From Rhizobium sp. BK650 (lineage in GTDB: Bacteria; Pseudomonadota; Alphaproteobacteria; Rhizobiales; Rhizobiaceae), in contig NZ_JACIBK010000010.1 of the NCBI RefSeq assembly GCF_014195325.1, forward strand, positions 186,001-250,000: a stretch of DNA of 64,000 nt, in the 5' to 3' direction. Under the pieces are notes generated by a model that was not told where the DNA came from, made no database searches, and saw only the letters and a program-made list of their open reading frames with translations. The first letter of the stretch is position 1, and each line of letters begins with the position of its first letter. A program made the translations under genes and the position numbers. Below are positions 1 through 64,000 of this stretch, piece after piece.

Positions 1-588
1 CTCTTTCGCGAGCGGCTTCGCAAACCGACTCTCGACCTCAATCAAAATTCCGAACTGCTAAAGGCGTTCCCCGGAGATTTGACCGCGCTCCGGCGCCATA
101 TCGGCTATTTCCAGACCTATCATCGCTCACCGTCCTGGCCGGGAATGGTTGTCTGTTCGTGCAGTCGCATTGTGGAGAAGGGTGGGCTTGTGCATGTCAA
201 ATCAATGGAGCGTCTGCGGGACCCTGGAAACGGCATCCAGCAGTTTTCGAAATATGTCGGCCTTGCGGCCTTCTATCGAAACCGGATCTTCATTACCGAG
301 CGGGTCGTCGGCCCGAACCCTATACTCTCACAGACGATCCTCCTGCCATTCGACGCGTACCAGCGCGTCTATCTGCGCGGGACGACAATGGGAGTTTCGT
401 GGCGAAAGGAAAATCTCCCCTATGCTTCGCGGATGATCTGGCGGCATGTCGGTGCCGAGCCCGACCTGCGCGAGCTTCTGTCACGCTGCGGACCACTGCC
501 GCTGTCTTCACGCCAGCTGCCACCGACGGTGCGCTCGTTCCTCGCCGATCCATCCGCGGAAGTGTATGCGGTGCCGGCCGAGTATTGA
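1..588 (+). CDS. C-terminal part of a conserved protein, possibly a regulator (5' end outside window)
   Basis: The reading frame is open from the first base of the window to the TGA at 586-588, so about 195 C-terminal residues are visible and the start lies upstream. There is no signal peptide or membrane segment in the visible part. The sequence is basic and carries a stretch ending in YRNRIFITERVVG followed by a conserved-looking LPFDAYQRVYL segment. I suspect it is the sensing half of a helix-turn-helix regulator, but no DNA-binding domain is in view, so this is only a guess. It converges on the ABC ATPase gene that ends at 648, with 59 bases between the two stop codons. Confidence 0.6.
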   Translation, partial: LFRERLRKPTLDLNQNSELLKAFPGDLTALRRHIGYFQTYHRSPSWPGMVVCSCSRIVEKGGLVHVKSMERLRDPGNGIQQFSKYVGLAAFYRNRIFITERVVGPNPILSQTILLPFDAYQRVYLRGTTMGVSWRKENLPYASRMIWRHVGAEPDLRELLSRCGPLPLSSRQLPPTVRSFLADPSAEVYAVPAEY

Positions 589-647
589 AGGCACCGAATT
601 GCGACGAAGCCATCAGATCCGGATGAGTGCCGGAAGATTTCGAGCCT

Positions 648-2285
648 TCAATTTCCAGCGCTTGCCATCTTCCGCGTCGTCAGTACCCGCTCCAGCCAGC
701 CGATCTCCATCTCGGGCACGGATTTCAGCAGCAGGTCGGTGTAATCGTCGAAAGGCGGCGATAGCGCTTGGGATTTGGGACCGAAGCGGACCAGCTTGCC
801 GCGATGCATCACCGCGACACTGTCGGCGATGGCGCGCACGATAGCGATGTCATGGGTAATGAAGACATAGGAGAGATGTTCCTCTTCCTGCAGCTTCAGC
901 AGCAGTTTCAGAATGCCTTCGGCAACCAGCGGGTCGAGTGCCGAGGTCGGCTCGTCGCAGAGGATGAGTTCCGGCTTGGCGGCAAGCGCGCGGGCGATGG
1001 CGACGCGCTGCTTCTGGCCGCCCGAGAGCTCTGCCGGGTAGCGATTCAGGAAGCCGTTGCCCATCTCGATCTGGTCGAGCAATTCCTTCACGCGGTCCGT
1101 CTTCGCAGCACCCCTGAGGCCATAGTAGAAGGTCAGCGGCCGACCGATGATGTCACGCACAGTCTGACGCGGGTTCATCGCCGTGTCAGCCATCTGGTAG
1201 ATGAGCTGGATGCGGCGCAGATCGTCGCGTGGCCGGTGTCGGACGTCGGGCGTCAATGGCTTGCCGGCAAACGAGACCGTGCCGGCGGTAGGCGACAAGA
1301 GCCCGGTGACGACGCGGGCGAGCGTCGATTTCCCCGAGCCCGATTCACCGACGATCGCCAATGTCTGTCCCTTCGGCACATGCAGACTGACATCGTTCAG
1401 AACCTTGAAACCATTCGAATATTCCGCACTTACATTTTCGATCTTCAGCAGCGCATCGGACTGATTGGCAGCTTCGTCCCTCAGCGTCTGGCGGACGTTG
1501 ACGAGCGCGCGGGTATAGTCCTCCCTCGGCGCTTCGATGATCTGCTGGACACTGCCGTATTCCACTGTCTTTCCATGGCGCAACACCATGATGTCATCGG
1601 AGATCTGGGCGACGACGGCGAGATCATGGGTAATATAGAGGGCTGCCGTGTGGGTTTCTTCGATCGCATGCTTGATCGCCGCCAGCACGTCGATCTGGGT
1701 GGTGACGTCAAGTGCCGTCGTCGGTTCGTCGAAGACGATCAGTTCGGGGTTGGAGCAGAGCGCCATAGCCGTCATGGCGCGCTGCAGCTGGCCACCCGAG
1801 ACCTGGTGGGGGAAACGTTCGCCAAAACTTTCGGGATGGGGAAGGCCAAGCACCTGAAACAGGTAGAGCGCTCGCTTTTTCGCTTCCTGTTGGCTCATCA
1901 GCCCGTGTTTGACGGAAGCCTCGATCACCTGGTTGCCCAGCCGGTGGGCAGGATTAAAGGCGGCTGCGGCCGACTGAGCCACATAGCAGACGCGGGCACC
2001 GCGGATCTGCCTAATGCCATTCCTGCCAAGGGCAAGGATATTGTCGCCATCGAGCAGCACCTCTCCGCCGGTGATCTCGGCACCGCCTCTGCCATAGGCA
2101 AGTGCAGAGAGCCCGATCGTCGACTTTCCGGCCCCGGATTCACCGATCAGCCCGAGCACCCGGCCTTTCTGCAAATCAAAGGATACGCCGTCGACGATGG
2201 TCACGCGTTTCGGTGCTTCACCCGGCGGGTAGCTGGTAGCTTCGATCTTGAGATTGCGGACGGAAAGAAGATCAGGCATCGCCAC
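648..2285 (-). CDS. ABC transporter ATP-binding protein, two fused nucleotide-binding domains (DppD-DppF type)
   Basis: This 545-residue protein energises the uptake system encoded just upstream. Two complete ATPase domains are fused. The first has Walker A GESGAGKST at about residues 48-56, signature SGGQLQR and Walker B ending DEPTTALD. The second has GESGSGKST near 310, signature SGGQKQR and Walker B ending DEPTSALD. Such tandem ATPases are common in peptide/nickel/opine-family importers, where they replace separate DppD and DppF subunits. The start overlaps the end of the permease gene (2272-3099) by 14 bases, implying translational coupling. It is the last gene of the minus-strand series. 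The substrate cannot be read from the ATPase; the linked carnitine genes suggest a betaine-like compound. Confidence 0.93.
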   Translation of the reverse strand: MAMPDLLSVRNLKIEATSYPPGEAPKRVTIVDGVSFDLQKGRVLGLIGESGAGKSTIGLSALAYGRGGAEITGGEVLLDGDNILALGRNGIRQIRGARVCYVAQSAAAAFNPAHRLGNQVIEASVKHGLMSQQEAKKRALYLFQVLGLPHPESFGERFPHQVSGGQLQRAMTAMALCSNPELIVFDEPTTALDVTTQIDVLAAIKHAIEETHTAALYITHDLAVVAQISDDIMVLRHGKTVEYGSVQQIIEAPREDYTRALVNVRQTLRDEAANQSDALLKIENVSAEYSNGFKVLNDVSLHVPKGQTLAIVGESGSGKSTLARVVTGLLSPTAGTVSFAGKPLTPDVRHRPRDDLRRIQLIYQMADTAMNPRQTVRDIIGRPLTFYYGLRGAAKTDRVKELLDQIEMGNGFLNRYPAELSGGQKQRVAIARALAAKPELILCDEPTSALDPLVAEGILKLLLKLQEEEHLSYVFITHDIAIVRAIADSVAVMHRGKLVRFGPKSQALSPPFDDYTDLLLKSVPEMEIGWLERVLTTRKMASAGN

Positions 2286-3099
2286 GCCCTCCCTTGAGGC
2301 TCGAGGTTCGTTTCAAAAGCCAGTCGACGACGAGGTTGACGCAGACTGCGAGGATGGCGATTGCGCTACCCGGCACGAGCGCTGCCGAAATGCCGAAAAT
2401 GATACCGTCCTTGTTGTCCTTGACCATGCCGCCCCAGTCAGCCGATGGCGGCTGGATGCCGAGGCCGAGGAAGGAGAGCGTCGAGAGGAACAGGATCGAA
2501 AAGGCAAATCGCAGGCCAAACTCAGCAAGCAGTGGTGTCAGCGTGTTCGGCAGGATCTCCCGGAAGATGATCCAAAGCTTTCCTTCGCCGCGAAGTTTCG
2601 CCGCCTCGACGAATTCCATGACAGCGACATCGAGCGCCACGGCACGGCCGAGACGATAGACGCGGGTGGAATCGAGGATCGCCATGACGAGGATCAGGAC
2701 GATGATGTTTTGTGGCAAGACCGCCAAAACCACTAGCGCGAAGATCAGCGTCGGGATCGACATCATCAGGTCGTTGAAGCGCGAGAAGACCATGTCGATC
2801 ACGCCGCGCGAGACGGCTGCCGTAAAGCTCAAGATGACGCCGAGCGAGAAAGAGATGACCGTTGCCGCAAGCGCCACAAAAAGCGTCGTGCGCGCGCCGT
2901 AGATCAGCCGGGAGAGAATGTCGCGGCCGAGATTGTCGAGGCCGAAGACATATTGCGCGTCCGGCATCTGCCAGACACTGCCGACGACTTCGGTCTCCCC
3001 GTAGGGAGCGATCAAGGGTGCGAAGAGAGCGAAGATGAAGGCGATCGCGATGCCGATCATGCCGATCCAGGCGGTGATGGGGATGTCTCTCAATCTCAT
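2272..3099 (-). CDS. ABC transporter permease, DppC type
   Basis: A 275-residue inner-membrane permease of the binding-protein-dependent transport family. The N-terminus has a hydrophobic segment (AWIGMIGIAIAFIFALFAP), followed by the periplasmic stretch typical of DppC/OppC proteins (GLDNLGRDILSRLIYGARTT) and a five-helix permease core. The coupling loop is recognisable around EAAKLRGEGKLWIIFREILP. The ATG overlaps the end of the DppB-type gene by four bases, and the 3' end overlaps the ATPase gene. It would form a heterodimer with the DppB-type partner. Confidence 0.93.
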   Translation of the reverse strand: MRLRDIPITAWIGMIGIAIAFIFALFAPLIAPYGETEVVGSVWQMPDAQYVFGLDNLGRDILSRLIYGARTTLFVALAATVISFSLGVILSFTAAVSRGVIDMVFSRFNDLMMSIPTLIFALVVLAVLPQNIIVLILVMAILDSTRVYRLGRAVALDVAVMEFVEAAKLRGEGKLWIIFREILPNTLTPLLAEFGLRFAFSILFLSTLSFLGLGIQPPSADWGGMVKDNKDGIIFGISAALVPGSAIAILAVCVNLVVDWLLKRTSSLKGGRGDA

Positions 3100-4103
3100 C
3101 TTGGATGCCTCAGCCTGGGGTTGGCAATGATGGCGAGAATGTCGGCCAACATGTTGAGGAAGATATAGACGGCGGCAAAGATCAGGCCGCAGGCCTGCAC
3201 CACCGGCATGTCGCGTACCGTCACGGCATCGACCATGTACTGGCCCATACCGGGATAGACGAAGACCACCTCGACGACGACCACGCCGACCACCAGATAG
3301 GCGAGGTTCAGTGCCACGACGTTGATGATCGGCGCAAGCGCGTTCGGTGCGGCATGCTTGACGATCGAGCGGAACGCCGAAAGGCCCTTCAGCTCTGCCG
3401 TCTCCATATAGGCCGATGACATGACGGAGAGGATTGCGGCACGCGTCATGCGCATCATGTGGGCCAGTACGACGAGCACGAGGGTCGCCGTCGGCAGGGC
3501 GATCGCCTTCAGGCGGTCGGCGAAGCCCATGCTCTCATAGACGGTGGCGGGAAAGGTGGCGACGCCGAACTTCACCGCAAAAAACATGATCAGCAGGTAG
3601 CCGATGAAGAATTCGGGCAATGAGATTGCCGCCAAGGAAATGATGTTGATGATCTTGTCCGGCAGGCGGCCCCGGAAATGCACCGAAACCATGCCGAGCC
3701 CGACGGCAAGCGGTACGGAGATCAATGCGGCAAAGCCCGCCAGGAAGAGTGAATTGCCGAGCCGCTTGCCGATCTGCTCGCTGACGGAATTCTTGCTGGC
3801 CCAAGATGTGCCGAAATCGCCATGCACGGCATTACCCAGCCACTCGACATATCGCGTCGCCACCGGCCGGTCGAGGCCGAGATCCTTGCGGATATTGGCG
3901 ACCGCCTGCGGCGTTGCCGACTGGCCGAGATAGGTCGTGGCGAAATCGCCGGGAAGGGCTTCGAGGCCGCCGAAGATCAGGATGGAGACGGCAAAAAGCA
4001 GGACGATGCTGAGCACGAAGCGCTCGAGAATAAGGGCAAGCAGCGGAAAACGCTGCCGGAACCTGAGACCGGGCACGATATTGCCTGAGGTCGGACTGGA
4101 CAT
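3096..4103 (-). CDS. ABC transporter permease, DppB type
   Basis: A 335-residue permease with the DppB layout: a first transmembrane segment near residues 28-48, a periplasmic domain with GLDRPVATRYVEWLGNAVHG, and a C-terminal permease domain ending in a helix rich in Ile, Leu and Ala. The coupling motif is visible as ETAELKGLSAFRSIVKHAAP. It lies 91 bases downstream of the substrate-binding protein gene and overlaps the DppC-type gene by four bases (ATGA arrangement). The pair defines the translocation pore of the importer. Confidence 0.93.
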   Translation of the reverse strand: MSSPTSGNIVPGLRFRQRFPLLALILERFVLSIVLLFAVSILIFGGLEALPGDFATTYLGQSATPQAVANIRKDLGLDRPVATRYVEWLGNAVHGDFGTSWASKNSVSEQIGKRLGNSLFLAGFAALISVPLAVGLGMVSVHFRGRLPDKIINIISLAAISLPEFFIGYLLIMFFAVKFGVATFPATVYESMGFADRLKAIALPTATLVLVVLAHMMRMTRAAILSVMSSAYMETAELKGLSAFRSIVKHAAPNALAPIINVVALNLAYLVVGVVVVEVVFVYPGMGQYMVDAVTVRDMPVVQACGLIFAAVYIFLNMLADILAIIANPRLRHPR

Positions 4104-4194
4104 GGTGATGGCCTCGCGCTGAAACGTCAGGAGGACCGCGGGTTTTGTCCCACGGTCCCAGCTTGCCTGGAGATCGGAGGGCAGATGCCCGGTG

Positions 4195-5784
4195 TCAGGC
4201 CTCCAGCCAGACGCGGGTTGCGACGTAGCCGTTCGACATGTCGTTGCCGATGTCGTGCACGTAGCCCTTCACCTGCTTGGTGGAGGCGTTCACGAAATCG
4301 TTGAACATCGGCAGGATGACGCCGCCCTCGTCGCGCACCATCATCGCCATGGCGCGATAGAGCTCCTTGCGTTTGGCTTCGTCGAGTTCGGAACGGGCCT
4401 GCAGTAGCAGCTTGTCGAAATCAGGACGCTTGAACTTGGTGTCGTTCCAGTCCGCCGTCGACAGATAGGCGGTGGAATACATCTGGTCCTGCGTCGGGCG
4501 TCCGCCCCAATAGGAGGTCGAGAAGGGCTGCACGTTCCATACGTTGGTCCAGTAACCGTCGCCCGGCTCGCGCTTGACCTCGATCTCGATGCCGGCCTTC
4601 TTGCAGCTTTCCTGATAGAGGACGGCCGCGTCCACGGCGCCCGGGAAGGCGACTTCTGATGTGCGCAGCAGAACCGAGCCGCTATGGCCCGATTTCTTGT
4701 AGTGGAAGGCGGCCTTGTCCGGATCATAGGCGCGCTGCTCGATACCCTCGGGAAAGAGCGCGTAGGTGCTGTTGATCGGGAAATCGTTGCCGACCTTGCC
4801 GTAACCGCCAAGGATCTTCTGGACCATGGTTTCGCGATCCATGGCGTATTTGAGCGCGAGGCGCAGGTCGTTATTGTCGAACGGCGCCTTGTCGCAATGC
4901 ATGATGAAGACATAATGGCCGCGCCCGGCAGTCGAAAGGATCTCGACATTTGGAGCACGCTTCAAGAGGTTGACGGTCTTCGGGTCGACACGGTTGATGT
5001 AGTGCACCTGGCCGGACGAGAGCGCGGCGATGCGCGCCGTGGCGTCGTTCATGCCGATGATTTCGATGGAATCGACATAACCTCGGTCGGTGCGCCAGTC
5101 GTCCTTGTTCTTCTCGAAGGTGGCGCGCACGCCGGGCTCGAAGCTCGTGAGTTTATAAGGGCCGGTGCCGATCGAGGCGAGCGGATCGTCGACACCGCCA
5201 TTTGGCTGAATGACCAGATGATAGTCGGTCAACAGCAGGGGCATATCGGCATTGCCTTCCGAAAGCGTCAGCACGAGATTGCCGCCGTCCGCCTTGATTT
5301 CCTTGATCGAGCCGAGAACGCCGAGCGCGCCAGATTCCGATTTCTTGTCGGTATGACGCTTGAGTGTGGCGACCACGTCATCGATCGTCAATTCCTTGCC
5401 GTTGTGGAACTTGACGCCCTTGCGGATCTTGAAGGTCCAGGTTACCGCATCCTTCGACGGCTCCCATGATTCGGCAAGCGCCGGTACGGCGGCGCCCGTC
5501 AGCGGATCGGATTCGACCAGCATGTCGCCCCAGCAGCGGCCGACGCAGAACATGAATTGCGAGAGAAATTTCGCCGGATCCTTGGAATCGGTTGCAGCCC
5601 CGCCCTCCAGGCCAAGCTTCAGATGGCCGCCGCGCTTCGGCTCGGCGGCTCTAGCACTTTCGGTAAAGAGCTTGTCGGCAACAGCAAGCGTCAGGCCAGC
5701 CGCCATGGCGCGTCCCAGGAATTCGCGGCGGCTGAGGCCACCGGCGGTCACTCGGCTTGCGAGATATTTCGTGTAGTCGTTCAT
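4195..5784 (-). CDS. ABC transporter substrate-binding protein (SBP family 5), Tat-exported
   Basis: A 529-residue periplasmic binding protein of the peptide/nickel/opine group. The N-terminus carries a twin-arginine signal (SRREFLG, Arg 19-20) followed by a hydrophobic stretch and ESARAAEPK as the likely cleavage region. The mature part shows the family hallmarks ALAESWEPSKDAVTWTFKIR and KGVKFHNGKELTIDDVV. A strong ribosome-binding site (AGAAGGAG) precedes the ATG, which supports this start. It is the first transporter gene, 120 bases downstream of caiD, so the importer is probably co-transcribed with the catabolic genes. The ligand is inferred to be carnitine, a carnitine ester or gamma-butyrobetaine from context only. 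Confidence 0.92.
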   Translation of the reverse strand: MNDYTKYLASRVTAGGLSRREFLGRAMAAGLTLAVADKLFTESARAAEPKRGGHLKLGLEGGAATDSKDPAKFLSQFMFCVGRCWGDMLVESDPLTGAAVPALAESWEPSKDAVTWTFKIRKGVKFHNGKELTIDDVVATLKRHTDKKSESGALGVLGSIKEIKADGGNLVLTLSEGNADMPLLLTDYHLVIQPNGGVDDPLASIGTGPYKLTSFEPGVRATFEKNKDDWRTDRGYVDSIEIIGMNDATARIAALSSGQVHYINRVDPKTVNLLKRAPNVEILSTAGRGHYVFIMHCDKAPFDNNDLRLALKYAMDRETMVQKILGGYGKVGNDFPINSTYALFPEGIEQRAYDPDKAAFHYKKSGHSGSVLLRTSEVAFPGAVDAAVLYQESCKKAGIEIEVKREPGDGYWTNVWNVQPFSTSYWGGRPTQDQMYSTAYLSTADWNDTKFKRPDFDKLLLQARSELDEAKRKELYRAMAMMVRDEGGVILPMFNDFVNASTKQVKGYVHDIGNDMSNGYVATRVWLEA

Positions 5785-5904
5785 TCCCCTTCTCCTTCTT
5801 ATGGTGCGTTGACTTCGATTTCCGGGCAGATTCCTGAACGGTTTCCTCTTCCGTTCCAGGTGCCCACACGCTTGCGGGAAGATGATGCGGTTGCTGCCGC
5901 CTTG

Positions 5905-6687
5905 TTACCGTCCTTTCCAGTTAGGGCTTCTTTTTTCGGCGAAAGCCCGTGCGCCTTCCAATTGGTCCTCGCTCGAATAAAGCCGATCGACCGTCGCAAA
6001 CTGCCGCTTGGTGATCTTGTTCATGGCAGTCTGGAAGGTCGAACCCTCCGATTCACGGACTATTTCCTTGATAGCCGCGTAGACGAGCGGCGGCCCGCTT
6101 TCGAGCAAACGGGCAAGATCCCAGGCCCGCTCCATCAGTCTGTCCGCTACCAGGATTTCGTTGACGAAACCCCAGCGATGCGCCTCCTGGACGTCAAGCC
6201 AACGGCCGGTCAAAAGCATGTCCATGGCGATGTGATAGGGTATGCGCTTCGGCAGCTTCACCGAGGCGGCATCGGCAACGGTGCCGGAGCGGATTTCTGG
6301 AAGGGCGAAGGTCGCATGTTCGGCTGCGAGGATCAGGTCGGTGGAGAGCGCGATCTCGAGCCCGCCGCCGCAACAGATGCCGTTGACAGCACAGATGACC
6401 GGCTTGTTGAGATCGCGCAGTTCCTGCAGCCCGCCGAAACCGCCGACACCATAATCTCCGTCGACCGCGTCGCCTGCTGCGGCAGCCTTCAGGTCCCATC
6501 CGGCGCAGAAGAATTTCTCACCCGCGCCCGAGATGATCGCAACGCGGAGCGCCGGGTTGTCGCGGAAATCACGAAATATCAATCCCATGGCGCGGCTGGT
6601 CGCAAGGTCGATGGCGTTCGCCTTTGGCCGGTCGATGACGACTTCCAGTACTGCGCCAACCTGTCGGGTACGAATAGGGTCGCTCAA
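5905..6687 (-). CDS. caiD: carnitinyl-CoA dehydratase / crotonobetainyl-CoA hydratase, CaiD-like
   Basis: A 260-residue crotonase-fold enzyme expected to hydrate crotonobetainyl-CoA to L-carnitinyl-CoA. It resembles E. coli CaiD closely in memory: DRPKANAID near the N-terminus, the oxyanion-hole stretch GAGEKFFCAGWDLKAAA, AVNGICCGGGLEIALSTDLI, and the LTGRWLDVQEAHRWGFVNE segment of the family. One difference is that the second oxyanion loop reads GICCGGGLE, with two cysteines. It sits six bases from the acyl-CoA synthetase gene and is the last enzyme gene before the transporter. In Agrobacterium the equivalent step of gamma-butyrobetaine breakdown has been called bcoD, so that symbol is an alternative. 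Confidence 0.88.
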   Translation of the reverse strand: MSDPIRTRQVGAVLEVVIDRPKANAIDLATSRAMGLIFRDFRDNPALRVAIISGAGEKFFCAGWDLKAAAAGDAVDGDYGVGGFGGLQELRDLNKPVICAVNGICCGGGLEIALSTDLILAAEHATFALPEIRSGTVADAASVKLPKRIPYHIAMDMLLTGRWLDVQEAHRWGFVNEILVADRLMERAWDLARLLESGPPLVYAAIKEIVRESEGSTFQTAMNKITKRQFATVDRLYSSEDQLEGARAFAEKRSPNWKGR

Positions 6688-6693
6688 CCTATG

Positions 6694-8748
6694 CTACCTC
6701 CTCCGCCGGATCAGGGCATCGACTGCGGCCACGCCGTGACCTTCGGGAAGAACCATCAGTGGATTAATGTCCAGTTCTTCCAGCCGTGCCGCATTCATTA
6801 CGACATAATCTGCCGCCCGTGCGACAGCCGTCACGGTCGCTTCGATGTCTCCTCTCGGGCGCCCGCGATACCCCTCGATCAGTTTCGCGATCCTCAGGCG
6901 CGAAATTGCCTCCGAGATCTCCGATCTCGTCGTCGGCAAGGGCAGAATAACGGAATCCTGCAGCAATTCGACAAAAATTCCGCCAGCGCCGAGCGTTAGC
7001 GATAATCCAAACACAGGGTCGCGAGAGGCGCCGACGATCAGCTCGGCGACGGGCCGATCGATCATCTGCTCGACTAGAAATCCGTCTGTCGCAGCCATTT
7101 TTGATGCAGCATCCGATACGGCCTTGGCGTCCTTCAGGTTGAGTGCGACGGCGCCTGCGTCGGTCTTGTGCGCAACGCCAAGGGCTTTCAGGACGACAGG
7201 AAAGCCGAGGCGCTCGGCACAATCCGCCGCCTGAAGCGGCGAACTTGCAACCCGGCCTTTGGGGATACGAAGGCCGGCAATATCGAGTTCCGTCTTCGCA
7301 TCGGCCTCCGTCAGCGTTTCGATCGCGCCTTGGACAGACACCACATTGAGAAGCGGCAGGGAAGGCGGTTTGCGCCAGGAATCGCCAATGCCGGCTGCGA
7401 CTTCCGCGGCGATCAGGGTTTCATCAATACCGCAGAAGGGAACGACGCCTTCGGCTATCAGACGGTTGGCGACAGCCTCAGGCATGTTTTCGGGTAGGGT
7501 CGCCAGGATCCCGGCAAGCGCGCCTGTCGCAGACGCCGCTGCGGCGACCGCGTCAGCCGTCGTCACCCAGTCCCCCGCCTCGCATCGATCGCCGCGCGGA
7601 AAATCGAGGACGATGAGATTGAGGTCGTAGGAACCTTCGAACATGGCGGTGAAAGCCTCCGTCTGACGCGCGAGATCGCCCCACACGAACGTGTGGTAAT
7701 CGAGCGGATTGGAGAGCGTCACCATGTCGCCGAGGATAGTTCTCAGGCGCGGCAGTTGCTTTGGTTCGAGGTCTGCGAAGGTGACAGCGTGTCCGACCGC
7801 GGCATCCGCCATCAGTGAGGCTTCGCCGCCCGAACAGCTCATCGAGGAGATCGAGGCGCCCCCCAAAGGGCCTGCGACATGCAGGAGTTTCAGTGTTTCA
7901 AGCAGCTCCGGCAGCGTTTCGACCCGCCCGATGCCGAGGCGGGCAAGCACCGCATCGGCCACGGCGTCGCCGCCGGCAAGGGATGCGGTATGGGAGAGCG
8001 TTGCCTGTCTCGCCTGTTCCGACTTGCCGACTTTCAAGACAACAACGGGCTTTTTCGTTTGGCGGGCTGTGGCGGCAAGGCGCTCGAGCGCAGCTTTGTC
8101 TCCGAAGCCTTCGACATGGAGGCCGAGCGCGGTCACGCGCGGGTCTGCAAGCAGGCCGCAGGCGACATCGCAGAGCGAGGTTTGCGCCTGGTTGCCCGAC
8201 GTCACGACATAGGCGATCGGCAGGCCGCGCGTCTGCATGGTCAGGTTGAGCGCTATGTTTGATGATTGGGTCAGGATCGCCACGCCGCGTTCGACGCGCT
8301 TCATGCCGTGCTGATCGGGCCAGAGCAGTGCGCCGTCGAGGCCGTTGATGAAGCCGTAGCAGTTCGGTCCGAGGATCGGCATGTCACCGGCAGCGCCAAC
8401 CAATGCCTTTTGCAGGTCGTTACCGTCGGCGAGCTCGGCCACGGCCTCGCTGAAGCCCGAGGCATAACAGACCGCACCGCCAGCACCCGCCGCCGACAGG
8501 CTGCGCACGATTTCCACGGTCAATATCCTGTTGACCCCGACGAAGGCAGCGTCCGGCGGCGACGGCAGATCGGAAACGCTTTTGTAGCAGCGCCGCCCGA
8601 GAACCTCGTCGAGCGTCGGATGAACGGGCCAGAGCTCACCCGCAAACCCCATCCGGTCGCACTGCTCGATCACCCGACGCGCTTCCCGACCGCCGAAGAC
8701 GGCGATCGTTTGCGGTCTGAACAGGCGGTCGAGCGCGCGTGCTGTCAT
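6694..8748 (-). CDS. ADP-forming-type acyl-CoA synthetase (ATP-grasp, acetate--CoA ligase family)
   Basis: A 684-residue enzyme with the NDP-forming acyl-CoA synthetase layout: an N-terminal CoA-binding Rossmann domain (residues 1-130, IAVFGGREARRVIEQ), succinyl-CoA-ligase-like domains with the probable phospho-histidine loop TLSHTASLAGGDAV, and a C-terminal ATP-grasp domain (about 470-684, GFPVVLKALGVAHKTDAGAV). It would activate the trimethylammonium acid (gamma-butyrobetaine, crotonobetaine or carnitine) with CoA. This is unlike CaiC of enterobacteria, which is an AMP-forming ligase of a different fold. It lies between caiD and the acyl-CoA dehydrogenase with gaps of six and three bases. 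The substrate is inferred from this position. Confidence 0.85.
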   Translation of the reverse strand: MTARALDRLFRPQTIAVFGGREARRVIEQCDRMGFAGELWPVHPTLDEVLGRRCYKSVSDLPSPPDAAFVGVNRILTVEIVRSLSAAGAGGAVCYASGFSEAVAELADGNDLQKALVGAAGDMPILGPNCYGFINGLDGALLWPDQHGMKRVERGVAILTQSSNIALNLTMQTRGLPIAYVVTSGNQAQTSLCDVACGLLADPRVTALGLHVEGFGDKAALERLAATARQTKKPVVVLKVGKSEQARQATLSHTASLAGGDAVADAVLARLGIGRVETLPELLETLKLLHVAGPLGGASISSMSCSGGEASLMADAAVGHAVTFADLEPKQLPRLRTILGDMVTLSNPLDYHTFVWGDLARQTEAFTAMFEGSYDLNLIVLDFPRGDRCEAGDWVTTADAVAAAASATGALAGILATLPENMPEAVANRLIAEGVVPFCGIDETLIAAEVAAGIGDSWRKPPSLPLLNVVSVQGAIETLTEADAKTELDIAGLRIPKGRVASSPLQAADCAERLGFPVVLKALGVAHKTDAGAVALNLKDAKAVSDAASKMAATDGFLVEQMIDRPVAELIVGASRDPVFGLSLTLGAGGIFVELLQDSVILPLPTTRSEISEAISRLRIAKLIEGYRGRPRGDIEATVTAVARAADYVVMNAARLEELDINPLMVLPEGHGVAAVDALIRRRR

Positions 8749-8751
8749 CGG

Positions 8752-9912
8752 CTACGCTCCCAGAGGCCGCAGGAGATCGCGACTGATGATGTGGCGCTGG
8801 ATTTCCGACGTGCCGTCCCAAATACGTTCGACGCGCGCATCCCGCCAAAAGCGGGCAAGCGGCAGGTCGTCCATCAGGCCCATGCCGCCGTAGATCTGGA
8901 TCGCCTCATCCGTGACGCGGGCAAGCATTTCTGAGGCGTAGAGCTTGGCCGAAGCGATTTCGCGATCGGAAGTCAGACCCGCATCCAGTCGCCACGCCGC
9001 CGAAAAAGTCAGCCACTCGGCGGCATCGATCTCAGTGATCATGTCTGCAAGCTTGAAGGAGACGCCCTGATTGGCACCGATCGGCTTGCCGAACTGCTTG
9101 CGCTCGGCGGCATAGGACAAGGCCATGTCAAAGACCCGCCGCGCCCTGCCGACGCAGGTGGCGGCGACAGTGAGCCGCGTGCCGTAGAGCCACTGGTTGG
9201 CGAGTTCGAAACCGCGATGGACCTCGCCCAGCACTTGGGAGGCCGGTATCCGGCAGTCGGCAAAGCTCAGGGTGCAGTTGTGATAGCCGCGGTGGGAGAC
9301 GGAATCATAGCCCTTGAGAATTTGGAAGCCCGGCGTGCCGCGGTCGACAAGGAATGCAGTGATCTTCTTCTTGACACCCCTTGATGTTTCCTCCTCGCCG
9401 GTCGCGGCAAAGACGATGATGAAATCGGCGACATCGGCATGCGAGATGAAATGCTTGGTGCCATTGAGGATAAAGTCGCTGCCGTCGCTGCGAGCGGCGC
9501 ATTTCATGCCGCGCATGTCTGAACCGGCATCGGGTTCGGTGATCGCGAGCGCGTCGATCTTTTGTCCGCTGACGGCAGGAAGCAAATACCGTTCGCGCTG
9601 CTCGCCCTCGCAGGCCATGAGGATACCGGAGGGACGGCCGAAAAAGACCGTCAGCGCCATGGAGCCGCGCCCAAGCTCACGCTCGACAAGCGTGAAGGTG
9701 ACATGGTCAAGGCCGGCGCCGCCCGCCTCTTCGGGGAAATTGCAGGCGTAGAAGCCGAGGTCGATGCATTTGCGTCGGATCTCAGCCGCAAGATCCGGCG
9801 GAACCAAGCCCGTGCGCTCGACTTCGTTCTCGTGCGGATAGATTTCGGTTTCGACGAAGCCACGGACCGTCTTGACGATCATTTCCTGTTCTTCGCTGAG
9901 GCCGAAATCCAT
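8752..9912 (-). CDS. acyl-CoA dehydrogenase, probable gamma-butyrobetainyl-CoA dehydrogenase
   Basis: A 386-residue flavoprotein of the acyl-CoA dehydrogenase family. N-terminal helical domain (FGLSEEQEMIVKTVRGFV), FAD-contact segment AITEPDAGSDMRGMKC, beta-domain loop LNGTKHFISHADVADF and C-terminal helices with ERKQFGKPIGANQGV and QIYGGMGLMDDLPL are all present. The C-terminal loop reads RIWDGTSEIQR: the residue at 366, where medium-chain dehydrogenases have the catalytic Glu, is Asp. In this operon it would desaturate gamma-butyrobetainyl-CoA to crotonobetainyl-CoA, passing electrons to an electron-transfer flavoprotein encoded elsewhere. A general short-chain role cannot be excluded. Confidence 0.87.
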   Translation of the reverse strand: MDFGLSEEQEMIVKTVRGFVETEIYPHENEVERTGLVPPDLAAEIRRKCIDLGFYACNFPEEAGGAGLDHVTFTLVERELGRGSMALTVFFGRPSGILMACEGEQRERYLLPAVSGQKIDALAITEPDAGSDMRGMKCAARSDGSDFILNGTKHFISHADVADFIIVFAATGEEETSRGVKKKITAFLVDRGTPGFQILKGYDSVSHRGYHNCTLSFADCRIPASQVLGEVHRGFELANQWLYGTRLTVAATCVGRARRVFDMALSYAAERKQFGKPIGANQGVSFKLADMITEIDAAEWLTFSAAWRLDAGLTSDREIASAKLYASEMLARVTDEAIQIYGGMGLMDDLPLARFWRDARVERIWDGTSEIQRHIISRDLLRPLGA

Positions 9913-9923
9913 AATCGATCTTC

Positions 9924-11414
9924 CTATCGTTTCTGGCCGACATGGCGGCCAACCCCATCGGGAGAAGGCAGCTTTGCATGGGCCGCGGCGATCAGACTTG
10001 CCTTGTCGAGGACTGCGACTGGCGCCGGTGTCGCCTTGCCGGCTTCGGTATCGACATGCAGCAGCATCTGCTCGGCAGTGGCGAGCACGGCGCCGCTCTC
10101 AGTGTCGCAGATAGTGTGGAAGAGGTGCAGCCGCTTCTCGTCGACAGCGAGGATCTGGCAGGTCGAATAGATCGCCTGCCCGAGCTTAGCCTCACCAAGA
10201 TGGCGGATATGGGTCTCGACCGTATAATAGCTCTGCCCGGCCTCGACATAGGCAAGATCGACCCCGATCAGCCGCAGAAGCGCATCGGACGTATCACCGA
10301 AGACCTGCAGGTAGCGATGTTCGGTCATATGGCCATTATAGTCGACCCAGGCGGGGCTCACCTTGGTCTCGACGAGCTTGAGGGGGCCAGAAGGATCAGC
10401 GGCAGTGCTTTTGCCACCGCCTGCTGCCCACAGGGACCTTTCGAAATCCTTTAGCAATTGGCCGGCGCCCCAGCCCTTGCCGTCGTTTCCGGCCTTCAGG
10501 GCCTGCAGGATTCCGACGAGATTTTCGTCGCGGATGCGCTCCAGTGCGCGGATTGAAAGGCCGGCGGCCTGTTCGTCCGACTGTTTTCCGATCTTTTCGA
10601 TCAAAGCGTCGTCGAGGTCGACGACGTCGGTTAGCTTCGTCCAGGGCCAGGCTAGGCAAGGCCCGAACTGGGCGAGAAAATGGCGCATGCCGGCCTCGCC
10701 GCCGGCAATGCGATAGGTCTGAAACAGACCCATCTGCGCCCAACGCAGTCCGAAGGAATAGCGGATGACGTCGTCGAGCGTCTCGACGGTGCAGATATCG
10801 TCATGGATGAGCCAGAGCGCCTCGCGCCAGAGCGCTTCGAGCAGGCGGTCACCGACGAAGGCCTCGATCTCCTTGGCGATATGAACGCCCTTCATGCCGA
10901 TTGGAGCGAGGTGTGCCATCGCTGCCTCGATGGTCGCTTTCGAGGTCTTCTCGCTGCCGACGATCTCGACCAGCGGCAACAGATAGACGGGATTATAGGG
11001 ATGGGCGACGAAGAGGCGCTCGGGATGTTTCATGTCGCGCTGCAGGTCGCTCGGCAGCAGGCCGGAGGTCGACGAGCCGATCAAGGCATCAGGGCGTGCC
11101 GAAGCATCGATCTCCGTCAAGACGCGCCGTTTCAGGTCGAGCCGTTCCGGCACGCTTTCCTGGATCCAGTCCGCACCAGAGACGGCCTCCTGCAGGGACG
11201 TTTCGAAGGTGAGCCGGCCGCGCGGCGGCAGCGGTGCACCGGTGAGCATCCCATAGGCTTTTTCCGCATTGGCAAGGACCTCGCCAACGATGCGACTTGC
11301 TTCCGGATGCGGGTCGAAAACGCTGACGTCGATGCCGGCAAGCAGAAAACGGGCAATCCATCCGCCGCCGATAACGCCGCCGCCGATACAGGCTGCTTTG
11401 GTAATCCCTGTCAT
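9924..11414 (-). CDS. lcdH: L-carnitine 3-dehydrogenase fused to a thioesterase (betainyl-CoA thioesterase)
   Basis: A 496-residue two-domain enzyme. Residues 1 to about 320 form a 3-hydroxyacyl-CoA-dehydrogenase-like domain with the NAD motif GGGVIGGGW at 11-19 and the helical dimer domain. Residues about 340 to 496 form a hot-dog thioesterase domain (VSPAWVDYNGHMTEHRYLQ). Rhizobial L-carnitine dehydrogenases carry exactly this fusion: the first domain oxidises carnitine to 3-dehydrocarnitine, and the second is thought to hydrolyse the betainyl-CoA made by the cleavage enzyme, giving glycine betaine. The gene starts seven bases after the stop of the cleavage-enzyme gene, which fits coordinated steps. 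Confidence 0.92.
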   Translation of the reverse strand: MTGITKAACIGGGVIGGGWIARFLLAGIDVSVFDPHPEASRIVGEVLANAEKAYGMLTGAPLPPRGRLTFETSLQEAVSGADWIQESVPERLDLKRRVLTEIDASARPDALIGSSTSGLLPSDLQRDMKHPERLFVAHPYNPVYLLPLVEIVGSEKTSKATIEAAMAHLAPIGMKGVHIAKEIEAFVGDRLLEALWREALWLIHDDICTVETLDDVIRYSFGLRWAQMGLFQTYRIAGGEAGMRHFLAQFGPCLAWPWTKLTDVVDLDDALIEKIGKQSDEQAAGLSIRALERIRDENLVGILQALKAGNDGKGWGAGQLLKDFERSLWAAGGGKSTAADPSGPLKLVETKVSPAWVDYNGHMTEHRYLQVFGDTSDALLRLIGVDLAYVEAGQSYYTVETHIRHLGEAKLGQAIYSTCQILAVDEKRLHLFHTICDTESGAVLATAEQMLLHVDTEAGKATPAPVAVLDKASLIAAAHAKLPSPDGVGRHVGQKR

Positions 11415-11421
11415 GTCGTCC

Positions 11422-12324
11422 TCAGCGCTTCGTCAGTTTCAGTTTCTTACGGACGTCCTCAGGGCCGATGATCCTGGCACCCATGCCTTCGACCACCTGC
11501 ACGGCCTTTTCGACGAGCTGCGCATTGGTAGCGAGAGCGCCCTTGCCGATATAGAGATTATCCTCGAGGCCAACGCGGACATTGCCGCCCGCCAGAACCG
11601 CGGCAGCCGGATAGGCCATGGCGTTGCGACCGATCGAAAAGGCCGAGAAGGTCCAGCTATCGGGCACGTTGTTGACCATGGCCATGAAGGTGTTGAGATC
11701 GTCGGGGGCGCCCCATGGGATGCCCATGCAGAGCTGGATCAGCACCGGATCTTCGATCAGGCCTTCTTCGGCGAGCTGTTTTGCAAACCAAAGATGGCCG
11801 GTGTCGAACGCCTCGATCTCGGGGCGCACGCCAAGATCGGTCATTTTCTTCGCCATTGCCCGAAGCATCGCGGGCGTGTTGGTCATGACGTAATCGCCAA
11901 GATTGAAGTTCATCGTGCCGCAGTCGAGCGTGCAGATTTCCGGCAGGCATTCGGCGACGTGGCTGACGCGCTCGGTTGCCCCTGCCATGTCCGTTCCCGC
12001 CGCTTTCAAGGGAAGGGGGCTTTCGACATCACCGAAAATCAGGTCTCCGCCCATGCCGGCCGTCAGGTTCAGCACCACGTCGACATCGGCCGAACGGATG
12101 CGGTCGGTGACCTCCCTGTAGAGGTCGTTGCGGCGACTTGCGGCACCTGTTTCCGGATCGCGGACATGACAGTGAACGACTGCCGCCCCAGCCTTGGCGG
12201 CATCGATCGCGGAGGCCGCGATCTGTTTGGGAGTAATGGGAACGTGGCTGGATTTCGAAACCGTATCGCCGGAACCGGTGACGGCGCAGGTGATGAAGAC
12301 ATCGCGGTTCATCGCAAGAGGCAT
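11422..12324 (-). CDS. beta-keto acid cleavage enzyme, 3-dehydrocarnitine type (BKACE family)
   Basis: A 300-residue zinc-dependent enzyme that would condense 3-dehydrocarnitine with acetyl-CoA to give betainyl-CoA and acetoacetate, the usual BKACE chemistry. The zinc-binding HCHVRD motif is present near residue 50, with the further family stretches NLTAGMGG and GIPWGAPDD. A start at 12354 (ATG) is possible, but the ATG at 12324 gives the family N-terminus MPLAMNRDVFITCAVTGSG and has GAGGGAG upstream. It is the promoter-proximal gene of the operon and diverges from the AraC-type regulator. Its product and the adjacent dehydrogenase/thioesterase form the carnitine-to-betaine core. Confidence 0.92.
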   Translation of the reverse strand: MPLAMNRDVFITCAVTGSGDTVSKSSHVPITPKQIAASAIDAAKAGAAVVHCHVRDPETGAASRRNDLYREVTDRIRSADVDVVLNLTAGMGGDLIFGDVESPLPLKAAGTDMAGATERVSHVAECLPEICTLDCGTMNFNLGDYVMTNTPAMLRAMAKKMTDLGVRPEIEAFDTGHLWFAKQLAEEGLIEDPVLIQLCMGIPWGAPDDLNTFMAMVNNVPDSWTFSAFSIGRNAMAYPAAAVLAGGNVRVGLEDNLYIGKGALATNAQLVEKAVQVVEGMGARIIGPEDVRKKLKLTKR

Positions 12325-12431
12325 ATTTGTTTTTCTCCCTCGTCTTGAGGCCATTACGCGCCAGGATGAGAGAGGATGCTTTGCATTTTCGGAATCGATC
12401 GATACATTATCGGAATACGAGGGAGGGGACT
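12325..12431. promoter_or_regulatory. Divergent promoter region with two 12-bp direct repeats 21 bp apart
   Basis: The 107 bases between the cleavage-enzyme gene and the AraC-type regulator contain CATTTTCGGAAT at 12384-12395 and CATTATCGGAAT at 12405-12416. They differ at one base and start 21 bp apart, two helical turns. This is the expected geometry for an AraC-family activator. Binding by the adjacent regulator is an inference. Confidence 0.6.
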
Positions 12432-13415
12432 GTGCTGGAACGATCGACCGAACGGCTCGACATCGATCTTCTCGTCCTGCCGGAGACCAATCTCATTCTC
12501 ATCGCCTCCGTCATCGAGCCGTTGCGCGGGGCAAACCGCATCTCCGGCAGCGAGCTCTACCGCTGGCGCATCTTCACGCCAGATGGAGAAGCTGTGCCGA
12601 CGACCAGCCACATTGCCATCCCGGCTCAGGGAACGTTCCAGACCACGGCATCGGATACGCCGCTCTTCGTGCTGGCGAGCTACAATTGGCGGCAAAGCGC
12701 AACGGCGACCCTGAAGATGCAGCTATCGCAGGCGGCACGCCACCGGACAATGATCGCGGGCATTGAATCCGGCACCTGGCTGCTTGCGGAAGCCTGCCTG
12801 CTCGACGGCTTGTCTGCGACCGTCCATTGGGAGGACTACGAGGATTTCGTGCTTGCTTATCCGCAGGTGTCGGCGGTCAAGGACCGGTTCGTCATCGACG
12901 GCAAACGGCTGACGACATCAGGCTCGCTGCCGACTGTGGACCTGATGCTGGAGATCATCCGGCGGCGCCAGAGCTATTCGCTGGCGCTCGAGGTCAGCCG
13001 GCTGTTCCGCTACGAGCAGCCATCCTTTCATGCCGACGAGGCGCTGTCGGCAGGCTTGCGCGTGGACGATCCGCGGGTGGCCCACGCCGTGCGGCTGATG
13101 GAGGACAATGTCGAGCAGCCGATCGTACTGGCGCGCCTAGCCCGCCGGGTCGGGATTAGCGCCCGGCACCTGCAGGATCTCTTCCAGGCCTCGATCGGGG
13201 CGCCGCCCCATATCCACTATCTTGCCCTGAGATTGAACGCGGCGCGGCGCAAGGTGATAGAGACGACGGCGTCCTTTGCCGACATTGCAGCCGCAACCGG
13301 CTTCAATTCGGCCTCCGCCTTTGCGCGAAGCTATCGGGCGAGCTATTCCGAAAGTCCCTCGGAAACGCGGCGACGGCTGCGGCGTCCGCTCAGGCCATCG
13401 GAAGCCCGGCCATAG
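12432..13415 (+). CDS. GlxA-family AraC-type transcriptional regulator, probable carnitine-pathway regulator (CdhR-like)
   Basis: A protein of about 327 residues with an N-terminal DJ-1/PfpI-like domain (residues 10-180; RLDIDLLVLPETNLILIAS) and two C-terminal AraC helix-turn-helix motifs (RLARRVGISARHLQDLFQ and SFADIAAATGFNSASAFAR). Proteins of this type control carnitine and betaine catabolism in pseudomonads. I chose the GTG at 12432, preceded by AGGGAGGGG, because the upstream in-frame extension to 12327 is unlike the family and covers the direct repeats. The gene diverges from the catabolic operon, the usual place for its activator. Its 3' end overlaps the LysR gene by 26 bases, tail to tail. 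Confidence 0.87.
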   Translation: MLERSTERLDIDLLVLPETNLILIASVIEPLRGANRISGSELYRWRIFTPDGEAVPTTSHIAIPAQGTFQTTASDTPLFVLASYNWRQSATATLKMQLSQAARHRTMIAGIESGTWLLAEACLLDGLSATVHWEDYEDFVLAYPQVSAVKDRFVIDGKRLTTSGSLPTVDLMLEIIRRRQSYSLALEVSRLFRYEQPSFHADEALSAGLRVDDPRVAHAVRLMEDNVEQPIVLARLARRVGISARHLQDLFQASIGAPPHIHYLALRLNAARRKVIETTASFADIAAATGFNSASAFARSYRASYSESPSETRRRLRRPLRPSEARP

Positions 13416-14265
13416 GCTGAAAGGCGTCGCGCACCATTTCGGCAAGCTCGCGAACTGCTTCGCTCGACCGAAAGGTGTTGCGACGAAGCAAGACCCTGGA
13501 GGAATCGACTGGCGGGAAGCCGTCCTCGTTCGTCAATTCCCGGCAGCCAGGTGGGATGTTGCTGCGCGACAGCGTGGTGAGCGCAAGACCAGCAGTCACG
13601 GCATTTTTCAGTCCCGAGCTCGTATCGGCAATGAAGGCGACACGGTAATTGCGCCCGAGCTGATGCAGCGACTTCAATGCAAAGTCGCGACACCAGCTCG
13701 AGTCTCTATAGGTCGCGATCGGCAGCGGGTCGATGTCGTGCAGCCGGTGGACGATCGACGTCACCCAGACGGTCGGGTCGATGCAGAGCACTTCGCCACT
13801 CATCTGATCGCTCCAGTCGAAGACGACGGCGAGATCGAGCTCGTCGCGTTCCAGGGCGGCGATGTTGCGGACAGTATAATCGCAGGAGATCGTGACCTCG
13901 ACAGCCGGATGACGCACGGCGAAGGCCGCAAGGGCGGCGGGCAGCACGGTCTGGCTATATTCCTCGGGAATGCCGATGCGAACTGGTCCGTCGAGCGGTT
14001 TGCTGCGGATCGTCGCCGCCGCCTCGCTCAGGAGGTCGATGACACGGCGGGCATAAGGGACGAGCTGAATGCCCTGACGCGTCAGCACCACACCTCGAGC
14101 GCCGCGTTCGAACAATACTTCGCCGATCGTGTCTTCCAGCTTCTTGATCGCCGCGCTGATCGCAGACTGTGTTCTGCCGACGCGCTCGGCGGCCGCCGAA
14201 AAATTGGTGGTCTCGACGACGACGAGGAAGGTCCGCAGAAGATCACTCTCGATGGGCTCGCGCAT
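13390..14265 (-). CDS. LysR-family transcriptional regulator
   Basis: A 291-residue regulator with an N-terminal winged helix (LLRTFLVVVETTNFSAAAERVGRTQSAISAAIKKL, in two parts; helix-turn-helix at about residues 20-45) and a substrate-binding-like effector domain from residue 90. It is transcribed away from the DMT transporter gene that starts near 14325, the common arrangement of a LysR regulator and its target. Between them TGACATC (14288-14294) and GATGTCA (14317-14323) form an inverted repeat that could be its binding site. The effector is unknown. Its 3' end overlaps the AraC-type gene by 26 bases. Confidence 0.9.
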   Translation of the reverse strand: MREPIESDLLRTFLVVVETTNFSAAAERVGRTQSAISAAIKKLEDTIGEVLFERGARGVVLTRQGIQLVPYARRVIDLLSEAAATIRSKPLDGPVRIGIPEEYSQTVLPAALAAFAVRHPAVEVTISCDYTVRNIAALERDELDLAVVFDWSDQMSGEVLCIDPTVWVTSIVHRLHDIDPLPIATYRDSSWCRDFALKSLHQLGRNYRVAFIADTSSGLKNAVTAGLALTTLSRSNIPPGCRELTNEDGFPPVDSSRVLLRRNTFRSSEAVRELAEMVRDAFQPMAGLPMA

Positions 14266-14287
14266 GGACAGCCATAGAAAAAATCGA

Positions 14288-14323
14288 TGACATCCATCTC
14301 TACTATTCGTTTGTCTGATGTCA
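14288..14323. promoter_or_regulatory. Inverted repeat between LysR and DMT transporter genes
   Basis: TGACATC at 14288-14294 and its reverse complement GATGTCA at 14317-14323 are separated by 22 bases in the divergent intergenic region. This would suit a LysR dimer site, but seven-base repeats can occur by chance. Confidence 0.35.
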
Positions 14324-14324
14324 A

Positions 14325-15284
14325 TTGCGGGTGCAGAAAGGAGGTGCGTTCGACTTTTCCTCTTCGAGAATAACCAGCGTGACCATTGACCATCCGGCCG
14401 GACACCTCGGTGCCGGCGAGCGCGAGAAGGGCATCCTTCTCGTCATCGGGGCGACACTTGCCTGGAGTGCGAGCGGAGTCTACTCGCGACTCCTGACGAC
14501 AGACGTCTGGACGGCGATCGCCTGGCGTTCGCTGTTCGGGGGGCTGTTCCTGCTGATCCCCTGCCTGTTCCTCGAAGGCGGGATATCACGAAAGCAATGG
14601 CGTTCGATCCTGCATCCCTCGGGCCTGGCGATGATTGTCTGCCAGACCGTCAGCCAGGGTTGCTTCATCGGGGCGCTCTATATGACCAGCGTCGCGAATG
14701 TGACGATGATCTATTCGACGGCACCCTTTATCGCTGCCCTATTCGGATGGATCATCCTGAAAGAGGGCGTTGGAAGGCGCACGCTGATTGCGGGGGGCAT
14801 TTCTCTTCTGGGTGTCGTCGTCATCGTCGCCTCGTCGATCGGCGGTGGCACCGGGGTTGGCGACCTCTTGGCTCTTGGCATGACGGTCTCCTTCGCGCTC
14901 GTCATCATCATCCCGCGCATCAATCCCGAAGTACCGAGCCTGCCGCCGACGGTTGTCAGCGCCTTCCTCACGCTCGTCATCTTCGCTCCATTCGGCTCGG
15001 TTGGCTCGCTTGATCTTCACAACTGGATCGTGCTTGCCGCTTTCGGTGCGACCAATTTTTCGCTGGCGCTTGTGCTTTTCCTGGCCGGCGCCAGGCGAAT
15101 GCCGCCGGCCGAAGCTGCGCTGATCGGGACGATGGAGATCGTGCTGACCCCGTTCTGGGTCTGGCTTCTGTTCTCCGAGCAACCGCCTGTCGCCACTTTC
15201 TTCGGTGGCGCCATCATCTTCGCAGCCGTTCTCTGGCATACTGCCGTCGACCTGAACCGCAGCCGGCGGACGCATGCCGGCTAG
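14325..15284 (+). CDS. DMT-superfamily (EamA) membrane transporter
   Basis: A protein of about 300-319 residues with ten predicted transmembrane helices in two EamA repeats, starting with GILLVIGATLAWSASGVYSR and ending with a short Arg-rich tail (DLNRSRRTHAG). EamA proteins are usually exporters of amino acids or small metabolites. The start is uncertain: TTG 14325, GTG 14331 and GTG 14379 are all in frame; the last leaves a short cytoplasmic N-terminus typical of the family. Divergence from the LysR gene suggests that regulator controls it. The substrate cannot be deduced. Confidence 0.87.
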   Translation: MRVQKGGAFDFSSSRITSVTIDHPAGHLGAGEREKGILLVIGATLAWSASGVYSRLLTTDVWTAIAWRSLFGGLFLLIPCLFLEGGISRKQWRSILHPSGLAMIVCQTVSQGCFIGALYMTSVANVTMIYSTAPFIAALFGWIILKEGVGRRTLIAGGISLLGVVVIVASSIGGGTGVGDLLALGMTVSFALVIIIPRINPEVPSLPPTVVSAFLTLVIFAPFGSVGSLDLHNWIVLAAFGATNFSLALVLFLAGARRMPPAEAALIGTMEIVLTPFWVWLLFSEQPPVATFFGGAIIFAAVLWHTAVDLNRSRRTHAG

Positions 15285-15373
15285 AAAGCGACGCCCGTCG
15301 GATCGTCATTTCAGGCGCCATAGGTCAAAATAGCGGTTCGATTGCCACTCCCACCCAAGCAACGAGTGCGGAC

Positions 15374-17416
15374 ATGTCCTCCAAAGATCCCCTGCTGCAG
15401 CCGTTTCAACTCAAGCACCTGACGCTGAAAAACCGCGTCATGTCGACCGCTCACGAACCGGCCTATTCGGAAAACGGCATGCCGACGGATCGCTATCGGC
15501 TCTATCACAGGGAAAAGGCGAGGGGTGGCATCGCGCTGACCATGACGGCCGGATCGGCGGTCGTCTCGCCTGACTCTCCTCCTTCCTTCGGCAATCTCCA
15601 TGCCTATCGCGACGAGATCGTGCCCTGGTTGAAGAGGCTTGCCGACGACTGTCATGAGTTCGGCGCGGCAGTCATGATCCAACTTACGCATCTCGGCCGG
15701 CGCACAAGCTGGAACAAGGGCGACTGGCTGCCGGTTCTGGCGGCGTCACCGATCCGCGAGCCGGCTCACCGGGCCTTCCCGAAAGAGGCGGAAGACTGGG
15801 ACATCGTGCGTATCGTCGCCGATTATGCAAGTGCGGCGCAGCGCATGCAGGAAGCTGGCCTCGACGGCATCGAGATCGAGGCCTACGGCCATCTGCTCGA
15901 TGGTTTCTGGTCGCCGGCAACCAACCGGCGTGAAGATGAATTTGGCGGCTCCCTCGACAACCGCATGCGTTTTTCTGTCATGGTCACGCAGGCGGTCCGC
16001 AAGGCGGTCGGGCCGAATTTCATCGTTGGCATGCGTCTCGTCGCGGACGAGGACTGGGAGAAGGGATTGTCGCGGAAGGACGGCATAGAGATCGCGTCTC
16101 GATTTGCCCGATCCGGCGAAATCGATTTTCTCAACATCATTCGCGGCCATATCGACAGCGATGTCGCGCTCAACGAGGTCATCCCGATCCAGGGCATGGC
16201 GTCTGCGCCGCATCTCGATTTTGCCGGCGAGGTGAGGGCGATAACCAAGTTCCCGGTTTTTCACGCCGCGCGTATCGGGGATGTAGCGACAGCCCGTCAT
16301 GCGATCGCCGAGGGAAAGCTCGATATGGTGGGCATGACACGCGCCCATATCGCCGACCCGCATATCGTGCGCAAGATCGAAAGCGGCGAGGAGGCACGCA
16401 TCCGGCCCTGTGTGGGCGCTACCTATTGTCTCGACCGGATCTACGAAGGTGGGGAGGCGCTCTGTATCCACAATGCCGCGACCGGGCGCGAGGGACAGAT
16501 CCCGCATGAGATCACCAAGGCCGACATTCGCCGCAAGGCGGTCGTGGTCGGCGCGGGACCGGCCGGCCTAGAGGCCGCCCGTGTGCTTGCGGAGCGCGGT
16601 CATCAGGTGGATGTTCTGGAAGCGACGGGAAAGGCCGGCGGACAGGTCAATCTGCTCATCCGAAACCCCCGACGCAAGGAGATGATCGGCATCATCGACT
16701 GGCGGCTCGCGGAACTCGAGCGGTTGGGTGTTCGCATGCATTATGATGTCTACGCAGAGGCGGGTGATGTCCTTGCTCTTGACCCCGACCTCGTTGTCAT
16801 TGCGACTGGGGGCATTGCGCAGCAACCCGATCTCGCTGCCGGCGATGAACTCGTGACCTCCTCATGGGACATCCTTTCAGGCGGCGTCAGGATTGCGGAG
16901 GCGATCCTGCTTTATGATGACAATGGCGGACATCCGGGTATGTCGGCGGCTGAAGTGATTGCCAGAAGCGGTGCCGAACTCGAAATTGTGTCACCCGAAC
17001 GCTTTTTCGCACCCGATATGGGTGGCATGAACCACGTGCCCTATGCCCGTGCCTTTGCCGAACGCAGTGTCAGGGTGACCATCAACACGCGGCTCAAATC
17101 CGTCCGCCGCGACGGCAATGCTCTTGTCGCCGTGCTCGGATCGGATTTTGCAGACGGCGCACAGTGGGAGCGGCGCGTCTCTCAGGTCGTCGTCGAACAT
17201 GGCACGCTTGCCAATGATGGGCTCTATCTTGAGCTGAAGCCGATCTCGCGAAATCATGGAACCGTGGATTATGCCGCCCTGATCAATCGTCGGCCGCCTC
17301 TGCCGAAGCTCTTCAGTCAGGGGCGGTTCGATCTTGTCCGGATCGGCGATGCCATTTCCAGCCGCAACATCCATGCTGCCATCTATGACGCGCTGAGATT
17401 ATGTTCGTTGTATTGA
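15374..17416 (+). CDS. TMADH-like NADH:flavin oxidoreductase, possible N-demethylase (DgcA/StcD-like)
   Basis: A 680-residue flavoprotein with an N-terminal OYE-like barrel (residues 1-330; PLLQPFQLKHLTLKNRVMST) and a C-terminal FAD/NAD-binding part (VVVGAGPAGLEAARVLAERG at about 394). Between them lies the 4Fe-4S region: Cys346, Cys352 and Cys364 are kept, but the position of the second ligand is Ala349 (CVGATYC). I recall the same change in the DgcA/StcD demethylases of dimethylglycine, N-methylproline and similar amines. Beside a pathway ending in glycine betaine, a demethylase acting further down (dimethylglycine, sarcosine) makes sense. A dienoyl-CoA reductase-like role is the alternative. 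It stands alone on the plus strand. Confidence 0.85.
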   Translation: MSSKDPLLQPFQLKHLTLKNRVMSTAHEPAYSENGMPTDRYRLYHREKARGGIALTMTAGSAVVSPDSPPSFGNLHAYRDEIVPWLKRLADDCHEFGAAVMIQLTHLGRRTSWNKGDWLPVLAASPIREPAHRAFPKEAEDWDIVRIVADYASAAQRMQEAGLDGIEIEAYGHLLDGFWSPATNRREDEFGGSLDNRMRFSVMVTQAVRKAVGPNFIVGMRLVADEDWEKGLSRKDGIEIASRFARSGEIDFLNIIRGHIDSDVALNEVIPIQGMASAPHLDFAGEVRAITKFPVFHAARIGDVATARHAIAEGKLDMVGMTRAHIADPHIVRKIESGEEARIRPCVGATYCLDRIYEGGEALCIHNAATGREGQIPHEITKADIRRKAVVVGAGPAGLEAARVLAERGHQVDVLEATGKAGGQVNLLIRNPRRKEMIGIIDWRLAELERLGVRMHYDVYAEAGDVLALDPDLVVIATGGIAQQPDLAAGDELVTSSWDILSGGVRIAEAILLYDDNGGHPGMSAAEVIARSGAELEIVSPERFFAPDMGGMNHVPYARAFAERSVRVTINTRLKSVRRDGNALVAVLGSDFADGAQWERRVSQVVVEHGTLANDGLYLELKPISRNHGTVDYAALINRRPPLPKLFSQGRFDLVRIGDAISSRNIHAAIYDALRLCSLY

Positions 17417-17884
17417 CCTCAATTGTCTTGCGATTGCTCCACATCACCGGACAAATCATGCGGCGATGTACTCGCTAAGATTAACCCTCGACGCCACGCG
17501 TGCGGGACGATTTCCTTTGTTCGTCGTGCGAGAGCGCATGCTCGCCTTTGGGATGGAAAGCCATCCATGCCATCCTCATGGCGCACCCGGACTGCTTTAT
17601 ATTCCGCAAAGGAGATGATGTTGGCGGCGGACACAACTCTCTGTTCGAAGCTCCAGAGCACATGATCTGGCACACATACTTGCCCGCCGTGAAACTCGTT
17701 CGATCGTTGAAGTTGTCGAACGAGCGTTAGAAGCCTACGAGACACACGAGGCGGTGCCCAGCGGGGCAACAGTTGGATGTCCGCAGTCCCGGGTTGGAGG
17801 ACAGGCTGATCGAGGCCAGCCGAGGGGCTCCGTTGCCCTTTCCTCCCGCCGGATCGGGCCCCGCTCGATCTGCGGGCGTCCATA
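17417..17884. other. Stretch without a recognisable gene
   Basis: Several short frames cross this stretch on both strands, but none resembles a family I know and none has a convincing ribosome-binding site. A minus-strand frame with WMAFHPKGEHALSHDEQRK looks protein-like and may be a remnant. It lies between the flavoprotein gene and the ParB-like relic. Confidence 0.4.
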
Positions 17885-18420
17885 GTGATCGATGGAGATC
17901 AGCGCTCCCGCCGTGGCGATGAAATGAGAAGCGAAGACCCCTGCCTGATTCCGAGTGCCGCCATCCCAGTCTCCAAGGTTGCGGTCCGCTCCTCCGCATC
18001 CCTCTGCGCTTCGCCCGCCTCGAGCAGCTCTTCAAGGGTGCGTGCGCGCTTTCGAGGCCGTCAAGTTCGGTCTGTTCCGCCTCGCTCAAGGGGAGGGGCT
18101 GCGGATAGTGCCGTTCAAATTGCTGCATAGTCGCATCATTGGCGACGAACAAGATTTCCGTCCAAGCCCAGCCCTCGGCCGCACTTGCCTCGAGCTTTCC
18201 CGCCACAAGCTGTTTGAGGAGAACGGGATCAAGCGCAAAACCGCCGCCATCCTCATTGAAGAGATCACGGCGCACCGGATCGCCTGCCGCCTCATAGGGC
18301 TCAAGACCGCCAATGAAGCGCAGGCGCTTGTCGCTTGCCCTTATGGCTTCACCAGTCAGCGCCGCACGGATATCGGAGGGGTGCCGGTTCCAGGCGGGCA
18401 GGGGCCCAGACGCGCTCCTA
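17885..18420 (-). pseudogene. ParB-like partition protein remnant, frameshifted
   Basis: One minus-strand frame (about 18420 to 18060) encodes RLRFIGGLEPYEAAGDPVRR, DLFNEDGGGFALDPVLLKQL and HYPQPLPLSEAEQTELDGLE, which match my memory of the C-terminal half of ParB-like plasmid proteins common in Rhizobiales. Near 18045 the coding frame switches: the next frame reads LEELLEAGEAQRDAEERTAT and runs to a TGA near 17905. The N-terminal nuclease/ParB domain is missing. The gene is therefore truncated and frameshifted. It points to past recombination with a plasmid or integrative element. Confidence 0.7.
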
Positions 18421-18584
18421 TTGGCCATGTTGGCAGCAAGCTCCGGGATGCTTGACTGTCTGCAGTCCCGCGAAACGAGGGAACACGAAGCCGTCGCTGA
18501 AGAGAAACATCCACCGGCTTTGCGGCTTGGGTATTCGCGCAATCAGGCGGATGCGGAAAGCGACGAAGGGCGGCTCCTTGTGAC

Positions 18585-18664
18585 CTAAGGCGTCCGGTAC
18601 GCATCCAGTTCCGCATGCAGGGTTGCGGCGCTCGCCTCGACGGCCGCAATGTCGTCAGAGATCA
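18585..18664 (-). pseudogene. C-terminal remnant of an unidentified gene
   Basis: A minus-strand frame running to the TAG at 18585-18587 ends with DDIAAVEASAATLHAELDAY-RTP, which looks like a natural helical C-terminus. Its upstream part is cut off at about 18660, where a plus-strand relic of the exonuclease begins. I cannot assign a family. Confidence 0.3.
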
Positions 18665-18754
18665 GTCTCGTCCTTCGAGAGTTTGTTGACGCAATTCGCC
18701 AAAGACGGTGCAGCGCGGGTCATGGCGCGTCTGCGTGGGGGCGAGGGAGAATAG
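18662..18754 (+). pseudogene. C-terminal tail of a SbcD/YhaO-like DNA repair exonuclease
   Basis: The plus-strand frame ending at the TAG 18752-18754 encodes FESLLTQFAKDGAARVMARL followed by RGGEGE. This matches my recollection of the end of the metallophosphoesterase exonuclease that precedes YhaN-like ATPases. The rest of the gene (normally about 400 residues) is absent; the homology starts abruptly near 18660. The stop codon is one base before the GTG of the YhaN-like relic, preserving the usual operon junction. Confidence 0.6.
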
Positions 18755-18755
18755 G

Positions 18756-19744
18756 GTGCGCATCAATCGCCTCGACCTTACGCGCTATGGCAAATTCACG
18801 GACGCGGTCATCGATTTCGGATTGCGTCCTGTCGGATCGCCGGACCTCCACGTCATTTACGGTCCAAACGAGGCCGGGAAATCGACGACCCTGGATGCCG
18901 TCCTCGATCTGATCTTCGGGATCGGGAATACGACGAAATATGCGTTCCTGCATCCCTACAACACCATGCGTCTAGCGGCGAACGTTCGCGTGGCAGGTCA
19001 GCACAGGGAATTCGTCCGTATCAAGCGGCCGCAGAACAGTCTGCTCGATCAGGAAGAGCGGAGTCTGGCCGATACGGAGATACGGGCCGACCTTGGCGGG
19101 ATCGACCGCGATGCTTTCTCGACAATGTTTTCACTGGATGATGTCACGCTCGAGAAAGGCGGTGAGAGCATTCTCGCAAGCAAGGCGATCTCGGTGAACT
19201 GCTTTTCTCCGCAAGTGCCGGTCTTTCCGATCTCAGCCGCCAGCTTCTCGCGATAACCGCCGCGGAACAAGCACTGAAGCTCTATAGAGATCGCCATCGG
19301 AGTGGAATGATGACAAGGGCATCCGAGGCGTTCAGGATCATCAGCCGCGGAGCCTACACGGGGGTCGCCGCGCAGCCCGGCAAGGACGGCGAGGTTCTCA
19401 TCGCCGTATCGGCGAACGGCGGTTCGAAGATCGCCGACGAACTCTCCAAGGGCGCGCGCTTCCAGCTCTATCTCGCGCTTCGGGGGGCGGGATATCACGA
19501 GTTCGTCGCCAATCGCGCACCCATTCCGTTTATCGCCGACGACATCATGGAAACATTCGATGACTTCCGCGCCGAGGAGGCCTTCCGATTGTTCACCGAG
19601 ATGGCCGGGCATGGGCAGGTAATCTATCTGACGCATCATCGGCACCTGACCGAGATTGCCAAGAAGGTTTGCCCGGGTGTCAGGTTGCACGACCTGGAGA
19701 CGGTTCAATCGGTAAGTCGGCTTGATGGCATTGCGGCGGAGTAG
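18756..19744 (+). pseudogene. YhaN-like AAA ATPase remnant with frameshift and internal deletion
   Basis: YhaN-like proteins are SbcC/Rad50-type ATPases of more than 1000 residues. Here the N-terminal ATPase half begins at GTG 18756 (RINRLDLTRYGKFTDAVIDF, Walker A GPNEAGKST) and continues to GGESILASK near 19188. A one-base loss there shifts the frame; the next frame reads GDLGELLFSASAGLSDLSRQ. At about 19250 this runs straight into the C-terminal part (ALKLYRDRHRSGMMTRASEA), with the whole coiled-coil middle missing. The C-terminal half keeps KGARFQLYLALRGAGYHEFV and PIPFIADDIMETFDDFRAEE and ends at TAG 19742-19744. The gene cannot make a functional ATPase. Confidence 0.8.
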
Positions 19745-19843
19745 GGTGTAAGACCATATGTCCGTCTTCGTGGCGGAGGTGGCTCGCCCTACAACCGACC
19801 GCCGTGCGGGCCATGTCACTGACAAAGCCCGCACATCTACACA

Positions 19844-21010
19844 TCACTTGTCGGAGGGCGCACCGATCTCGCCCTGGATGCCGGGGCCGTGGGGATGCTC
19901 GGGATTATATGAGTGAGTCGTCTTGGCGTCTTCACCGATTTGCAGGTCTCCATCGATGCCGTAGAACGCGATATGAAGACCCCAATAGGCAGTGCAGAAG
20001 ATCACCAAAGTGGCCGACAACCCAAGTGGTATATTGACGATCTTCTGCTTGAACGCCGTCATCAAGTCTACGCCGCTCCTCCGATCCGCCGCTACGGCAA
20101 TTAGGATCGCCATGATCAATCCATGGCCGATCAGATCGACGCGACCGAATGGCCACACCGCCGCGGTAAAGATCACCAGCAGGGCCATTGCCGAAAGCCT
20201 ACGGATCAGTGGCGTCCAGAGAAGTCCAAAACCCAGAGTGAATTCGGTGACCCCAGCCATAGGGATGAACACGTCACGGGGCATTCCGAAGGTAAGAAAT
20301 GGCTTCTCGATCACGAGCGGATAGAACCAGCTCGGAAATGCGAACTTCTCCAGGCTCGACCACATCAAAGCAATTGCCAGCCCCCAACGAAGCGCTTCGA
20401 ATCTCCGTTCTCGAAGGCTCTCGTTCTTCAAAGGCTCCAGAAGGAGGTAACCGGCAACGCCAAGTCCAAGCGCTAGGTAATCGAAGAGATGAAAGAGATC
20501 GTAATCCCTGAGGGCCAGAAGCCAGAGTGCGATGATACCAACTCCCGCGATCGGCATCGTTCCCCGAGAGAAAACGCAGCACGCGATAAGCAGCTGCATC
20601 CAAGAGACCCATTCGGCAGGAGTCTTCAAATCCGGTGTAAGATATACGCCACCGACCGCAAAGATTGCTACAAAGAACGATGCAATAATAGCTCGGATGT
20701 AGTCGTCCTGACGGTCCCACAATGGCGCGGTAGCGGCATTGAGTCCCTCTATCGCCACTTGACCGAAACCGCTTTTCTCGATCAGACGAGTGGCAACGAA
20801 GAAAATCAGCACCAGAACTATACCGACCCAGAACCAAATGTCGTGTAGTGTAACCGACAGCGGTTCCGGACGGGCACCAACGATATATGGAGCAAACCAT
20901 TTCACGTGTGCCGAAGCCGTTTCAGGAATTGAAAGGCCCGCGAGAATTGCAAGGCCTGCGGACATCGTGATCGGTCCGTTCGATTTTTGAAGCGCGTTCA
21001 TTGTTTTCAC
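19844..21010 (-). CDS. DoxX-like multi-spanning membrane protein in the NO-response operon
   Basis: A 388-residue integral membrane protein with about nine hydrophobic segments. After a possible signal-like segment (ITMSAGLAILAGLSIPETASA) comes a conserved-looking HVKWFAPYIVG, and the C-terminal half (about 200-340) resembles DoxX-like domains (GLAIALMWSSLEKFAFPSW; GVTEFTLGFGLLWTP). The C-terminus is His-rich (NPEHPHGPG). It lies 43 bases downstream of hmp and is probably co-transcribed under NsrR. I do not know its biochemical function; a redox or quinone-linked role is conceivable from the DoxX resemblance. Confidence 0.75.
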   Translation of the reverse strand: MKTMNALQKSNGPITMSAGLAILAGLSIPETASAHVKWFAPYIVGARPEPLSVTLHDIWFWVGIVLVLIFFVATRLIEKSGFGQVAIEGLNAATAPLWDRQDDYIRAIIASFFVAIFAVGGVYLTPDLKTPAEWVSWMQLLIACCVFSRGTMPIAGVGIIALWLLALRDYDLFHLFDYLALGLGVAGYLLLEPLKNESLRERRFEALRWGLAIALMWSSLEKFAFPSWFYPLVIEKPFLTFGMPRDVFIPMAGVTEFTLGFGLLWTPLIRRLSAMALLVIFTAAVWPFGRVDLIGHGLIMAILIAVAADRRSGVDLMTAFKQKIVNIPLGLSATLVIFCTAYWGLHIAFYGIDGDLQIGEDAKTTHSYNPEHPHGPGIQGEIGAPSDK

Positions 21011-21053
21011 TTCGTGGGAGGAAAGAGCCGGTAGAATCCCGGCTCCAAAGGAT

Positions 21054-22268
21054 TCACGCGGCGATTAGTTCGTCAGAAGGTCCGAAGAACTCGTAGTGGA
21101 TGCGATCGGCGGAGATGCCCGCGCCGCTGAGGCCACCGACGAGCGCACGGAGAAACGGCTTCGGTCCGCAGAGGTAGAAGTCGGCAGTGTTGAACGGCGT
21201 ATTTTCTTTCAGCCAATCCACGGTGATGTAGCCGTCGTGATCGTGTGATAGGCCGATCGCATCCCCCTGACGGGGTTCGCTGTAAAAGGTCTTGACCGCT
21301 ACACGCCCGTGCGCCGAAGCGAGCGACCGGACGTGACGATCCATGGCATGGGTAGAGCTGTTCAGAGCCCCGTGTACGAAATGCGTATCAAGCTCAGGAT
21401 ACTCCCTGGTAATCGCCTCGAGTATGCTGACCATTGGCGTTAGTCCCACGCCTCCGGAAATCAAAACGACCGATCGCTGAGGCTCTTCCGGCAGATAGAA
21501 GTCGCCGGCCGGAGGCGTGACCTCGAGTATCGTTCCGATCTCTGCTGAGTCGTGGAGATATAGCGAGCCGCCCTTCCCCTGTTCCTCGCGCTTGACGGAA
21601 ATCCTATAAAGCTCGTTGTTCGGGCCGCACGATATCGAGTAATTCCGTTTCACCTTCTGACCGTCCGCCAGAGTCAGGCGGAACGTGAGATACTGGCCGG
21701 GTCGGTGCCGCAGGACACGACCGCCATCCACCGGACGAAGGATGAAGGAGGTAACGACGTCACTCTCGCGAACCTTCTCCGATATCTTGAATTTCCTCCA
21801 GCCGTTCCAGCCGCCGCTCTGGCCCTCGATCGAGGTGCGGATGTTCGCCTCGCGTGCCTTGAGGATGTCGGCCAGGAACCAATACGCTTCGCCCCACGCG
21901 TCCAGGAGCGCGGGAGTGGCATCGTCTCCGAGAACGTCTTTGATGGCGGCCAATAGGGCATTGGCCACGTAAGGATAATGCTCCGGAAGTATGTGGTAGC
22001 CGATATGCTTGTGGGCGATGCGCTCTACCACGGGTGCCAGCGCGCCGAGGTTTTCGATATTCTGGGCGTAAGCGAGGATGGCGGCGGCCAACGCGTGAAC
22101 CTGGGAACCACCTTCGCCTTGGTTAGCAAGGTTGAACAAGCTCTTGATATGCTCGTGTTCGAACAGGCGGATATACATGCGCTTGGTGATATCGCTGCCA
22201 TGTGCGGCCAGTGCGGGAACGCTCTGCTTGACGATTTCGATCGTCTGCTGAGAGAGGGGAGTTGCCAT
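21054..22268 (-). CDS. hmp: flavohaemoglobin, nitric oxide dioxygenase
   Basis: A 404-residue enzyme that oxidises NO to nitrate with O2 and NAD(P)H. The globin domain (1-140) has the proximal His in RIAHKHIGYHILPEHYPYV, with the Tyr/Glu-containing surroundings usual for Hmp. The FAD domain (155-260) has RPGQYLTFRL and RNYSISCG. The NAD domain (265-400) has ISGGVGLTPMVSILEA and FYLCGPKPFL. The gene begins 12 bases after the truncated-haemoglobin gene. The operator upstream of that gene and the divergent NsrR gene indicate NO-dependent derepression. Confidence 0.96.
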   Translation of the reverse strand: MATPLSQQTIEIVKQSVPALAAHGSDITKRMYIRLFEHEHIKSLFNLANQGEGGSQVHALAAAILAYAQNIENLGALAPVVERIAHKHIGYHILPEHYPYVANALLAAIKDVLGDDATPALLDAWGEAYWFLADILKAREANIRTSIEGQSGGWNGWRKFKISEKVRESDVVTSFILRPVDGGRVLRHRPGQYLTFRLTLADGQKVKRNYSISCGPNNELYRISVKREEQGKGGSLYLHDSAEIGTILEVTPPAGDFYLPEEPQRSVVLISGGVGLTPMVSILEAITREYPELDTHFVHGALNSSTHAMDRHVRSLASAHGRVAVKTFYSEPRQGDAIGLSHDHDGYITVDWLKENTPFNTADFYLCGPKPFLRALVGGLSGAGISADRIHYEFFGPSDELIAA

Positions 22269-22280
22269 CGTTTTTTCCTT

Positions 22281-22949
22281 TCACTGCAGGGGTTGGACCA
22301 GCGGCCCGTCGTAGAATTCAATCCTGAATTTCACGGGACCGTCGATTTCGAGATGGTGCGGGGCGAGCGGCGGGATCACTCCGGGGCGGTTGGGTGCGAG
22401 CACGGTCGACTGATCTCCAAGGAGATAGCGAATTGCACCCTCTTCTACTCGGATCAGCCCCCACGAGCCCTCTTTCCGGGAATGCGAGCGTAGAAGCGCG
22501 GTGGGGACGCTCCTTTCGTCGAAAGTCGGGGTGATCTTGTAAGGAGCCGCCGCGGTGGACTGTGCGGCAGGGAGGGGAGAGGCCTGGGGTGGCTGACCAA
22601 ACATCGCTTGGGAAAGCCTGGTGGCAACCCGACCAGCCTTCGCTTGCATTTGTAAGGCCGTTACCGGGGAAACCAGCTCATCTGTCGTTTCCTTCCAGAG
22701 TTCGAGCCAGCGTGCGAACATCTCCGGCTCGATCTTGTCCGTGTGTACAAGGTGCATCGCAACCGGATTTCCCTTGTAGCGCCCGGAAGTCAGCATCAGG
22801 GAGGACCAGAAGTCGGTCAGCCTGGTAATGTGTTCCTCCCAGTCCTCCACCACGGCAAAAGGCCGCGCCAGAGACGGGTCACGGCGGATTCGCGCGTAAA
22901 AGGCGCGGAGAACTACTGCAATTCTGTCTTCTGTCAAATTCTCGATCAC
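22281..22949 (-). CDS. group III truncated haemoglobin fused to a DUF1971 domain
   Basis: A protein of about 222 residues. Residues 1-120 form a truncated haemoglobin of group III type (VVLRAFYARIRRDPSLARPF; AMHLVHTDKIEPEMFARWLE, His presumably the haem ligand). After a Pro/Ala-rich linker, residues 135-222 form a small beta-rich DUF1971/TehB-N-like domain (TALLRSHSRKEGSWGLIRVE; PPLAPHHLEIDGPVKFRIEF). I start it at GTG 22949, which has GAGGTG at the right distance; the ATG at 22982 lies inside the NsrR palindrome. It is the first gene of the NO-response operon. The fusion suggests haem-linked sensing or detoxification of NO; the role of DUF1971 is unknown. Confidence 0.85.
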   Translation of the reverse strand: MIENLTEDRIAVVLRAFYARIRRDPSLARPFAVVEDWEEHITRLTDFWSSLMLTSGRYKGNPVAMHLVHTDKIEPEMFARWLELWKETTDELVSPVTALQMQAKAGRVATRLSQAMFGQPPQASPLPAAQSTAAAPYKITPTFDERSVPTALLRSHSRKEGSWGLIRVEEGAIRYLLGDQSTVLAPNRPGVIPPLAPHHLEIDGPVKFRIEFYDGPLVQPLQ

Positions 22950-22963
22950 GAAACACCTCAATA

Positions 22964-22984
22964 AGATGCATATTAAATGCATCT
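22964..22984. promoter_or_regulatory. NsrR-type operator, perfect palindrome
   Basis: AGATGCAT (22964-22971) and ATGCATCT (22977-22984) are exact reverse complements separated by five bases. The pattern matches the known NsrR consensus (AAGATGCATTT-type half sites). It lies between the divergent nsrR gene and the haemoglobin/hmp operon, so both are probably repressed. A further ATGCATCT-like half site occurs near 23014. Confidence 0.85.
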
Positions 22985-23050
22985 ATTACGAAACGGCAAA
23001 ACATGCTACCATATGCATCTTTTCTTTATGGGCGTTTTGACGCAGGCGAC

Positions 23051-23470
23051 ATGAGACTGACACGCTATACGGATTACGCGATCCGCGTATTGCTATACCT
23101 TGGTTCACGTGCCGAGGGCCTTGGCTCGATCCGAGAGGTCGCCAAGACATTCGGGATATCCGAAAACCACCTGATGAAGGTCGTCCAGGATCTCGCTGCC
23201 GCGGGTTTTATCGAAGCTGTCCGAGGGCGTAATGGCGGTATACGGCTCGCCAAGCCCGCTGAACATATCAATCTTGGTGCCGTTCTGCGACATACAGAGG
23301 GTCTCGACGCCCTGTTGGAATGCTCGGACTGCATGGTAGCCTCGGCATGTGGACTTCCGCCGGTGCTGTCGGAGGCGATTGCCGCTTTCGTCGGCGTATT
23401 CGACAAATACACGGTCGAGGACCTAGTGCGACGTCGTCTGGAATTGAGAGCCTTACTTGCCATAGCCTGA
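23051..23470 (+). CDS. nsrR: NO-sensing Rrf2-family repressor NsrR
   Basis: A 139-residue Rrf2 regulator. The winged helix is at the N-terminus (MRLTRYTDYAIRVLLYLGSR; FGISENHLMKVVQDLAAAGF) and the wing reads RGRNGGIRLAKPAEHINLG. Three cysteines at 91, 94 and 100 (CSDCMVASAC) can hold the NO-sensitive iron-sulphur cluster. An in-frame start at 23003 exists, but the ATG at 23051 gives the family N-terminus. The gene diverges from the haemoglobin/hmp operon with a perfect operator between them, which makes the assignment firm. Confidence 0.93.
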   Translation: MRLTRYTDYAIRVLLYLGSRAEGLGSIREVAKTFGISENHLMKVVQDLAAAGFIEAVRGRNGGIRLAKPAEHINLGAVLRHTEGLDALLECSDCMVASACGLPPVLSEAIAAFVGVFDKYTVEDLVRRRLELRALLAIA

Positions 23471-24414
23471 TTGCAGAATCCCTTCGCCATCTTCAGTTCG
23501 CGTCTGGAGCTTGATAGAAAGCAGAAGTTTTCAAACGGACCAGAGGTCTGGGAAAGTTGAGTCGGCGATTTTTAGTTGTTCATAGACTTGAGCAATCCCG
23601 AGGTCGGCGATGACTCAAGGATCACGTGATATCTTCTGTTGGACCTCCGCCAGGTGGCGTGACCCACACGATATTATCCACCCGCAATACCTTGGCCTTG
23701 ACCAGACCCCCCCCCCACGATTTGGGAGCATTTGGAGATTGAGATGAAGTGTCTCCCTGGAGCCGCTCCTATGCCGGACCTGTCCACCGATCCAGGCTAT
23801 TTTGAGCGTCTCAAAACTGCTATCTGCGTCTTGCCGGTCGGCAAGTCATCGACCCTGCGCGGGGGGCGAGCTCGCTCTACCGGAACGAAGCCTCGTCGCG
23901 GTCGCGCACAATACCAATGCCGATCCGAGATTTGAATAAGCCAATCGATGAGCCAAAAATCTCCTCGGCTACAGATGGGAGGAGTTTGGTTCGTTGCCGT
24001 CTCATCTTTCGCCCGAAGCACCTAACAGGGACGATCGGCAGCGTTTGCTGGCCGGATATCCGCAAACGGAATCACCGAGAACTATCGCGGTCCGCAGGTG
24101 GGTTAACTTCAGGTGCTCGGTTCCGTGTGGAGGGCGACGTTGTCCGGCAGCTGTTGGACGAGGCAGCGAGTTTCTCACGTTGGACTTACGACGCCTGATC
24201 GAAGACGTTTTTCCTCGATCGTCAATCAGATGTTATTTTTTGCCAACCGCCCACCCATGATGGCGGGCGCATGGTCGGGCAATGGTGGCCGAGACCTGTC
24301 GGTGGTTCCGGCTGGAGAACAGCTGCGCTACGCACATCGTATAGTTACGTATGTTTCTTATGTTATTTAAGTATACCAGCTCGCGTGAAAGAGAAATTAC
24401 GGCAGGAGATGCAG
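23471..24414. other. Long stretch without a recognisable gene
   Basis: About 940 bases separate nsrR from the HD-domain gene. A run of ten C lies at 23707-23716. Short frames on both strands (for example a minus-strand frame with FGRKMRRQRTKLLPSVAEEI at about 23990-24010) look like worn coding remnants, but none is identifiable. No transposase or clear repeats were seen. The region looks like decayed DNA. Confidence 0.45.
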
Positions 24415-25062
24415 ATGGCAGTTGACCGTAGACGTATTCTAGCTGGCGTTGTTGTGCCAGACACGGAAATCGTGCGGAAAGCTTTGAAGTACGCAGAAAA
24501 AATATATGAGCCTTACTTGTTCAACCACGTCATGCGATCGTGGCTGTTCGCGGCAAGTCTCGCGAAAATCCAGAATGTCGACCACGACGAAGAGGTCGTC
24601 GCGCTCGGCACCCTGCTACATGATGTGACTTTGAACCCCTCGTTCCGGGGTCCGCGCCGCTTCGAGGTCGAAGGGGCTGATATCGCGAGACGCTTCGCCT
24701 GGGATAGCGGCGTGGTAGGTCAGCGAGCGCAGCTCGTCTGGGATAGCGTGGCCCTCAACTCGACCCCTTCGATAGGACTCTACAAGGAACCTGAAGTAGC
24801 GCTATGCACGGGAGGCATTTGTCTCGACGTCGTAGGTCTGCAGTATTCTCGGCTTGCAGTCTTGGAAATGAAAGCAATCGTGGAAGCCTTCCCGCGGCTC
24901 GGCCTGAAGAAGAAAATGACCAGCTGCTTCTGCCATATGGTCGAAAACGCGCCGGAGACCACGTACGACAATTTCCTGTGCGACTTCGGATATCGGTATG
25001 TGCCCGGCTACGAAGCGCCGTCATCCGTGGATTTCGTCATGAACGCTCCCTTCGACAGTTGA
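24415..25062 (+). CDS. HD-domain protein, cyanamide-hydratase-like
   Basis: A 215-residue soluble protein with the HD-superfamily metal motif: His in LFNHVMRSWLFAA, HD in ALGTLLHDVTLNP and a downstream region ending CFCHMVENAPETTYDNFLCD. The layout resembles the small HD proteins annotated as cyanamide hydratase-like or phosphohydrolases. ATG 24409 and 24415 are both possible; the second has AGGAG six bases upstream and gives MAVDRRRILAGVVVPD. No neighbour points to a pathway. The substrate is unknown. Confidence 0.8.
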   Translation: MAVDRRRILAGVVVPDTEIVRKALKYAEKIYEPYLFNHVMRSWLFAASLAKIQNVDHDEEVVALGTLLHDVTLNPSFRGPRRFEVEGADIARRFAWDSGVVGQRAQLVWDSVALNSTPSIGLYKEPEVALCTGGICLDVVGLQYSRLAVLEMKAIVEAFPRLGLKKKMTSCFCHMVENAPETTYDNFLCDFGYRYVPGYEAPSSVDFVMNAPFDS

Positions 25063-25187
25063 TATCAAGGACGCCACGGGCTTCAGGGCTTGGCGGGAAA
25101 ACATCGCAGTGCCCTGCCGTACGGATTAGCATCCAAGAGCTCGACAGAGACACTTCGCCCGAGTTCAGTGGAGTATCAATGGAGGCA

Positions 25188-25271
25188 ATGCCAACGTATA
25201 ACTTTCATCGGGCACCCGACGGAGTAGCCTCAGATCGTCAAGATCGCGTCCTGCCCTCCGAAGCAACTTGA
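25188..25271 (+). pseudogene. Short DUF6894-like N-terminal remnant
   Basis: A 27-codon frame beginning MPTYNFHRAPDG, with GGAGG just before the ATG, resembles the N-terminus of DUF6894 proteins (usually about 70-80 residues, beginning M-P-x-Y-x-F-H). It stops at TGA 25269-25271 after VLPSEAT, where the family normally continues into an alanine-rich helix. It may be truncated or simply chance similarity. Confidence 0.35.
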
Positions 25272-25321
25272 CCTCCTTTGTACCCTCATCGCTGAGGACT
25301 GCGGTCGCTACGTTCGCACGT

Positions 25322-25353
25322 GGGCCGTCTTGCCGCAGACGGCCCGTTTTTTT
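25322..25353 (+). terminator. Rho-independent terminator
   Basis: GGGCCGTCT (25322-25330) pairs perfectly with AGACGGCCC (25337-25345) around a six-base loop and is followed by G and seven T. It would end plus-strand transcripts coming from the HD-domain gene region. Confidence 0.85.
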
Positions 25354-25591
25354 ATTGGCGAACTACGAGTTGCAAACGACTGGTTTGCTTACTCTTGTTA
25401 TCTGAAGCCCATAGACCATTGAATATTGCCCGAGTTGAACGCCGTCTCTCGCGTGAGAGAAACTGCCCGGCTCAAAACGGTGTGCCTCTCGCCCCTTTCA
25501 AATGCTCGTCTGCGACAAAATCACCCGCGGGCGAGTGCGGCGTCGTTGCCGTAGGTGGCATGGCGGCCGCGCTGGCGATTGATCGGATGTT

Positions 25592-26038
25592 TTAGCTGCG
25601 GAGATTGCGAAGGCGTGCAGCGAACCCTTGATCCAAGTGTCCGACACTTACGGGTAACATCTTCGCGAGCGCGTCGCCGAGTTCGGTCTCATCGACCCAG
25701 CCCTTGCCGGTAGTGTCGATCTTTGCCCATCTTTTTTCGTTGGCGACCTTATCGTCCGGACGATTGTCGAGTTGCGCAAGGCGCGCCTGACCGCTCATGT
25801 ATTCATCCTTTGTAACCCGTCCGTCTTTGTCGGAATCTGCCCAGTCGAGAGATTGTCTAGCCATCCGCGCGTGGAAGTCGGCTATCAGCTGGCTGTCGTT
25901 GACCGCAGGCGGAGCAGCCGTCGTCTCTGAGGACCCGGACAGGACCAGTTTCTCGTCGGCGATCGACGGTGGCCTGCGGGTCGCGGTTGAAAACACGCTA
26001 TGAATCGAATTGTTGTGAGCAACTTTCATGATCTTCAT
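25592..26038 (-). CDS. EF-hand domain protein
   Basis: A 148-residue protein with one canonical calcium loop at 68-79 ([12 protein letters not shown]: acidic residues at positions 1, 3, 5 and 12) and a second degenerate loop at 108-119 ([12 protein letters not shown]). The N-terminal 45 residues are polar and low in complexity with no clear signal peptide. Small EF-hand proteins of this kind are frequent and mostly uncharacterised in rhizobia. It diverges from the catalase gene. Calcium binding by the first loop is likely; the function is unknown. Confidence 0.8.
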
Positions 26039-26262
26039 TTCCCATTGGTGACGGTAGGTGGGCGCAAGCTGGCGTGACAGGCTTGCTTCAAACTTGCCAA
26101 AAACGGGTATCGTCTCGCCTGGTTACAACCGTAATCATTTGCGTGCCACAGGTTGTGTTTTCAAGGTGGTTACCGACAATGCGCTCGATCAAACGAGGGT
26201 ATAGCTGTACAGAGGAGGAAGCCGGTGGCCTATTGCCCTCGATCAAACGCAAGGGCGATAAA

Positions 26263-27705
26263 ATGACCCAACGAAAGCTGACGACGGCCGCAGGTGCGCC
26301 CGTAGCGGATAACTTCAACATTGAAACGGCGGGGCCACGTGGGCCGGCCCTACTTCAGGACATTTGGCTGATCGAAAAGCTTGCGCATTTCGATCGAGAG
26401 GTCATCCCTGAGCGCCGCATGCATGCCAAAGGCGCGGGCGCTTTCGGGACGTTTAAGGTCTCAAGCGATATCACGCGCTACAGCAAGGCAGCTCTTTTCT
26501 CCGAGATTGGCAAGGGAACGCCGATTTTCATCAGGTTCTCAACGGTCGCCGGCGAACGCGGGGCGGCCGACGCCGAACGAGATATTAGAGGCTTCGCTAT
26601 CAAGTTCTACACCGAGCAGGGGAATTGGGACCTCGTCGGGAACAATACCCCCGTCTTCTTCTTCCGAGATCCGCTACGCTTCCCGGACCTCAATCACGCG
26701 GTAAAGCGCGACCCCCGGACGGGGATGCGAAGCCCTGAGAACAACTGGGACTTCTGGACTTTGTTGCCCGAGGCGCTGCATCAGGTGACAATCATCATGT
26801 CGGATCGCGGCATTCCCAGGACGTTCCGGAATATGCATGGCTTCGGTAGTCATACGTTCAGCATGGTCAACGCGGCCAACGAACGACATTGGGTGAAGTT
26901 TACGCTGAAATCCCAACAGGGTATTGCAAACCTGTCCGATGAGGAGGCGGCTGAATTGATCGGACGTGACCGGGAAAGCCATCAACGGGACCTCTTCGAG
27001 AGCATCGAAAACGGCGAGTATCCCCGATGGAAGCTCTATATCCAAGTTATGTCTGAAGAGCAGGCAAGAACTCATCGGCACAATCCGTTTGATCTTACGA
27101 AGGTGTGGAGACACTCGGAGTATCCGCTCATCGAAGTTGGGATTCTCGAACTCAATCGCAACCCGGAAAATTTCTTCGCGGAGGTAGAGCAAGCGTCGTT
27201 CACGCCTGCCAATATCGTGCCGGGTCTTGGCTTCTCGCCCGACCGAATGTTGCAGGCGCGCCTGTTCTCATACGGCGATGCGGCAAGGTACCGTCTTGGC
27301 GTCAATCACCACCAGATTCCGGTCAATGCACCACGGTGTCCCTACCATTCTTATCATCGCGATGGCTCCATGCGGATCGACGGGAATTACGGTGCTCAGA
27401 CGAGCTACGTGCCGAACTCACGAGGGATTTGGGATGAACAGCCGGATTACCGGGAACCCCCGCTTGAGCTATTCGGATCGGCCGACCGATATGATCATCG
27501 TGTCGATGAAGACCACTACGAGCAGCCAGGGGCTCTCTTTCGCTTGATGAATGAAGAGCAGAAGGAGGCACTTATCGCCAATACGGCCCGCGCGATGTCC
27601 GGTGTCTCGATGGCAGTGAAAGCTCGGCATGTCGAGAACTGCCGCAAAGCCGACGTTGACTACGGCGTTCGGCTTGCCGCCGCGCTCGATCTCGATACCC
27701 AGTAG
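26263..27705 (+). CDS. katA: monofunctional haem catalase, small-subunit type
   Basis: A 480-residue catalase that dismutates hydrogen peroxide. The distal His is His54 in [13 protein letters not shown], the distal Asn lies in [16 protein letters not shown], and the proximal haem Tyr is in [14 protein letters not shown]. The length fits clade-3 small-subunit enzymes. The frame extends upstream to 26074, but ATG 26263 with AAGGG upstream gives the family N-terminus. No OxyR gene is adjacent. It is followed by a strong terminator, so it is probably transcribed alone. Confidence 0.95.
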
Positions 27706-27777
27706 AGAATAAGATGTGGCGCGCAGCGATCTGTTCGGATTTACGGCAGGTATCAGGGCATCTTCCTGCGCTCCGCG

Positions 27778-27808
27778 AAAACGGCACAGGAGATTCCTGT
27801 GCCGTTTT
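27778..27808 (+). terminator. Rho-independent terminator after the catalase gene
   Basis: AAAACGGCACAGG (27778-27790) pairs perfectly with CCTGTGCCGTTTT (27796-27808) around a five-base loop, 73 bases after the catalase stop codon. The 13-bp stem with flanking A and T tracts could act in both directions. Confidence 0.85.
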
Positions 27809-28459
27809 CCCCCGCAACTCAAGCGGTCAGACGAACGAGGCTTCCGGTACGACGTCACGCTGGTCCGGCTAGAGTCGGCGATACATACCGACGTTTACCC
27901 TGACTCCGCGTCGGCAAAATGCCGTCTGCCCCCGGGAGTCTCTTAGCCGACCCGGGGCCCCGTTGGCCCGCCGCTAGATATCGGCCGAATTCATAGCTGC
28001 GCACACGAGGTAGCTGTCGGAACGGTTGATGAAGCCCTGAAGTTCGTCTCCAATCAACACATCGATCCAACGCTGCTCGAATTGAGGTGCGAGGACGATC
28101 ATCCTCTGCAGAACCGAAATGGCGAAGAGCTCCGATCCGCCCAAACATCAACCCGGCATAGAGCCGGTAAAGCGGGGATGAGACGGAGAGTTAGGATCAA
28201 GGTCGATGGATTTCCGGAGTGGATATCCGCAGAGGAGTCGACAGAGTCTCTTCTAAAAAGCGGCCTCGGATTCACTCCTTTACCGGACGACAGCGCCGCT
28301 GGAGGTCTAAAGATCTGGCGCAGTCCTGTTGAAGGTGCCTAGCTGTCAGGCCCGTCGGCCTATTCCACAAGCTGAGGAATGATTGATGTGCCAGCTGGCC
28401 GGCTAATACTTTGCGTGCCCGGAACGTATTTCGATGAGATCGAAAACGGAGTTCAATCC
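27809..28459. other. Stretch with at most one very small gene
   Basis: About 650 bases between the catalase terminator and the SDR gene. Apart from the short minus-strand frame listed separately, I see no recognisable protein, RNA or repeat. A plus-strand frame at 28082-28342 is long but unlike any family known to me. Confidence 0.45.
27974..28102 (-). CDS. possible small protein or remnant, unidentified
   Basis: A minus-strand frame of 42 codons starting at ATG 28102 (or TTG 28144) reads MIVLAPQFEQRWIDVLIGDE and ends NSADI at TAG. Its composition is protein-like (hydrophobic core, few rare codons) but there is no convincing ribosome-binding site and I recognise no family. It may be the end of a decayed gene. 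Confidence 0.25.
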   Translation of the reverse strand: MIVLAPQFEQRWIDVLIGDELQGFINRSDSYLVCAAMNSADI

Positions 28460-29206
28460 ATGAGATCACTTGAAGGAAAAATTGCAGTGATTACCGGTGG
28501 CAATAGCGGCATCGGAAAAGCGACTGCCAGGCGTTTCGCTGAGGAAGGCGCACAGGTCTTGATTACCGGCCGTCGCCAAGACGTCGTCGAAGCTGCCGCG
28601 GCAGAAATCGGCCATCAAGCATTAGGCGTCTGTGGCGACGTCTCGCAGATCGATTTCCATCAACGCTTGGCCGAAACGGTGCGGCGCAAGTTCGGTGCAA
28701 TTGATATCTATGTCGCGAACGCGGGTGTGATTAGTCTTGAGGGCTCGAGTAGGGTCACTGAGAGCGAATTCGACCGGCACTTCGACATCAATGCTCGCGG
28801 CGTCTTTTTTGGCGTTCAGGCAGTTGCACCACTGATCCGCGACGGCGGCAATATCATCGTTACAAGCTCTTTGGCCGCCACAAAGGTGCTTCCGCAGCAC
28901 ACAGTGTACGCCGGCTCAAAGGCGGCCCTAGCAGCTTTCGCGCGGAACTGGGCGATTGAGTTCCGGAACCGTGGTATCCGGGTCAATATCCTGAGCCCCG
29001 GGCCAGTCGAAACGGAAATACTCGGCAAGCTCGGCGTGAGTGACGCCGACCGACCGGGCTTCGAGGCGCACATGGCGGATTTGATCCCCGCGGGTCGGAT
29101 GGGCCGACCTGAAGAACTCGCTGAGGCGGCATTGTTCCTCGCGTCGAAGGGAACCTTCGTCAACGGAATCGAACTAATCGTAGATGGCGGTATGCATTTG
29201 ACCTGA
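28460..29206 (+). CDS. SDR-family NAD(P)-dependent oxidoreductase
   Basis: A 248-residue classical short-chain dehydrogenase. The cofactor motif is TGGNSGIG near residue 13, the NAG-type motif is VANAGV, the catalytic Ser lies in IIVTSSLAAT and the Tyr/Lys pair in YAGSKAA. The end GTFVNGIELIVDGGMHLT is typical of glucose-dehydrogenase-like SDRs. I use ATG 28460 rather than 28379 because it gives the standard MRSLEGKIAVITGG start. It converges on a glutathione S-transferase gene. The substrate is unknown. Confidence 0.92.
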   Translation: MRSLEGKIAVITGGNSGIGKATARRFAEEGAQVLITGRRQDVVEAAAAEIGHQALGVCGDVSQIDFHQRLAETVRRKFGAIDIYVANAGVISLEGSSRVTESEFDRHFDINARGVFFGVQAVAPLIRDGGNIIVTSSLAATKVLPQHTVYAGSKAALAAFARNWAIEFRNRGIRVNILSPGPVETEILGKLGVSDADRPGFEAHMADLIPAGRMGRPEELAEAALFLASKGTFVNGIELIVDGGMHLT

Positions 29207-29215
29207 GGAAACGTC

Positions 29216-29247
29216 CCACCGACCTGTCAGTTTAGGCGGGTCGGTGG
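29216..29247. terminator. Hairpin between convergent SDR and GST genes
   Basis: CCACCGACC (29216-29224) and GGTCGGTGG (29239-29247) pair over nine bases with a 14-base loop, ten bases after the SDR stop. There is no T tract, so it is a probable but not certain bidirectional terminator. Confidence 0.5.
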
Positions 29248-29254
29248 AAACGCT

Positions 29255-29839
29255 TCAGCTGAGCCCCTCGATGGCCAGCGCCACCTTTACCGCAGGACGC
29301 GTCCGCATCCGTTCGCGTAGTCCGACAAGAGGCTTGGGAACTTCAAGGCCGAAACGCTCGGCCCAAAGCAACATGACAAAGAGGTAGCAGTCAGCGACTG
29401 TTGGGTGTTCCCCAAACAGATAGTCGCCCGCGAGACTATTCGACAGAAATTCGAGCCGCGTCTCGATCGCGGCGCGCGCTTCCGCCATCTCTTGATCGCT
29501 ACCAGAATGCCAGAGCGGGCGCAGGCTACGATGCAATTCAGTGGAGATATAGGCGAGCGCTTCGAGGAGGCGCGTGCGGCCCAATTCTCCTCGAATGCCG
29601 AGCTTGGGGTAGTGAGATGCGATCCAATCGAGGATTGCAACGTTCTCGGTGATGATTTCACCGTTGTCCAATTGGAGCGCTGGAACGTATCCCTTCGATG
29701 TTAGTTTGATGTAGTTCTGTCCTGACGCGGTGACCTTCAATTTGAGATCGACCCGCTCGCGCTCGAAGTCAATGCCGGCTTCTTCCAAGGCGATATGGTC
29801 GGCGAGACTGCAAGCAAAGGGGCAATAATAGAGCTTCAT
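29255..29839 (-). CDS. glutathione S-transferase family protein
   Basis: A 194-residue two-domain protein. The thioredoxin-like domain starts MKLYYCPFACSLADHIALEE, with the beta-class Cys region (CPFACS), a cis-Pro loop GYVPALQLDNGEIITENVAI and a helical C-terminal domain (TVADCYLFVMLLWAERFGLE). The ATG at 29839 gives the family start; an upstream extension to 29986 is less likely. It may conjugate or reduce electrophiles. The stop faces the SDR stop with a hairpin between. Confidence 0.9.
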   Translation of the reverse strand: MKLYYCPFACSLADHIALEEAGIDFERERVDLKLKVTASGQNYIKLTSKGYVPALQLDNGEIITENVAILDWIASHYPKLGIRGELGRTRLLEALAYISTELHRSLRPLWHSGSDQEMAEARAAIETRLEFLSNSLAGDYLFGEHPTVADCYLFVMLLWAERFGLEVPKPLVGLRERMRTRPAVKVALAIEGLS

Positions 29840-30063
29840 CGGGTATTTCTCAGCTTTCACAGGTTGGTTTAGCGACCTCCGCGAACGGCGGGCGCAGAAT
29901 GGCGTGGTGTAGCGTCGCGTGATGTGATCGCCAATCAAACGAGTGGTTGTCTTGAAGTGAAGGCGAAGCTGTGGGGTAGGAGGCACGCGCCGGGCCTCCT
30001 GCTAAAGCCGCCAGCAGCGCTCGCAACAACGGAACTCGAGATCCACAATGCCAGATCGAACAG

Positions 30064-30666
30064 ATGCCCGGCGTAACAAGGGTCTTCATCGTCGATGGAG
30101 ACGAAGAAACGAGGCCTTCGCTGCTCAAGCTTTTCCGTTTTGCCACATCGAAGCGCGAAGCTACGCGACCGCCGCGGACCCGTTCGATTCAGTCGACCTT
30201 CGGGCACCGGGCTGCTTGCTTTTTGACACGCATATCGACGGCTTCGACGTCCAGCAACGATCGGCGGCGCAAGACTCCGCTACCAGTTGTCTTTATGACC
30301 AGAGATGCCACCATTCCGATGGCTGTTGACGCCATGAAGCGCGGCGCGTGCGACTTTCTCCTGAAGTCCCTGGACGATTTCGCCGTTCTAGCGGCCGTCC
30401 GTAGTGTATAAATCGAGATCTGGCTTCGAGTTCTGGCCGCCGAAAGCGACCTTGATCGAGATGCTGACGCCCCGTGAAGCCGAAGTCGTGAGGTGTGTAA
30501 CGGAGGGTGATCAGAACGAGCAGATCGCACCTCTCACCGTCTCGATATTAGCGAAATGATGGTGAAGATCCGTCGAAGCCGAATGATGAAGAAGACGAAG
30601 GCGAACTCTCTGTTACAGTTCATAAAGAAGCTCGAGCTCGTCTACGGCAAGTCCACCTACCGCTAA
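30064..30666 (+). pseudogene. Decayed FixJ-like response regulator
   Basis: Pieces of a two-domain FixJ-type regulator occur in order but in different frames. The receiver starts GVTRVFIVDGDEETRPSLLK at 30067; the frame shifts near 30170-30180 (APGCLLFDTHIDGFDVQQ lies in another frame) and returns at LPVVFMTRDATIPMAVDAMK with KRGACDFLLKSLDD. After a stop at 30409-30411, LTPREAEVVRCVTEGDQNEQ begins the LuxR-type helix-turn-helix; a further shift gives SEMMVKIRRSRMMKK and the end LVYGKSTYR at TAA 30664-30666. At least three frameshifts or stops make it non-functional. Confidence 0.82.
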
Positions 30667-30997
30667 ATGATTTTTCCCTTTTTGCTGAGAACGCAAACCC
30701 GCTCTGGCTAGCGCCGGGACGTGAAGCCTGGCGACTGCAGATAGATCCGCGCCGCATCACCGTCCTGCAATTCGGTATTCTTCTCGATCGCAATGAGGGG
30801 CTTCGTCGGATACGACGCCTGCAAACTGAAGAAAACCTGCACTTCATGCCGAACAGCTCCCGTTTGGCAGATAGATTACAAGCTCTGTAAGTTTCCCTCC
30901 AACAGCACATCTGCGCTCGATGCCCAAACCTTCGTTTGGGAGGTTATAAGCATGTCACGATGATAGTTTCTTCGGCAGTCAACCGAAGGAGCTTGAA
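30667..30997. other. Stretch with one short coding remnant
   Basis: No complete gene is seen. A minus-strand frame from about 30875 to TAG 30708-30710 reads QVFFSLQASYPTKPLIAIEK and ends IYLQSPGFTSRR. It looks like the C-terminus of a real protein that has lost its beginning, but I do not recognise the family. Confidence 0.4.
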
Positions 30998-31432
30998 ATG
31001 CCAATTCTCAAATATTGTATACTCGCGATGGTGTGGTTCAACGTGATGTTGGCCGGATGGCTCTCGATTCACATGCTCTATGACCCAGAAGGGTGGTACT
31101 ACTTCGTGCCCGGGGTCACCGATACAGGCCTTTACAATCAACATTTCATCCGGGATATCGGCATTATCCAAGGATTTATCGCGCTGGCATTTGCTATCGG
31201 TACGTTTAAACCGGAGCGCCGTATCGAACTCTGGGGAGCCGCAACGCTCTGGCTGATCGCTCACGCCTGCTTCCACCTCTGGGAAGTAGCTGTCGGTATC
31301 TGCTCCGCGTCTGTTCTCCTGCGCGATTTTCCCGCTGTAAGCCTCCCGTCGCTTTTTGGCATCGCTGGCACTTTTTGGGCGTACGCGCAGTCTCGAGTGA
31401 GTGCCAAGCGCTTCGCAACCGCTCATCTCTGA
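30998..31432 (+). CDS. small four-helix membrane protein, unknown function
   Basis: A 144-residue integral membrane protein with four hydrophobic segments: residues 5-27, 56-75, 80-100 and 112-130. Between the first two lies a Tyr/Pro-rich periplasmic loop (YDPEGWYYFVPGVTDTGLYN). A block ending HACFHLWEV places two His in the third helix. The start ATG 30998 is preceded by GGAGC. Its stop is 48 bases from the stop of a convergent NmrA-type gene. The function is unknown. Confidence 0.7.
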   Translation: MPILKYCILAMVWFNVMLAGWLSIHMLYDPEGWYYFVPGVTDTGLYNQHFIRDIGIIQGFIALAFAIGTFKPERRIELWGAATLWLIAHACFHLWEVAVGICSASVLLRDFPAVSLPSLFGIAGTFWAYAQSRVSAKRFATAHL

Positions 31433-31480
31433 CCCACAGCGCCAACATTCGTGCCAGAGCCTCATGCTCCGGCACTCTGC

Positions 31481-32233
31481 TCAGACGTACAATGTTCTCG
31501 ACAGCCAGTCGTGATACGTCAGTTTCCCCAGAGCGGTAGGCATTGTCGGGATCAGACCCTCAGGGCGGACCGAGATTCCAAAGTAGCGAGCTTCCGGATC
31601 CGAAGTTATTGGCCGCGCGTCTTCGGTGATTGTCATTAGTTCGTTTGCAAGATCGACCAGGTTAGTCGGTTCGGGACCACCTATTTCCACGATTGAGTTT
31701 TTAGGCTCCTCGGCACTCAGCTTGGCTATCCAGGCTGCTGCCTCATCGCCGGCGACCGGCTGGAGCCGAAGTGATGGGAGTTGGATCACACCGTCCTCCG
31801 TGGAAGTGTTCACTATTTCGCTCAGAAATTCAAAGAATTGTGTGGAGCGGACGATCGTGTGCGGCAATCCAGAAGCTCGGACGAGGTTCTCCTGGACGAG
31901 TTTCGCGCGAAAATAGTCGTTCTCTACGAGACTTTCCGCTCCGACTACAGAGAGGACGAGATAGTGCCCGACGTTGTGCTTCTTCGCCGACGTCAGTAGA
32001 TTAGTTCCCGCTTGTTTAAAGAGCCCGAGAACGTCTCCGCTCCCGAACGAGCCGAAGTTCGTAACGTCTATTATTGCGTCCGCACCATCGAAGGCCTCGT
32101 CCAAGCCTTGACCAGTCAATGCATTGACGCCGATCTTCTTGGATGCCTCTACGACAGCCCGCCCATCGCGCTCAAGGTATCTTACTGCCTTCGAGCCCAT
32201 GGTGCCGCTAGCACCTACAACAACCACCTTCAT
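31481..32233 (-). CDS. NmrA-type NAD(P)-binding protein (atypical SDR)
   Basis: A 250-residue Rossmann-fold protein. The N-terminus MKVVVVGASGTMGSKAVRYL carries the GxxGxxG-like cofactor loop, and the central HYLVLSVVGAESLVENDYFR and LPHTIVRSTQFFEFL are typical of NmrA/atypical-SDR proteins that reduce quinones or sense NAD(P). It lacks the classical Tyr-x-x-x-Lys pair. It shares segments with the protein at 33426-34187 (HxLSVVGxExL, YFRAKLxQENL, STQFFEF), so the two are paralogues placed either side of a FixJ-like regulator. Confidence 0.87.
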   Translation of the reverse strand: MKVVVVGASGTMGSKAVRYLERDGRAVVEASKKIGVNALTGQGLDEAFDGADAIIDVTNFGSFGSGDVLGLFKQAGTNLLTSAKKHNVGHYLVLSVVGAESLVENDYFRAKLVQENLVRASGLPHTIVRSTQFFEFLSEIVNTSTEDGVIQLPSLRLQPVAGDEAAAWIAKLSAEEPKNSIVEIGGPEPTNLVDLANELMTITEDARPITSDPEARYFGISVRPEGLIPTMPTALGKLTYHDWLSRTLYV

Positions 32234-32483
32234 GCGAGACTCCTACATATTAAAGGGCTCTGAACCCTAGAAGCTTGCTTCGTGCCTCGCGACTAAACGA
32301 AGTTTTAGCTTGACCTAACCTCTGCATCCTGCGCCACGGCTGCGACAATGAGGTGGGGAGTTGGCGTGGAGGCGAGGGGAGGGACCTAAACCAACGTTTA
32401 TGGCCCCGTCGTTGCTGAACTGTGCTAGAGAAACCACGAGCGCCCACTTGATGACGGGGTCCGTCATGTGACGCGAGCTTAGA

Positions 32484-33140
32484 TTGAAAGGCGGAATTAA
32501 GGTGCAAAACGCAAACGTAAGGCTAGACACGTCTGCTGAACCCATTGTGTATGTGGTTGACGACGACGTCGAGATGCGGGAAGCATTGCTCGACCTCTTT
32601 CTGGTCACAAAGAAGCGTGCCTTTGCGTTCTCCTGCGGTTCAGAGTTTTTCCAGCGGGCCGATACAACGGTGCCGGGATGCGTTGTCGTTGATGTGAGGA
32701 TGCCCGATGGTAACGGGCTCGACTTGCAGGATCGCCTCATTTCGATAGGGAGCAAACTCCCAGTGATATTCCTAACGGCGTTCGCCGACATACCCACGAG
32801 CGTTCGCGCAATGAAGGCGGGGGCCACCGACTTCATAACCAAACCTTTTTCAAATAAGGACCTTCTACAGGCCGTCGATCACGCAATCGAAGTGGATTGC
32901 AAGCGTCGCAATGCGGCGGCTGAGGTCGATCGAGTGAAGTCGCTTGCCGACACACTAACGCCACGGGAAACTGAAGTAATGCTTGCCGTCGTGAGTGGCC
33001 TGATGAACAAGCAAGTCGCCTACCAGCTTGGAATCAGCGAGATGACCGTCAAGCTCCATCGTATGAGTGTTATGCGTAAGATGGAAAGCCGCTCTCTTCC
33101 CGATCTTGTCCGCAAAGCTGAGATGCTACAGCGGGACTGA
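32484..33140 (+). CDS. FixJ-like response regulator (receiver + LuxR-type HTH)
   Basis: A 218-residue two-domain regulator. The receiver (20-135) has the acidic pocket VYVVDDDVEMREA, the phospho-acceptor Asp in GCVVVDVRMPDGNGL and Lys in DFITKPFS. The output domain (150-215) has LTPRETEVMLAVVSGLMNKQ and VKLHRMSVMRKMESRS, the LuxR/FixJ helix-turn-helix. No kinase gene is adjacent; the nearest is at 42.5 kb. It lies between two NmrA-type genes and may control one or both. The start may be GTG 32502 rather than 32484. Confidence 0.92.
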   Translation: MKGGIKVQNANVRLDTSAEPIVYVVDDDVEMREALLDLFLVTKKRAFAFSCGSEFFQRADTTVPGCVVVDVRMPDGNGLDLQDRLISIGSKLPVIFLTAFADIPTSVRAMKAGATDFITKPFSNKDLLQAVDHAIEVDCKRRNAAAEVDRVKSLADTLTPRETEVMLAVVSGLMNKQVAYQLGISEMTVKLHRMSVMRKMESRSLPDLVRKAEMLQRD

Positions 33141-33425
33141 TTCACTGCACTTAGGCTTCGCCGCTTGCTCGGTGAGATGCGTTCGTTTCGCGGCAGGTCT
33201 GCCGGCGTAGTTGGCAGGCTACGGTCATCCCCCAACATACGTTTAGCTAGGCTCCTTGGGATATTCCCATAGACTTCCCGCAGGTCAAGCCGTGATCGGT
33301 CGGTCGTATTGGAGATCTTCCATCGAGAGGATCGCTAGTCTTCGTCGACTGCGACCTGACCGCACGAATCTGCGGTGCCGGCATCATCTGGCGTTGCGGA
33401 TAGATCACCGTAGTAGGAGCAAACA

Positions 33426-34187
33426 ATGAAAATCGTCGTGATTGGCGGAACCGGCTTGATCGGTTCCAAACTGGTGAAGCGCCTTGAGGCCAAGGGGCAT
33501 GAAGCGATCGCAGCATCTCCAGCGTCTGGTGTGAACACTGTGACCGGCGAAGGACTGGCAGACGTGCTCGCAGGCGCGGAGGTTGTCGTTGACGTAGCGA
33601 ATTCTCCGTCGTTTGAGGACAAGGCTGTCATGGAGTTTTTTCAGACCTCCGGCCGTAACCTGCTTTCCGCCGAGACTGTTGCTGGTGTTAAGCACCACGT
33701 GGCGCTTTCGGTCGTCGGCACCGAGCGATTGCAAGAAAGCGGCTATTTTCGGGCCAAGCTGGCTCAAGAGAATCTTATCCGGGAGTCCAATATTCCCTAT
33801 ACGATCGTTCACTCTACCCAGTTTTTCGAGTTCATGTTCGGCATCGCTCAGTCCGGTGCCCAGGGTGATAAGGTCCACCTTTCGCCCGCGATGATGCAGC
33901 CAATTTTCTCCGATGACGTGGCCGACGCTCTTGCGGAGATAGTGGTAGGTTCACCTTCCAATGGGGTAAGGGAAATCGCGGGACCGGAACCAATCCGCAT
34001 CTCGGACGCCGTGACGAAATACCTCCGTCAGATTGGTGACAAGCGCGAAATCGTCGTCGACAGCAAGACTCCGTATTTCGGCGTAGTGCTCAACGACAGA
34101 ATGTTGATGCCAGGGCCTGGCGTCCACCTCGGGCGAACTGCTTATTCGGACTGGGTTAAGACGGCCACGCCGCCGCCGGCACGCTGA
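33426..34187 (+). CDS. NmrA-type NAD(P)-binding protein (atypical SDR)
   Basis: A 253-residue Rossmann-fold protein beginning MKIVVIGGTGLIGSKLVKRL, with a clear GGTGLIG cofactor loop and the conserved middle VALSVVGTERLQESGYFRAK and IPYTIVHSTQFFEFM. The C-terminal half would bind the substrate (quinone or other). It is a paralogue of the protein encoded at 31481-32233. It is followed by a perfect 13-bp hairpin, so it is probably a single-gene transcript. Confidence 0.9.
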   Translation: MKIVVIGGTGLIGSKLVKRLEAKGHEAIAASPASGVNTVTGEGLADVLAGAEVVVDVANSPSFEDKAVMEFFQTSGRNLLSAETVAGVKHHVALSVVGTERLQESGYFRAKLAQENLIRESNIPYTIVHSTQFFEFMFGIAQSGAQGDKVHLSPAMMQPIFSDDVADALAEIVVGSPSNGVREIAGPEPIRISDAVTKYLRQIGDKREIVVDSKTPYFGVVLNDRMLMPGPGVHLGRTAYSDWVKTATPPPAR

Positions 34188-34209
34188 GTGGCATGATACC
34201 ATTCAACTG

Positions 34210-34240
34210 GAAAGGCCGCAGAACGTGTCTGCGGCCTTTC
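34210..34240 (+). terminator. Hairpin terminator after the NmrA-type gene
   Basis: GAAAGGCCGCAGA (34210-34222) pairs perfectly with TCTGCGGCCTTTC (34228-34240) around a five-base loop, 22 bases after the stop codon. The T tract is short (TTTCTTCCT). Confidence 0.8.
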
Positions 34241-34382
34241 TTCCTATAAGACATAATCAGAACCTGAAGACCGTCGAGACTGGGAGCAAAGCTGCCTGCA
34301 CCCTTGAAGACGTCTGCTACGAAGTCGCCTGCGATCGCACGGTCGAAAAGGGGGCGTTTGTCGCCAAGCGCCCCCACACCAA

Positions 34383-35354
34383 TCAAGCTTGAATGAACGC
34401 AAGAATGTCGGCGTTAATGACATCGGCGTGCGTTGTCGCCATGCCGTGAGGCAGGCCGGGGTAGATCTTTAGCGTTGGCCTTTGAAGAAGCTTCGCGGAA
34501 AGTTCTGCTGAATCAGCAACCGGGACCACTTGATCGTCATCACCGTGCAGCACGAGTGTAGGCACCTCGATCATCTTCAAATCTTCGGTAAAATCGGTCT
34601 CTGAGAAGGCCTTGATTCCCAGGTAGTGCGCATTCGCAGCCCCTTCCATCCCTTGACGCCACCAGTTCTTGATCGTGGCGTCGTTTGGCGTAACCCCCTC
34701 ACGGTTGAAACCGTAGAACGGACCGCTTGCAACATCAAAATAGAACTGCGAACGGTTGGCCGCGAGTGCAGCGCGGAACCCATCAAAGACCTCGATCGGG
34801 AGACCGCCCGGATTCGCGGGCGTCTTCACCATGATCGGCGGAACAGCGCCGATCAGTACGAGTTTGGAGACGCGACCCTTGCCATGGCGAGCTGTGTAGC
34901 GGGCTGCTTCACCGCCGCCGGTCGAGTGACCAACGTGGATCGCGTTTCGAAGGTCGAGGTGCTCTACGACCGCGGCAACGTCGGCTGCATAGTGATCCAT
35001 ATCGTGCCCCCCGCTTACTTGCGACGATCTGCCGTGCCCCCGGCGATCATGTGCAATTACCCGATAGCCCTTTCCGAGGAAGAAGAGCATCTGGTTGTCC
35101 CAGTCGTCGCCACTAAGGGGCCAGCCGTGATGGAACACGATAGGCTGAGCATCCTTGGGGCCCCAATCCTTGAAGAAAATTCGCGTGCCATCGCTGACAG
35201 TAACCGAGTTGTGACTCTCGGAGGCGGCGGCTTGTTGCTTCCTTTTGCTCGTCGCCGACGCTGGCTGCGCTCCTGCGGCGGCCGCGGCCGCCGCAAGGGT
35301 GAGTGTTCCGGCTACGACGTCACGTCGAGTCGCGCTAAGAGAAGATTTTTCCAT
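34383..35354 (-). CDS. alpha/beta hydrolase, non-haem haloperoxidase-like, exported
   Basis: A 323-residue alpha/beta-fold enzyme. The N-terminus has a twin-arginine-like signal with a single RR ([20 protein letters not shown]). The catalytic triad is visible: nucleophile Ser in GHSTGGG, Asp in [11 protein letters not shown], His in YPGLPHGMA. The sequence [19 protein letters not shown] is typical of the chloroperoxidase/esterase group. I start at ATG 35354; an upstream ATG at 35411 overlaps an inverted repeat. It is probably a periplasmic esterase with a possible perhydrolase side activity. The substrate is unknown. Confidence 0.88.
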
Positions 35355-35382
35355 GGTTTTCTCCGAAGTAAAATCAATAATA

Positions 35383-35416
35383 CTTGAATGACGGCTGGGC
35401 TTGTTAGCCATTCAAG
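35383..35416. promoter_or_regulatory. Inverted repeat upstream of the hydrolase gene
   Basis: CTTGAATG (35383-35390) and CATTCAAG (35409-35416) are exact reverse complements 18 bases apart, 29 bases upstream of the hydrolase start codon. It may be an operator or a leader hairpin. The surrounding 35420-35470 is AT-rich and probably holds the promoter. Confidence 0.4.
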
Positions 35417-35529
35417 AATTATACCGTACCGATATAGTAAAGAATTGAAACTTATACATACGTTATATACGGTGCCGCGTGAGGCCTCGTGCAATTGCGA
35501 TTTAGCTGATACTGGCGATCACGCGCTCG

Positions 35530-36126
35530 TCAAACCGGCGTTTTGGCTAAGCGTGGCACCACCGATGGCGTTGCCCCCTCACGCAGAGTCTCCCGCCACT
35601 CGTACAGCAGGATTCCGGGTTGGTGATCTTGGACTATGAGGTCGCGCTCGACTGCGAGAAAGAACTCTGCGTGAATCAAGTCCGTGAAGCCAGCGAACAG
35701 CATACGCTGTCTGCGAGCGGGCACGCGTCGCTCCCGGACTTCGATGTCGACAATTCCGATTGTCGCATCCCAATGAGCGACGGACAACGGGTTCTTCTCG
35801 GCATCTAACACTCGATCCGAATACGCGAAGACTTGGGGCAGTTCGAAGAACTCATCGATCTCCGCGCGTCCGAACCCCTTGTGGTCAGGCTGCCAATCTT
35901 GCACGGTCAATGGACCCATGTGATGCTCTGAGAAGAGCTGGCCATGTTCGACGCGATCGCGGCACCTATATCCAAAACCGTTTTTGCATAACGCTATGTG
36001 GACGTCGGCGTGGTCAAATTCGAAAGGTCTGTCGCGAATGCGGCTGATGATCTTTTTAAGGTCGCGAAGATAATGCGTGTATAACGTAACGGCCATGTAC
36101 GGACCCATAGTGCTCGCATCCACCAA
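35530..36126 (-). CDS. hypothetical protein
   Basis: A 198-residue frame with GC-rich third codon positions and a protein-like composition (many Asp, Glu, Arg and aromatic residues, no membrane segment). Segments such as DHADVHIALCKNGFGYRCRD and FGRAEIDEFFELPQVFAYSD look structured. I recognise no family. It lies alone between the hydrolase gene and the OmpR-type regulator gene on the same strand. The frames on the opposite strand are less convincing. I consider it a probable gene of unknown function. Confidence 0.55.
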   Translation of the reverse strand: MVDASTMGPYMAVTLYTHYLRDLKKIISRIRDRPFEFDHADVHIALCKNGFGYRCRDRVEHGQLFSEHHMGPLTVQDWQPDHKGFGRAEIDEFFELPQVFAYSDRVLDAEKNPLSVAHWDATIGIVDIEVRERRVPARRQRMLFAGFTDLIHAEFFLAVERDLIVQDHQPGILLYEWRETLREGATPSVVPRLAKTPV

Positions 36127-36322
36127 CCACTCAGCACCGTTGCAAAGGCGCTGAGGGTAGAGAGAAATTATCGGCTACGACGCTCCGCCGGATTTCGGGG
36201 CTTCCGAATTCAAGGGGCAACCAACCAGCTTTCGAATACCTTAGGTGCTAAACGGTTGACCTTGTAGCTATACCGAAGTTTGCGCATTGCACTTTGCTGA
36301 CTTGGGACCACTGTCAGATTTT

Positions 36323-37033
36323 TCACAAACCTTTTGCTTCGGTGGCGACTTCACTGTCGAAGAGATAACCAGAGCCGCGCACCGTCCGTATCAGCCGTGG
36401 TTTGGCGGGATCAATTTCGACTTTCCGGCGGAGCCGCAATACCAAGGCATCAAGGCTGCGATCGGAAATCTCGCCCTCATGAAGCCTGCTTGCCGATAGC
36501 AAGCGCTCGCGCGTCAATATCGTCCGTGGGCTGGCCAAAAAAACCGTCAACAGATTGAATTCCGCGGTCGTCAGTTTGATTTCGCCTGCGATGGCGTGCC
36601 TGAGAAGTCGTTGCCGCACGAAAAGCTCGTAACCGCTGAATCGGTACGAGCGTCGCTCGCGCAGGAGGTTAAAGCCCGCTCTGTCTCTCATTGCCGCCTT
36701 TACCCTGGCAACGAGTTCACGGTTTCCAACAGGTTTGCAAATGTAATCGCTCGCGCCAGCTTCAAGTCCGCGAACTTTATCTTCCTCGATCGAGCCTTCC
36801 GCCCCGACGACCAGAATGGGGGCATGTGTAGCCGTTGTGAGATGGCGTATGACATTCACCATCTCATCAGTATCAATCTCGATCAGCAATGCGTCCACTA
36901 CATCAGTCGAAAGGATACCTAACAGATGTTTGCGGTCGGCGACATGGGTGGCCCGAATGTCGTGCTGTCTCATGAGCTCGGTAAGTTCCAGTCTCGTCGC
37001 TTGGTCGCGGGCGAGTACGAGGACGTGCTTCAT
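36323..37033 (-). CDS. OmpR/PhoB-type response regulator with atypical receiver
   Basis: A 236-residue protein with a receiver-like domain (1-118) and a winged-helix output domain (130-230; TTAEFNLLTVFLASPRTILT and LVLRLRRKVEIDPAKPRLIR). The receiver departs from the rule: the acidic pair is replaced (Leu7-Ala8-Arg9-Asp10) and the phospho-acceptor position is Glu52 (ALLIEIDTDE). The signalling Lys is kept (YICKPVG). It may therefore act without phosphorylation. No kinase gene is adjacent. DNA binding looks intact. Confidence 0.88.
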   Translation of the reverse strand: MKHVLVLARDQATRLELTELMRQHDIRATHVADRKHLLGILSTDVVDALLIEIDTDEMVNVIRHLTTATHAPILVVGAEGSIEEDKVRGLEAGASDYICKPVGNRELVARVKAAMRDRAGFNLLRERRSYRFSGYELFVRQRLLRHAIAGEIKLTTAEFNLLTVFLASPRTILTRERLLSASRLHEGEISDRSLDALVLRLRRKVEIDPAKPRLIRTVRGSGYLFDSEVATEAKGL

Positions 37034-37092
37034 AACGAGCTCTGCTGATGCTGTCGTTCGGAGTTCGGCTTCGAGCGGTAAGTCTGCGAGGA

Positions 37093-37512
37093 TTACGGAT
37101 CTATGTCTGTGACGAGGTTCGTCTCATTTGTGTCTACGACAAACACCGCAAGGAGGCTGGCAGGCTCCGTGGCGCTGGCGTTGGCGCTCACCCCGTGGCG
37201 GTCGCCCGGCAGCTCGGAGAAGTTCTCGCCGGCCTTGTAGACTGTCTCGGGGCCGTCGTTAACCTTGCTCTTGATCGCGCCCGTTAGGACAGTCGCGTAG
37301 ATGAACGCTGATTTGGGGTGGATATGAGCCGAAGACGAACCGCCCGGTCCGTATTCGACGAGCACGCCCTTCATGCTTTTTCCAGGTACATTCGGTAGAG
37401 CCCGATCGAATACGATCGATATTTTGGCGGTCCCACCATGGACATCCGAGGCGGTGGCGGTATGCGTTGACAACGTTGCGGCGGCCAGTATCAAAAGCGC
37501 TCGGGAAAACAT
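37093..37512 (-). CDS. secreted cupin-domain protein
   Basis: A 139-residue protein with an N-terminal signal peptide (MFSRALLILAAATLSTHTA) and a single cupin barrel. The metal-site motif is visible as EYGPGGSSSAHIHPKSAFIY, and the second motif around NFSELPGDRHGVSANAS. The start at ATG 37512 gives the signal peptide; the longer frame to 37614 crosses the neighbouring promoter. It diverges from a MocR-type regulator gene, which probably controls it. The enzymatic role is unknown. Confidence 0.85.
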   Translation of the reverse strand: MFSRALLILAAATLSTHTATASDVHGGTAKISIVFDRALPNVPGKSMKGVLVEYGPGGSSSAHIHPKSAFIYATVLTGAIKSKVNDGPETVYKAGENFSELPGDRHGVSANASATEPASLLAVFVVDTNETNLVTDIDP

Positions 37513-37554
37513 ATCCACTCCTTCAAAGGTCAATTTTGAGGACCATGGTCGAAG

Positions 37555-37602
37555 GTACCGAAACCCGATAGGCCCAATACGGTAGAAAGGCGTTGTACCG
37601 AA
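37555..37602. promoter_or_regulatory. Repeated GTACCGAA motif between cupin and MocR-type genes
   Basis: GTACCGAA occurs at 37555-37562 and again at 37595-37602, 40 bp apart, with an inverted CGGTA at 37580-37584 between them. MocR/PdxR regulators often use direct repeats with an inverted element, so this is a candidate binding site for the adjacent regulator. The second copy overlaps its possible start codon. Confidence 0.5.
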
Positions 37603-39011
37603 TGACGGGTGCATTCCTCCCGCTGGTAAACCGCGAGCACAGAGTCTCGATTACCCAACAGATTTTCATCGGAATGCGCACCGCGATCCTGAGCGGCGTG
37701 CTCGAGAAGGGATCACGGATTTTTTCTTGGAAGGACCTTTCGGCGCAGTTGGGTGTGTCTCGGGGAACCGTCAAGCGGGCTTATGATTTGCTACAGGACC
37801 AAGGACTCATCGTCACCAAGGGGAGAGCTGGAACTCGTGTGTCCATGACGCTTCCAGCAGTACCCTTGGAGAGCTTGCCCCCGGTGCGGGCTTCACAAGG
37901 ACTGTTTTACGATTTCGAGGAAGCTCCCCAGTATTTTCAGCTGGGAATTCCCGCTCAAGATCAATTCCCTGCAAAGGCCTGGCACGGTGCTTGGCGCAGA
38001 GCGATCGCGATTCAGAGTGCGCGACCGCAAGTATATCCCGATCCGCAAGGGCTCCTTTCTCTACGGCGTGAGATTGCGGGATATCTTGCCACTGCCCGTG
38101 GCTATCGTTGCCATCCCAATCAGGTATTCATTACATCGGGTTTCGCTGGCGCGCTCGGCATCGTGCTCGGTGCAATGGGATTTCGCGGGAGCAAGGCATT
38201 CGTCGAAGACCCTGGGTTCCCACGTACTCGGCACGCGCTCAATCAGGCTGGAGTGGAAACGATTTCTGCCCCTGTTGATCGCGAAGGCGTAAATATTCCC
38301 GGTTCGGAGCGTGAGGTACGGTTTGCCGTGCTGACGCCGAGCCAACAAGCGCCACTTGGAATGGCTCTATCGGTTGCCAGGCGCGCTAAGGTCCTCGATT
38401 GGGCCAATGCGGCCAACGCCTGGATCATAGAGGACGACTACGCGGGCGAATTGCAACTGACGGGCAGGGCGGCCCCGGCCCTCGCTTCGGATGACAAGTT
38501 TGGGCGCGTGCTTCACATTGGTAGCTTCAGCAAGACGCTCAACCCCGGCCTCCGACTTGGCTTCCTGGTCGTGCCTCCAACTCTCACTGAGGTGTTCTGT
38601 ACATTTGTGTCTTGCCTTGCGCCCGCGGGCTCGATCGTTGCCCAACAAGCGGTGCAAGACTTCATGGCAGGAGGGCATTTTTATCGACATCTTCGACGTA
38701 TGAAGACATTGTATGCGCGGCGCAAAACCTTGCTTGTCGAGAGTCTCCGCCGCGAACTCCACCCTGGAGTCCGATGCGAGTTCGGAGGTGCGCTGTCGGT
38801 TCGCTTGTTCTTCCCGGGAACAACCGACGATGTCGCGATTGCGGCCGAGGCACAGCGGCTCTCTCTTGGCGTCCTTCCGCTTTCCCCGTGGTATTTTTCG
38901 CACGGTCCGGCAAAGGGGCTTTTGCTCGGAATATCCAATGTCCGCGAGCGCTCAGTTACAACGAAGTGCGAACTGCTATCGCGGCTGATCTCAGCCCAAA
39001 CCCATGGTTAG
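37602..39011 (+). CDS. MocR/PdxR-type GntR regulator with aminotransferase-like domain
   Basis: A 469-residue regulator. The N-terminal winged helix (residues 15-85) reads SWKDLSAQLGVSRGTVKRAY with the wing LIVTKGRAGTRV. The rest is a fold-type-I aminotransferase domain with Asp in AWIIEDDYAGEL and the PLP Lys in HIGSFSKTLNPGLRLGFLV. Such proteins sense PLP or an amino compound bound to PLP. ATG 37602 or TTG 37593 may be the start. It diverges from the secreted cupin gene. Confidence 0.92.
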   Translation: MTGAFLPLVNREHRVSITQQIFIGMRTAILSGVLEKGSRIFSWKDLSAQLGVSRGTVKRAYDLLQDQGLIVTKGRAGTRVSMTLPAVPLESLPPVRASQGLFYDFEEAPQYFQLGIPAQDQFPAKAWHGAWRRAIAIQSARPQVYPDPQGLLSLRREIAGYLATARGYRCHPNQVFITSGFAGALGIVLGAMGFRGSKAFVEDPGFPRTRHALNQAGVETISAPVDREGVNIPGSEREVRFAVLTPSQQAPLGMALSVARRAKVLDWANAANAWIIEDDYAGELQLTGRAAPALASDDKFGRVLHIGSFSKTLNPGLRLGFLVVPPTLTEVFCTFVSCLAPAGSIVAQQAVQDFMAGGHFYRHLRRMKTLYARRKTLLVESLRRELHPGVRCEFGGALSVRLFFPGTTDDVAIAAEAQRLSLGVLPLSPWYFSHGPAKGLLLGISNVRERSVTTKCELLSRLISAQTHG

Positions 39012-39080
39012 ATTGATCCGGCCTTCCGGCAGGTCCAGTCTCGTAATGTTGTATCCAACTCGTGCTTGGACAACGCTGGG

Positions 39081-39120
39081 AGCCGCGGTGTCGATCGAAG
39101 CGTCCTCCGACACCGCGGCT
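39081..39120. terminator. Hairpin between convergent MocR-type and cyclase genes
   Basis: AGCCGCGGTGTCG (39081-39093) and CGACACCGCGGCT (39108-39120) form a perfect 13-bp stem with a 14-base loop in the 134-base gap between two convergent stops. It probably terminates both transcripts. Confidence 0.75.
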
Positions 39121-39145
39121 TCTCCATGCGGGCTAAAGCAGATTG

Positions 39146-40318
39146 CTAGACGTTGAGCGCATGAATCCCGATCATCTCATCGAAGCCTTTGATGATGTGC
39201 ATTCCGAGGCAATCTGTCTGGGCCGCGCATCCAGCTGAAGCAACAAAGTCCGCGGAAATCAAAATCGGCCTCTTGAGTTGTTTTGTCATGGTTTCCAGCC
39301 TTGACGCTAGGTTTACGGCAGGCCCAATCACCGTAAAGTCGAGCCTTCTCTGCGAGCCGATGTTGCCATACATTACCTCTCCCACATGCACACCGGTGCC
39401 GAACTTGATCGGAAACCTCTCTGAAGTACGGCGTGCCAATGCCTCGTATGCAGCGGTCAACGCTGCGATAAGTCTTTGACAGGCGTTTGGTTCGTTGAGG
39501 GGGAAAACGGCCAATAGCCCGTCACCCATAAATTTAAGAATTTCCCCGCCGTGCCTTTCTATCGGATCAGCCATCAGGTCAAAGTATTCATTCAGGATGT
39601 CGATAACCCGATCCCTATGCTGGCTGCCAGAAAGGCTAGTGAAATTCCGTAGATCGCAGACCATGATCGCGGCACTCACCGTGGCACCGCTGCCCCGTGT
39701 CGTCGCACCATCCAGGATCTGCTCACTGGCGTGTGGTCCAACATAGGTTTGAAGCAGTGTCCTTGCCAGCTGGTTTTTGAGCCGGATCTCGGTGACCAAG
39801 GAGAAGAGTGGCAGCGTGCTGCAAATCAAAGCGATGTCAGCCTCATCGAAACCTCTCGGCCTGTCTGTGGCAAACGTTACGAGATGGCGGCGACCCTGCG
39901 TGTGGTCGAGTGGCCACGCAATATAATCGGTCTGGCCCTGATCGCGAAGTTCCTCGTATACGGGATACTTGTGAGGGCCGTGCACCTGGATTTTCTGCCT
40001 GACCTCCTTTCCGGTGGCTAAGACGAATTGGAACGGGCTTAGTCGAAAGACGTCTGATGCCTCGACGTCATATGCAACGTTCTGCACGTCCGCCTGGCTG
40101 TACCCTCGATACCATATGAGGCGCGTGCCCAGCCATTGTGGATGATGGACCCTGAAATGCAGGGTCGCTCGACTAAGCGCAATGCCCGCCTTAGTCAGAC
40201 GTTCGCAGAGCTGTACGAATATTCTCTCGGATGAGGCTTCATCGCGAAGGCCTTGCGAAAGCCATTCGATCACCTCTGCGCGGGGATCAGCTTTTTTCCC
40301 ATTCATCTTCAGCTCCAT
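39146..40318 (-). CDS. class III adenylate/guanylate cyclase
   Basis: A 390-residue protein. Residues 1-190 form a sensory region of the kind found in rhizobial cyclases, without membrane segments. The catalytic domain (210-380) has both metal-binding Asp (IMVCDLRNFTSLSG and LKFMGDGLLAVFP). The purine-selecting residues appear to be Lys in ILKFMGDG and Asp in RRLDFTVIGPAV, the adenylate-cyclase combination, and the transition-state Asn/Arg are in VNLASRLE. I predict cAMP. It is the last gene of a minus-strand group with the azoreductase, 21 bases apart. Confidence 0.9.
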   Translation of the reverse strand: MELKMNGKKADPRAEVIEWLSQGLRDEASSERIFVQLCERLTKAGIALSRATLHFRVHHPQWLGTRLIWYRGYSQADVQNVAYDVEASDVFRLSPFQFVLATGKEVRQKIQVHGPHKYPVYEELRDQGQTDYIAWPLDHTQGRRHLVTFATDRPRGFDEADIALICSTLPLFSLVTEIRLKNQLARTLLQTYVGPHASEQILDGATTRGSGATVSAAIMVCDLRNFTSLSGSQHRDRVIDILNEYFDLMADPIERHGGEILKFMGDGLLAVFPLNEPNACQRLIAALTAAYEALARRTSERFPIKFGTGVHVGEVMYGNIGSQRRLDFTVIGPAVNLASRLETMTKQLKRPILISADFVASAGCAAQTDCLGMHIIKGFDEMIGIHALNV

Positions 40319-40339
40319 GGGGCCTTGTGGGGCCTGAGG

Positions 40340-40963
40340 TCAACGGTAGCGAGACCACAATTCATGTATTGCCTCATGCGTTGTCTCAGGTGCTATTTCT
40401 TGAAGGACATCAAGCCCTTGAGGCAACGCGTAGCGGCCGTTGTTTCCTTCCAGCGACGCAAAGAATTCGATGCTAGTTATGCCCATCGCGGCAAAAATCG
40501 TGCGAAGGTAAGGACGCAAGAAGTCAGGCCCGCTGCCCACTTCAAGGGCCTGGGAAAGGCTGACGAATACAGGTCGATCGGAGAGTAGGCCGACCATCCT
40601 GTTGTCAACGTAACGGAACGTCCTATTGGGTCTCACGACGTGGTCAATCCATGCCTTTAGGGCGGACGGTACTGTTAGGTTATGCATAGGGGTAGCGAGC
40701 ACGATGGCTTCGCTTTCGACGACTTCCTCGATGAGTTCGTCGGATAGCAGCCGTGATCCTATGGGTTCCTCAATCCGCGAATGCGTCCGCGATGAAATCG
40801 AAAACTCACGATCGATGTGCGGTATATTAGAGTCGTTCAGGCATCGAACGATTACCTCTATTTCGCTGGCTGATGCGACCAGCCTATCAATCATTTGGCG
40901 GGAGAGACCAGCACTCGCAGAGGCGTGTCCTCGGGGGCTACAGATCAAATGCAAGATCTTCAT
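40340..40963 (-). CDS. FMN-dependent NAD(P)H azoreductase (AzoR-like)
   Basis: A 207-residue flavodoxin-fold reductase. The FMN phosphate loop is CSPRGHASASAGLSRQM, and the isoalloxazine-binding stretch ATPMHNLTVPSALKAWIDHV followed by RPNRTFRY is the AzoR hallmark. These enzymes reduce azo dyes and quinones by two electrons. The start ATG overlaps the end of a small upstream gene by four bases. Co-transcription with a cyclase is unusual. Confidence 0.9.
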   Translation of the reverse strand: MKILHLICSPRGHASASAGLSRQMIDRLVASASEIEVIVRCLNDSNIPHIDREFSISSRTHSRIEEPIGSRLLSDELIEEVVESEAIVLATPMHNLTVPSALKAWIDHVVRPNRTFRYVDNRMVGLLSDRPVFVSLSQALEVGSGPDFLRPYLRTIFAAMGITSIEFFASLEGNNGRYALPQGLDVLQEIAPETTHEAIHELWSRYR

Positions 40964-41196
40964 GACCTTTCATTTTCGGCGTTTTCTATTTCGGAAGGGC
41001 GATCGGATACAGCTTTCCCGCTGCCGAAGGAAAACCCATCGGGGTATGCCTGCGGCACATAGGTCGGGGTGACAGGTGGCTCAGACCCCTGGCCCTGAGG
41101 GAGCTCAGTTGAAGTCCCCTTCCACAGGGATTTCATAAGGTTGATGAGGCTTCTGAAGCCTCGCTCTCCAAACACGATTTGGTACTCCTGTTGCAA
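40960..41196 (-). CDS. small hypothetical protein upstream of the azoreductase
   Basis: A protein of 71-78 residues: GTG 41175 has AGGAG nine bases upstream and is the likelier start than TTG 41196. It begins with a short amphipathic stretch (FGERGFRSLINLMKSLWKG) and continues in a Pro/Ser/Gly-rich tail. The four-base overlap with the azoreductase gene suggests translational coupling. The function is unknown. Confidence 0.5.
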   Translation of the reverse strand: MQQEYQIVFGERGFRSLINLMKSLWKGTSTELPQGQGSEPPVTPTYVPQAYPDGFSFGSGKAVSDRPSEIENAENERS

Positions 41197-41336
41197 TGAA
41201 CAGGAAAATTACGCGCTTCCCACGATGATATGCACTATACGTCAGTTTGTGCGGCTAACCGTGATATGAGTGTTCTTCGCATTCGGATGCCGCCTGTCGA
41301 TGCGGAGGCAGTCCCCGGTTGTGCTATACGTGGGCT

Positions 41337-41708
41337 TCAATGCCGGCTCTTTGTGGAGATGAAAGCAAGCAAGTCGGTTGAGTTGATAGGCTTTTCCAGA
41401 AAGCCTGCAGCGCCGCCGTTCACTACCGCCGCTTTGGTCCGAGTGTCGGCGAACGAGGTCATGATGCATACTGGAGGGCCTCCTTGCTTGACCAGCGACT
41501 CCAAAAGCTGAAGGCCGCTGGTGCCTGGCATTTTAAGGTCGGCGAGAACGCAATGCACTTTGCTCACATCACCGGACGCCAGGAATTCGTCGGCGGAACA
41601 GTAGGTCATGCTGCGAATACCGATCGCGTCGAAGAAGTCATGGAGTGACTCCAACAGAAAGCGATCATCATCAACTATGGCGACCATCGTGTGGGGCTTG
41701 GGACGCAT
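41337..41708 (-). CDS. single-domain response regulator (CheY/FixJ receiver)
   Basis: A 123-residue receiver domain with no output domain. Acidic pocket VAIVDDDRFLLESLHDFFD, phospho-acceptor Asp in CVLADLKMPGTSG, Lys in AAGFLEKPINS. It lies 66 bases downstream of a FixJ-like gene and is the last gene of the kinase operon that starts at 44572. It could act as a phosphate sink or by protein contact. Confidence 0.9.
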   Translation of the reverse strand: MRPKPHTMVAIVDDDRFLLESLHDFFDAIGIRSMTYCSADEFLASGDVSKVHCVLADLKMPGTSGLQLLESLVKQGGPPVCIMTSFADTRTKAAVVNGGAAGFLEKPINSTDLLAFISTKSRH

Positions 41709-41774
41709 TGAACCTCTGATTGTGTCGCTGGCCCTGCTGGGCCTGATTTCGATTGTTGCCTGGAGGTTTAAGAC

Positions 41775-42470
41775 CTAGCTGATGAGTTCATATTGCCGAA
41801 CAAGGTCGGCCAAAGATTTTGCGTGCATCTTTCGCATCACGCTACCACGATGAAGCTTGACCATGATCTCGCTGATCCCCAGCTCAAATGCGATCTGCTT
41901 GTTCATTAGGCCACTGACCACCAGCCCGAAGATCTGTGTCTCGCGCTGCGTAAGGGTGTTTGCGCGGGATTGGATTTCTATGCGGTGGTACCTTTCCTGC
42001 TGTTGGTCGCGATCCAAGCAAAAGGCAGCTTCGATGGCGTTAAGCAGATCTATGGTGCGGAGCGGCTTCTGAAGAAAGTCTACCGCGCCGGCCTTCATCG
42101 CGGTTACGCTTGTCGCGACATCGCCATGTGCGGTCATGAAGATTACGGGCAGATCGAACCCGTTAGCATGCAGTTTCGCCTGAAACTCGATACCATCGAC
42201 CCCTGGAAGGCGGACATCGAGGAGAACACATCCCGAGTCGGCCTTTGAAGCCCTTTCAAAAAACGAAGCCGCGTCCTCGAACGCTTCTGCCTCTATATCG
42301 AGCGATTGGAAGAGATCTAGGAGCGATAGACGAAACTGTTCGTCGTCCTCGACAATATGGACGACCTGTCGCTGTACCAAAGGGGGCTCGACGGATTTGG
42401 CAGCGTCTGCCATGACAGGTCCTCCAACCGGAATTGATGGCATCGGATCAGGGTGCATTCTACCGCTCAT
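41775..42470 (-). CDS. FixJ-like response regulator (receiver + LuxR-type HTH)
   Basis: A 231-residue regulator with the receiver at 30-150 (HIVEDDEQFRLSLLDLF, Asp in GCVLLDVRLPGVDG, Lys in DFLQKPLR) and a LuxR-type helix-turn-helix at 165-228 (LTQRETQIFGLVVSGLMNKQ; VKLHRGSVMRKMHAKS). The gene starts 29 bases after the PAS-kinase gene, its obvious partner. It is about as similar to the regulator at 32484-33140 as paralogues usually are, so cross-talk is possible. Confidence 0.93.
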   Translation of the reverse strand: MSGRMHPDPMPSIPVGGPVMADAAKSVEPPLVQRQVVHIVEDDEQFRLSLLDLFQSLDIEAEAFEDAASFFERASKADSGCVLLDVRLPGVDGIEFQAKLHANGFDLPVIFMTAHGDVATSVTAMKAGAVDFLQKPLRTIDLLNAIEAAFCLDRDQQQERYHRIEIQSRANTLTQRETQIFGLVVSGLMNKQIAFELGISEIMVKLHRGSVMRKMHAKSLADLVRQYELIS

Positions 42471-42499
42471 TCCTCCTCGGACAAGTAAACTAATGTTTG

Positions 42500-44572
42500 C
42501 TATCTGTTTGCAATCAAACGAGGAATTGTTTCAATTGCAACTTCTCGCGAGGCGTCGACGATCGGCAACGTTACTCGAAAGACCGCGCCACGGGTCCCAT
42601 CGTTTTCAGCCCAGATCGCACCACCGTGATCGCCAATGATCGATCGGCAAATTGCGAGCCCCATTCCCATCCCGTCGGCCTTTCGCGAAAAGAAGCCGTC
42701 GAAGATCTTCTCTAAGTCATTGGCTTGTATGCCTCCTCCGGTGTCCCTGACTATGAGAACTATCTTGTTTGCGGATTGGTCTGTCTCAACAGAGATTTCA
42801 CGGATGCGGGGATTGTTGGCCACTATTGCTTGAATGCCGTTGATCAAAAGGTTGACCACGACCTGCTGGAGCTGGACGCGGTCTCCTTTGATCTGGGGAA
42901 GTCCGCCGGGGAGCCTGGCCGTAACCGCTATGTGATGCGTCTGGGTCTCCGATCGCACAAATAGGGCCGCCTCCCGTACGATGTCATTGATATCGACGAC
43001 ATCGCGAACAGGATCGGATTTTACCGCCATGTCCTTTATTCGTCGGATGACTTCATTCGCTCGATGGGCGTTCTCCATGATCCGCGCCATAATCGACTTA
43101 ACCTTGGGAAGATTTGGTTCCTCTCGGGCGAGCCACCGAATTCCCGTGTCAACGTCAGTGACGATGACTGAAAGCGGCTGACGTACTTCGTGCGCAATCG
43201 ACGTCACCAATTCACCGAGAGCGGAAATGCGAGCAGCATGGGCGAAATCGGCTTCGATCTTCCTGAGTTGCTGCTCAATACGACGCTGTTCTGTGACGTC
43301 GATCATCATGATCAATGTTTTGTCCAGCTTCTCCGGATATTGAGGGAACGTAACGTAAAATAGAACGTCGAGTAGCTCGCCATCGAACGTACGGATTTTC
43401 ATTTCCTCGCTGTAGTTCCGTCCGCCTCCGAAGTGAGCAATGACTACACGAGAAGCGGCATCCGGTGTGCCGGCGAAGAGATATGATACGTCTTGCAGAA
43501 AGTCTTCTCTTCTGGTCCCTCGGAAGAGACGCATCGCGCTCTCGTTGATCTCCGTAACGACGACTGCCTCGCTGGCAAAACGCACTAAGTCGGGTTGCTC
43601 CGAAAGGTAAGCCTCGATGTTGTCTATGCCGGACGCCTTGAGATTTTCGATAACACCACTCATGACGCGAGCATCCACCTGCCAGACGGGAAGGGGTATG
43701 TTGTCGATCAGATTTCGGTAGCGCTGCTCAATTGCTGCGATTTCCCAATGGGTCTCGAGATCGCTCCACGATCCAGTCACGCTGACCGAAATGAGTGAGG
43801 GATGCTCGGGGCTCGCACGCCATACGCTAAGCGTATCGGCTCCGACGATCCGTCTAATAATTGGAATATCGCTCTCTGCCTTCAGCAGCATGGCGAGTGT
43901 CATATCCAACAGGGCATCCCTGTGGTTCTTCGGCCAGCAGCGGTATGCGCTTTTGCCAATGACTGCAGCTGGAGAGCCCTCATTTGCAAACAGTTTGGCG
44001 GCGGTGAGGTTTAAGTCTTTGATTTTGAGATAGTCAGCCAAGAAGCGGGGGTCCGAAGCGGATAGATGGTTTGCTCCGCCTTCGCCGCTACTGGCCATTT
44101 TCCGGAGTGCCGCGGTTGCGCTGGATATATCAATACTCCAGACTGCCACCCAGTCCCTCTGGATGCCGACCGAATCCCCTTCGACTATGCGCGGATCTGC
44201 TTGCCGACCAAGTTCGATAAAGAAATCCGCGTTGTTTGCTTCGGCTCGATGACGTCTCACTCGGATTTCGACAAGCAACGGTATCCCATCCGCCGTGCGT
44301 CGTTGGACGATACCCTGCCAAGAGCGTTTCGAGTCTACGTGGTCCGGCCTGAGTCCATCAATTGACTCCCCGAACAGTTCAGCCGCTGTCTTTCCGATTG
44401 CTTCCGAATTTACGACACCGTAAAGCAGATGGGACGCCTCGTTCCAATGAACGATGCGTCCTTCCGCGTCATAGATAACAATGCTTTCGCTCGACGCGTC
44501 GGCGATCTCTACGACCAAGCTGTCCATGGCGCGCTTCGCTGAATCGATCTTTTTGTTAGCTCTTTCGGCCAT
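42500..44572 (-). CDS. PAS-domain sensor histidine kinase, soluble
   Basis: A 690-residue kinase without clear membrane segments. A PAS domain lies at about 25-140 (ESIVIYDAEGRIVHWNEASH), further PAS-like parts at 170-290 and 285-420, then the phospho-acceptor His near 460 (SIAHEVRQPLSVIVTDVDTG) and the ATPase domain (NLLINGIQAI, VRDTGGGI, GMGMGLAICRSI). The domain order resembles FixL-like rhizobial kinases; I cannot show a haem-binding PAS. It is the first gene of the kinase/FixJ-like/CheY-like operon. Confidence 0.93.
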   Translation of the reverse strand: MAERANKKIDSAKRAMDSLVVEIADASSESIVIYDAEGRIVHWNEASHLLYGVVNSEAIGKTAAELFGESIDGLRPDHVDSKRSWQGIVQRRTADGIPLLVEIRVRRHRAEANNADFFIELGRQADPRIVEGDSVGIQRDWVAVWSIDISSATAALRKMASSGEGGANHLSASDPRFLADYLKIKDLNLTAAKLFANEGSPAAVIGKSAYRCWPKNHRDALLDMTLAMLLKAESDIPIIRRIVGADTLSVWRASPEHPSLISVSVTGSWSDLETHWEIAAIEQRYRNLIDNIPLPVWQVDARVMSGVIENLKASGIDNIEAYLSEQPDLVRFASEAVVVTEINESAMRLFRGTRREDFLQDVSYLFAGTPDAASRVVIAHFGGGRNYSEEMKIRTFDGELLDVLFYVTFPQYPEKLDKTLIMMIDVTEQRRIEQQLRKIEADFAHAARISALGELVTSIAHEVRQPLSVIVTDVDTGIRWLAREEPNLPKVKSIMARIMENAHRANEVIRRIKDMAVKSDPVRDVVDINDIVREAALFVRSETQTHHIAVTARLPGGLPQIKGDRVQLQQVVVNLLINGIQAIVANNPRIREISVETDQSANKIVLIVRDTGGGIQANDLEKIFDGFFSRKADGMGMGLAICRSIIGDHGGAIWAENDGTRGAVFRVTLPIVDASREVAIETIPRLIANR

Positions 44573-44676
44573 CCGACTTCTTCAAGAGCCCAGTCAAGGC
44601 CTTAGACTCCGAGTGAACCATGGTGTTGGTGCTGTCTTTGCTCGAAGGCGAATTGAAAGGGCGTAAAATCTTCGAG

Positions 44677-44690
44677 AAATCGTGGACGCA
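44677..44690. promoter_or_regulatory. Half site matching the wrbA/dioxygenase operator
   Basis: Read on the minus strand this is TGCGTCCACGATTT, which differs at one base from TGCGTCCATGATTT at 45682-45695. It lies about 105 bases upstream of the PAS-kinase start. The second palindrome arm is missing, so its function is uncertain. Confidence 0.3.
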
Positions 44691-44843
44691 ATACGATTGT
44701 CCGAGTTCACCCATCGAGCGCCAAACAGACAGCGCGAGGCCGGCGAGCCTCCGCGGCAGTGTTCTTTTCCGACTGAAGCTGGACTTTGACATGCCTACCT
44801 CGGCTGGCAGACTAAGTGCCCATGGCACACCATCTTGTTATTG

Positions 44844-45473
44844 TCAGGCGGCAGCGCTTGGAATTTTTGCATGTAGCAGGCCGCGAGTTACCGACGTCAC
44901 TCGACGCCCCTGGAAGCGTGCGACCGCCAAATGGTCGTCGTCCGGCCTCAGGCTATCGCGGGCGGAGACGTGTGTTGCGCCGTAGGGCGTGCCAGCCTTG
45001 AACATCGCCGGGTCCGCGTAGCCAAGTGGAACGATGATAAGCCCCAGATGTGCCATCGGGGTGTAAATGGATAGGAGTGTGGACTCGTTTCCGCCGTGCA
45101 GAGACGAGGTCGAGCCGAAAACCGAGCCAACCTTGCCATTGAGTTTTCCTTGGAACCAGAGGCCGCCGAGACCATCGATATAGGCCTTGAGTTCGGAGGA
45201 GATGGATCCAAAGCGCGTAGGCGTCCCGAACACAATCGCATCCGCCCACTCGGCGTCCGCCTCGCTCGGAGCTTCGTATTTCTGGTTCATAGCCTGCGCG
45301 TTCTCGCGCCAGCCCGGCACCTGGGACATAATTTCATCGCCGACAAATTCGCGCGTGCGACGAAGACGTACCTCCGCGCCCTCCTCGATTGCTCCCTGAG
45401 CGATCGCATTTGCGAGAATTTCGGTCGAGCTGTTCCGCGAATAGAATGCGATCAGCACCTTTGGTTTTGACAT
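44844..45473 (-). CDS. wrbA: NAD(P)H:quinone oxidoreductase, WrbA family
   Basis: A 209-residue flavodoxin-like protein: FMN loop IAFYSRNSSTEILANAIAQG, the WrbA stretch AIVFGTPTRFGSISSELKAY, and FGSTSSLHGGNESTLLSIYT. WrbA reduces quinones to hydroquinones by two electrons. CGGAGGC precedes the ATG. It diverges from the dioxygenase operon across a 335-base region with two matching inverted repeats. A hydroquinone produced here could be the substrate of the divergent pathway. Confidence 0.93.
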   Translation of the reverse strand: MSKPKVLIAFYSRNSSTEILANAIAQGAIEEGAEVRLRRTREFVGDEIMSQVPGWRENAQAMNQKYEAPSEADAEWADAIVFGTPTRFGSISSELKAYIDGLGGLWFQGKLNGKVGSVFGSTSSLHGGNESTLLSIYTPMAHLGLIIVPLGYADPAMFKAGTPYGATHVSARDSLRPDDDHLAVARFQGRRVTSVTRGLLHAKIPSAAA

Positions 45474-45570
45474 ATCTGCCTCCGGGTTTCGCTGTTAGCT
45501 CATGCCACAGCCGTGCCTGGAAAATGGAGAACCTCAACGGGAGCAAGAAGCCGTCAAAAGCCGGAATGTG

Positions 45571-45588
45571 CGTCCAAAAATTTGGACG
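45571..45588. promoter_or_regulatory. Inverted repeat CGTCCA-N6-TGGACG, copy 1
   Basis: CGTCCAAA and TTTGGACG are perfect eight-base arms around AA. The same 6-6-6 pattern recurs 113 bp downstream. It lies 98 bases upstream of wrbA and 221 bases upstream of the dioxygenase start. A dimeric regulator site is likely. Confidence 0.65.
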
Positions 45589-45682
45589 ATCCTCCACAAT
45601 GACGCTTTCCGCGGGAATCTACGCGTCGAATCTCGGTCCCCGGTAGGGCCTGCCAGGCAATCCCACACCGACAGTGCGGCTT

Positions 45683-45702
45683 GCGTCCATGATTTTGGAC
45701 GC
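45683..45702. promoter_or_regulatory. Inverted repeat CGTCCA-N6-TGGACG, copy 2
   Basis: GCGTCCA (45683-45689) and TGGACGC (45696-45702) are perfect arms with a six-base spacer. The outer 18 bases match copy 1 in pattern and spacing. It lies about 107 bases upstream of the dioxygenase start. Confidence 0.65.
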
Positions 45703-45808
45703 TCCGTTTCTGTCGCGCGGACTTCAGGTGGCGAAAACCTGGACATACGGTTGCAGTCGATCGAGCCAGCCGAGGCCGAGAACGAAGGAAAAATAGCAAA
45801 GGTGGAAC

Positions 45809-46972
45809 ATGAACCAGATGGTCATCAGAGGCGTCAACAGCCAGACTTTCGTTGCAGCCAATATCAGGCGGACTGAGGACTTCTATAGCAGGGTTCTCGG
45901 CTTGTCGGTCGTAAAGAGGACGGTTCATCACCATGACGCCCGCCTTCCGATCGTCACCTTTGGTTTCCAGTCGTTCGGAAGTGAGCCACAGCGTGGCGAA
46001 ACCATCACGTATATCGAGTGGAATCCCATTTTTTATATGATGCCGGATGGAGGTTTCGTCGAAGAGAATGCCACCCGTGACGGCGTCGCGAATCCTCGGG
46101 TCGGGGATCCCAAGGGACGTTGGGGTGCCGGTACGAACCATCATCTTGCTCTGCACGTGCCGAACAGGGACGGTCTCCTAAAGTGGAAGCGCCGCCTTTC
46201 CGGTCACGGCGTTCATGTGACCGGACCCTACAATAGGCACTACTTCCATGCGATCTACCTGCGCGATCCCGACGGCGCAATTATCGAAATCGCGACGACG
46301 GAGCCCGGCTTCGGCCACGACGAGGCCGTCCTCGGCTCAGGGTTTCGCCCGCAACCTAAGGAAAACCTGATCGGTGGTCGCGACGAATTACAGGTCGCCC
46401 TTGAAACCTGGCCCCGGCCGGTGCCCCAAATCACATCCGATTTCGCCCTTCGAGGCTTTCATCACATCACATCTATTTCGAGCAATGCGGAGAGAACCGA
46501 GAACTTCTTCGTGGAGAAGGTGGGACTTAGACTCATCAAGAAGACCGACTATCTCGACGAGAAAGGCGGAACCCACTTCTATTACGCCTGCGACGAGGAC
46601 CTATCGCCCGGTTCTGTGCTGACCTTCTTCGGTCTGCCCGGATATAGGAGTGGCCGGCTTGGTACCGGACTTTCGCATCACTTTGCGTTGGAAGTAGAAA
46701 ACGATGCCGCTCTCGCCGACGAACATGCGCGGTTTAAGAAAGTCGGTATCGACGTGTCGACGATCCAGGACACGGTATACGCACGCCAGTTCCTTTTCCG
46801 TGATCCGGATGGCCATATTTGCGCACTGTCCACCCCGAACCGCTTTACGATAGACGAAGACGCCGCCCTCTTAGGTCAGAAGCTATGTCTTCCGGAGCAT
46901 CTGGAAAGCGAACGCCGCAAGATCGAACGTCATATCACGTACCGTCCCGCACCTGTGCCGGTACTGCCGTAA
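45809..46972 (+). CDS. VOC-family ring-cleaving dioxygenase, two modules (MhqO-like)
   Basis: A 387-residue protein with two vicinal-oxygen-chelate modules. Module 1 (residues 1-160) begins VNSQTFVAANIRRTEDFYSR and carries NHHLALHVP and a Glu in DGAIIEIATTEPG. Module 2 (about 205-350) begins FALRGFHHITSISSNAERTE and has GLSHHFALEVE. The layout fits the MhqO/MhqA group, which act on hydroquinones. AAGGTGG precedes the ATG. It opens an operon with a maleylacetate-reductase-like gene 35 bases downstream, which supports aromatic ring cleavage. The precise substrate is inferred. Confidence 0.85.
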   Translation: MNQMVIRGVNSQTFVAANIRRTEDFYSRVLGLSVVKRTVHHHDARLPIVTFGFQSFGSEPQRGETITYIEWNPIFYMMPDGGFVEENATRDGVANPRVGDPKGRWGAGTNHHLALHVPNRDGLLKWKRRLSGHGVHVTGPYNRHYFHAIYLRDPDGAIIEIATTEPGFGHDEAVLGSGFRPQPKENLIGGRDELQVALETWPRPVPQITSDFALRGFHHITSISSNAERTENFFVEKVGLRLIKKTDYLDEKGGTHFYYACDEDLSPGSVLTFFGLPGYRSGRLGTGLSHHFALEVENDAALADEHARFKKVGIDVSTIQDTVYARQFLFRDPDGHICALSTPNRFTIDEDAALLGQKLCLPEHLESERRKIERHITYRPAPVPVLP

Positions 46973-47007
46973 ACGACGACGAGCCCCCTGGATGGCAGGA
47001 GTGAAAC

Positions 47008-48126
47008 ATGCAGCAGCTTGATTTTCTACCGCAAGAGAAAGTCGTCTGGGGCCGCCAAGTCCTTTCCGACGCCCTGACGAAACTTGGTCGCTACGGCATC
47101 GATAGGCCAATATTGTTCACGGTGGGGCCGCTGGCTGAGCTCGCCAACGAGGTGGTCGCCGCCTCGGGCTCCGACGTCGTTGGCGAGTTCGTAGATTTCC
47201 CGCCGCATGTTCCCGAAACTACCGTGAACGACGCTCTGCGGGCTTGCGAAGGCACTGGGGCCAAATCGATCATAGCCCTTGGAGGAGGCTCGGTACTCGA
47301 CGCCGCAAAAGCCGTATCGCACTTCCATCAACTGCGGCACGGAAGTCATCTCCCGATCGTCGCCCTCCCCACCACATTGTCGGGCTCGGAATTTTCGCAT
47401 TATTTCGGCGTGACCGAAATGGTAGGGGCGGTCAAGTTCAAGCGAAGCTATGCAGTCAGGGAGACCGCTCCGCGGGTCGTGATCATCGACCCCGAACTAA
47501 TCCGTGGAACACCCCGCAGGTTGCTGCTCTCTTCGGCGATCAAGGGGATCGACCATGCCGTTGAAGGGATGCGGCTGGTCGAGCCAGACCACCCGCACGC
47601 GATTCTTGCGGCCAGCGGTGTGTCTCGTTTTTTGACAGTCCTCAATCGATGGCCGTCGGGCGTCGAAACAAAACTAGCGTTCGACGCCGGATCGATCACG
47701 CCCGACGACCTCCTTCAACTCCAGTTGGCTGCCTGGCAATGCTATTTCTTTCCAGCATCCGTGATTTATGGCTTGAGCCACCGTATAGGTCACATTCTCG
47801 GGGGAACGTTCGGCGTTCCGCACAGCCTGACGTCCTGCATCACGCTCGCGCCGGTCATCGCAGCGTGCGCGTCCTTCTACGGGGAAAAGCTGAGGATTTT
47901 TAACGGCCAAGCCTCCGGACGCGAAGCCGCCTCCGTTCTCTCAAGTGACATCGCTGGCGTTGTGACTTCACTCGGCTTGCCCTCGAAACTGAGGGATATT
48001 GGCTTCGACCGAAGCCTTCTCTCACACGTTGCCGAATTGCTGCTCGAAAACTATCCCCGGGAGGTTGACGATCTCGGTGTAGACGCTCGCGCCAAACTTG
48101 CCGACTTACTTGAGAGCCTCTGGTAG
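47008..48126 (+). CDS. iron-containing alcohol dehydrogenase, probable maleylacetate reductase
   Basis: A 372-residue group III dehydrogenase. The NAD loop is ALGGGSVLDAAKAVSHF, metal-binding His occur in GIDHAVEGMR and in YGLSHRIGHILGGTFGVPHS. The N-terminal half (PQEKVVWGRQVLSDALTKLG) is that of maleylacetate reductases, which convert maleylacetate to beta-ketoadipate at the end of hydroquinone and hydroxyquinol pathways. It follows the ring-cleaving dioxygenase closely and precedes the amidase with a four-base gap. Confidence 0.88.
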   Translation: MQQLDFLPQEKVVWGRQVLSDALTKLGRYGIDRPILFTVGPLAELANEVVAASGSDVVGEFVDFPPHVPETTVNDALRACEGTGAKSIIALGGGSVLDAAKAVSHFHQLRHGSHLPIVALPTTLSGSEFSHYFGVTEMVGAVKFKRSYAVRETAPRVVIIDPELIRGTPRRLLLSSAIKGIDHAVEGMRLVEPDHPHAILAASGVSRFLTVLNRWPSGVETKLAFDAGSITPDDLLQLQLAAWQCYFFPASVIYGLSHRIGHILGGTFGVPHSLTSCITLAPVIAACASFYGEKLRIFNGQASGREAASVLSSDIAGVVTSLGLPSKLRDIGFDRSLLSHVAELLLENYPREVDDLGVDARAKLADLLESLW

Positions 48127-48130
48127 ACGG

Positions 48131-49495
48131 ATGGAAGCAGATATGCCCCACTCCTTGGCCGAACTGCTGGCAGATTACGCTGCAGGGCGGCGGCTGCCGT
48201 CCGAAGCAATTGAGGCGGCGATTGCAACCGCCCAAGAATGCCGCGCCGGGATCCGCGCGTTTGCGGAAATCGATGGCCGGAGGGCGAGGCTATCTGCAGC
48301 CGTGTCGGACGGTCGCTATCGAGACCAGACGGCTCGAGCACTCGAAGGTGTTCCGATCGGCGTTAAGGACCTTTTCGATACAGCCGGATTGGCAACGCGA
48401 TACGGCTCGCCGGCTTATTCCGAGAACGTACCCGCTGCTGACGCTGAGATGGTCCGTATTCTAACGGAAAATGGGGCCATCATTGTCGGCAAGACGACCA
48501 CCCATGAGTTCGCCTGGGGCGTCACAACGGCGAGCGAGCATTTTGGCGATACGCTGAATCCGTGGGATCACAACAGGATCCCTGGCGGTTCGAGCGGAGG
48601 GATGGCCGCGGCAATCGCTTACGGAGCGGTCAGCGCCGGGCTCGGCACGGACACTGGCGGCTCGGTCCGCATTCCCGCAGCTCTTTGCGGAGTTGTCGGC
48701 TTCAAGCCGACCTACGGGGTGCTATCTACCGAGGGCGTCTTTCCTCTTGCACCGTCACTGGACCACGTGGGGGTATTGGGTAGGTCTGTCAATGATGTGC
48801 GGGTGATCGCAGCTGCCCTCGGCATCAAGAGTAACTCGTTCCAGACTTCGCCGTGGCGATTAGGGATCCTTGATAGAACCGATGACCGTCCGATCTCGCC
48901 GGACGTCCGGCGCTCATTCGAGCTGGCCGTGTCCATCCTTGGAAGCCACTACAAGGTAGTTGAAACAAACTACCTGCCATCGTTTAGGCGGGGCTTCGAG
49001 GCGTTTGCGGGGATTGTACTTGCGGAAGGCGGGATCGTCCATTTCAGCCGGCACGATAGACAATACATCCAGGCAATGTATGGCGCTGAGACCGCCCTTC
49101 GACTTGCGTTGGCGGAAGGGGCAACGATTGGCACTTATGCGGAGAGCCAACAAACTCGCCGAGAATTCGTCTACCAACTCGAGTCCGCAATGAGCAATCT
49201 CGACTTTCTGCTTCTTCCAACATGCCCTTGCGCCGCTCCGCCACTGGGGACGGATCGAATCACAATCGGATCGTGGAACGGCAGCATCCGAGAAGCGCTG
49301 ATGATGTACACCGCTCCGTTCAATTTAGCCGGAATGCCGGCGATATCTCTGCCGATGTTTCCGGCCGCGGTGGACGGAATGCCAATCGGATTGCAAATCG
49401 TGGCCGGTAGAGGACGCGATGAGGCGCTTCTGGCCTTCGCATCCGAGGTCGAGGCTCGTCTGGGTGTTCGTCCGAATGGCGATGAACGGAAATAA
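48131..49495 (+). CDS. amidase-signature-family hydrolase
   Basis: A 454-residue amidase. The Ser-Ser-Lys triad is visible: Lys in IGVKDLFDTAG, first Ser in PGGSSGGMAAAIAYG and nucleophile Ser in GTDTGGSVRIPAALCG. The ATG at 48131 or 48143 is the likely start; the frame extends upstream into the previous gene. Amidases in aromatic operons often remove an amide from a substituted aromatic or from a pathway intermediate. The substrate is unknown. Confidence 0.9.
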   Translation: MEADMPHSLAELLADYAAGRRLPSEAIEAAIATAQECRAGIRAFAEIDGRRARLSAAVSDGRYRDQTARALEGVPIGVKDLFDTAGLATRYGSPAYSENVPAADAEMVRILTENGAIIVGKTTTHEFAWGVTTASEHFGDTLNPWDHNRIPGGSSGGMAAAIAYGAVSAGLGTDTGGSVRIPAALCGVVGFKPTYGVLSTEGVFPLAPSLDHVGVLGRSVNDVRVIAAALGIKSNSFQTSPWRLGILDRTDDRPISPDVRRSFELAVSILGSHYKVVETNYLPSFRRGFEAFAGIVLAEGGIVHFSRHDRQYIQAMYGAETALRLALAEGATIGTYAESQQTRREFVYQLESAMSNLDFLLLPTCPCAAPPLGTDRITIGSWNGSIREALMMYTAPFNLAGMPAISLPMFPAAVDGMPIGLQIVAGRGRDEALLAFASEVEARLGVRPNGDERK

Positions 49496-49516
49496 TGGTC
49501 AGGGGAGGATGGCTAA

Positions 49517-49945
49517 ATGTCTGTACAAGCGATTTTGATGGATAAGGGGTGCCACGTCGTAACCGCGGCTGGCACCGATACTGTAAAAGACGCTTGCCGT
49601 CTGCTTCACACGAACCACATCGGCGCAGTGGTGATCGTTGACCGCGAGAATCGGATCGAGGGTATATTCACCGAGAGGGACGTAGTCGCGGCCATAGCTC
49701 AGCGCGGTATCTCGTGTATGGATCTGCAGCTCTCCGAAGTTATGTGGAAGAACGTCTTCTCCTGTAGCCGATCGACGAGCATCAACCGCTTGATGGACAT
49801 CATGAATAAACAAAAAGCTCGCCATCTCGCTGTGGAGCACGACGGTCGTCTGGCCGGTATAGTCTCGATCGGTGACGCTGTCAGGCACCACATCCGGGCC
49901 ATCGAATACGAGGCGGAACACATAAGATCATACATCGCTGGTTGA
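49517..49945 (+). CDS. CBS-domain pair protein
   Basis: A 142-residue protein made of two CBS motifs (VTAAGTDTVKDACRLLHTNH, then GIFTERDVVAAIA; and SRSTSINRLMDIMNKQKARH, then GIVSIGDAVRHH). Stand-alone CBS pairs usually bind adenine nucleotides and modulate other proteins. GGGGAGGATGG lies before the ATG. It is 21 bases downstream of the amidase gene and so probably in the same operon. Confidence 0.93.
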   Translation: MSVQAILMDKGCHVVTAAGTDTVKDACRLLHTNHIGAVVIVDRENRIEGIFTERDVVAAIAQRGISCMDLQLSEVMWKNVFSCSRSTSINRLMDIMNKQKARHLAVEHDGRLAGIVSIGDAVRHHIRAIEYEAEHIRSYIAG

Positions 49946-50046
49946 AGTCGGCAGATCGGATTCAAACCGAAATTTGATAGCCATGCCTGGAGGTTAGGGG
50001 CTAGAGTGTTGACTCGTTGGACCGGAAAGGCGAGGGGACGCACGCG

Positions 50047-50667
50047 ATGCTTAGACTCTATGACAGCCGTTATTCAGGCAATTCATGGAAGATAAGGATC
50101 CTGCTAAACCAACTGAAGATGCCTTTCGAGCGACGCACCCTCGATCTAGAGTCGGGCGAGACCAAGACCGACACTTTTTACAAGTTGAGCCGCTTCAGTC
50201 GTGTCCCAGTTCTGGAACTCGAAGACGGACGGAGTGTAGTCGAGTCGGCTGCAATTCTTCTTTATCTAAGCGAAGGTACGCAGTACCTTTACGACGATCC
50301 GTATTTGCGGTCCCAAGTCATAGGCTGGATGTTTTTCGAGCAAGGAGACCTCCAACGCTTTCTCGCTATGGCGAGAGTCTACCATATTCGCGGCTTAGCC
50401 GACAAAATGTCCCAACAGATCGAGCGGCTCCACGCTGACGGTTATCTGGGGCTTGAAAAGCTGGAGCGCTGGCTTGCCAGCCATGAGTGGCTGGTGGGGG
50501 AACGATACACAGTGGCCGATTTGGCGGTTTTTGCGTACGTTTCGCTGGCCCATCAGGGAATGTATGAGATGGAGCGATTTGTTGGCATTTGCTCATGGCT
50601 CCGACGGGTTAAGGCCCAACCAGGGTGGATCGATATATTCGATCAGAGCCCCTACCAATTGGTTTAA
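50047..50667 (+). CDS. glutathione S-transferase family protein
   Basis: A 206-residue protein with a thioredoxin-like N-terminal domain (LRLYDSRYSGNSWKIRILLN, Ser in SGNSWK as the possible active residue; RVPVLELEDGRSVVESAAIL) and a helical C-terminal domain (LVGERYTVADLAVFAYVSLA). GAGGGGAC precedes ATG 50047. In aromatic pathways a GST may isomerise maleyl compounds or detoxify quinones. It is the fifth gene after the dioxygenase. Confidence 0.9.
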   Translation: MLRLYDSRYSGNSWKIRILLNQLKMPFERRTLDLESGETKTDTFYKLSRFSRVPVLELEDGRSVVESAAILLYLSEGTQYLYDDPYLRSQVIGWMFFEQGDLQRFLAMARVYHIRGLADKMSQQIERLHADGYLGLEKLERWLASHEWLVGERYTVADLAVFAYVSLAHQGMYEMERFVGICSWLRRVKAQPGWIDIFDQSPYQLV

Positions 50668-50760
50668 TATCGAGACAGCCTAACAGGGGATAGACTCCGA
50701 CCAAGAATCCTCTGAGAGGCGACGGGCAAAGGGCCTTACTCGCATAGCTCGTCGCGAACA

Positions 50761-52230
50761 TTGGTCCGCATGTCTCAATACACGATTGTCTTTACCGCCT
50801 TGATCAATTTGCTCGGTATCGCGGGCATTGTCGTGTGGCACCTCCAGGGTCGGTCCCGGCCAAACGAAAGACTCATAACTCAGATTGTCTTTTTCCTGGC
50901 AATGACCGCAACTCTTGTTTGCGCACGCATCATGCCTTTTCGGTTCGACGCGCCCCACCTGGATGGAACCGGCACGCTCGTCGTGATGGCGAAGATACTG
51001 TGGTGGACACACCTTTCTTGGGCCACGATCGGGTTCGTGAGGATCTACATCGTGCTGGACGGAAGGCCGCGGGAAGCGCGCCTTATACAGGACCTGCTAG
51101 TTGCCATCGTCTATCTCGGGGTGTTGCTTTCTGTCATGGCCTTCGTTTTCGGAGTGCCAATCGGAACCATTCTTGCCACTTCGGGCGTGTTCGCGATCAT
51201 TCTCGGTCTCGCGCTGCAGAACACTCTTGGCGACGTTTTCTCGGGCATCGCCTTGACTCTCGGGAGACCCTATACGATCGGAGACTGGATATTGCTCCCT
51301 GATGGCACTGAAGGGCGGGTGGTCGCCAGCAATTGGCGTTCGACCTATCTCCTCACCGGTGCCAAGAATCAGGTTGTGATGCCGAACAGCGTTCTCGCAA
51401 AGCAGGGATTGACGAATGTCAGTAAGCCCGACGAAGCGCATCAGCTGGTTCTAGGGGTTCGCATCGTCCCGACACGCGCACCTGCCTTTGTGCTCAGAGT
51501 GATGTTGGACGCCCTAAGCAGCTGCAACAGCATTATCCAGGAGCCACCACCGAGTGTGTCCCTCATCGGAATCGACGCAGCCGCAATCGAGATTCAGCTC
51601 TTCTTCAGCGTTACCTCCTTAGCTCACCGAAGTAGTGCCAAGAATGAGATCATCGATTTGGTATATAGGCATTGCATTGCCAACGGGCTTGCCCTGGCAA
51701 GCCCGCCGGGAACCCAGATCATTTCAGACGGGCAGATCACCGTTCCAAAGACTTCAACGCTGACGTTGTTGAAGTCGATCGCGCTTTTCTCGGATCTGAC
51801 AGAGGAGGAGCAACACGCAATCGCCGCCGGCGCGATCGAAAAGAGGGCGTCCTCGGGGGAGGAGCTGTTGGCGAAGGGGTCGGTCTCCGACAGGCTGCTG
51901 ATCATTCGAGAGGGAGTCGCGTTGCGGCGCGATCAAGACGAGATCGTAGCGAGGCTAGCGCCGGGCGATGTCCTCGGCGCTTGGGGGGTATTTGCAGGCC
52001 AGCCCGAAAGCAGCCAATCTCTTACACTGACACCGGTCACCTTCTATCAGATCGAGAAGTCGGTATTCGATAGCCTCGTTGTGGATCGACCGCGCTTAAT
52101 CGAGGACCTAGCGGGACGACTCCATCGACATGGATCACATAGCGACACCGGAGCGCCTCCTCCGAACCATTCGGACGGCACACGCGCAGACCTTGTACAC
52201 GCGATAAGGAGCATGTTCGGAGCGCACTAA
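50761..52230 (+). CDS. MscS-family channel with C-terminal cyclic-nucleotide-binding-like domain
   Basis: A 489-residue membrane protein. About five hydrophobic helices cover residues 5-165, ending in the pore-lining helix FAIILGLALQNTLGDVFSGI, followed by the MscS beta domain (YTIGDWILLPDGTEGRVVA). Residues 340-455 form a cNMP-binding-like barrel (IALFSDLTEEEQHAIAAGAI; LAPGDVLGAWGVFAGQ). The phosphate-binding cassette lacks the usual Arg (PESSQSLTL), so ligand binding is doubtful. It may adjust turgor or ion flow in response to a nucleotide. Confidence 0.9.
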   Translation: MVRMSQYTIVFTALINLLGIAGIVVWHLQGRSRPNERLITQIVFFLAMTATLVCARIMPFRFDAPHLDGTGTLVVMAKILWWTHLSWATIGFVRIYIVLDGRPREARLIQDLLVAIVYLGVLLSVMAFVFGVPIGTILATSGVFAIILGLALQNTLGDVFSGIALTLGRPYTIGDWILLPDGTEGRVVASNWRSTYLLTGAKNQVVMPNSVLAKQGLTNVSKPDEAHQLVLGVRIVPTRAPAFVLRVMLDALSSCNSIIQEPPPSVSLIGIDAAAIEIQLFFSVTSLAHRSSAKNEIIDLVYRHCIANGLALASPPGTQIISDGQITVPKTSTLTLLKSIALFSDLTEEEQHAIAAGAIEKRASSGEELLAKGSVSDRLLIIREGVALRRDQDEIVARLAPGDVLGAWGVFAGQPESSQSLTLTPVTFYQIEKSVFDSLVVDRPRLIEDLAGRLHRHGSHSDTGAPPPNHSDGTRADLVHAIRSMFGAH

Positions 52231-52373
52231 CCTTCGCGCTTGGCGGCGAGAATGTCCGGCGCTTTAGAACCATCGTTCAAGTCGTTGGACCATGCGTACA
52301 AGCTCAGGAACTTCTAAAACTCAAAAGAGCTATTACTCTTCTCAACAGCTCAAAAAAAGAAAGGGGAGCTGTC

Positions 52374-53087
52374 ATGCAGGTCAATCTGAAATGGGACAAA
52401 TCCGATATCAACGGAGCAAGTATTGTCGACCAAATAATGATGGAAAGGCGGGCCAAACGCGGCTTTCTGAGCACGCCCGTCCCCCACGAAACCGTCAACG
52501 ACATCCTCAATGCAGCTCGCTATGCTCCCAGTTCCAGCAATACCCAGCCGTGGCGGTGTTACGTACTAACTGGTAGCGCGAGAGATCGCATCACATCAAA
52601 AGCAGTCGAGATCTTTCGGGCAGGTCCGGAAAAGTTGGCACCGGAATATCCGTTCTTCCCGCAGCCGTTGCATGACCCATTCATCGGTCGCTTCAATCAA
52701 TTCCGTGGCCAACTAGGCGATGCGGTTGGCGTTCCTCGGAGTGATAAGTACGGCAGACTCAAGGACGTCGAGCGCCAGTTCAGATTCTTCGGAGCCCCTG
52801 TGGGTATGATTTTCACGATGGATAGGAAGCTCGAATGGGCGAGCTTCATCTGCTACGGGTGTTTTTTGCAGAATCTGATGCTTGCGACCAAGGCAAGAGG
52901 ATTGGACACATGTGCACAGCAGATTTGGTCGCTGCAGCACCAATTGCTCCGCAGTGAGCTCGGATTTCCCGAGTCTGACATGGTGATTGCGGGCATGTCG
53001 TTGGGCTGGGCCGACAACACGCTCCCTGAAAACAATATGGTCAATAACAAGCTAACGATCGAAGACTTCGTCGAATTCGTAAGCTGA
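52374..53087 (+). CDS. nitroreductase family protein
   Basis: A 237-residue FMN-dependent nitroreductase: FMN-contact Arg pair in MMERRAKRGFLSTPVPHET, the PSSSNTQPWRCYVL motif, and GMSLGWADNTLPENNMVNNK at the C-terminus. GGGGAGC precedes the ATG. Such enzymes reduce nitroaromatics or quinones; MhqN of Bacillus, near an MhqO-type dioxygenase, belongs to this family. The 143-base leader suggests its own promoter. Confidence 0.93.
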   Translation: MQVNLKWDKSDINGASIVDQIMMERRAKRGFLSTPVPHETVNDILNAARYAPSSSNTQPWRCYVLTGSARDRITSKAVEIFRAGPEKLAPEYPFFPQPLHDPFIGRFNQFRGQLGDAVGVPRSDKYGRLKDVERQFRFFGAPVGMIFTMDRKLEWASFICYGCFLQNLMLATKARGLDTCAQQIWSLQHQLLRSELGFPESDMVIAGMSLGWADNTLPENNMVNNKLTIEDFVEFVS

Positions 53088-53194
53088 ACGCATCAGCCAC
53101 TTGACGTCACACTACCAAGCCGCCGATTAATTGGTCGTCGCGATGTCTCGCGAGGACCTTTTCGTGCTTATATGCGCCAAAGTGATAGGTGCCA

Positions 53195-54118
53195 ATGCTC
53201 GACCTCAAAGATGTGTACTTCTTTGTTCAAGTCGTAGACCGCGGCGGTTTTACTGCAGCCGGCGAAAGCCTTCGCGTACCAAAGTCAACCCTAAGTCATA
53301 GGGTCCGGGAACTTGAGGACTCCTTGGGCGTGCGGCTGATCAACCGCACATCCAGACAATTCGGCATGACGGACGTGGGGGCGGAGTTCTATCAATATGC
53401 CCTTCACATGCTCCAATCGGCAGACACCGCCGAGGAGTTCGTCCGGCAGAGGCTACACGAGCCCAGCGGTACTATTCGGATCACGACAGCGGTCGAGATA
53501 GCTCAATTCGCTCTTCGGGATCTCATCCCAACTTTTTTGAACAAACATCCCAAGGTGACGATTGTCGAAATCGCAACCGATCGGCTGGTCGACATGGTAG
53601 CAGAGGGGTTCGATTTAGCGCTCCGCGGCCATGTCGCATCCCTCCAGAATTCTACACTGGTTCAGAGAGGGATCGCTAGTGTGCCTTGGTATTTGTTCGC
53701 AAGTCCAGAATACCTGCGACAGGCGGGCGACCTGTCGAGGCCGGAAGACCTTTCGTCTCACTCCACGCTGGCCAACGACCGCCATGGAGCAGAGGTATGG
53801 CGGCTGAAAGGCCCGTTAGGTCAAGAGGTTGAAGTTCCCATAGAGCCAAGATTCCTAAGCAACAACATGATCGCTCTGAAGGAAGCGGCGTGCGCGAATC
53901 TTGGCGTCGCCGCGTTGCCTGGATACATATGTCGAGAGGAAATAGAGGCGGGGAGGTTATATCAAATATTGCCCGGGTGGATGGCCGCCGACGCTCGCAT
54001 GAGCGCGCTCATGCCCTACAGGAACGGGCTTCTCCCGGCTGTGCGGTCGCTCGTCGATTTTCTCGCGGTCGAAGTCCCCAAGGTGACCGCATTCACTCCA
54101 AGATCATTGGACGGCTAA
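53195..54118 (+). CDS. LysR-family transcriptional regulator
   Basis: A 307-residue regulator: winged helix LDLKDVYFFVQVVDRGGFTA and VPKSTLSHRVRELEDSLGVR, then an effector domain from about 95 with ESDMVAEGFDLALRGHVA-like features (actual: DRLVDMVAEGFDLALRGHV). It belongs to the large group of LysR proteins close to quinone/nitroaromatic reductase genes. It lies 107 bases after the nitroreductase gene on the same strand. Its target is not shown by position alone. Confidence 0.9.
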   Translation: MLDLKDVYFFVQVVDRGGFTAAGESLRVPKSTLSHRVRELEDSLGVRLINRTSRQFGMTDVGAEFYQYALHMLQSADTAEEFVRQRLHEPSGTIRITTAVEIAQFALRDLIPTFLNKHPKVTIVEIATDRLVDMVAEGFDLALRGHVASLQNSTLVQRGIASVPWYLFASPEYLRQAGDLSRPEDLSSHSTLANDRHGAEVWRLKGPLGQEVEVPIEPRFLSNNMIALKEAACANLGVAALPGYICREEIEAGRLYQILPGWMAADARMSALMPYRNGLLPAVRSLVDFLAVEVPKVTAFTPRSLDG

Positions 54119-54245
54119 AGCAGAGCGCCGGATTCTGCTACCCAAACCTGAGTTTGCTACAAACAGAATGCCGACGCGGCTATTCTTGGCTGTCGACCAG
54201 CCAATCACGCGCGACGACATGAAATGCGCCATCTGGTGTAGAATT

Positions 54246-54728
54246 ATGCGACTGCGGACGCAGATAAAACAGGCAATACACTGTCGTGGTCTTATTGCGG
54301 TTCGCTCTCGCGACTCTATGACGACAAGCATGCTTTCTGCGAGTTTCGACCTACCCAAGGACTCTCTTGTGAAGACACCACAGGCACTTGCTCACGTGAA
54401 GGTCATAACCGCCTCATGCGCTCCAGGTGGTGGTTACCGATTGCGCAGACACGCGCGGGGAAATGTCATCCTTGAAATCGTCAAAGCAATAGACGGTCGA
54501 ATGGACAGCCCGAGCTTAAAAGGGCTCATACCTAGTGTTGATGAATCACTAACCCACACTGTAAGTCTGACAGTCGGACGGCTGATCGAAGAGGCTGAGG
54601 CGGCGTGGCAAGCGGTGATACCCAGACTAAGCGTCGAAGATCTGCTTGGGCGGGTCGATCCGAGATGGCAGGCGTTATACGGCGAAAGCCGAGAACAGGC
54701 GGATCTGGGTGTACGTTCTTCTAGGTGA
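54246..54728 (+). CDS. Rrf2-family transcriptional regulator without sensor cysteines
   Basis: A 160-residue Rrf2-type regulator. The winged helix lies at the N-terminus (MRLRTQIKQAIHCRGLIAVR; MTTSMLSASFDLPKDSLVK) and the wing reads SCAPGGGYRLRRHARGNVIL. The effector half has no Cys, so it cannot hold an Fe-S cluster in the manner of NsrR or IscR. The helical region after the first turn is diverged. It may be drifting. The 3' end overlaps the next LysR gene. Confidence 0.7.
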   Translation: MRLRTQIKQAIHCRGLIAVRSRDSMTTSMLSASFDLPKDSLVKTPQALAHVKVITASCAPGGGYRLRRHARGNVILEIVKAIDGRMDSPSLKGLIPSVDESLTHTVSLTVGRLIEEAEAAWQAVIPRLSVEDLLGRVDPRWQALYGESREQADLGVRSSR

Positions 54729-55638
54729 AACCGCGGGATTGCTCGCGTTCTTTCGAACCGTTGAGACGGGTTCATTTACCGCAGCTGCACGTAGTATTGG
54801 AACGACGCCGTCATCCGCCTCAAAGGCTGTGTCGCGACTGGAGGCGGTTCTTGGCGCGAAGCTGTTCCGCCGCACCACAAGGACACTCACGCTAACACAA
54901 GAAGGGGAGGCGCTCTTCGAGCGTATACGCCCGATACTAGACCTTATCGAGCAGGCCCGTGATGTCGTTCTGTTAAATCAAAATACATCAGGTCACCTAC
55001 GCGTAAGCCTGCCAGGTGAATTCGGCCGACAGCTTCTCGCACCCATTTTCGAGAAGTTCATGGCGGTGCATCCGGGTATATCACTGCAGTTGGATATGAC
55101 TGACCGCCACGCCGAGGTCGTCCGAGATGGATATGATGCAGCATATCGCGTAGGCCATTCTGATCAGAATTCCCTTGTTTCCCGTACTCTTGCGCAGCTG
55201 GATATGGCCTTGGTGGCTTCGCCGAACTTCGAGGCGATACGAGGCAAGCCGGCGACTGTCGAAACGCTGCGCGAAATGCCCTTCGCGCGATACTCGATTG
55301 GTGGGCGGACCTATCCGGTTCAGTTTGCTGACGGAACGGAGTTCATCCCGAAGGGGCGACTAGATCTCGACACAGCCGCGGCAATCCATCAGGCGGCGAG
55401 ATCGGGAATTGGGTTGGCATATGTCATCAAACTGATCGTGCAAGAAGACCTAGCTCGCGGCACGCTCTTTGAGGTGATCCCGTCGGCAGGCCTCAAGCGG
55501 ATGCCGTTCCAAGTTCTGCATGCCTTTGGCAGGATGCCCACGCACCGTTTGCAGGTCTTTACCGAATTTGTAGCGGAGACCGTGAGAACGCTTCAAGAGC
55601 GCGACCTTAAATCCGATCCGGTTCAGTTTCAGGCATAA
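54709..55638 (+). CDS. LysR-family transcriptional regulator
   Basis: A regulator of about 309 residues: LLAFFRTVETGSFTAAARSI and TPSSASKAVSRLEAVLGAKL form the winged helix, and the effector domain from residue 95 ends with AFGRMPTHRLQVFTEFVAET. GTG 54709 overlaps the Rrf2-like gene by 20 bases and gives the usual start length; GTG or TTG further upstream are less likely. The target is unknown. Confidence 0.87.
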   Translation: MYVLLGETAGLLAFFRTVETGSFTAAARSIGTTPSSASKAVSRLEAVLGAKLFRRTTRTLTLTQEGEALFERIRPILDLIEQARDVVLLNQNTSGHLRVSLPGEFGRQLLAPIFEKFMAVHPGISLQLDMTDRHAEVVRDGYDAAYRVGHSDQNSLVSRTLAQLDMALVASPNFEAIRGKPATVETLREMPFARYSIGGRTYPVQFADGTEFIPKGRLDLDTAAAIHQAARSGIGLAYVIKLIVQEDLARGTLFEVIPSAGLKRMPFQVLHAFGRMPTHRLQVFTEFVAETVRTLQERDLKSDPVQFQA

Positions 55639-55926
55639 CCAAGGTCGGCTTCCTTCAACAACGCGCAAGGTGTCCGCTTGAATCCGCCTCGCCCTTTCTC
55701 GAACGCAGTCACGCAACCAACTGTGTTGGAGATTACTGGTGTGCCTGGGGTGCCAGACCCCTGGGGACGCCCGTTTAGAATTGCTCTTCAACATGCTCGC
55801 CATTGACAATTTCCGCTTCTGAAACTGTGATAAAGGCTGCCCAGTGCCTCTGTAATCTGCTACCTAGAACTCTTAACCGTCACCACTACGTGACGATGTT
55901 CTTGCATAATTGAAGCGGCCGGGGCT

Positions 55927-57507
55927 ATGCCAGGAAATTCTCTGCGATCGGCGATCAGTCGTGACAAATACTCGAATTCTCAACGAGTTGTTTTGGCCAT
56001 CGCACTGACGCTCACGGTCGGCGTGGCAGTGTTGATATTTGCCGGAACAGCGCTGGCTTTTCTTCCTCTCATTGCAACAGTCTTGGTATCTTTCCGAGGG
56101 CAAACCTCTGGGATAATCAAATCTGGCATGGCAGCGGCGCTGTTGTGCTCTTTGTTGGTACTGTTAGCTTCTGGGGCCAACACGACGGTCTTAGACATCT
56201 TTTTCTTTCTAGCATCATCACTTTGTACGGTCGCCGCATTCGACTTCGTTTCCACCAACAGATCCGAAGGCAGCCATGCTGGGGTTGTCGTTGGCGACCG
56301 AGAGAAGGAATCGCTTGAGATCGTTGATTCCGACCGGAGCCTTGAGGCGCTGAGGGAAAGCGAACGCTCTCTAAGAGAGCTGGTCGAGACCCTACCCACG
56401 ATGATTTATTGCGCTACGCCGGAAGGCAAGCCGATCTATCGCAGCAGAAAACTTCAGGAGTATCTCGGATTCCGTGTCGAAGACAAAGATGGAATTCGCG
56501 CGTCTCGGCTGGAGGCAACGCTCGATGCAATTATCCATCCTGACGACATCGATCTCGTAAGGCAACGCTACGCATATTCACTGCGCACTGGTGAGCCCTA
56601 CCTCATGAAACATCGCCTAAGGAGATATGACGGAGAGTACCGGTGGGTGGAAACCCGGACAGCGCCGATGCGCAATGCGGAAGGTGTGATCATTCAATGG
56701 AATGGTGTTTGTGTTGATATCGATGACTGGGTTCGAGATCAGGAGCAACTCGGTGTCGCACAGCAAAACCTCGCGCGCGCGAGCCAGGCCGCCAGCCTTG
56801 CGGAGCTGACTGCTTCGATAGCCCATGAGGTCGGGCAGCCACTTGCGGCTATCGTCTCCAGTTCGGATGCGAGCCAACGTTGGCTTTCCGCGGATCCGCC
56901 GAATGTTGAGCGCGCACTCAAGGCTCTTGAGCGGGTAGTACGCAGCGCCGAAACAACGACGGATGTATTTAAGCGCGTGCGTGCACTTTTCAAACACACC
57001 AATGAAGCCAAACAGCCGAGTTCTGTCGAGGAGGTCATCAGTTCAGCGAAAGAGTTGGTTGTCGAGGAGGCTGTCCGTAGGAACGTGCAGCTGGAGGTGA
57101 CCATAGAATCCGATCTCCCGACAGTCTTACTTGACCGCGTGCAGATCCAGCAGGTTCTTGTCAACCTGATAAGGAACGGCATGGAAGCCGGGCATATAGG
57201 CGCAGGGCGACCTAAGGTCTCGATTGCGGCCAATACGGACGGGAATACGATAAGGATTCGAGTCCGGGATAACGGCCCGGGGCTAGCGTCCGTCGATCAG
57301 GTGTTTGAACCATTCTTTACGACGAAGGCTGACGGGATGGGGATGGGCCTCGCCATTTGCAAATCCATTGTCGAAGCACATGGCGGGCGGCTTTGGGCGG
57401 AAAATGCTGACCCCACAGGAGCTACGTTTACCTTCATGATACCGCTAGACTCGGCCGCGTCGGAACCAAAACGAAAACTCGAAGGCCACGCCTCTGCTAG
57501 CGTTTAA
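55927..57507 (+). CDS. membrane-bound PAS-domain sensor histidine kinase
   Basis: A 526-residue kinase. Residues 20-110 hold three or four hydrophobic helices (VLAIALTLTVGVAVLIFAGT; AAALLCSLLVLLASGA), then a PAS domain at about 145-265 (LVETLPTMIYCATPEGKPIY), the phospho-acceptor His near 300 (SIAHEVGQPLAAIVSSSDAS) and an ATPase domain (NLIRNGMEAG, VRDNGPGL, GMGMGLAICKSI). Its kinase core is close to those at 42500 and 57877, so the three are related. Its 3' end overlaps a convergent receiver gene by 11 bases. Confidence 0.93.
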   Translation: MPGNSLRSAISRDKYSNSQRVVLAIALTLTVGVAVLIFAGTALAFLPLIATVLVSFRGQTSGIIKSGMAAALLCSLLVLLASGANTTVLDIFFFLASSLCTVAAFDFVSTNRSEGSHAGVVVGDREKESLEIVDSDRSLEALRESERSLRELVETLPTMIYCATPEGKPIYRSRKLQEYLGFRVEDKDGIRASRLEATLDAIIHPDDIDLVRQRYAYSLRTGEPYLMKHRLRRYDGEYRWVETRTAPMRNAEGVIIQWNGVCVDIDDWVRDQEQLGVAQQNLARASQAASLAELTASIAHEVGQPLAAIVSSSDASQRWLSADPPNVERALKALERVVRSAETTTDVFKRVRALFKHTNEAKQPSSVEEVISSAKELVVEEAVRRNVQLEVTIESDLPTVLLDRVQIQQVLVNLIRNGMEAGHIGAGRPKVSIAANTDGNTIRIRVRDNGPGLASVDQVFEPFFTTKADGMGMGLAICKSIVEAHGGRLWAENADPTGATFTFMIPLDSAASEPKRKLEGHASASV

Positions 57508-57859
57508 TCGCGGACTCGATCGCGGCCTTTAGCTCCTTTCCTCCGAATGGTTTAAAGAGGCAGGTTCCCGCAGATCTCGCCTCTGAGATGATAGCTTCCT
57601 GGGCATGCCCCGTCATAAACACAACAGGGATGGCAATCGACCGGCTCGTGAGCTCCGCGTTGAGCTCAACCCCATTCATTCCAGGCATCAAAATATCCAG
57701 AAGCAAGCAATCCGTCTGTAATTTAGGCAAAGAAGCTAGAAAGTCGTAGGCTGAAGCATACGAGGTTGGCGAGAAACCCAGAACCTCCAAAAGATCGGTC
57801 AATGATTCCCGCACCGATTGATCGTCATCGATGATCGTGATGATTGGTGGGGAGTGCAT
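57497..57859 (-). CDS. single-domain response regulator
   Basis: A 120-residue receiver with the acidic pocket ITIIDDDQSVRESLTDLLE, phospho-acceptor Asp in CLLLDILMPGMNGVE and Lys in CLFKPFGGKEL. No output domain follows. It lies 17 bases downstream of the giant hybrid kinase gene and so is probably its partner. It could transfer phosphate to other regulators in the region. Confidence 0.92.
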   Translation of the reverse strand: MHSPPIITIIDDDQSVRESLTDLLEVLGFSPTSYASAYDFLASLPKLQTDCLLLDILMPGMNGVELNAELTSRSIAIPVVFMTGHAQEAIISEARSAGTCLFKPFGGKELKAAIESAIKR

Positions 57860-57876
57860 TTGGATATCGTCCCCAA

Positions 57877-60800
57877 TCAGGAGCTTCGGACTGGCAGTGA
57901 TCCCTTAGCTTCACCACTGGGTCGCATGCCATCCAAATTGCTGGCACGTTTGAGAGTAAAAGAAAAGGTCGCGCCCCCTTCCGAATTCGCTGCTGCCCAG
58001 ATTTGCCCTCCGACGCTTTCTATGATTGCCTTGCTGACCGATAATCCTACGCCCATACCGTTCGGTTTGGTGGTATAAAACGCTTCGAACAGTCGCTCGC
58101 TGTCTTCGTCATCGATGCCACATCCGTTGTCACTAATGTCAATTCGCACGTGGTCCCTACCGTAAGACCTAGTGGAGATACCTACGGAACGCTGGCCGCC
58201 GGGGAGAAATCGCACGGCATCTACCGCATTGAGAAGAATGTTCAACACAACCTGCTGTACCTGGGCTCTGTCGCCGGAGGCTGAGGGCAGCCACTCTGCA
58301 AATGAGGATCGGAGTATGACTTCGTTCGCCTGAAGTTCGTTTCCGGCAAGGGTGAGAACCTCGCGGACGACGTCGTTCAAATCGAAAGCCTCAACAATCG
58401 GCGTGGTACTGCCGAATAGGCCGCGCAAGCGCCTGATCGTATCGGCAGCGCGATTTCCATCTCTGAGACTGCGGGCGGCTGTACGCCGTGCGCCATCGAG
58501 GTTTGGTGGTTCGGAGGCGAGCATCATCTGACACGCCTCGGCGTTCGCTACAACACCCAGCAAAGGCTGGCTGACTTCATGCGCGATCGATGCCGCCAGA
58601 ACTCCCAAAGTGGCGGTGCGCGAGACGTGCGCGAGTTCCGCGCTGATGCGCGCGAGCACATCTTGCGTGCGCTGCATTTCACTGACGTCCTGCAGAGAGC
58701 CAAGACGCAGGCGGCCACCCTTCGCGTCGTATGCTGTTCGTGTCACAAGACGAACATCCCGGATGCTGCCGTCATGCAATTGCAGCTTGAACTGGCGATC
58801 AATGTCCGTCCCGTCTTGCCGAGCGCTTTCGACGAGCTGTTGGAATTCCGGTTGGTCCGCCGGGTGAATAAGGTCTCCGATGTGGCGTATCGTTAGCGGG
58901 CTATGATGTGGAAGGTGACAGATGCGGTATATTTCTTCTGAGCATTCAAGTCGGTCGAGTTCGTCACTCCAGTAAAAGCTGCCCGTGCGGCTCAGGCGTT
59001 GCGCTTCACGCAACCAAGCCTCGCTCCGCTGGAGTTCCGAGTAGAGTCTCGCGTTACCGAGCCATATCCCCGCCTGCGAGGCGAGAAAGTCCAGAACTGA
59101 GGTTCGGTTCTCTGAGAAGACGTCGGAAACCACGTTGTTTTCAACGTAGAGAAGGCCGATCAGAGTGGTAGCATTGAATACCGGTACGCATAGAATCGAT
59201 CGCGGCTGGTTTACCTGGAAGTATTCGTCACCCGGATCGAACATCGCGACTGCTGTGTCGTGCAGAGCTACCGCTGACTTTGTCCGCGTGACGTAATGTA
59301 GCACCGACGATGGAAGCTCGGACCCGGCATGTCGCCTCCTATTTTGCTGGACTTCAATGTCGCCTTCCGCAGTAACGGCCGTTGCTTCTATGTAAAGTTC
59401 GTCACCCGATAGAAGCATCAAAACACCGCGCTCCGCTCCCGAATTCTGCACCACAAGCTTCATCAGCTTTTCGATCAGGCTGGCGAGTATGACTTCGCTC
59501 GATAATACGCGGGAAGCCTTGCCGACCGCATCAATATCGAGCGAAGCCACAGGCAAAGCCAGGGACGCTTGTGTTTGGGATAGCGACCCACGGCTCGTCA
59601 GGTCGATAAAACGGAAATCGAGCAGCCTCACTTTCGCGACCGCACCCCATCGAGCAAATGCCTCCCTTGCGCGCCTCAGGTAAGCTTCCGCCGCGATGTC
59701 CAACCCGCGGGTGACATAGAACCTGCCGGCGAGTTCGCTGGCGATCGCTTCCACTTGTAGAAATCCGTTCGCCCTGGCACCCCTAATTGCCTTCTCGTAG
59801 AGCGACTGCGCGTCGGCACTCTTGCCCTCCAATTGTGCTATCTCGGCTGCAAGCAGAGCTTCACGGCAGGCGAACGTAATTTCACATCCGCTCGCCCACG
59901 CCTCTAGCCGGGCGTGATGCCGATGGAGGTCTTCGAGATGCTGTTTACGGCGACCGGCTGGCATGACGTCACGTACTGCTAATGCTGATGCGTTGAGGCC
60001 CGCATAGAATTCGAACTCAGCTTCCTCTATCGAGGATCGCATTGCCCATTTGATCGGCTCTACGCGTAAGGCAGCTTCACGCGCCGCTGAGAAATCTTCC
60101 GTCAGATAGTATTCGGCCAGGCGGAACACCCAATGATAACTGATCATCATCGCGTTGCGAGGCAGCGGATTGCTATACTGGTTAGCCCAGCCATCGACAT
60201 CGCCGTGTCCTTCTGTCAGCAGTCCACGTAGCTTTCTTATGAAGCGAACTTGGCTGAAGAAGTTCTCGTGCGGTAGTCCCAGCTCTACCATGCGGGCAAA
60301 GGATAGGGCATTTTCCGCCACCTTTTGCACTTCCGGGAGCGGTTTGCCCGACATTAGCTGATGCGTAATATGGTTTCTGGCGCTGTAGGCGGCAAACGCC
60401 AGATCCCCGGTTGAGGTGCTGATCCGAAATGCCTCTTCGGTAAGGAGATTGCTGTGGGCCAGTGGCTTGATCCAGGGCACGGCGAAACCAGCAAAAAGGG
60501 CATATACACGCGCCTTGTATCTCCCCGCCCGTCCTCGATCCACGAGCTTTCGCGAGAGCTCACCGAACTGATACGCCGTCGCGTAGTCACTGAATTGAGC
60601 GCCCAGGGCCATATTCAAGGCAGAGAAGGCAACGCTCGAGCTGTCGCACAAACCATGCCGCAAACTCAGGACGGTCATACGAAGCAGCAGGAATTCCATC
60701 AGCCGGCGATCCACTGCGTAGGCCGCAGGGAAGACTTCAGTCATCACGTCCATAGAAGACTTGATGTGGGGGTCCGCCATTGTTGGAGCGAAAAAAAGAT

Positions 60801-63465
60801 CGTCGATCGGTCTCTCGATCAAAAGCCGGTGAAGCTCCTCGAATTCTCCGACAACATCTGCGTATCCCGGCTGAAGCGGCCATTCGATTCCGGCTTTTCC
60901 CAAGAACTCGACGCCGGTCTCCACCGCCTCAATGTTTCGTCCGGTCGTAAACAAAAGCAGCACGGTTAGGCATATCACTTCCGCACGCTCCGCGAAGGCG
61001 GTTGTTCCTTCAATAAGCTCGGCAAGCCGCTCCTCGGCGGACGAGAAGTTTCCATTGACTATATCGCATTCGGCAAGGCCCAATCGAAGTCCGAAGGATA
61101 GAGGATGGTTCTCTTCCTCTTCGCGGCTTAGAACGGACAGGCCTTTATCAAAATACGACTGAGCGGACGTGTAGGCGCTCGCAAGTCTCGCTCGTTCGCC
61201 GGCTGCCATGAAGACTCTCGCGACCGCCATGCGTTCGTCGCCAGAAACGAGCTCTAGTGCTTTATCAAAGTGGCCGGCGATCATATAAACCGTATCGTCG
61301 ACCTCAGAGAGGGTGGCGAGAAGGAGGCGTCCGATCCTCAGATGTTCTTTGGCACGCACCGTGTCGTCCAGCGAGATGCATGCAGCCATCTGAATTTGGT
61401 CATGTACGAAGGTCACGAGATTTGATGACATTCGGACCATGCCGGCCTCGATTGCGGGCCGCAACGTCGGCTCCAGTTCGTCGATTTTCGTCCCGAGAAC
61501 GAGTGCGGCTGTCTTCAAGTCGGTCGCGCTGCCCAGAAGCGACAAGATTCCCAAAGCGCCTTTTGTTCTACTCGGCAACCTCCCTAGCTGGAGTCCAAGG
61601 AGTTGGGCCACGTTCCGTGTGACGCTTCGGCTCGCGACTTCTGCATCGTTCCACTCCCATTCCGATGTGTCGGCTTGGAAGGTAACTAATTTATCCGAGG
61701 CGAGCTGCCGAAGAAATTGAAGCGTAAAGAACGGGTTCCCGTCCGTCTTCTCATTAACAATTGCGGCCAGTGTTTCGACACGCTCTGGCGGGCACGAAAA
61801 TACATTTGCCAAGAGCCGCTCAAGATCGGTGTTCGAAAGCGTATCAAGCCGAATGTCCGTGACACGATGAGAGTTCTGCCTGATATTGGCGAGGAGGGTG
61901 GCAAGTGAGTGGGTCGAATCGACCTCGTCATCCCGGTATGCGACGACCAGGAGTGTATGTTTGAGCTGATGCTCCGTCGCAAGCCCTTGGATCAGATCCA
62001 ACGTCGCCGGATCGAGCCACTGAAGGTCGTCCACGAAGACAACGAGCGGATGGGCAGCGGTGGCAAATACACTTAGGAAGGCCTTAAAAAGGTATCTGAA
62101 ACGGACGGCAGCTGTGGCAAGCTCCGCAGCCGCGATAGGTGGCTGATTGCCAACTATATGCGAAAGCTCCGGGACAAGATCCACCATGAGTCCGGCATTC
62201 TCTCCCAAAGCCTTGACGAAATTGGCCCGCCATTCTTGGACTTCTGCTTCGTCTTTCGCCAGCAATTGTCGAACGAGCCCCCGAAACGCCTGGATGATCG
62301 TGGAGTAGGGCGTCTCCCACCTGTTCTGATCGAATTTTCCTTCCGCGAAGAGAAAGCCCCGGCCTACCAGGGTTTGCTGTGTGCCAGCCACAAGGGACGA
62401 CTTCCCGATGCCGGCGGCTCCGGTCACGATCACGACTTCGCTATCCGCTCCGGCCGCCACGCGCTCTGCCGAGTTCAACAGAAGCTGTCGAGCGACATCA
62501 CGCCCGTAGAGCATCGCGTCGTAGCCCGAGTGTCTGAAGAGATCGCCTCGTGCGACTGGAAAGCGTTCAATCTTTCCTCCGACAGCCCACTCCGTTACGC
62601 AGCGTCTGAGGTCGCTCTCGACCGCCTTGGCAGATTGATATCGAAGGTCCGGATCCTTCTCCAGTAACTTGAGCAAGATGGCGTCGAGCTGTTCGGGAAG
62701 CCCGCGATATCTGAGGCTCGGCTTTGGTGGGCGCGTGGTTAGGTGTCGGTGTGCCCAATCGAGTGGCTCGGAAGCGGAAAATGGCAGGGTCCCGGTGAGC
62801 AGTTCGAACAGCGTCACTCCCAAGCTGTAGAGGTCGCTGCGTTGATCAGGGCGCCGGTTTGTACGGCCCGTCTCCTCAGGGGACATATATGCCGGAGTCC
62901 CAAAGGAGCGCAGAACAGAATTTATGGCTCTGCCGGCACGGCCGAAACCCGTAAACGCCACCTCACCGTTCTCCGTCAGAAAGCAGTTCTCGGGCCGCAT
63001 ATCGCCGTGGATCAGTCCCGCCTCATGAACTAACCGCAGCGCTTCCGCGATGCGGCAGGCCACCTCTAGCTTGCGACCAATGGAAGATGCGGTTCCCCAT
63101 TCTGCGGCCTTGCACACCCTGCCGAGCGGAATGCCACCGGGATCAACAAGAGTCATCCCGACTTGCTTTTGCCCCATAACGACTTTGGTCGGGTGCAGTA
63201 TCGCCGTGCTATGCGCAATTGACTGGAGTAGTTCTAGCTCTTGAGTGAACTCTTCCTCTCGGGAGGGCTCGACATTCGCGGCAACAATAAGAACTGTCTG
63301 TTGGTCTTCCGACGTTGCCCGATACCATGCGCGGTCAACGTCGGAATGCAGTTTTACTGCTACGATATCTGGATCGCCGATAACCTCAGCGGCGATAGAT
63401 GCGACGAAGTCTTTGTCTGCTTCGACGGTCAGGTCGGAGTGCATGCTTGGTTCGGGAGGCGACAT
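57877..63465 (-). CDS. giant trifunctional protein: kinase-like + AAA ATPase + GAF/PAS histidine kinase
   Basis: An 1862-residue protein. Residues 40-290 form a Ser/Thr-kinase-like domain with HGDMRPEN at 153-160, followed by an AAA/STAND-type ATPase (Walker A GAAGIGKS at 349-356) and a long helical, TPR-like region (about 700-1250). Then come GAF (about 1290-1440), PAS (about 1490-1600) and a histidine kinase with His near 1631 (SIAHEVSQPLLGVVANAEAC) and GMGVGLSVSKAI in the ATPase. The kinase-like domain lacks the glycine-rich loop, the VAIK Lys and the DFG Asp (FTGFG), so it is probably a pseudokinase. It is in an operon with the receiver gene downstream. Confidence 0.9.
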   Translation of the reverse strand: MSPPEPSMHSDLTVEADKDFVASIAAEVIGDPDIVAVKLHSDVDRAWYRATSEDQQTVLIVAANVEPSREEEFTQELELLQSIAHSTAILHPTKVVMGQKQVGMTLVDPGGIPLGRVCKAAEWGTASSIGRKLEVACRIAEALRLVHEAGLIHGDMRPENCFLTENGEVAFTGFGRAGRAINSVLRSFGTPAYMSPEETGRTNRRPDQRSDLYSLGVTLFELLTGTLPFSASEPLDWAHRHLTTRPPKPSLRYRGLPEQLDAILLKLLEKDPDLRYQSAKAVESDLRRCVTEWAVGGKIERFPVARGDLFRHSGYDAMLYGRDVARQLLLNSAERVAAGADSEVVIVTGAAGIGKSSLVAGTQQTLVGRGFLFAEGKFDQNRWETPYSTIIQAFRGLVRQLLAKDEAEVQEWRANFVKALGENAGLMVDLVPELSHIVGNQPPIAAAELATAAVRFRYLFKAFLSVFATAAHPLVVFVDDLQWLDPATLDLIQGLATEHQLKHTLLVVAYRDDEVDSTHSLATLLANIRQNSHRVTDIRLDTLSNTDLERLLANVFSCPPERVETLAAIVNEKTDGNPFFTLQFLRQLASDKLVTFQADTSEWEWNDAEVASRSVTRNVAQLLGLQLGRLPSRTKGALGILSLLGSATDLKTAALVLGTKIDELEPTLRPAIEAGMVRMSSNLVTFVHDQIQMAACISLDDTVRAKEHLRIGRLLLATLSEVDDTVYMIAGHFDKALELVSGDERMAVARVFMAAGERARLASAYTSAQSYFDKGLSVLSREEEENHPLSFGLRLGLAECDIVNGNFSSAEERLAELIEGTTAFAERAEVICLTVLLLFTTGRNIEAVETGVEFLGKAGIEWPLQPGYADVVGEFEELHRLLIERPIDDLFFAPTMADPHIKSSMDVMTEVFPAAYAVDRRLMEFLLLRMTVLSLRHGLCDSSSVAFSALNMALGAQFSDYATAYQFGELSRKLVDRGRAGRYKARVYALFAGFAVPWIKPLAHSNLLTEEAFRISTSTGDLAFAAYSARNHITHQLMSGKPLPEVQKVAENALSFARMVELGLPHENFFSQVRFIRKLRGLLTEGHGDVDGWANQYSNPLPRNAMMISYHWVFRLAEYYLTEDFSAAREAALRVEPIKWAMRSSIEEAEFEFYAGLNASALAVRDVMPAGRRKQHLEDLHRHHARLEAWASGCEITFACREALLAAEIAQLEGKSADAQSLYEKAIRGARANGFLQVEAIASELAGRFYVTRGLDIAAEAYLRRAREAFARWGAVAKVRLLDFRFIDLTSRGSLSQTQASLALPVASLDIDAVGKASRVLSSEVILASLIEKLMKLVVQNSGAERGVLMLLSGDELYIEATAVTAEGDIEVQQNRRRHAGSELPSSVLHYVTRTKSAVALHDTAVAMFDPGDEYFQVNQPRSILCVPVFNATTLIGLLYVENNVVSDVFSENRTSVLDFLASQAGIWLGNARLYSELQRSEAWLREAQRLSRTGSFYWSDELDRLECSEEIYRICHLPHHSPLTIRHIGDLIHPADQPEFQQLVESARQDGTDIDRQFKLQLHDGSIRDVRLVTRTAYDAKGGRLRLGSLQDVSEMQRTQDVLARISAELAHVSRTATLGVLAASIAHEVSQPLLGVVANAEACQMMLASEPPNLDGARRTAARSLRDGNRAADTIRRLRGLFGSTTPIVEAFDLNDVVREVLTLAGNELQANEVILRSSFAEWLPSASGDRAQVQQVVLNILLNAVDAVRFLPGGQRSVGISTRSYGRDHVRIDISDNGCGIDDEDSERLFEAFYTTKPNGMGVGLSVSKAIIESVGGQIWAAANSEGGATFSFTLKRASNLDGMRPSGEAKGSLPVRSS

Positions 63466-63887
63466 TTATCGATTGTACACGGTTCGATCCCCCAAACGGA
63501 GGTAAACGAACGTTCTATTGAGTTGGTCTAGCTCCCCAAAATGGAAGGTGAGCGAGGGCTAGCCGCTTCTATCACACGTCCGCCGACATCTTTTACCGGT
63601 CAATAGTAATAGCTGCCGTTGATCTTGTCGAAAGATTGCGTTGTTGGTGGCGGAGGCCTGCGTCAGAGCCCGCTCCTAGCGGAATTCTTTCCTTCGGATC
63701 GATGACGACCTACTGGCGGTATGATAGCCGGTATTCCCGCCGGAGCGTCGCTCCGCCGGGAATACCCATGCGTAACGTAAAACGAGCGTATAGCTATCCT
63801 AACATGACATCGTACCTCAGGTTCCGTTCGACCCGCGGACTTGGAAGTCGCGCGGGCGCTCAATGAACGTCAAACTGGAAGAAGACG
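63466..63887. other. Intergenic stretch with a long hairpin
   Basis: About 420 bases between the divergent giant-kinase gene and the CMD-like gene. Apart from the hairpin listed separately I see no gene or repeat. It probably holds both promoters. Confidence 0.5.
63730..63766. repeat. Long imperfect inverted repeat
   Basis: An 18-base arm (63730-63747, beginning GGTATTCCCG) pairs with 63749-63766 (ending GGGAATACC) with one mismatch and a one-base loop. It lies about 120 bases upstream of the last gene. It is too GC-rich and lacks a T tract for a usual terminator; it may be a mobile palindromic element or an operator. Confidence 0.6.
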
Positions 63888-64000
63888 ATGACACAGCGGA
63901 TCAACTACGCGCAGCTCTCGCCCGAGCTTTTCAAAAGCCTGATGGGCTTCAGCATGGAAGTGAAGAAGGGCTCGATCGAACAATCCATTCTCGATCTGGT
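63888..64000 (+). CDS. carboxymuconolactone-decarboxylase-like protein (AhpD-fold), 3' end outside window
   Basis: Only the first 37 residues are visible: MTQRINYAQLSPELFKSLMG followed by an amphipathic helix (EVKKGSIEQSILDLV). This matches the N-terminus of carboxymuconolactone-decarboxylase/AhpD-like proteins. The catalytic Cys-x-x-Cys lies beyond the window. GAAGAAG precedes the ATG by a few bases. Small AhpD-fold proteins act as peroxidases or ring-lactone enzymes. Confidence 0.75.
   Translation, partial: MTQRINYAQLSPELFKSLMGFSMEVKKGSIEQSILDL

Follow-up and report, generated by a model that had tools for sequence, protein, structure and literature searches.

A Rhizobium gene run resembling the Cupriavidus mnp cluster, with a ring-cleaving dioxygenase predicted to bind its metal in modules 2 and 3

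Introduction

Within a 64,000-nucleotide stretch of Rhizobium sp. BK650 DNA (the window), genes for a quinone reductase, a putative ring-cleaving VOC dioxygenase, an iron-type alcohol dehydrogenase (Fe-ADH) and an amidase lie in one run, which raises the question of which aromatic pathway they serve and whether it is a known one. The original prediction was a route from the quinone reductase WrbA via a hydroquinone-type ring-cleaving dioxygenase and a reductase towards beta-ketoadipate, and this outline is supported by homology and gene order. All seven gene classes named therein are intact reading frames at 44844–53087 with Pfam/NCBIfam support, while an MscS-type channel (ending at 52230) and a LysR regulator (53189–54118) had been omitted.

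Results and Discussion

Gene content and conservation of the run

The features of the region are as follows (loci refer to the comparison described below; HN-2 is the mnp-type locus of Cupriavidus HN-2).

40340–40963, minus strand: second flavodoxin-fold reductase, AzoR-like (Flavodoxin_2; at least 55% identity in 6/23 loci)
41337–41708 and 41775–42470, minus strand: two response regulators adjoining the histidine kinase (open reading frames, locus comparison)
42500–44572, minus strand: PAS histidine kinase, kept close to wrbA in some of the Rhizobiaceae loci (10/23 loci, two partial)
44844–45473, minus strand: WrbA, NAD(P)H:quinone oxidoreductase (NCBIfam NF002999 and TIGR01755 above cut-off; 81% to HN-2)
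45572–45587, no strand: palindrome 1, GTCCAAAAATTTGGAC, putative operator
45685–45700, no strand: palindrome 2, GTCCATGATTTTGGAC, putative operator
45809–46972, plus strand: VOC ring-cleaving dioxygenase homologue, 387 aa (putative metal ligands H112 and E160 in module 2, H219 in module 3)
47008–48126, plus strand: Fe-ADH of the MnpF branch (Pfam/NCBIfam; 63% to HN-2), which would reduce the ring-cleavage product
48143–49495, plus strand: amidase-signature hydrolase, MnpE class (PF01425; 52% to HN-2)
49517–49945, plus strand: two-CBS-domain protein, accessory (Pfam/NCBIfam; 13/23 loci)
50047–50667, plus strand: GST of 206 aa, distinct from the large GST past the window (63% homologue in Variovorax cluster L098)
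50770–52230, plus strand: MscS-type channel with cyclic-nucleotide domain, accessory (9/23 loci)
52374–53087, plus strand: nitroreductase, MnpA class (67% to HN-2, 64% to the nitroreductase of plasmid pCNB)
53189–54118, plus strand: LysR regulator, MnpR class (19/23 loci; 70% to HN-2)

The reading frame of the amidase opens at 48098, and 48143 is a provisional start codon. WrbA scores 180.3 and 167.8 against two NCBIfam quinone-oxidoreductase equivalog models with cut-offs of 141 and 132.5, respectively; its role is probably to hold the (amino)hydroquinone in the reduced state.

The run was compared across 23 distinct loci (26 fetched, minus the duplicates L035/L040, L037/L041 and L038/L056), for which gene counts are lower bounds as some loci end early. 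The run is conserved and no chance neighbourhood: the VOC, Fe-ADH and amidase genes are found together in 22/23 loci (in L048 the Fe-ADH is counted with only 45% aligned); L055 has the VOC gene alone. Further partners are LysR (at least 48% identity, 19/23), nitroreductase (17/23), the GST (17/23) and WrbA (12/23), and gene order and orientation vary. The core stands without nitroreductase in six of the 23 loci (L032, L048–L051 and, with VOC only, L055), and the substrate may therefore usually be something other than a nitrophenol. Full-length VOC orthologues occur in 6/60 Rhizobium genomes, that of the window included, and at E≤1e-40 the only carrier in the order sample (1/199) and in the phylum sample (1/299) is the window's own genome.

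Correspondence to the mnp cluster

The original prediction named no known route that joins such genes to an amidase. Cupriavidus CNP-8 nevertheless has one in its mnp cluster, which as described in PMC5604080 comprises nitroreductase MnpA, dioxygenase MnpC, GST MnpD, amidase MnpE, maleylacetate reductase MnpF and LysR regulator MnpR, and its substrates are nitrophenols. A route with an amidase is thus already known, and by sequence the Rhizobium run is its class-for-class counterpart. The substrate had been suggested to be an amide-substituted aromatic; the amide would instead most likely come from ring cleavage itself, with the amino group beside the cleaved bond, and an amide product has been proposed for aminohydroquinone cleavage in the Cupriavidus m-nitrophenol route (PMC5604080). 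The 3-hydroxylaminophenol mutase of CNP-8 sits on another contig (PMC5604080). As a candidate for a hydroxylaminophenol mutase, a 472-aa gene of the window (37593–39011) was rejected, since it encodes a GntR/aminotransferase (GabR-like) protein.

The Rhizobium run has a linked MnpA-class nitroreductase, and its amidase, Fe-ADH and LysR fall into the mnp branches; an MnpC-type dioxygenase with its site in modules 1 and 4 is missing, and the form with the putative site in modules 2 and 3 stands in its place. The HN-2 locus, which is plasmid-borne, also carries WrbA and a tryptophan-dioxygenase-like (TDO-like) gene; a CBS gene is absent from its annotated genes. A nine-gene run in Variovorax 2u118 matches the Rhizobium cluster gene by gene, and in JMP134 the GST Reut_C5979 and the nitroreductase Reut_C5984 are five numbers apart, the same spacing as in HN-2. 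Nitroreductases of the MnpA class (at least 60% identity) were found in 19/302 plasmid records, from Rhizobium, Sinorhizobium, Ensifer, Variovorax, Cupriavidus and Comamonas (pCNB), the next-best plasmid nitroreductase among the matches listed reaching 42%. Literature searches, which do not prove absence, found no publication that describes a cluster of mnp type from rhizobia.

The metal site of the dioxygenase

Among PDB entries the dioxygenase matches MhqO best, and judged from its sequence it has the collinear four-module VOC architecture with linker and C-terminal tail. The predicted MhqO likeness thus holds for the sequence, while ligand counts suggest a different position of the metal site. 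In 17/17 sequences a putative His-His-Glu site is found in modules 2 and 3, whereas 29/29 canonical relatives compared have it in modules 1 and 4. The canonical triad (module-1 His, module-4 His, module-4 Glu) is complete in 0/17 orthologues, which carry Ser or Asn, His and Ala there. Of 18 loci, all but L043 and L056 entered alignment A1, and the ligand count excludes the unannotated Paracoccus stretch L115. An AlphaFold2 model from 17 close sequences was unusable (mean pLDDT 35), so that the metal site is placed by sequence alignment.

First homology searches suggested that the dioxygenase is an MhqO with the second domain shifted to the front, by circular permutation or a domain swap, as its module 2 resembles canonical module 4 and module 3 resembles canonical module 1. 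The module comparison disfavours this and renders it improbable: the outer modules are collinear (Q1 versus M1 40.9, versus M3 22.9; Q4 versus M4 40.9, versus M2 17.4), the C-terminal tail matches the canonical tail (41.4, versus 10.9 for the stretch after Q2), and in an alignment the linker preceding module 3 falls on its canonical counterpart. In an hmmsearch with exchanged halves, the summed scores were about the same as for the native order. The available part of PMC5749703 speaks of circular permutation among VOC proteins in general terms only, and a two-subunit hydroquinone dioxygenase is the subject of PMC3222310.

The dioxygenase probably uses the mirror metal site formed by H219, H112 and E160 of modules 2 and 3, the site in modules 1 and 4 of PcpA, MhqO and MnpC having decayed. 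A four-module ancestor would have possessed two mirror sites, of which MnpC, PcpA and MhqO kept that of modules 1 and 4 and the Rhizobium enzyme that of modules 2 and 3. From one fused ancestor, two lineages would thereby have retained opposite, equivalent sites for the same chemistry, the rhizobial one replacing MnpC in an mnp-like cluster. A literature search, mostly at listing level, found no paper describing ring-cleaving VOC dioxygenases whose metal site has moved; absence is unproven.

The Fe-ADH and the route to 3-oxoadipate

The supposed maleylacetate reductase does belong to the Fe-ADH superfamily; in a small unrooted tree of 18 sequences (without L005, where there was no match) it falls outside the classical maleylacetate-reductase branch. 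L047, L054 and L088 have a classical maleylacetate reductase nearby besides the Fe-ADH. A search for MAR1 with maleylacetate reductase gave nothing. In marine relatives the core is adjoined by genes of the PcaI/PcaJ/PcaF type (Leisingera L050, Ruegeria L048), accompanied in L050 by a PcaR-type gene, which points to 3-oxoadipate as the product; a PcaF equivalog is encoded elsewhere in the Rhizobium genome itself.

The haem protein and the palindrome

Directly beyond the window end lie genes for a TDO-like haem protein (52% to HN-2) and a large GST (43% to HN-2). In 6/6 Rhizobium genomes with the VOC gene, a TDO-family gene is found on the same contig at 13–28 kb, and in L045 and L046 it is located between the amidase and CBS genes. 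The substrate loop GTGG, which we take to hold the ammonium-binding threonine of tryptophan dioxygenases, is found in 0/16 subfamily members covering it and replaced in 16/16. Conserved are a His, presumably the haem ligand, and an Arg position whose role we likewise assume. Of 20 PF03301 loci (L058–L077), 19 gave no match to the TDO-like protein and L058 alone entered the alignment.

The 18-bp palindrome CGTCCAN6TGGACG has only three sites in 6.4 Mb of genome, each of them in this region: two between wrbA and the dioxygenase gene and one before the haem-protein gene. The reversed pattern, taken as a control, has none. If one mismatch is allowed, the window holds a number of sites close to that expected by chance (4 against 1.7; 5/100 shuffles reach 4). 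Many other loci have the palindrome upstream of a VOC, WrbA, TDO-like, large-GST or ADH gene; no suitably placed copy with at most one mismatch was present in the scanned stretches of L048, L050, L051, L054, L055, L057, L095 and HN-2 (L096), and none anywhere in L089. The LysR protein is a candidate reader of the palindromes.

Proposed pathway and alternatives

It is quite likely that the run represents the mnp-type pathway in a rhizobial form, acting on compounds similar to aminohydroquinone and including the LysR/palindrome regulon and the dioxygenase with its site in modules 2 and 3. Homology and gene order suggest all of the following steps. The nitroreductase would convert a nitrophenol-type precursor to a hydroxylaminophenol, or another feeder would supply aminohydroquinone; WrbA would re-reduce quinone arising by autoxidation. 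The Fe(II) VOC dioxygenase would open the ring between the hydroxyl-bearing and the amino-bearing carbon to a C6 acid monoamide, from which double-bond reduction by the Fe-ADH and removal of ammonia by the amidase, in either order, would yield 3-oxoadipate. LysR would control the cluster via CGTCCAN6TGGACG, its regulon taking in the TDO-like haem protein and the large GST.

Alternatively, WrbA, dioxygenase, GST and nitroreductase might clear toxic plant quinones without a growth substrate, similar to Bacillus MhqR regulons. The match to MhqO would fit, as would the fact that some Rhizobiaceae loci group genes for WrbA, AzoR-like reductase, GST, nitroreductase and two-component proteins; this is nevertheless unlikely, since the gene set corresponds to mnp and both the most constant partners, Fe-ADH and amidase, and the pcaIJF-type genes beside the core in L050 and L048 point to full catabolism. 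An indole- or tryptophan-derived substrate, opened first by the TDO-like protein with the amidase hydrolysing a formamide product, is very unlikely despite the gene's position in L045 and L046 and the palindrome upstream of it, given the replaced GTGG loop, the TDO-like gene in the HN-2 locus as well, and the nitrophenol substrates of the corresponding cluster (PMC5604080).

The mnp-type pathway would tie plant-associated and marine bacteria to a route known from a nitrophenol degrader. If true, the shifted metal site is a natural case of an active site switching sides in a pseudo-symmetric enzyme, making an ordinary pathway a test case for how enzymes relocate active sites. A conserved haem protein of the tryptophan-dioxygenase family that lacks the tryptophan loop is brought to notice in clusters of mnp type, and a short palindrome may mark the regulon.

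Comparison with known systems

The run shares nitroreductase, single-chain ring-cleaving dioxygenase, GST, amidase, Fe-ADH and LysR with the mnp systems of JMP134 and CNP-8 (m-nitrophenol/2-chloro-5-nitrophenol). It differs in the putative dioxygenase site in modules 2 and 3, in the CBS, MscS and two-component genes added in part of the Rhizobiaceae loci, and in the TDO-like gene lying 13–28 kb from the VOC gene in six Rhizobium genomes.

With PcpA, LinE, MhqO and MnpC the dioxygenase has in common four collinear VOC modules and the motifs HHIT, G.GT.HH, NR.YF and E.AT..GF; in the Rhizobium protein these occupy modules 2 and 3, in the others modules 1 and 4, and the Rhizobium protein is longer (387 versus about 310 aa).

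Maleylacetate reductases of the TfdF kind belong to the same superfamily as the Fe-ADH, and both lack the Asp at the aligned position that we take to be the metal-binding Asp of Fe-ADHs (Lys in the Rhizobium protein, Asn in six reductases compared). They differ in the motifs GGGSVLDAAK and PTTLSGSE of the Rhizobium protein, as opposed to GGGSxxGLxK and PTTYAGSE.

Like tryptophan 2,3-dioxygenase, the TDO-like protein belongs to PF03301 and retains the presumed haem-ligand His and the Arg position; unlike it, the protein has no GTGG loop, and its distal position is Arg or Lys, as compared with His in solved dioxygenases and Tyr in the Rhizobium yardstick L058.

Gene run and its spread

The pathway of the window is of a known kind, that of the m-nitrophenol (mnp) cluster of Cupriavidus. 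All genes named in the original prediction were found in the window, and its observation of a gene run is sound. The window covers C10:186001-250000 of a 6.4 Mb genome. In it, wrbA and the VOC gene diverge across a gap of 335 bp, and the forward strand continues after the VOC gene with genes for an iron-type alcohol dehydrogenase (Fe-ADH), an amidase, a CBS protein, a small GST, an MscS-type channel, a nitroreductase and a LysR regulator, in that order.

44844-45473, reverse strand, wrbA
45809-46972, forward strand, VOC gene (ring-cleaving dioxygenase homologue, 387 aa)
C10:250542-251381 (contig coordinates, about 0.5 kb beyond the end of the window), gene for a tryptophan-dioxygenase-like (TDO-like) haem protein, followed by a large GST gene

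The G+C content drops at about 20 kb, from about 0.60-0.62 (1-20000) to 0.54-0.58 (20001-64000), which suggests that a region was acquired. Near relatives in the plasmid collection belong to Rhizobium and Sinorhizobium, and megaplasmids carry the run in several named relatives. A crowd of related PAS/histidine-kinase proteins and response regulators occupies 57877-63465 (reverse), 55927-57507 (forward) and 42500-44572 (reverse); some of these kinase genes are syntenic in relatives, and one protein of 1862 aa resembles, by eye, a fusion in which a histidine kinase is joined to a protein kinase and ATPase.

Gene content was compared over 26 fetched loci (L-numbers), 23 of them distinct as three had been fetched twice. 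VOC, Fe-ADH and amidase genes occur together in 22 of the 23, counting L048, where just 45% of the Fe-ADH could be aligned; in L055 the VOC gene stands alone. Named carriers are Rhizobium, Sinorhizobium, Ferirhizobium, Phyllobacterium, Bradyrhizobium, Inquilinus, Leisingera and one Ruegeria bin. In Bradyrhizobium L052, L053, L054 and L057 the nitroreductase, GST and LysR genes lie upstream of the VOC gene, with GST on the opposite strand; because order and strand have changed in these four loci, the association of the run genes has outlived rearrangement. The VOC orthologue is rare (6/60 genomes of the genus sample, 1/199 of the order sample and 1/299 of the phylum sample, the own genome counted in each).

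Relation to the mnp cluster

The cluster of Cupriavidus CNP-8, in the part of its published description used here (PMC5604080), comprises MnpA nitroreductase, MnpC aminohydroquinone dioxygenase, MnpD GST, MnpE amidase, MnpF maleylacetate reductase and MnpR, a LysR regulator. C1-C2 ring cleavage was proposed to give 6-amino-4-hydroxy-6-oxohexa-2,4-dienoic acid, an amide; hydroquinone and chlorohydroquinone served as substrates in MnpC assays, and MnpE and MnpF were assigned via BLAST. A route joining dioxygenase and reductase with an amidase, previously taken as unfamiliar, is thus already described for this cluster.

Through the window nitroreductase, a locus on a plasmid of Cupriavidus pinatubonensis HN-2 was reached in the plasmid collection. 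Its annotated order is GST, tryptophan-dioxygenase family, amidase, Fe-ADH, LysR, nitroreductase, ring-cleaving dioxygenase and wrbA, and from this gene content we infer that it is the mnp cluster. Identities to the window are 80.9% (WrbA), 70.0% (LysR), 67.4% (nitroreductase), 62.6% (Fe-ADH) and 51.6% (amidase), and 52.3% (TDO-like) and 43.1% (large GST) just past it. The JMP134 genome paper, in the part used here, names GST Reut_C5979 and nitroreductase Reut_C5984 (PMC2842291), numbers spaced equally to the HN-2 GST and nitroreductase genes. A Variovorax paradoxus plasmid holds nine such genes in a single run, the small GST included. L095, another Rhizobium locus, has three consecutive genes for a canonical MnpC-like enzyme (45%), a Fe-ADH (40%) and an amidase (35%); the set therefore recurs with a canonical enzyme too.

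Fe-ADH and end product

A maleylacetate reductase had been predicted; the Fe-ADH gene is present, but in an unrooted FastTree tree of 18 proteins its branch is separate from that of six maleylacetate reductases, whose identity comes from annotation or context. The window protein groups with those of HN-2, Variovorax and further loci of the cluster (support 1.0), and at the metal Asp position it has Lys, whereas the maleylacetate reductases have Asn. We take it as a putative reductase of the ring-cleavage product, its substrate perhaps being the amide. Near the run, Phyllobacterium L047 (2862-8617), Bradyrhizobium L054 (850-6662) and Rhizobium L088 (15417-19897) possess a hydroxyquinol-type operon of HpaB-type monooxygenase, flavin reductase, its own maleylacetate reductase and intradiol dioxygenase, assigned by Pfam for L047 only and by homology for L054 and L088; L090 also has homologues of these genes.

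PcaR-, PcaI-, PcaJ- and PcaF-type genes adjoin the core in Leisingera L050, and PcaI-, PcaJ- and PcaF-type genes adjoin it in Ruegeria L048. In both loci PcaF scores above an equivalog cut-off and the other proteins above subfamily ones. Homologues of them occur in L051, and the window's own genome has a PcaF equivalog at another site. The Pca-type genes favour 3-oxoadipate as end product. WYJ-E13 L032 and Leisingera L051 each encode an Amidohydro_2 protein close to the core, so feeder steps may vary by host.

TDO-like haem protein

The TDO-like gene neighbours the core in 9 of 18 loci examined. All six VOC-bearing Rhizobium genomes have a TDO-family gene 13-28 kb from the VOC gene on a shared contig, and 23 other genomes of the Rhizobium sample have one without the VOC gene; the TDO-like subfamily itself found no match in 19 of 20 fetched loci of the latter kind. 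A second PF03301 subfamily is common in Rhizobium genomes lacking the VOC gene (L059-L077), and blastp finds no match between it and the TDO-like protein. The subfamily retains the Arg position (17/17) and the haem-ligand His (all 16 members covering it), the distal position is Arg or Lys in 17/17 versus Tyr in the yardstick L058, and the GTGG loop is missing from 16/16. Beyond the TDO-like and large GST genes, L086 (4326-6572) carries two similar divergent genes whose products (320 and 322 aa) resemble, by eye, metallo-beta-lactamase-fold hydrolases.

Palindromes

Each of 10 aligned Rhizobiaceae loci has two palindromes in the wrbA-VOC gap, exact or with one mismatch. CGTCCAN6TGGACG occurs three times genome-wide, twice in this gap and once at about 105 bp ahead of the TDO-like gene; a reversed-pattern control gave 0 occurrences genome-wide. 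With at most one mismatch, the 16-bp core precedes VOC, WrbA, TDO-like, large-GST or ADH genes in L031, L032, L042, L045, L046, L047, L049, L052, L053, L088, L091, L092, L093 and Variovorax L098; it is not so placed in the scanned stretches of L048, L050, L051, L054, L055, L057, L095 and HN-2 (L096), and is absent from all of L089. A further one-mismatch site precedes the window nitroreductase gene (52275-52290), counts being near chance at this stringency. On plasmid pRPC of Rhizobium sp. BG6 (L099, 8655-9186) only VOC, Fe-ADH and amidase are missing between wrbA and CBS; this natural VOC-less version retains CBS, GST, MscS, nitroreductase and LysR genes and two palindromes in the wrbA-CBS stretch. 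The palindrome is presumably read by LysR.

Ring-cleaving dioxygenase

In a first HMMER comparison, parts of the canonical dioxygenases (PcpA/LinE/MhqO/MnpC kind, modules M1-M4) appeared in exchanged order in the window protein (modules Q1-Q4). By profile comparison Q2 scores 110 with M4 and Q3 97 with M1, but Q1 is closer to M1 than M3, Q4 closer to M4 than M2, and tail matches tail; in a global alignment the two proteins are collinear, and the linker ahead of module 3 aligns as well. One His in M1 and a His and a Glu in M4 are present in 22/22 canonical proteins (HN-2, Variovorax, L095 and 19 Rhizobium paralogues) and in 7/7 further relatives (Haladaptatus, Meiothermus, Metabacillus, Paroceanicella). 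These positions are Ser or Asn, His, and Ala in 17/17 orthologues, and H112 and E160 (module 2) and H219 (module 3) are present in all 17. The orthologues are the window protein and those of 16 out of a set of 18 loci with the VOC gene; they were retrieved by searching with the window protein, to which they are 73-91% identical, and so form one clade. The PcpA ligands, which we take to be H11, H227 and E276, lie in stretches that align with those around window H219, H112 and E160.

We read this pattern, at the level of sequence, as a probable opposite retention of two mirror metal sites after a fusion, internal gene conversion being a possible variant. With mirror sites, modules 2 and 3 could share one cup, by symmetry with the site of modules 1 and 4. 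Judged by its sequence, it is the putative dioxygenase of the window, with its predicted metal site, that is new relative to the known mnp pathway.
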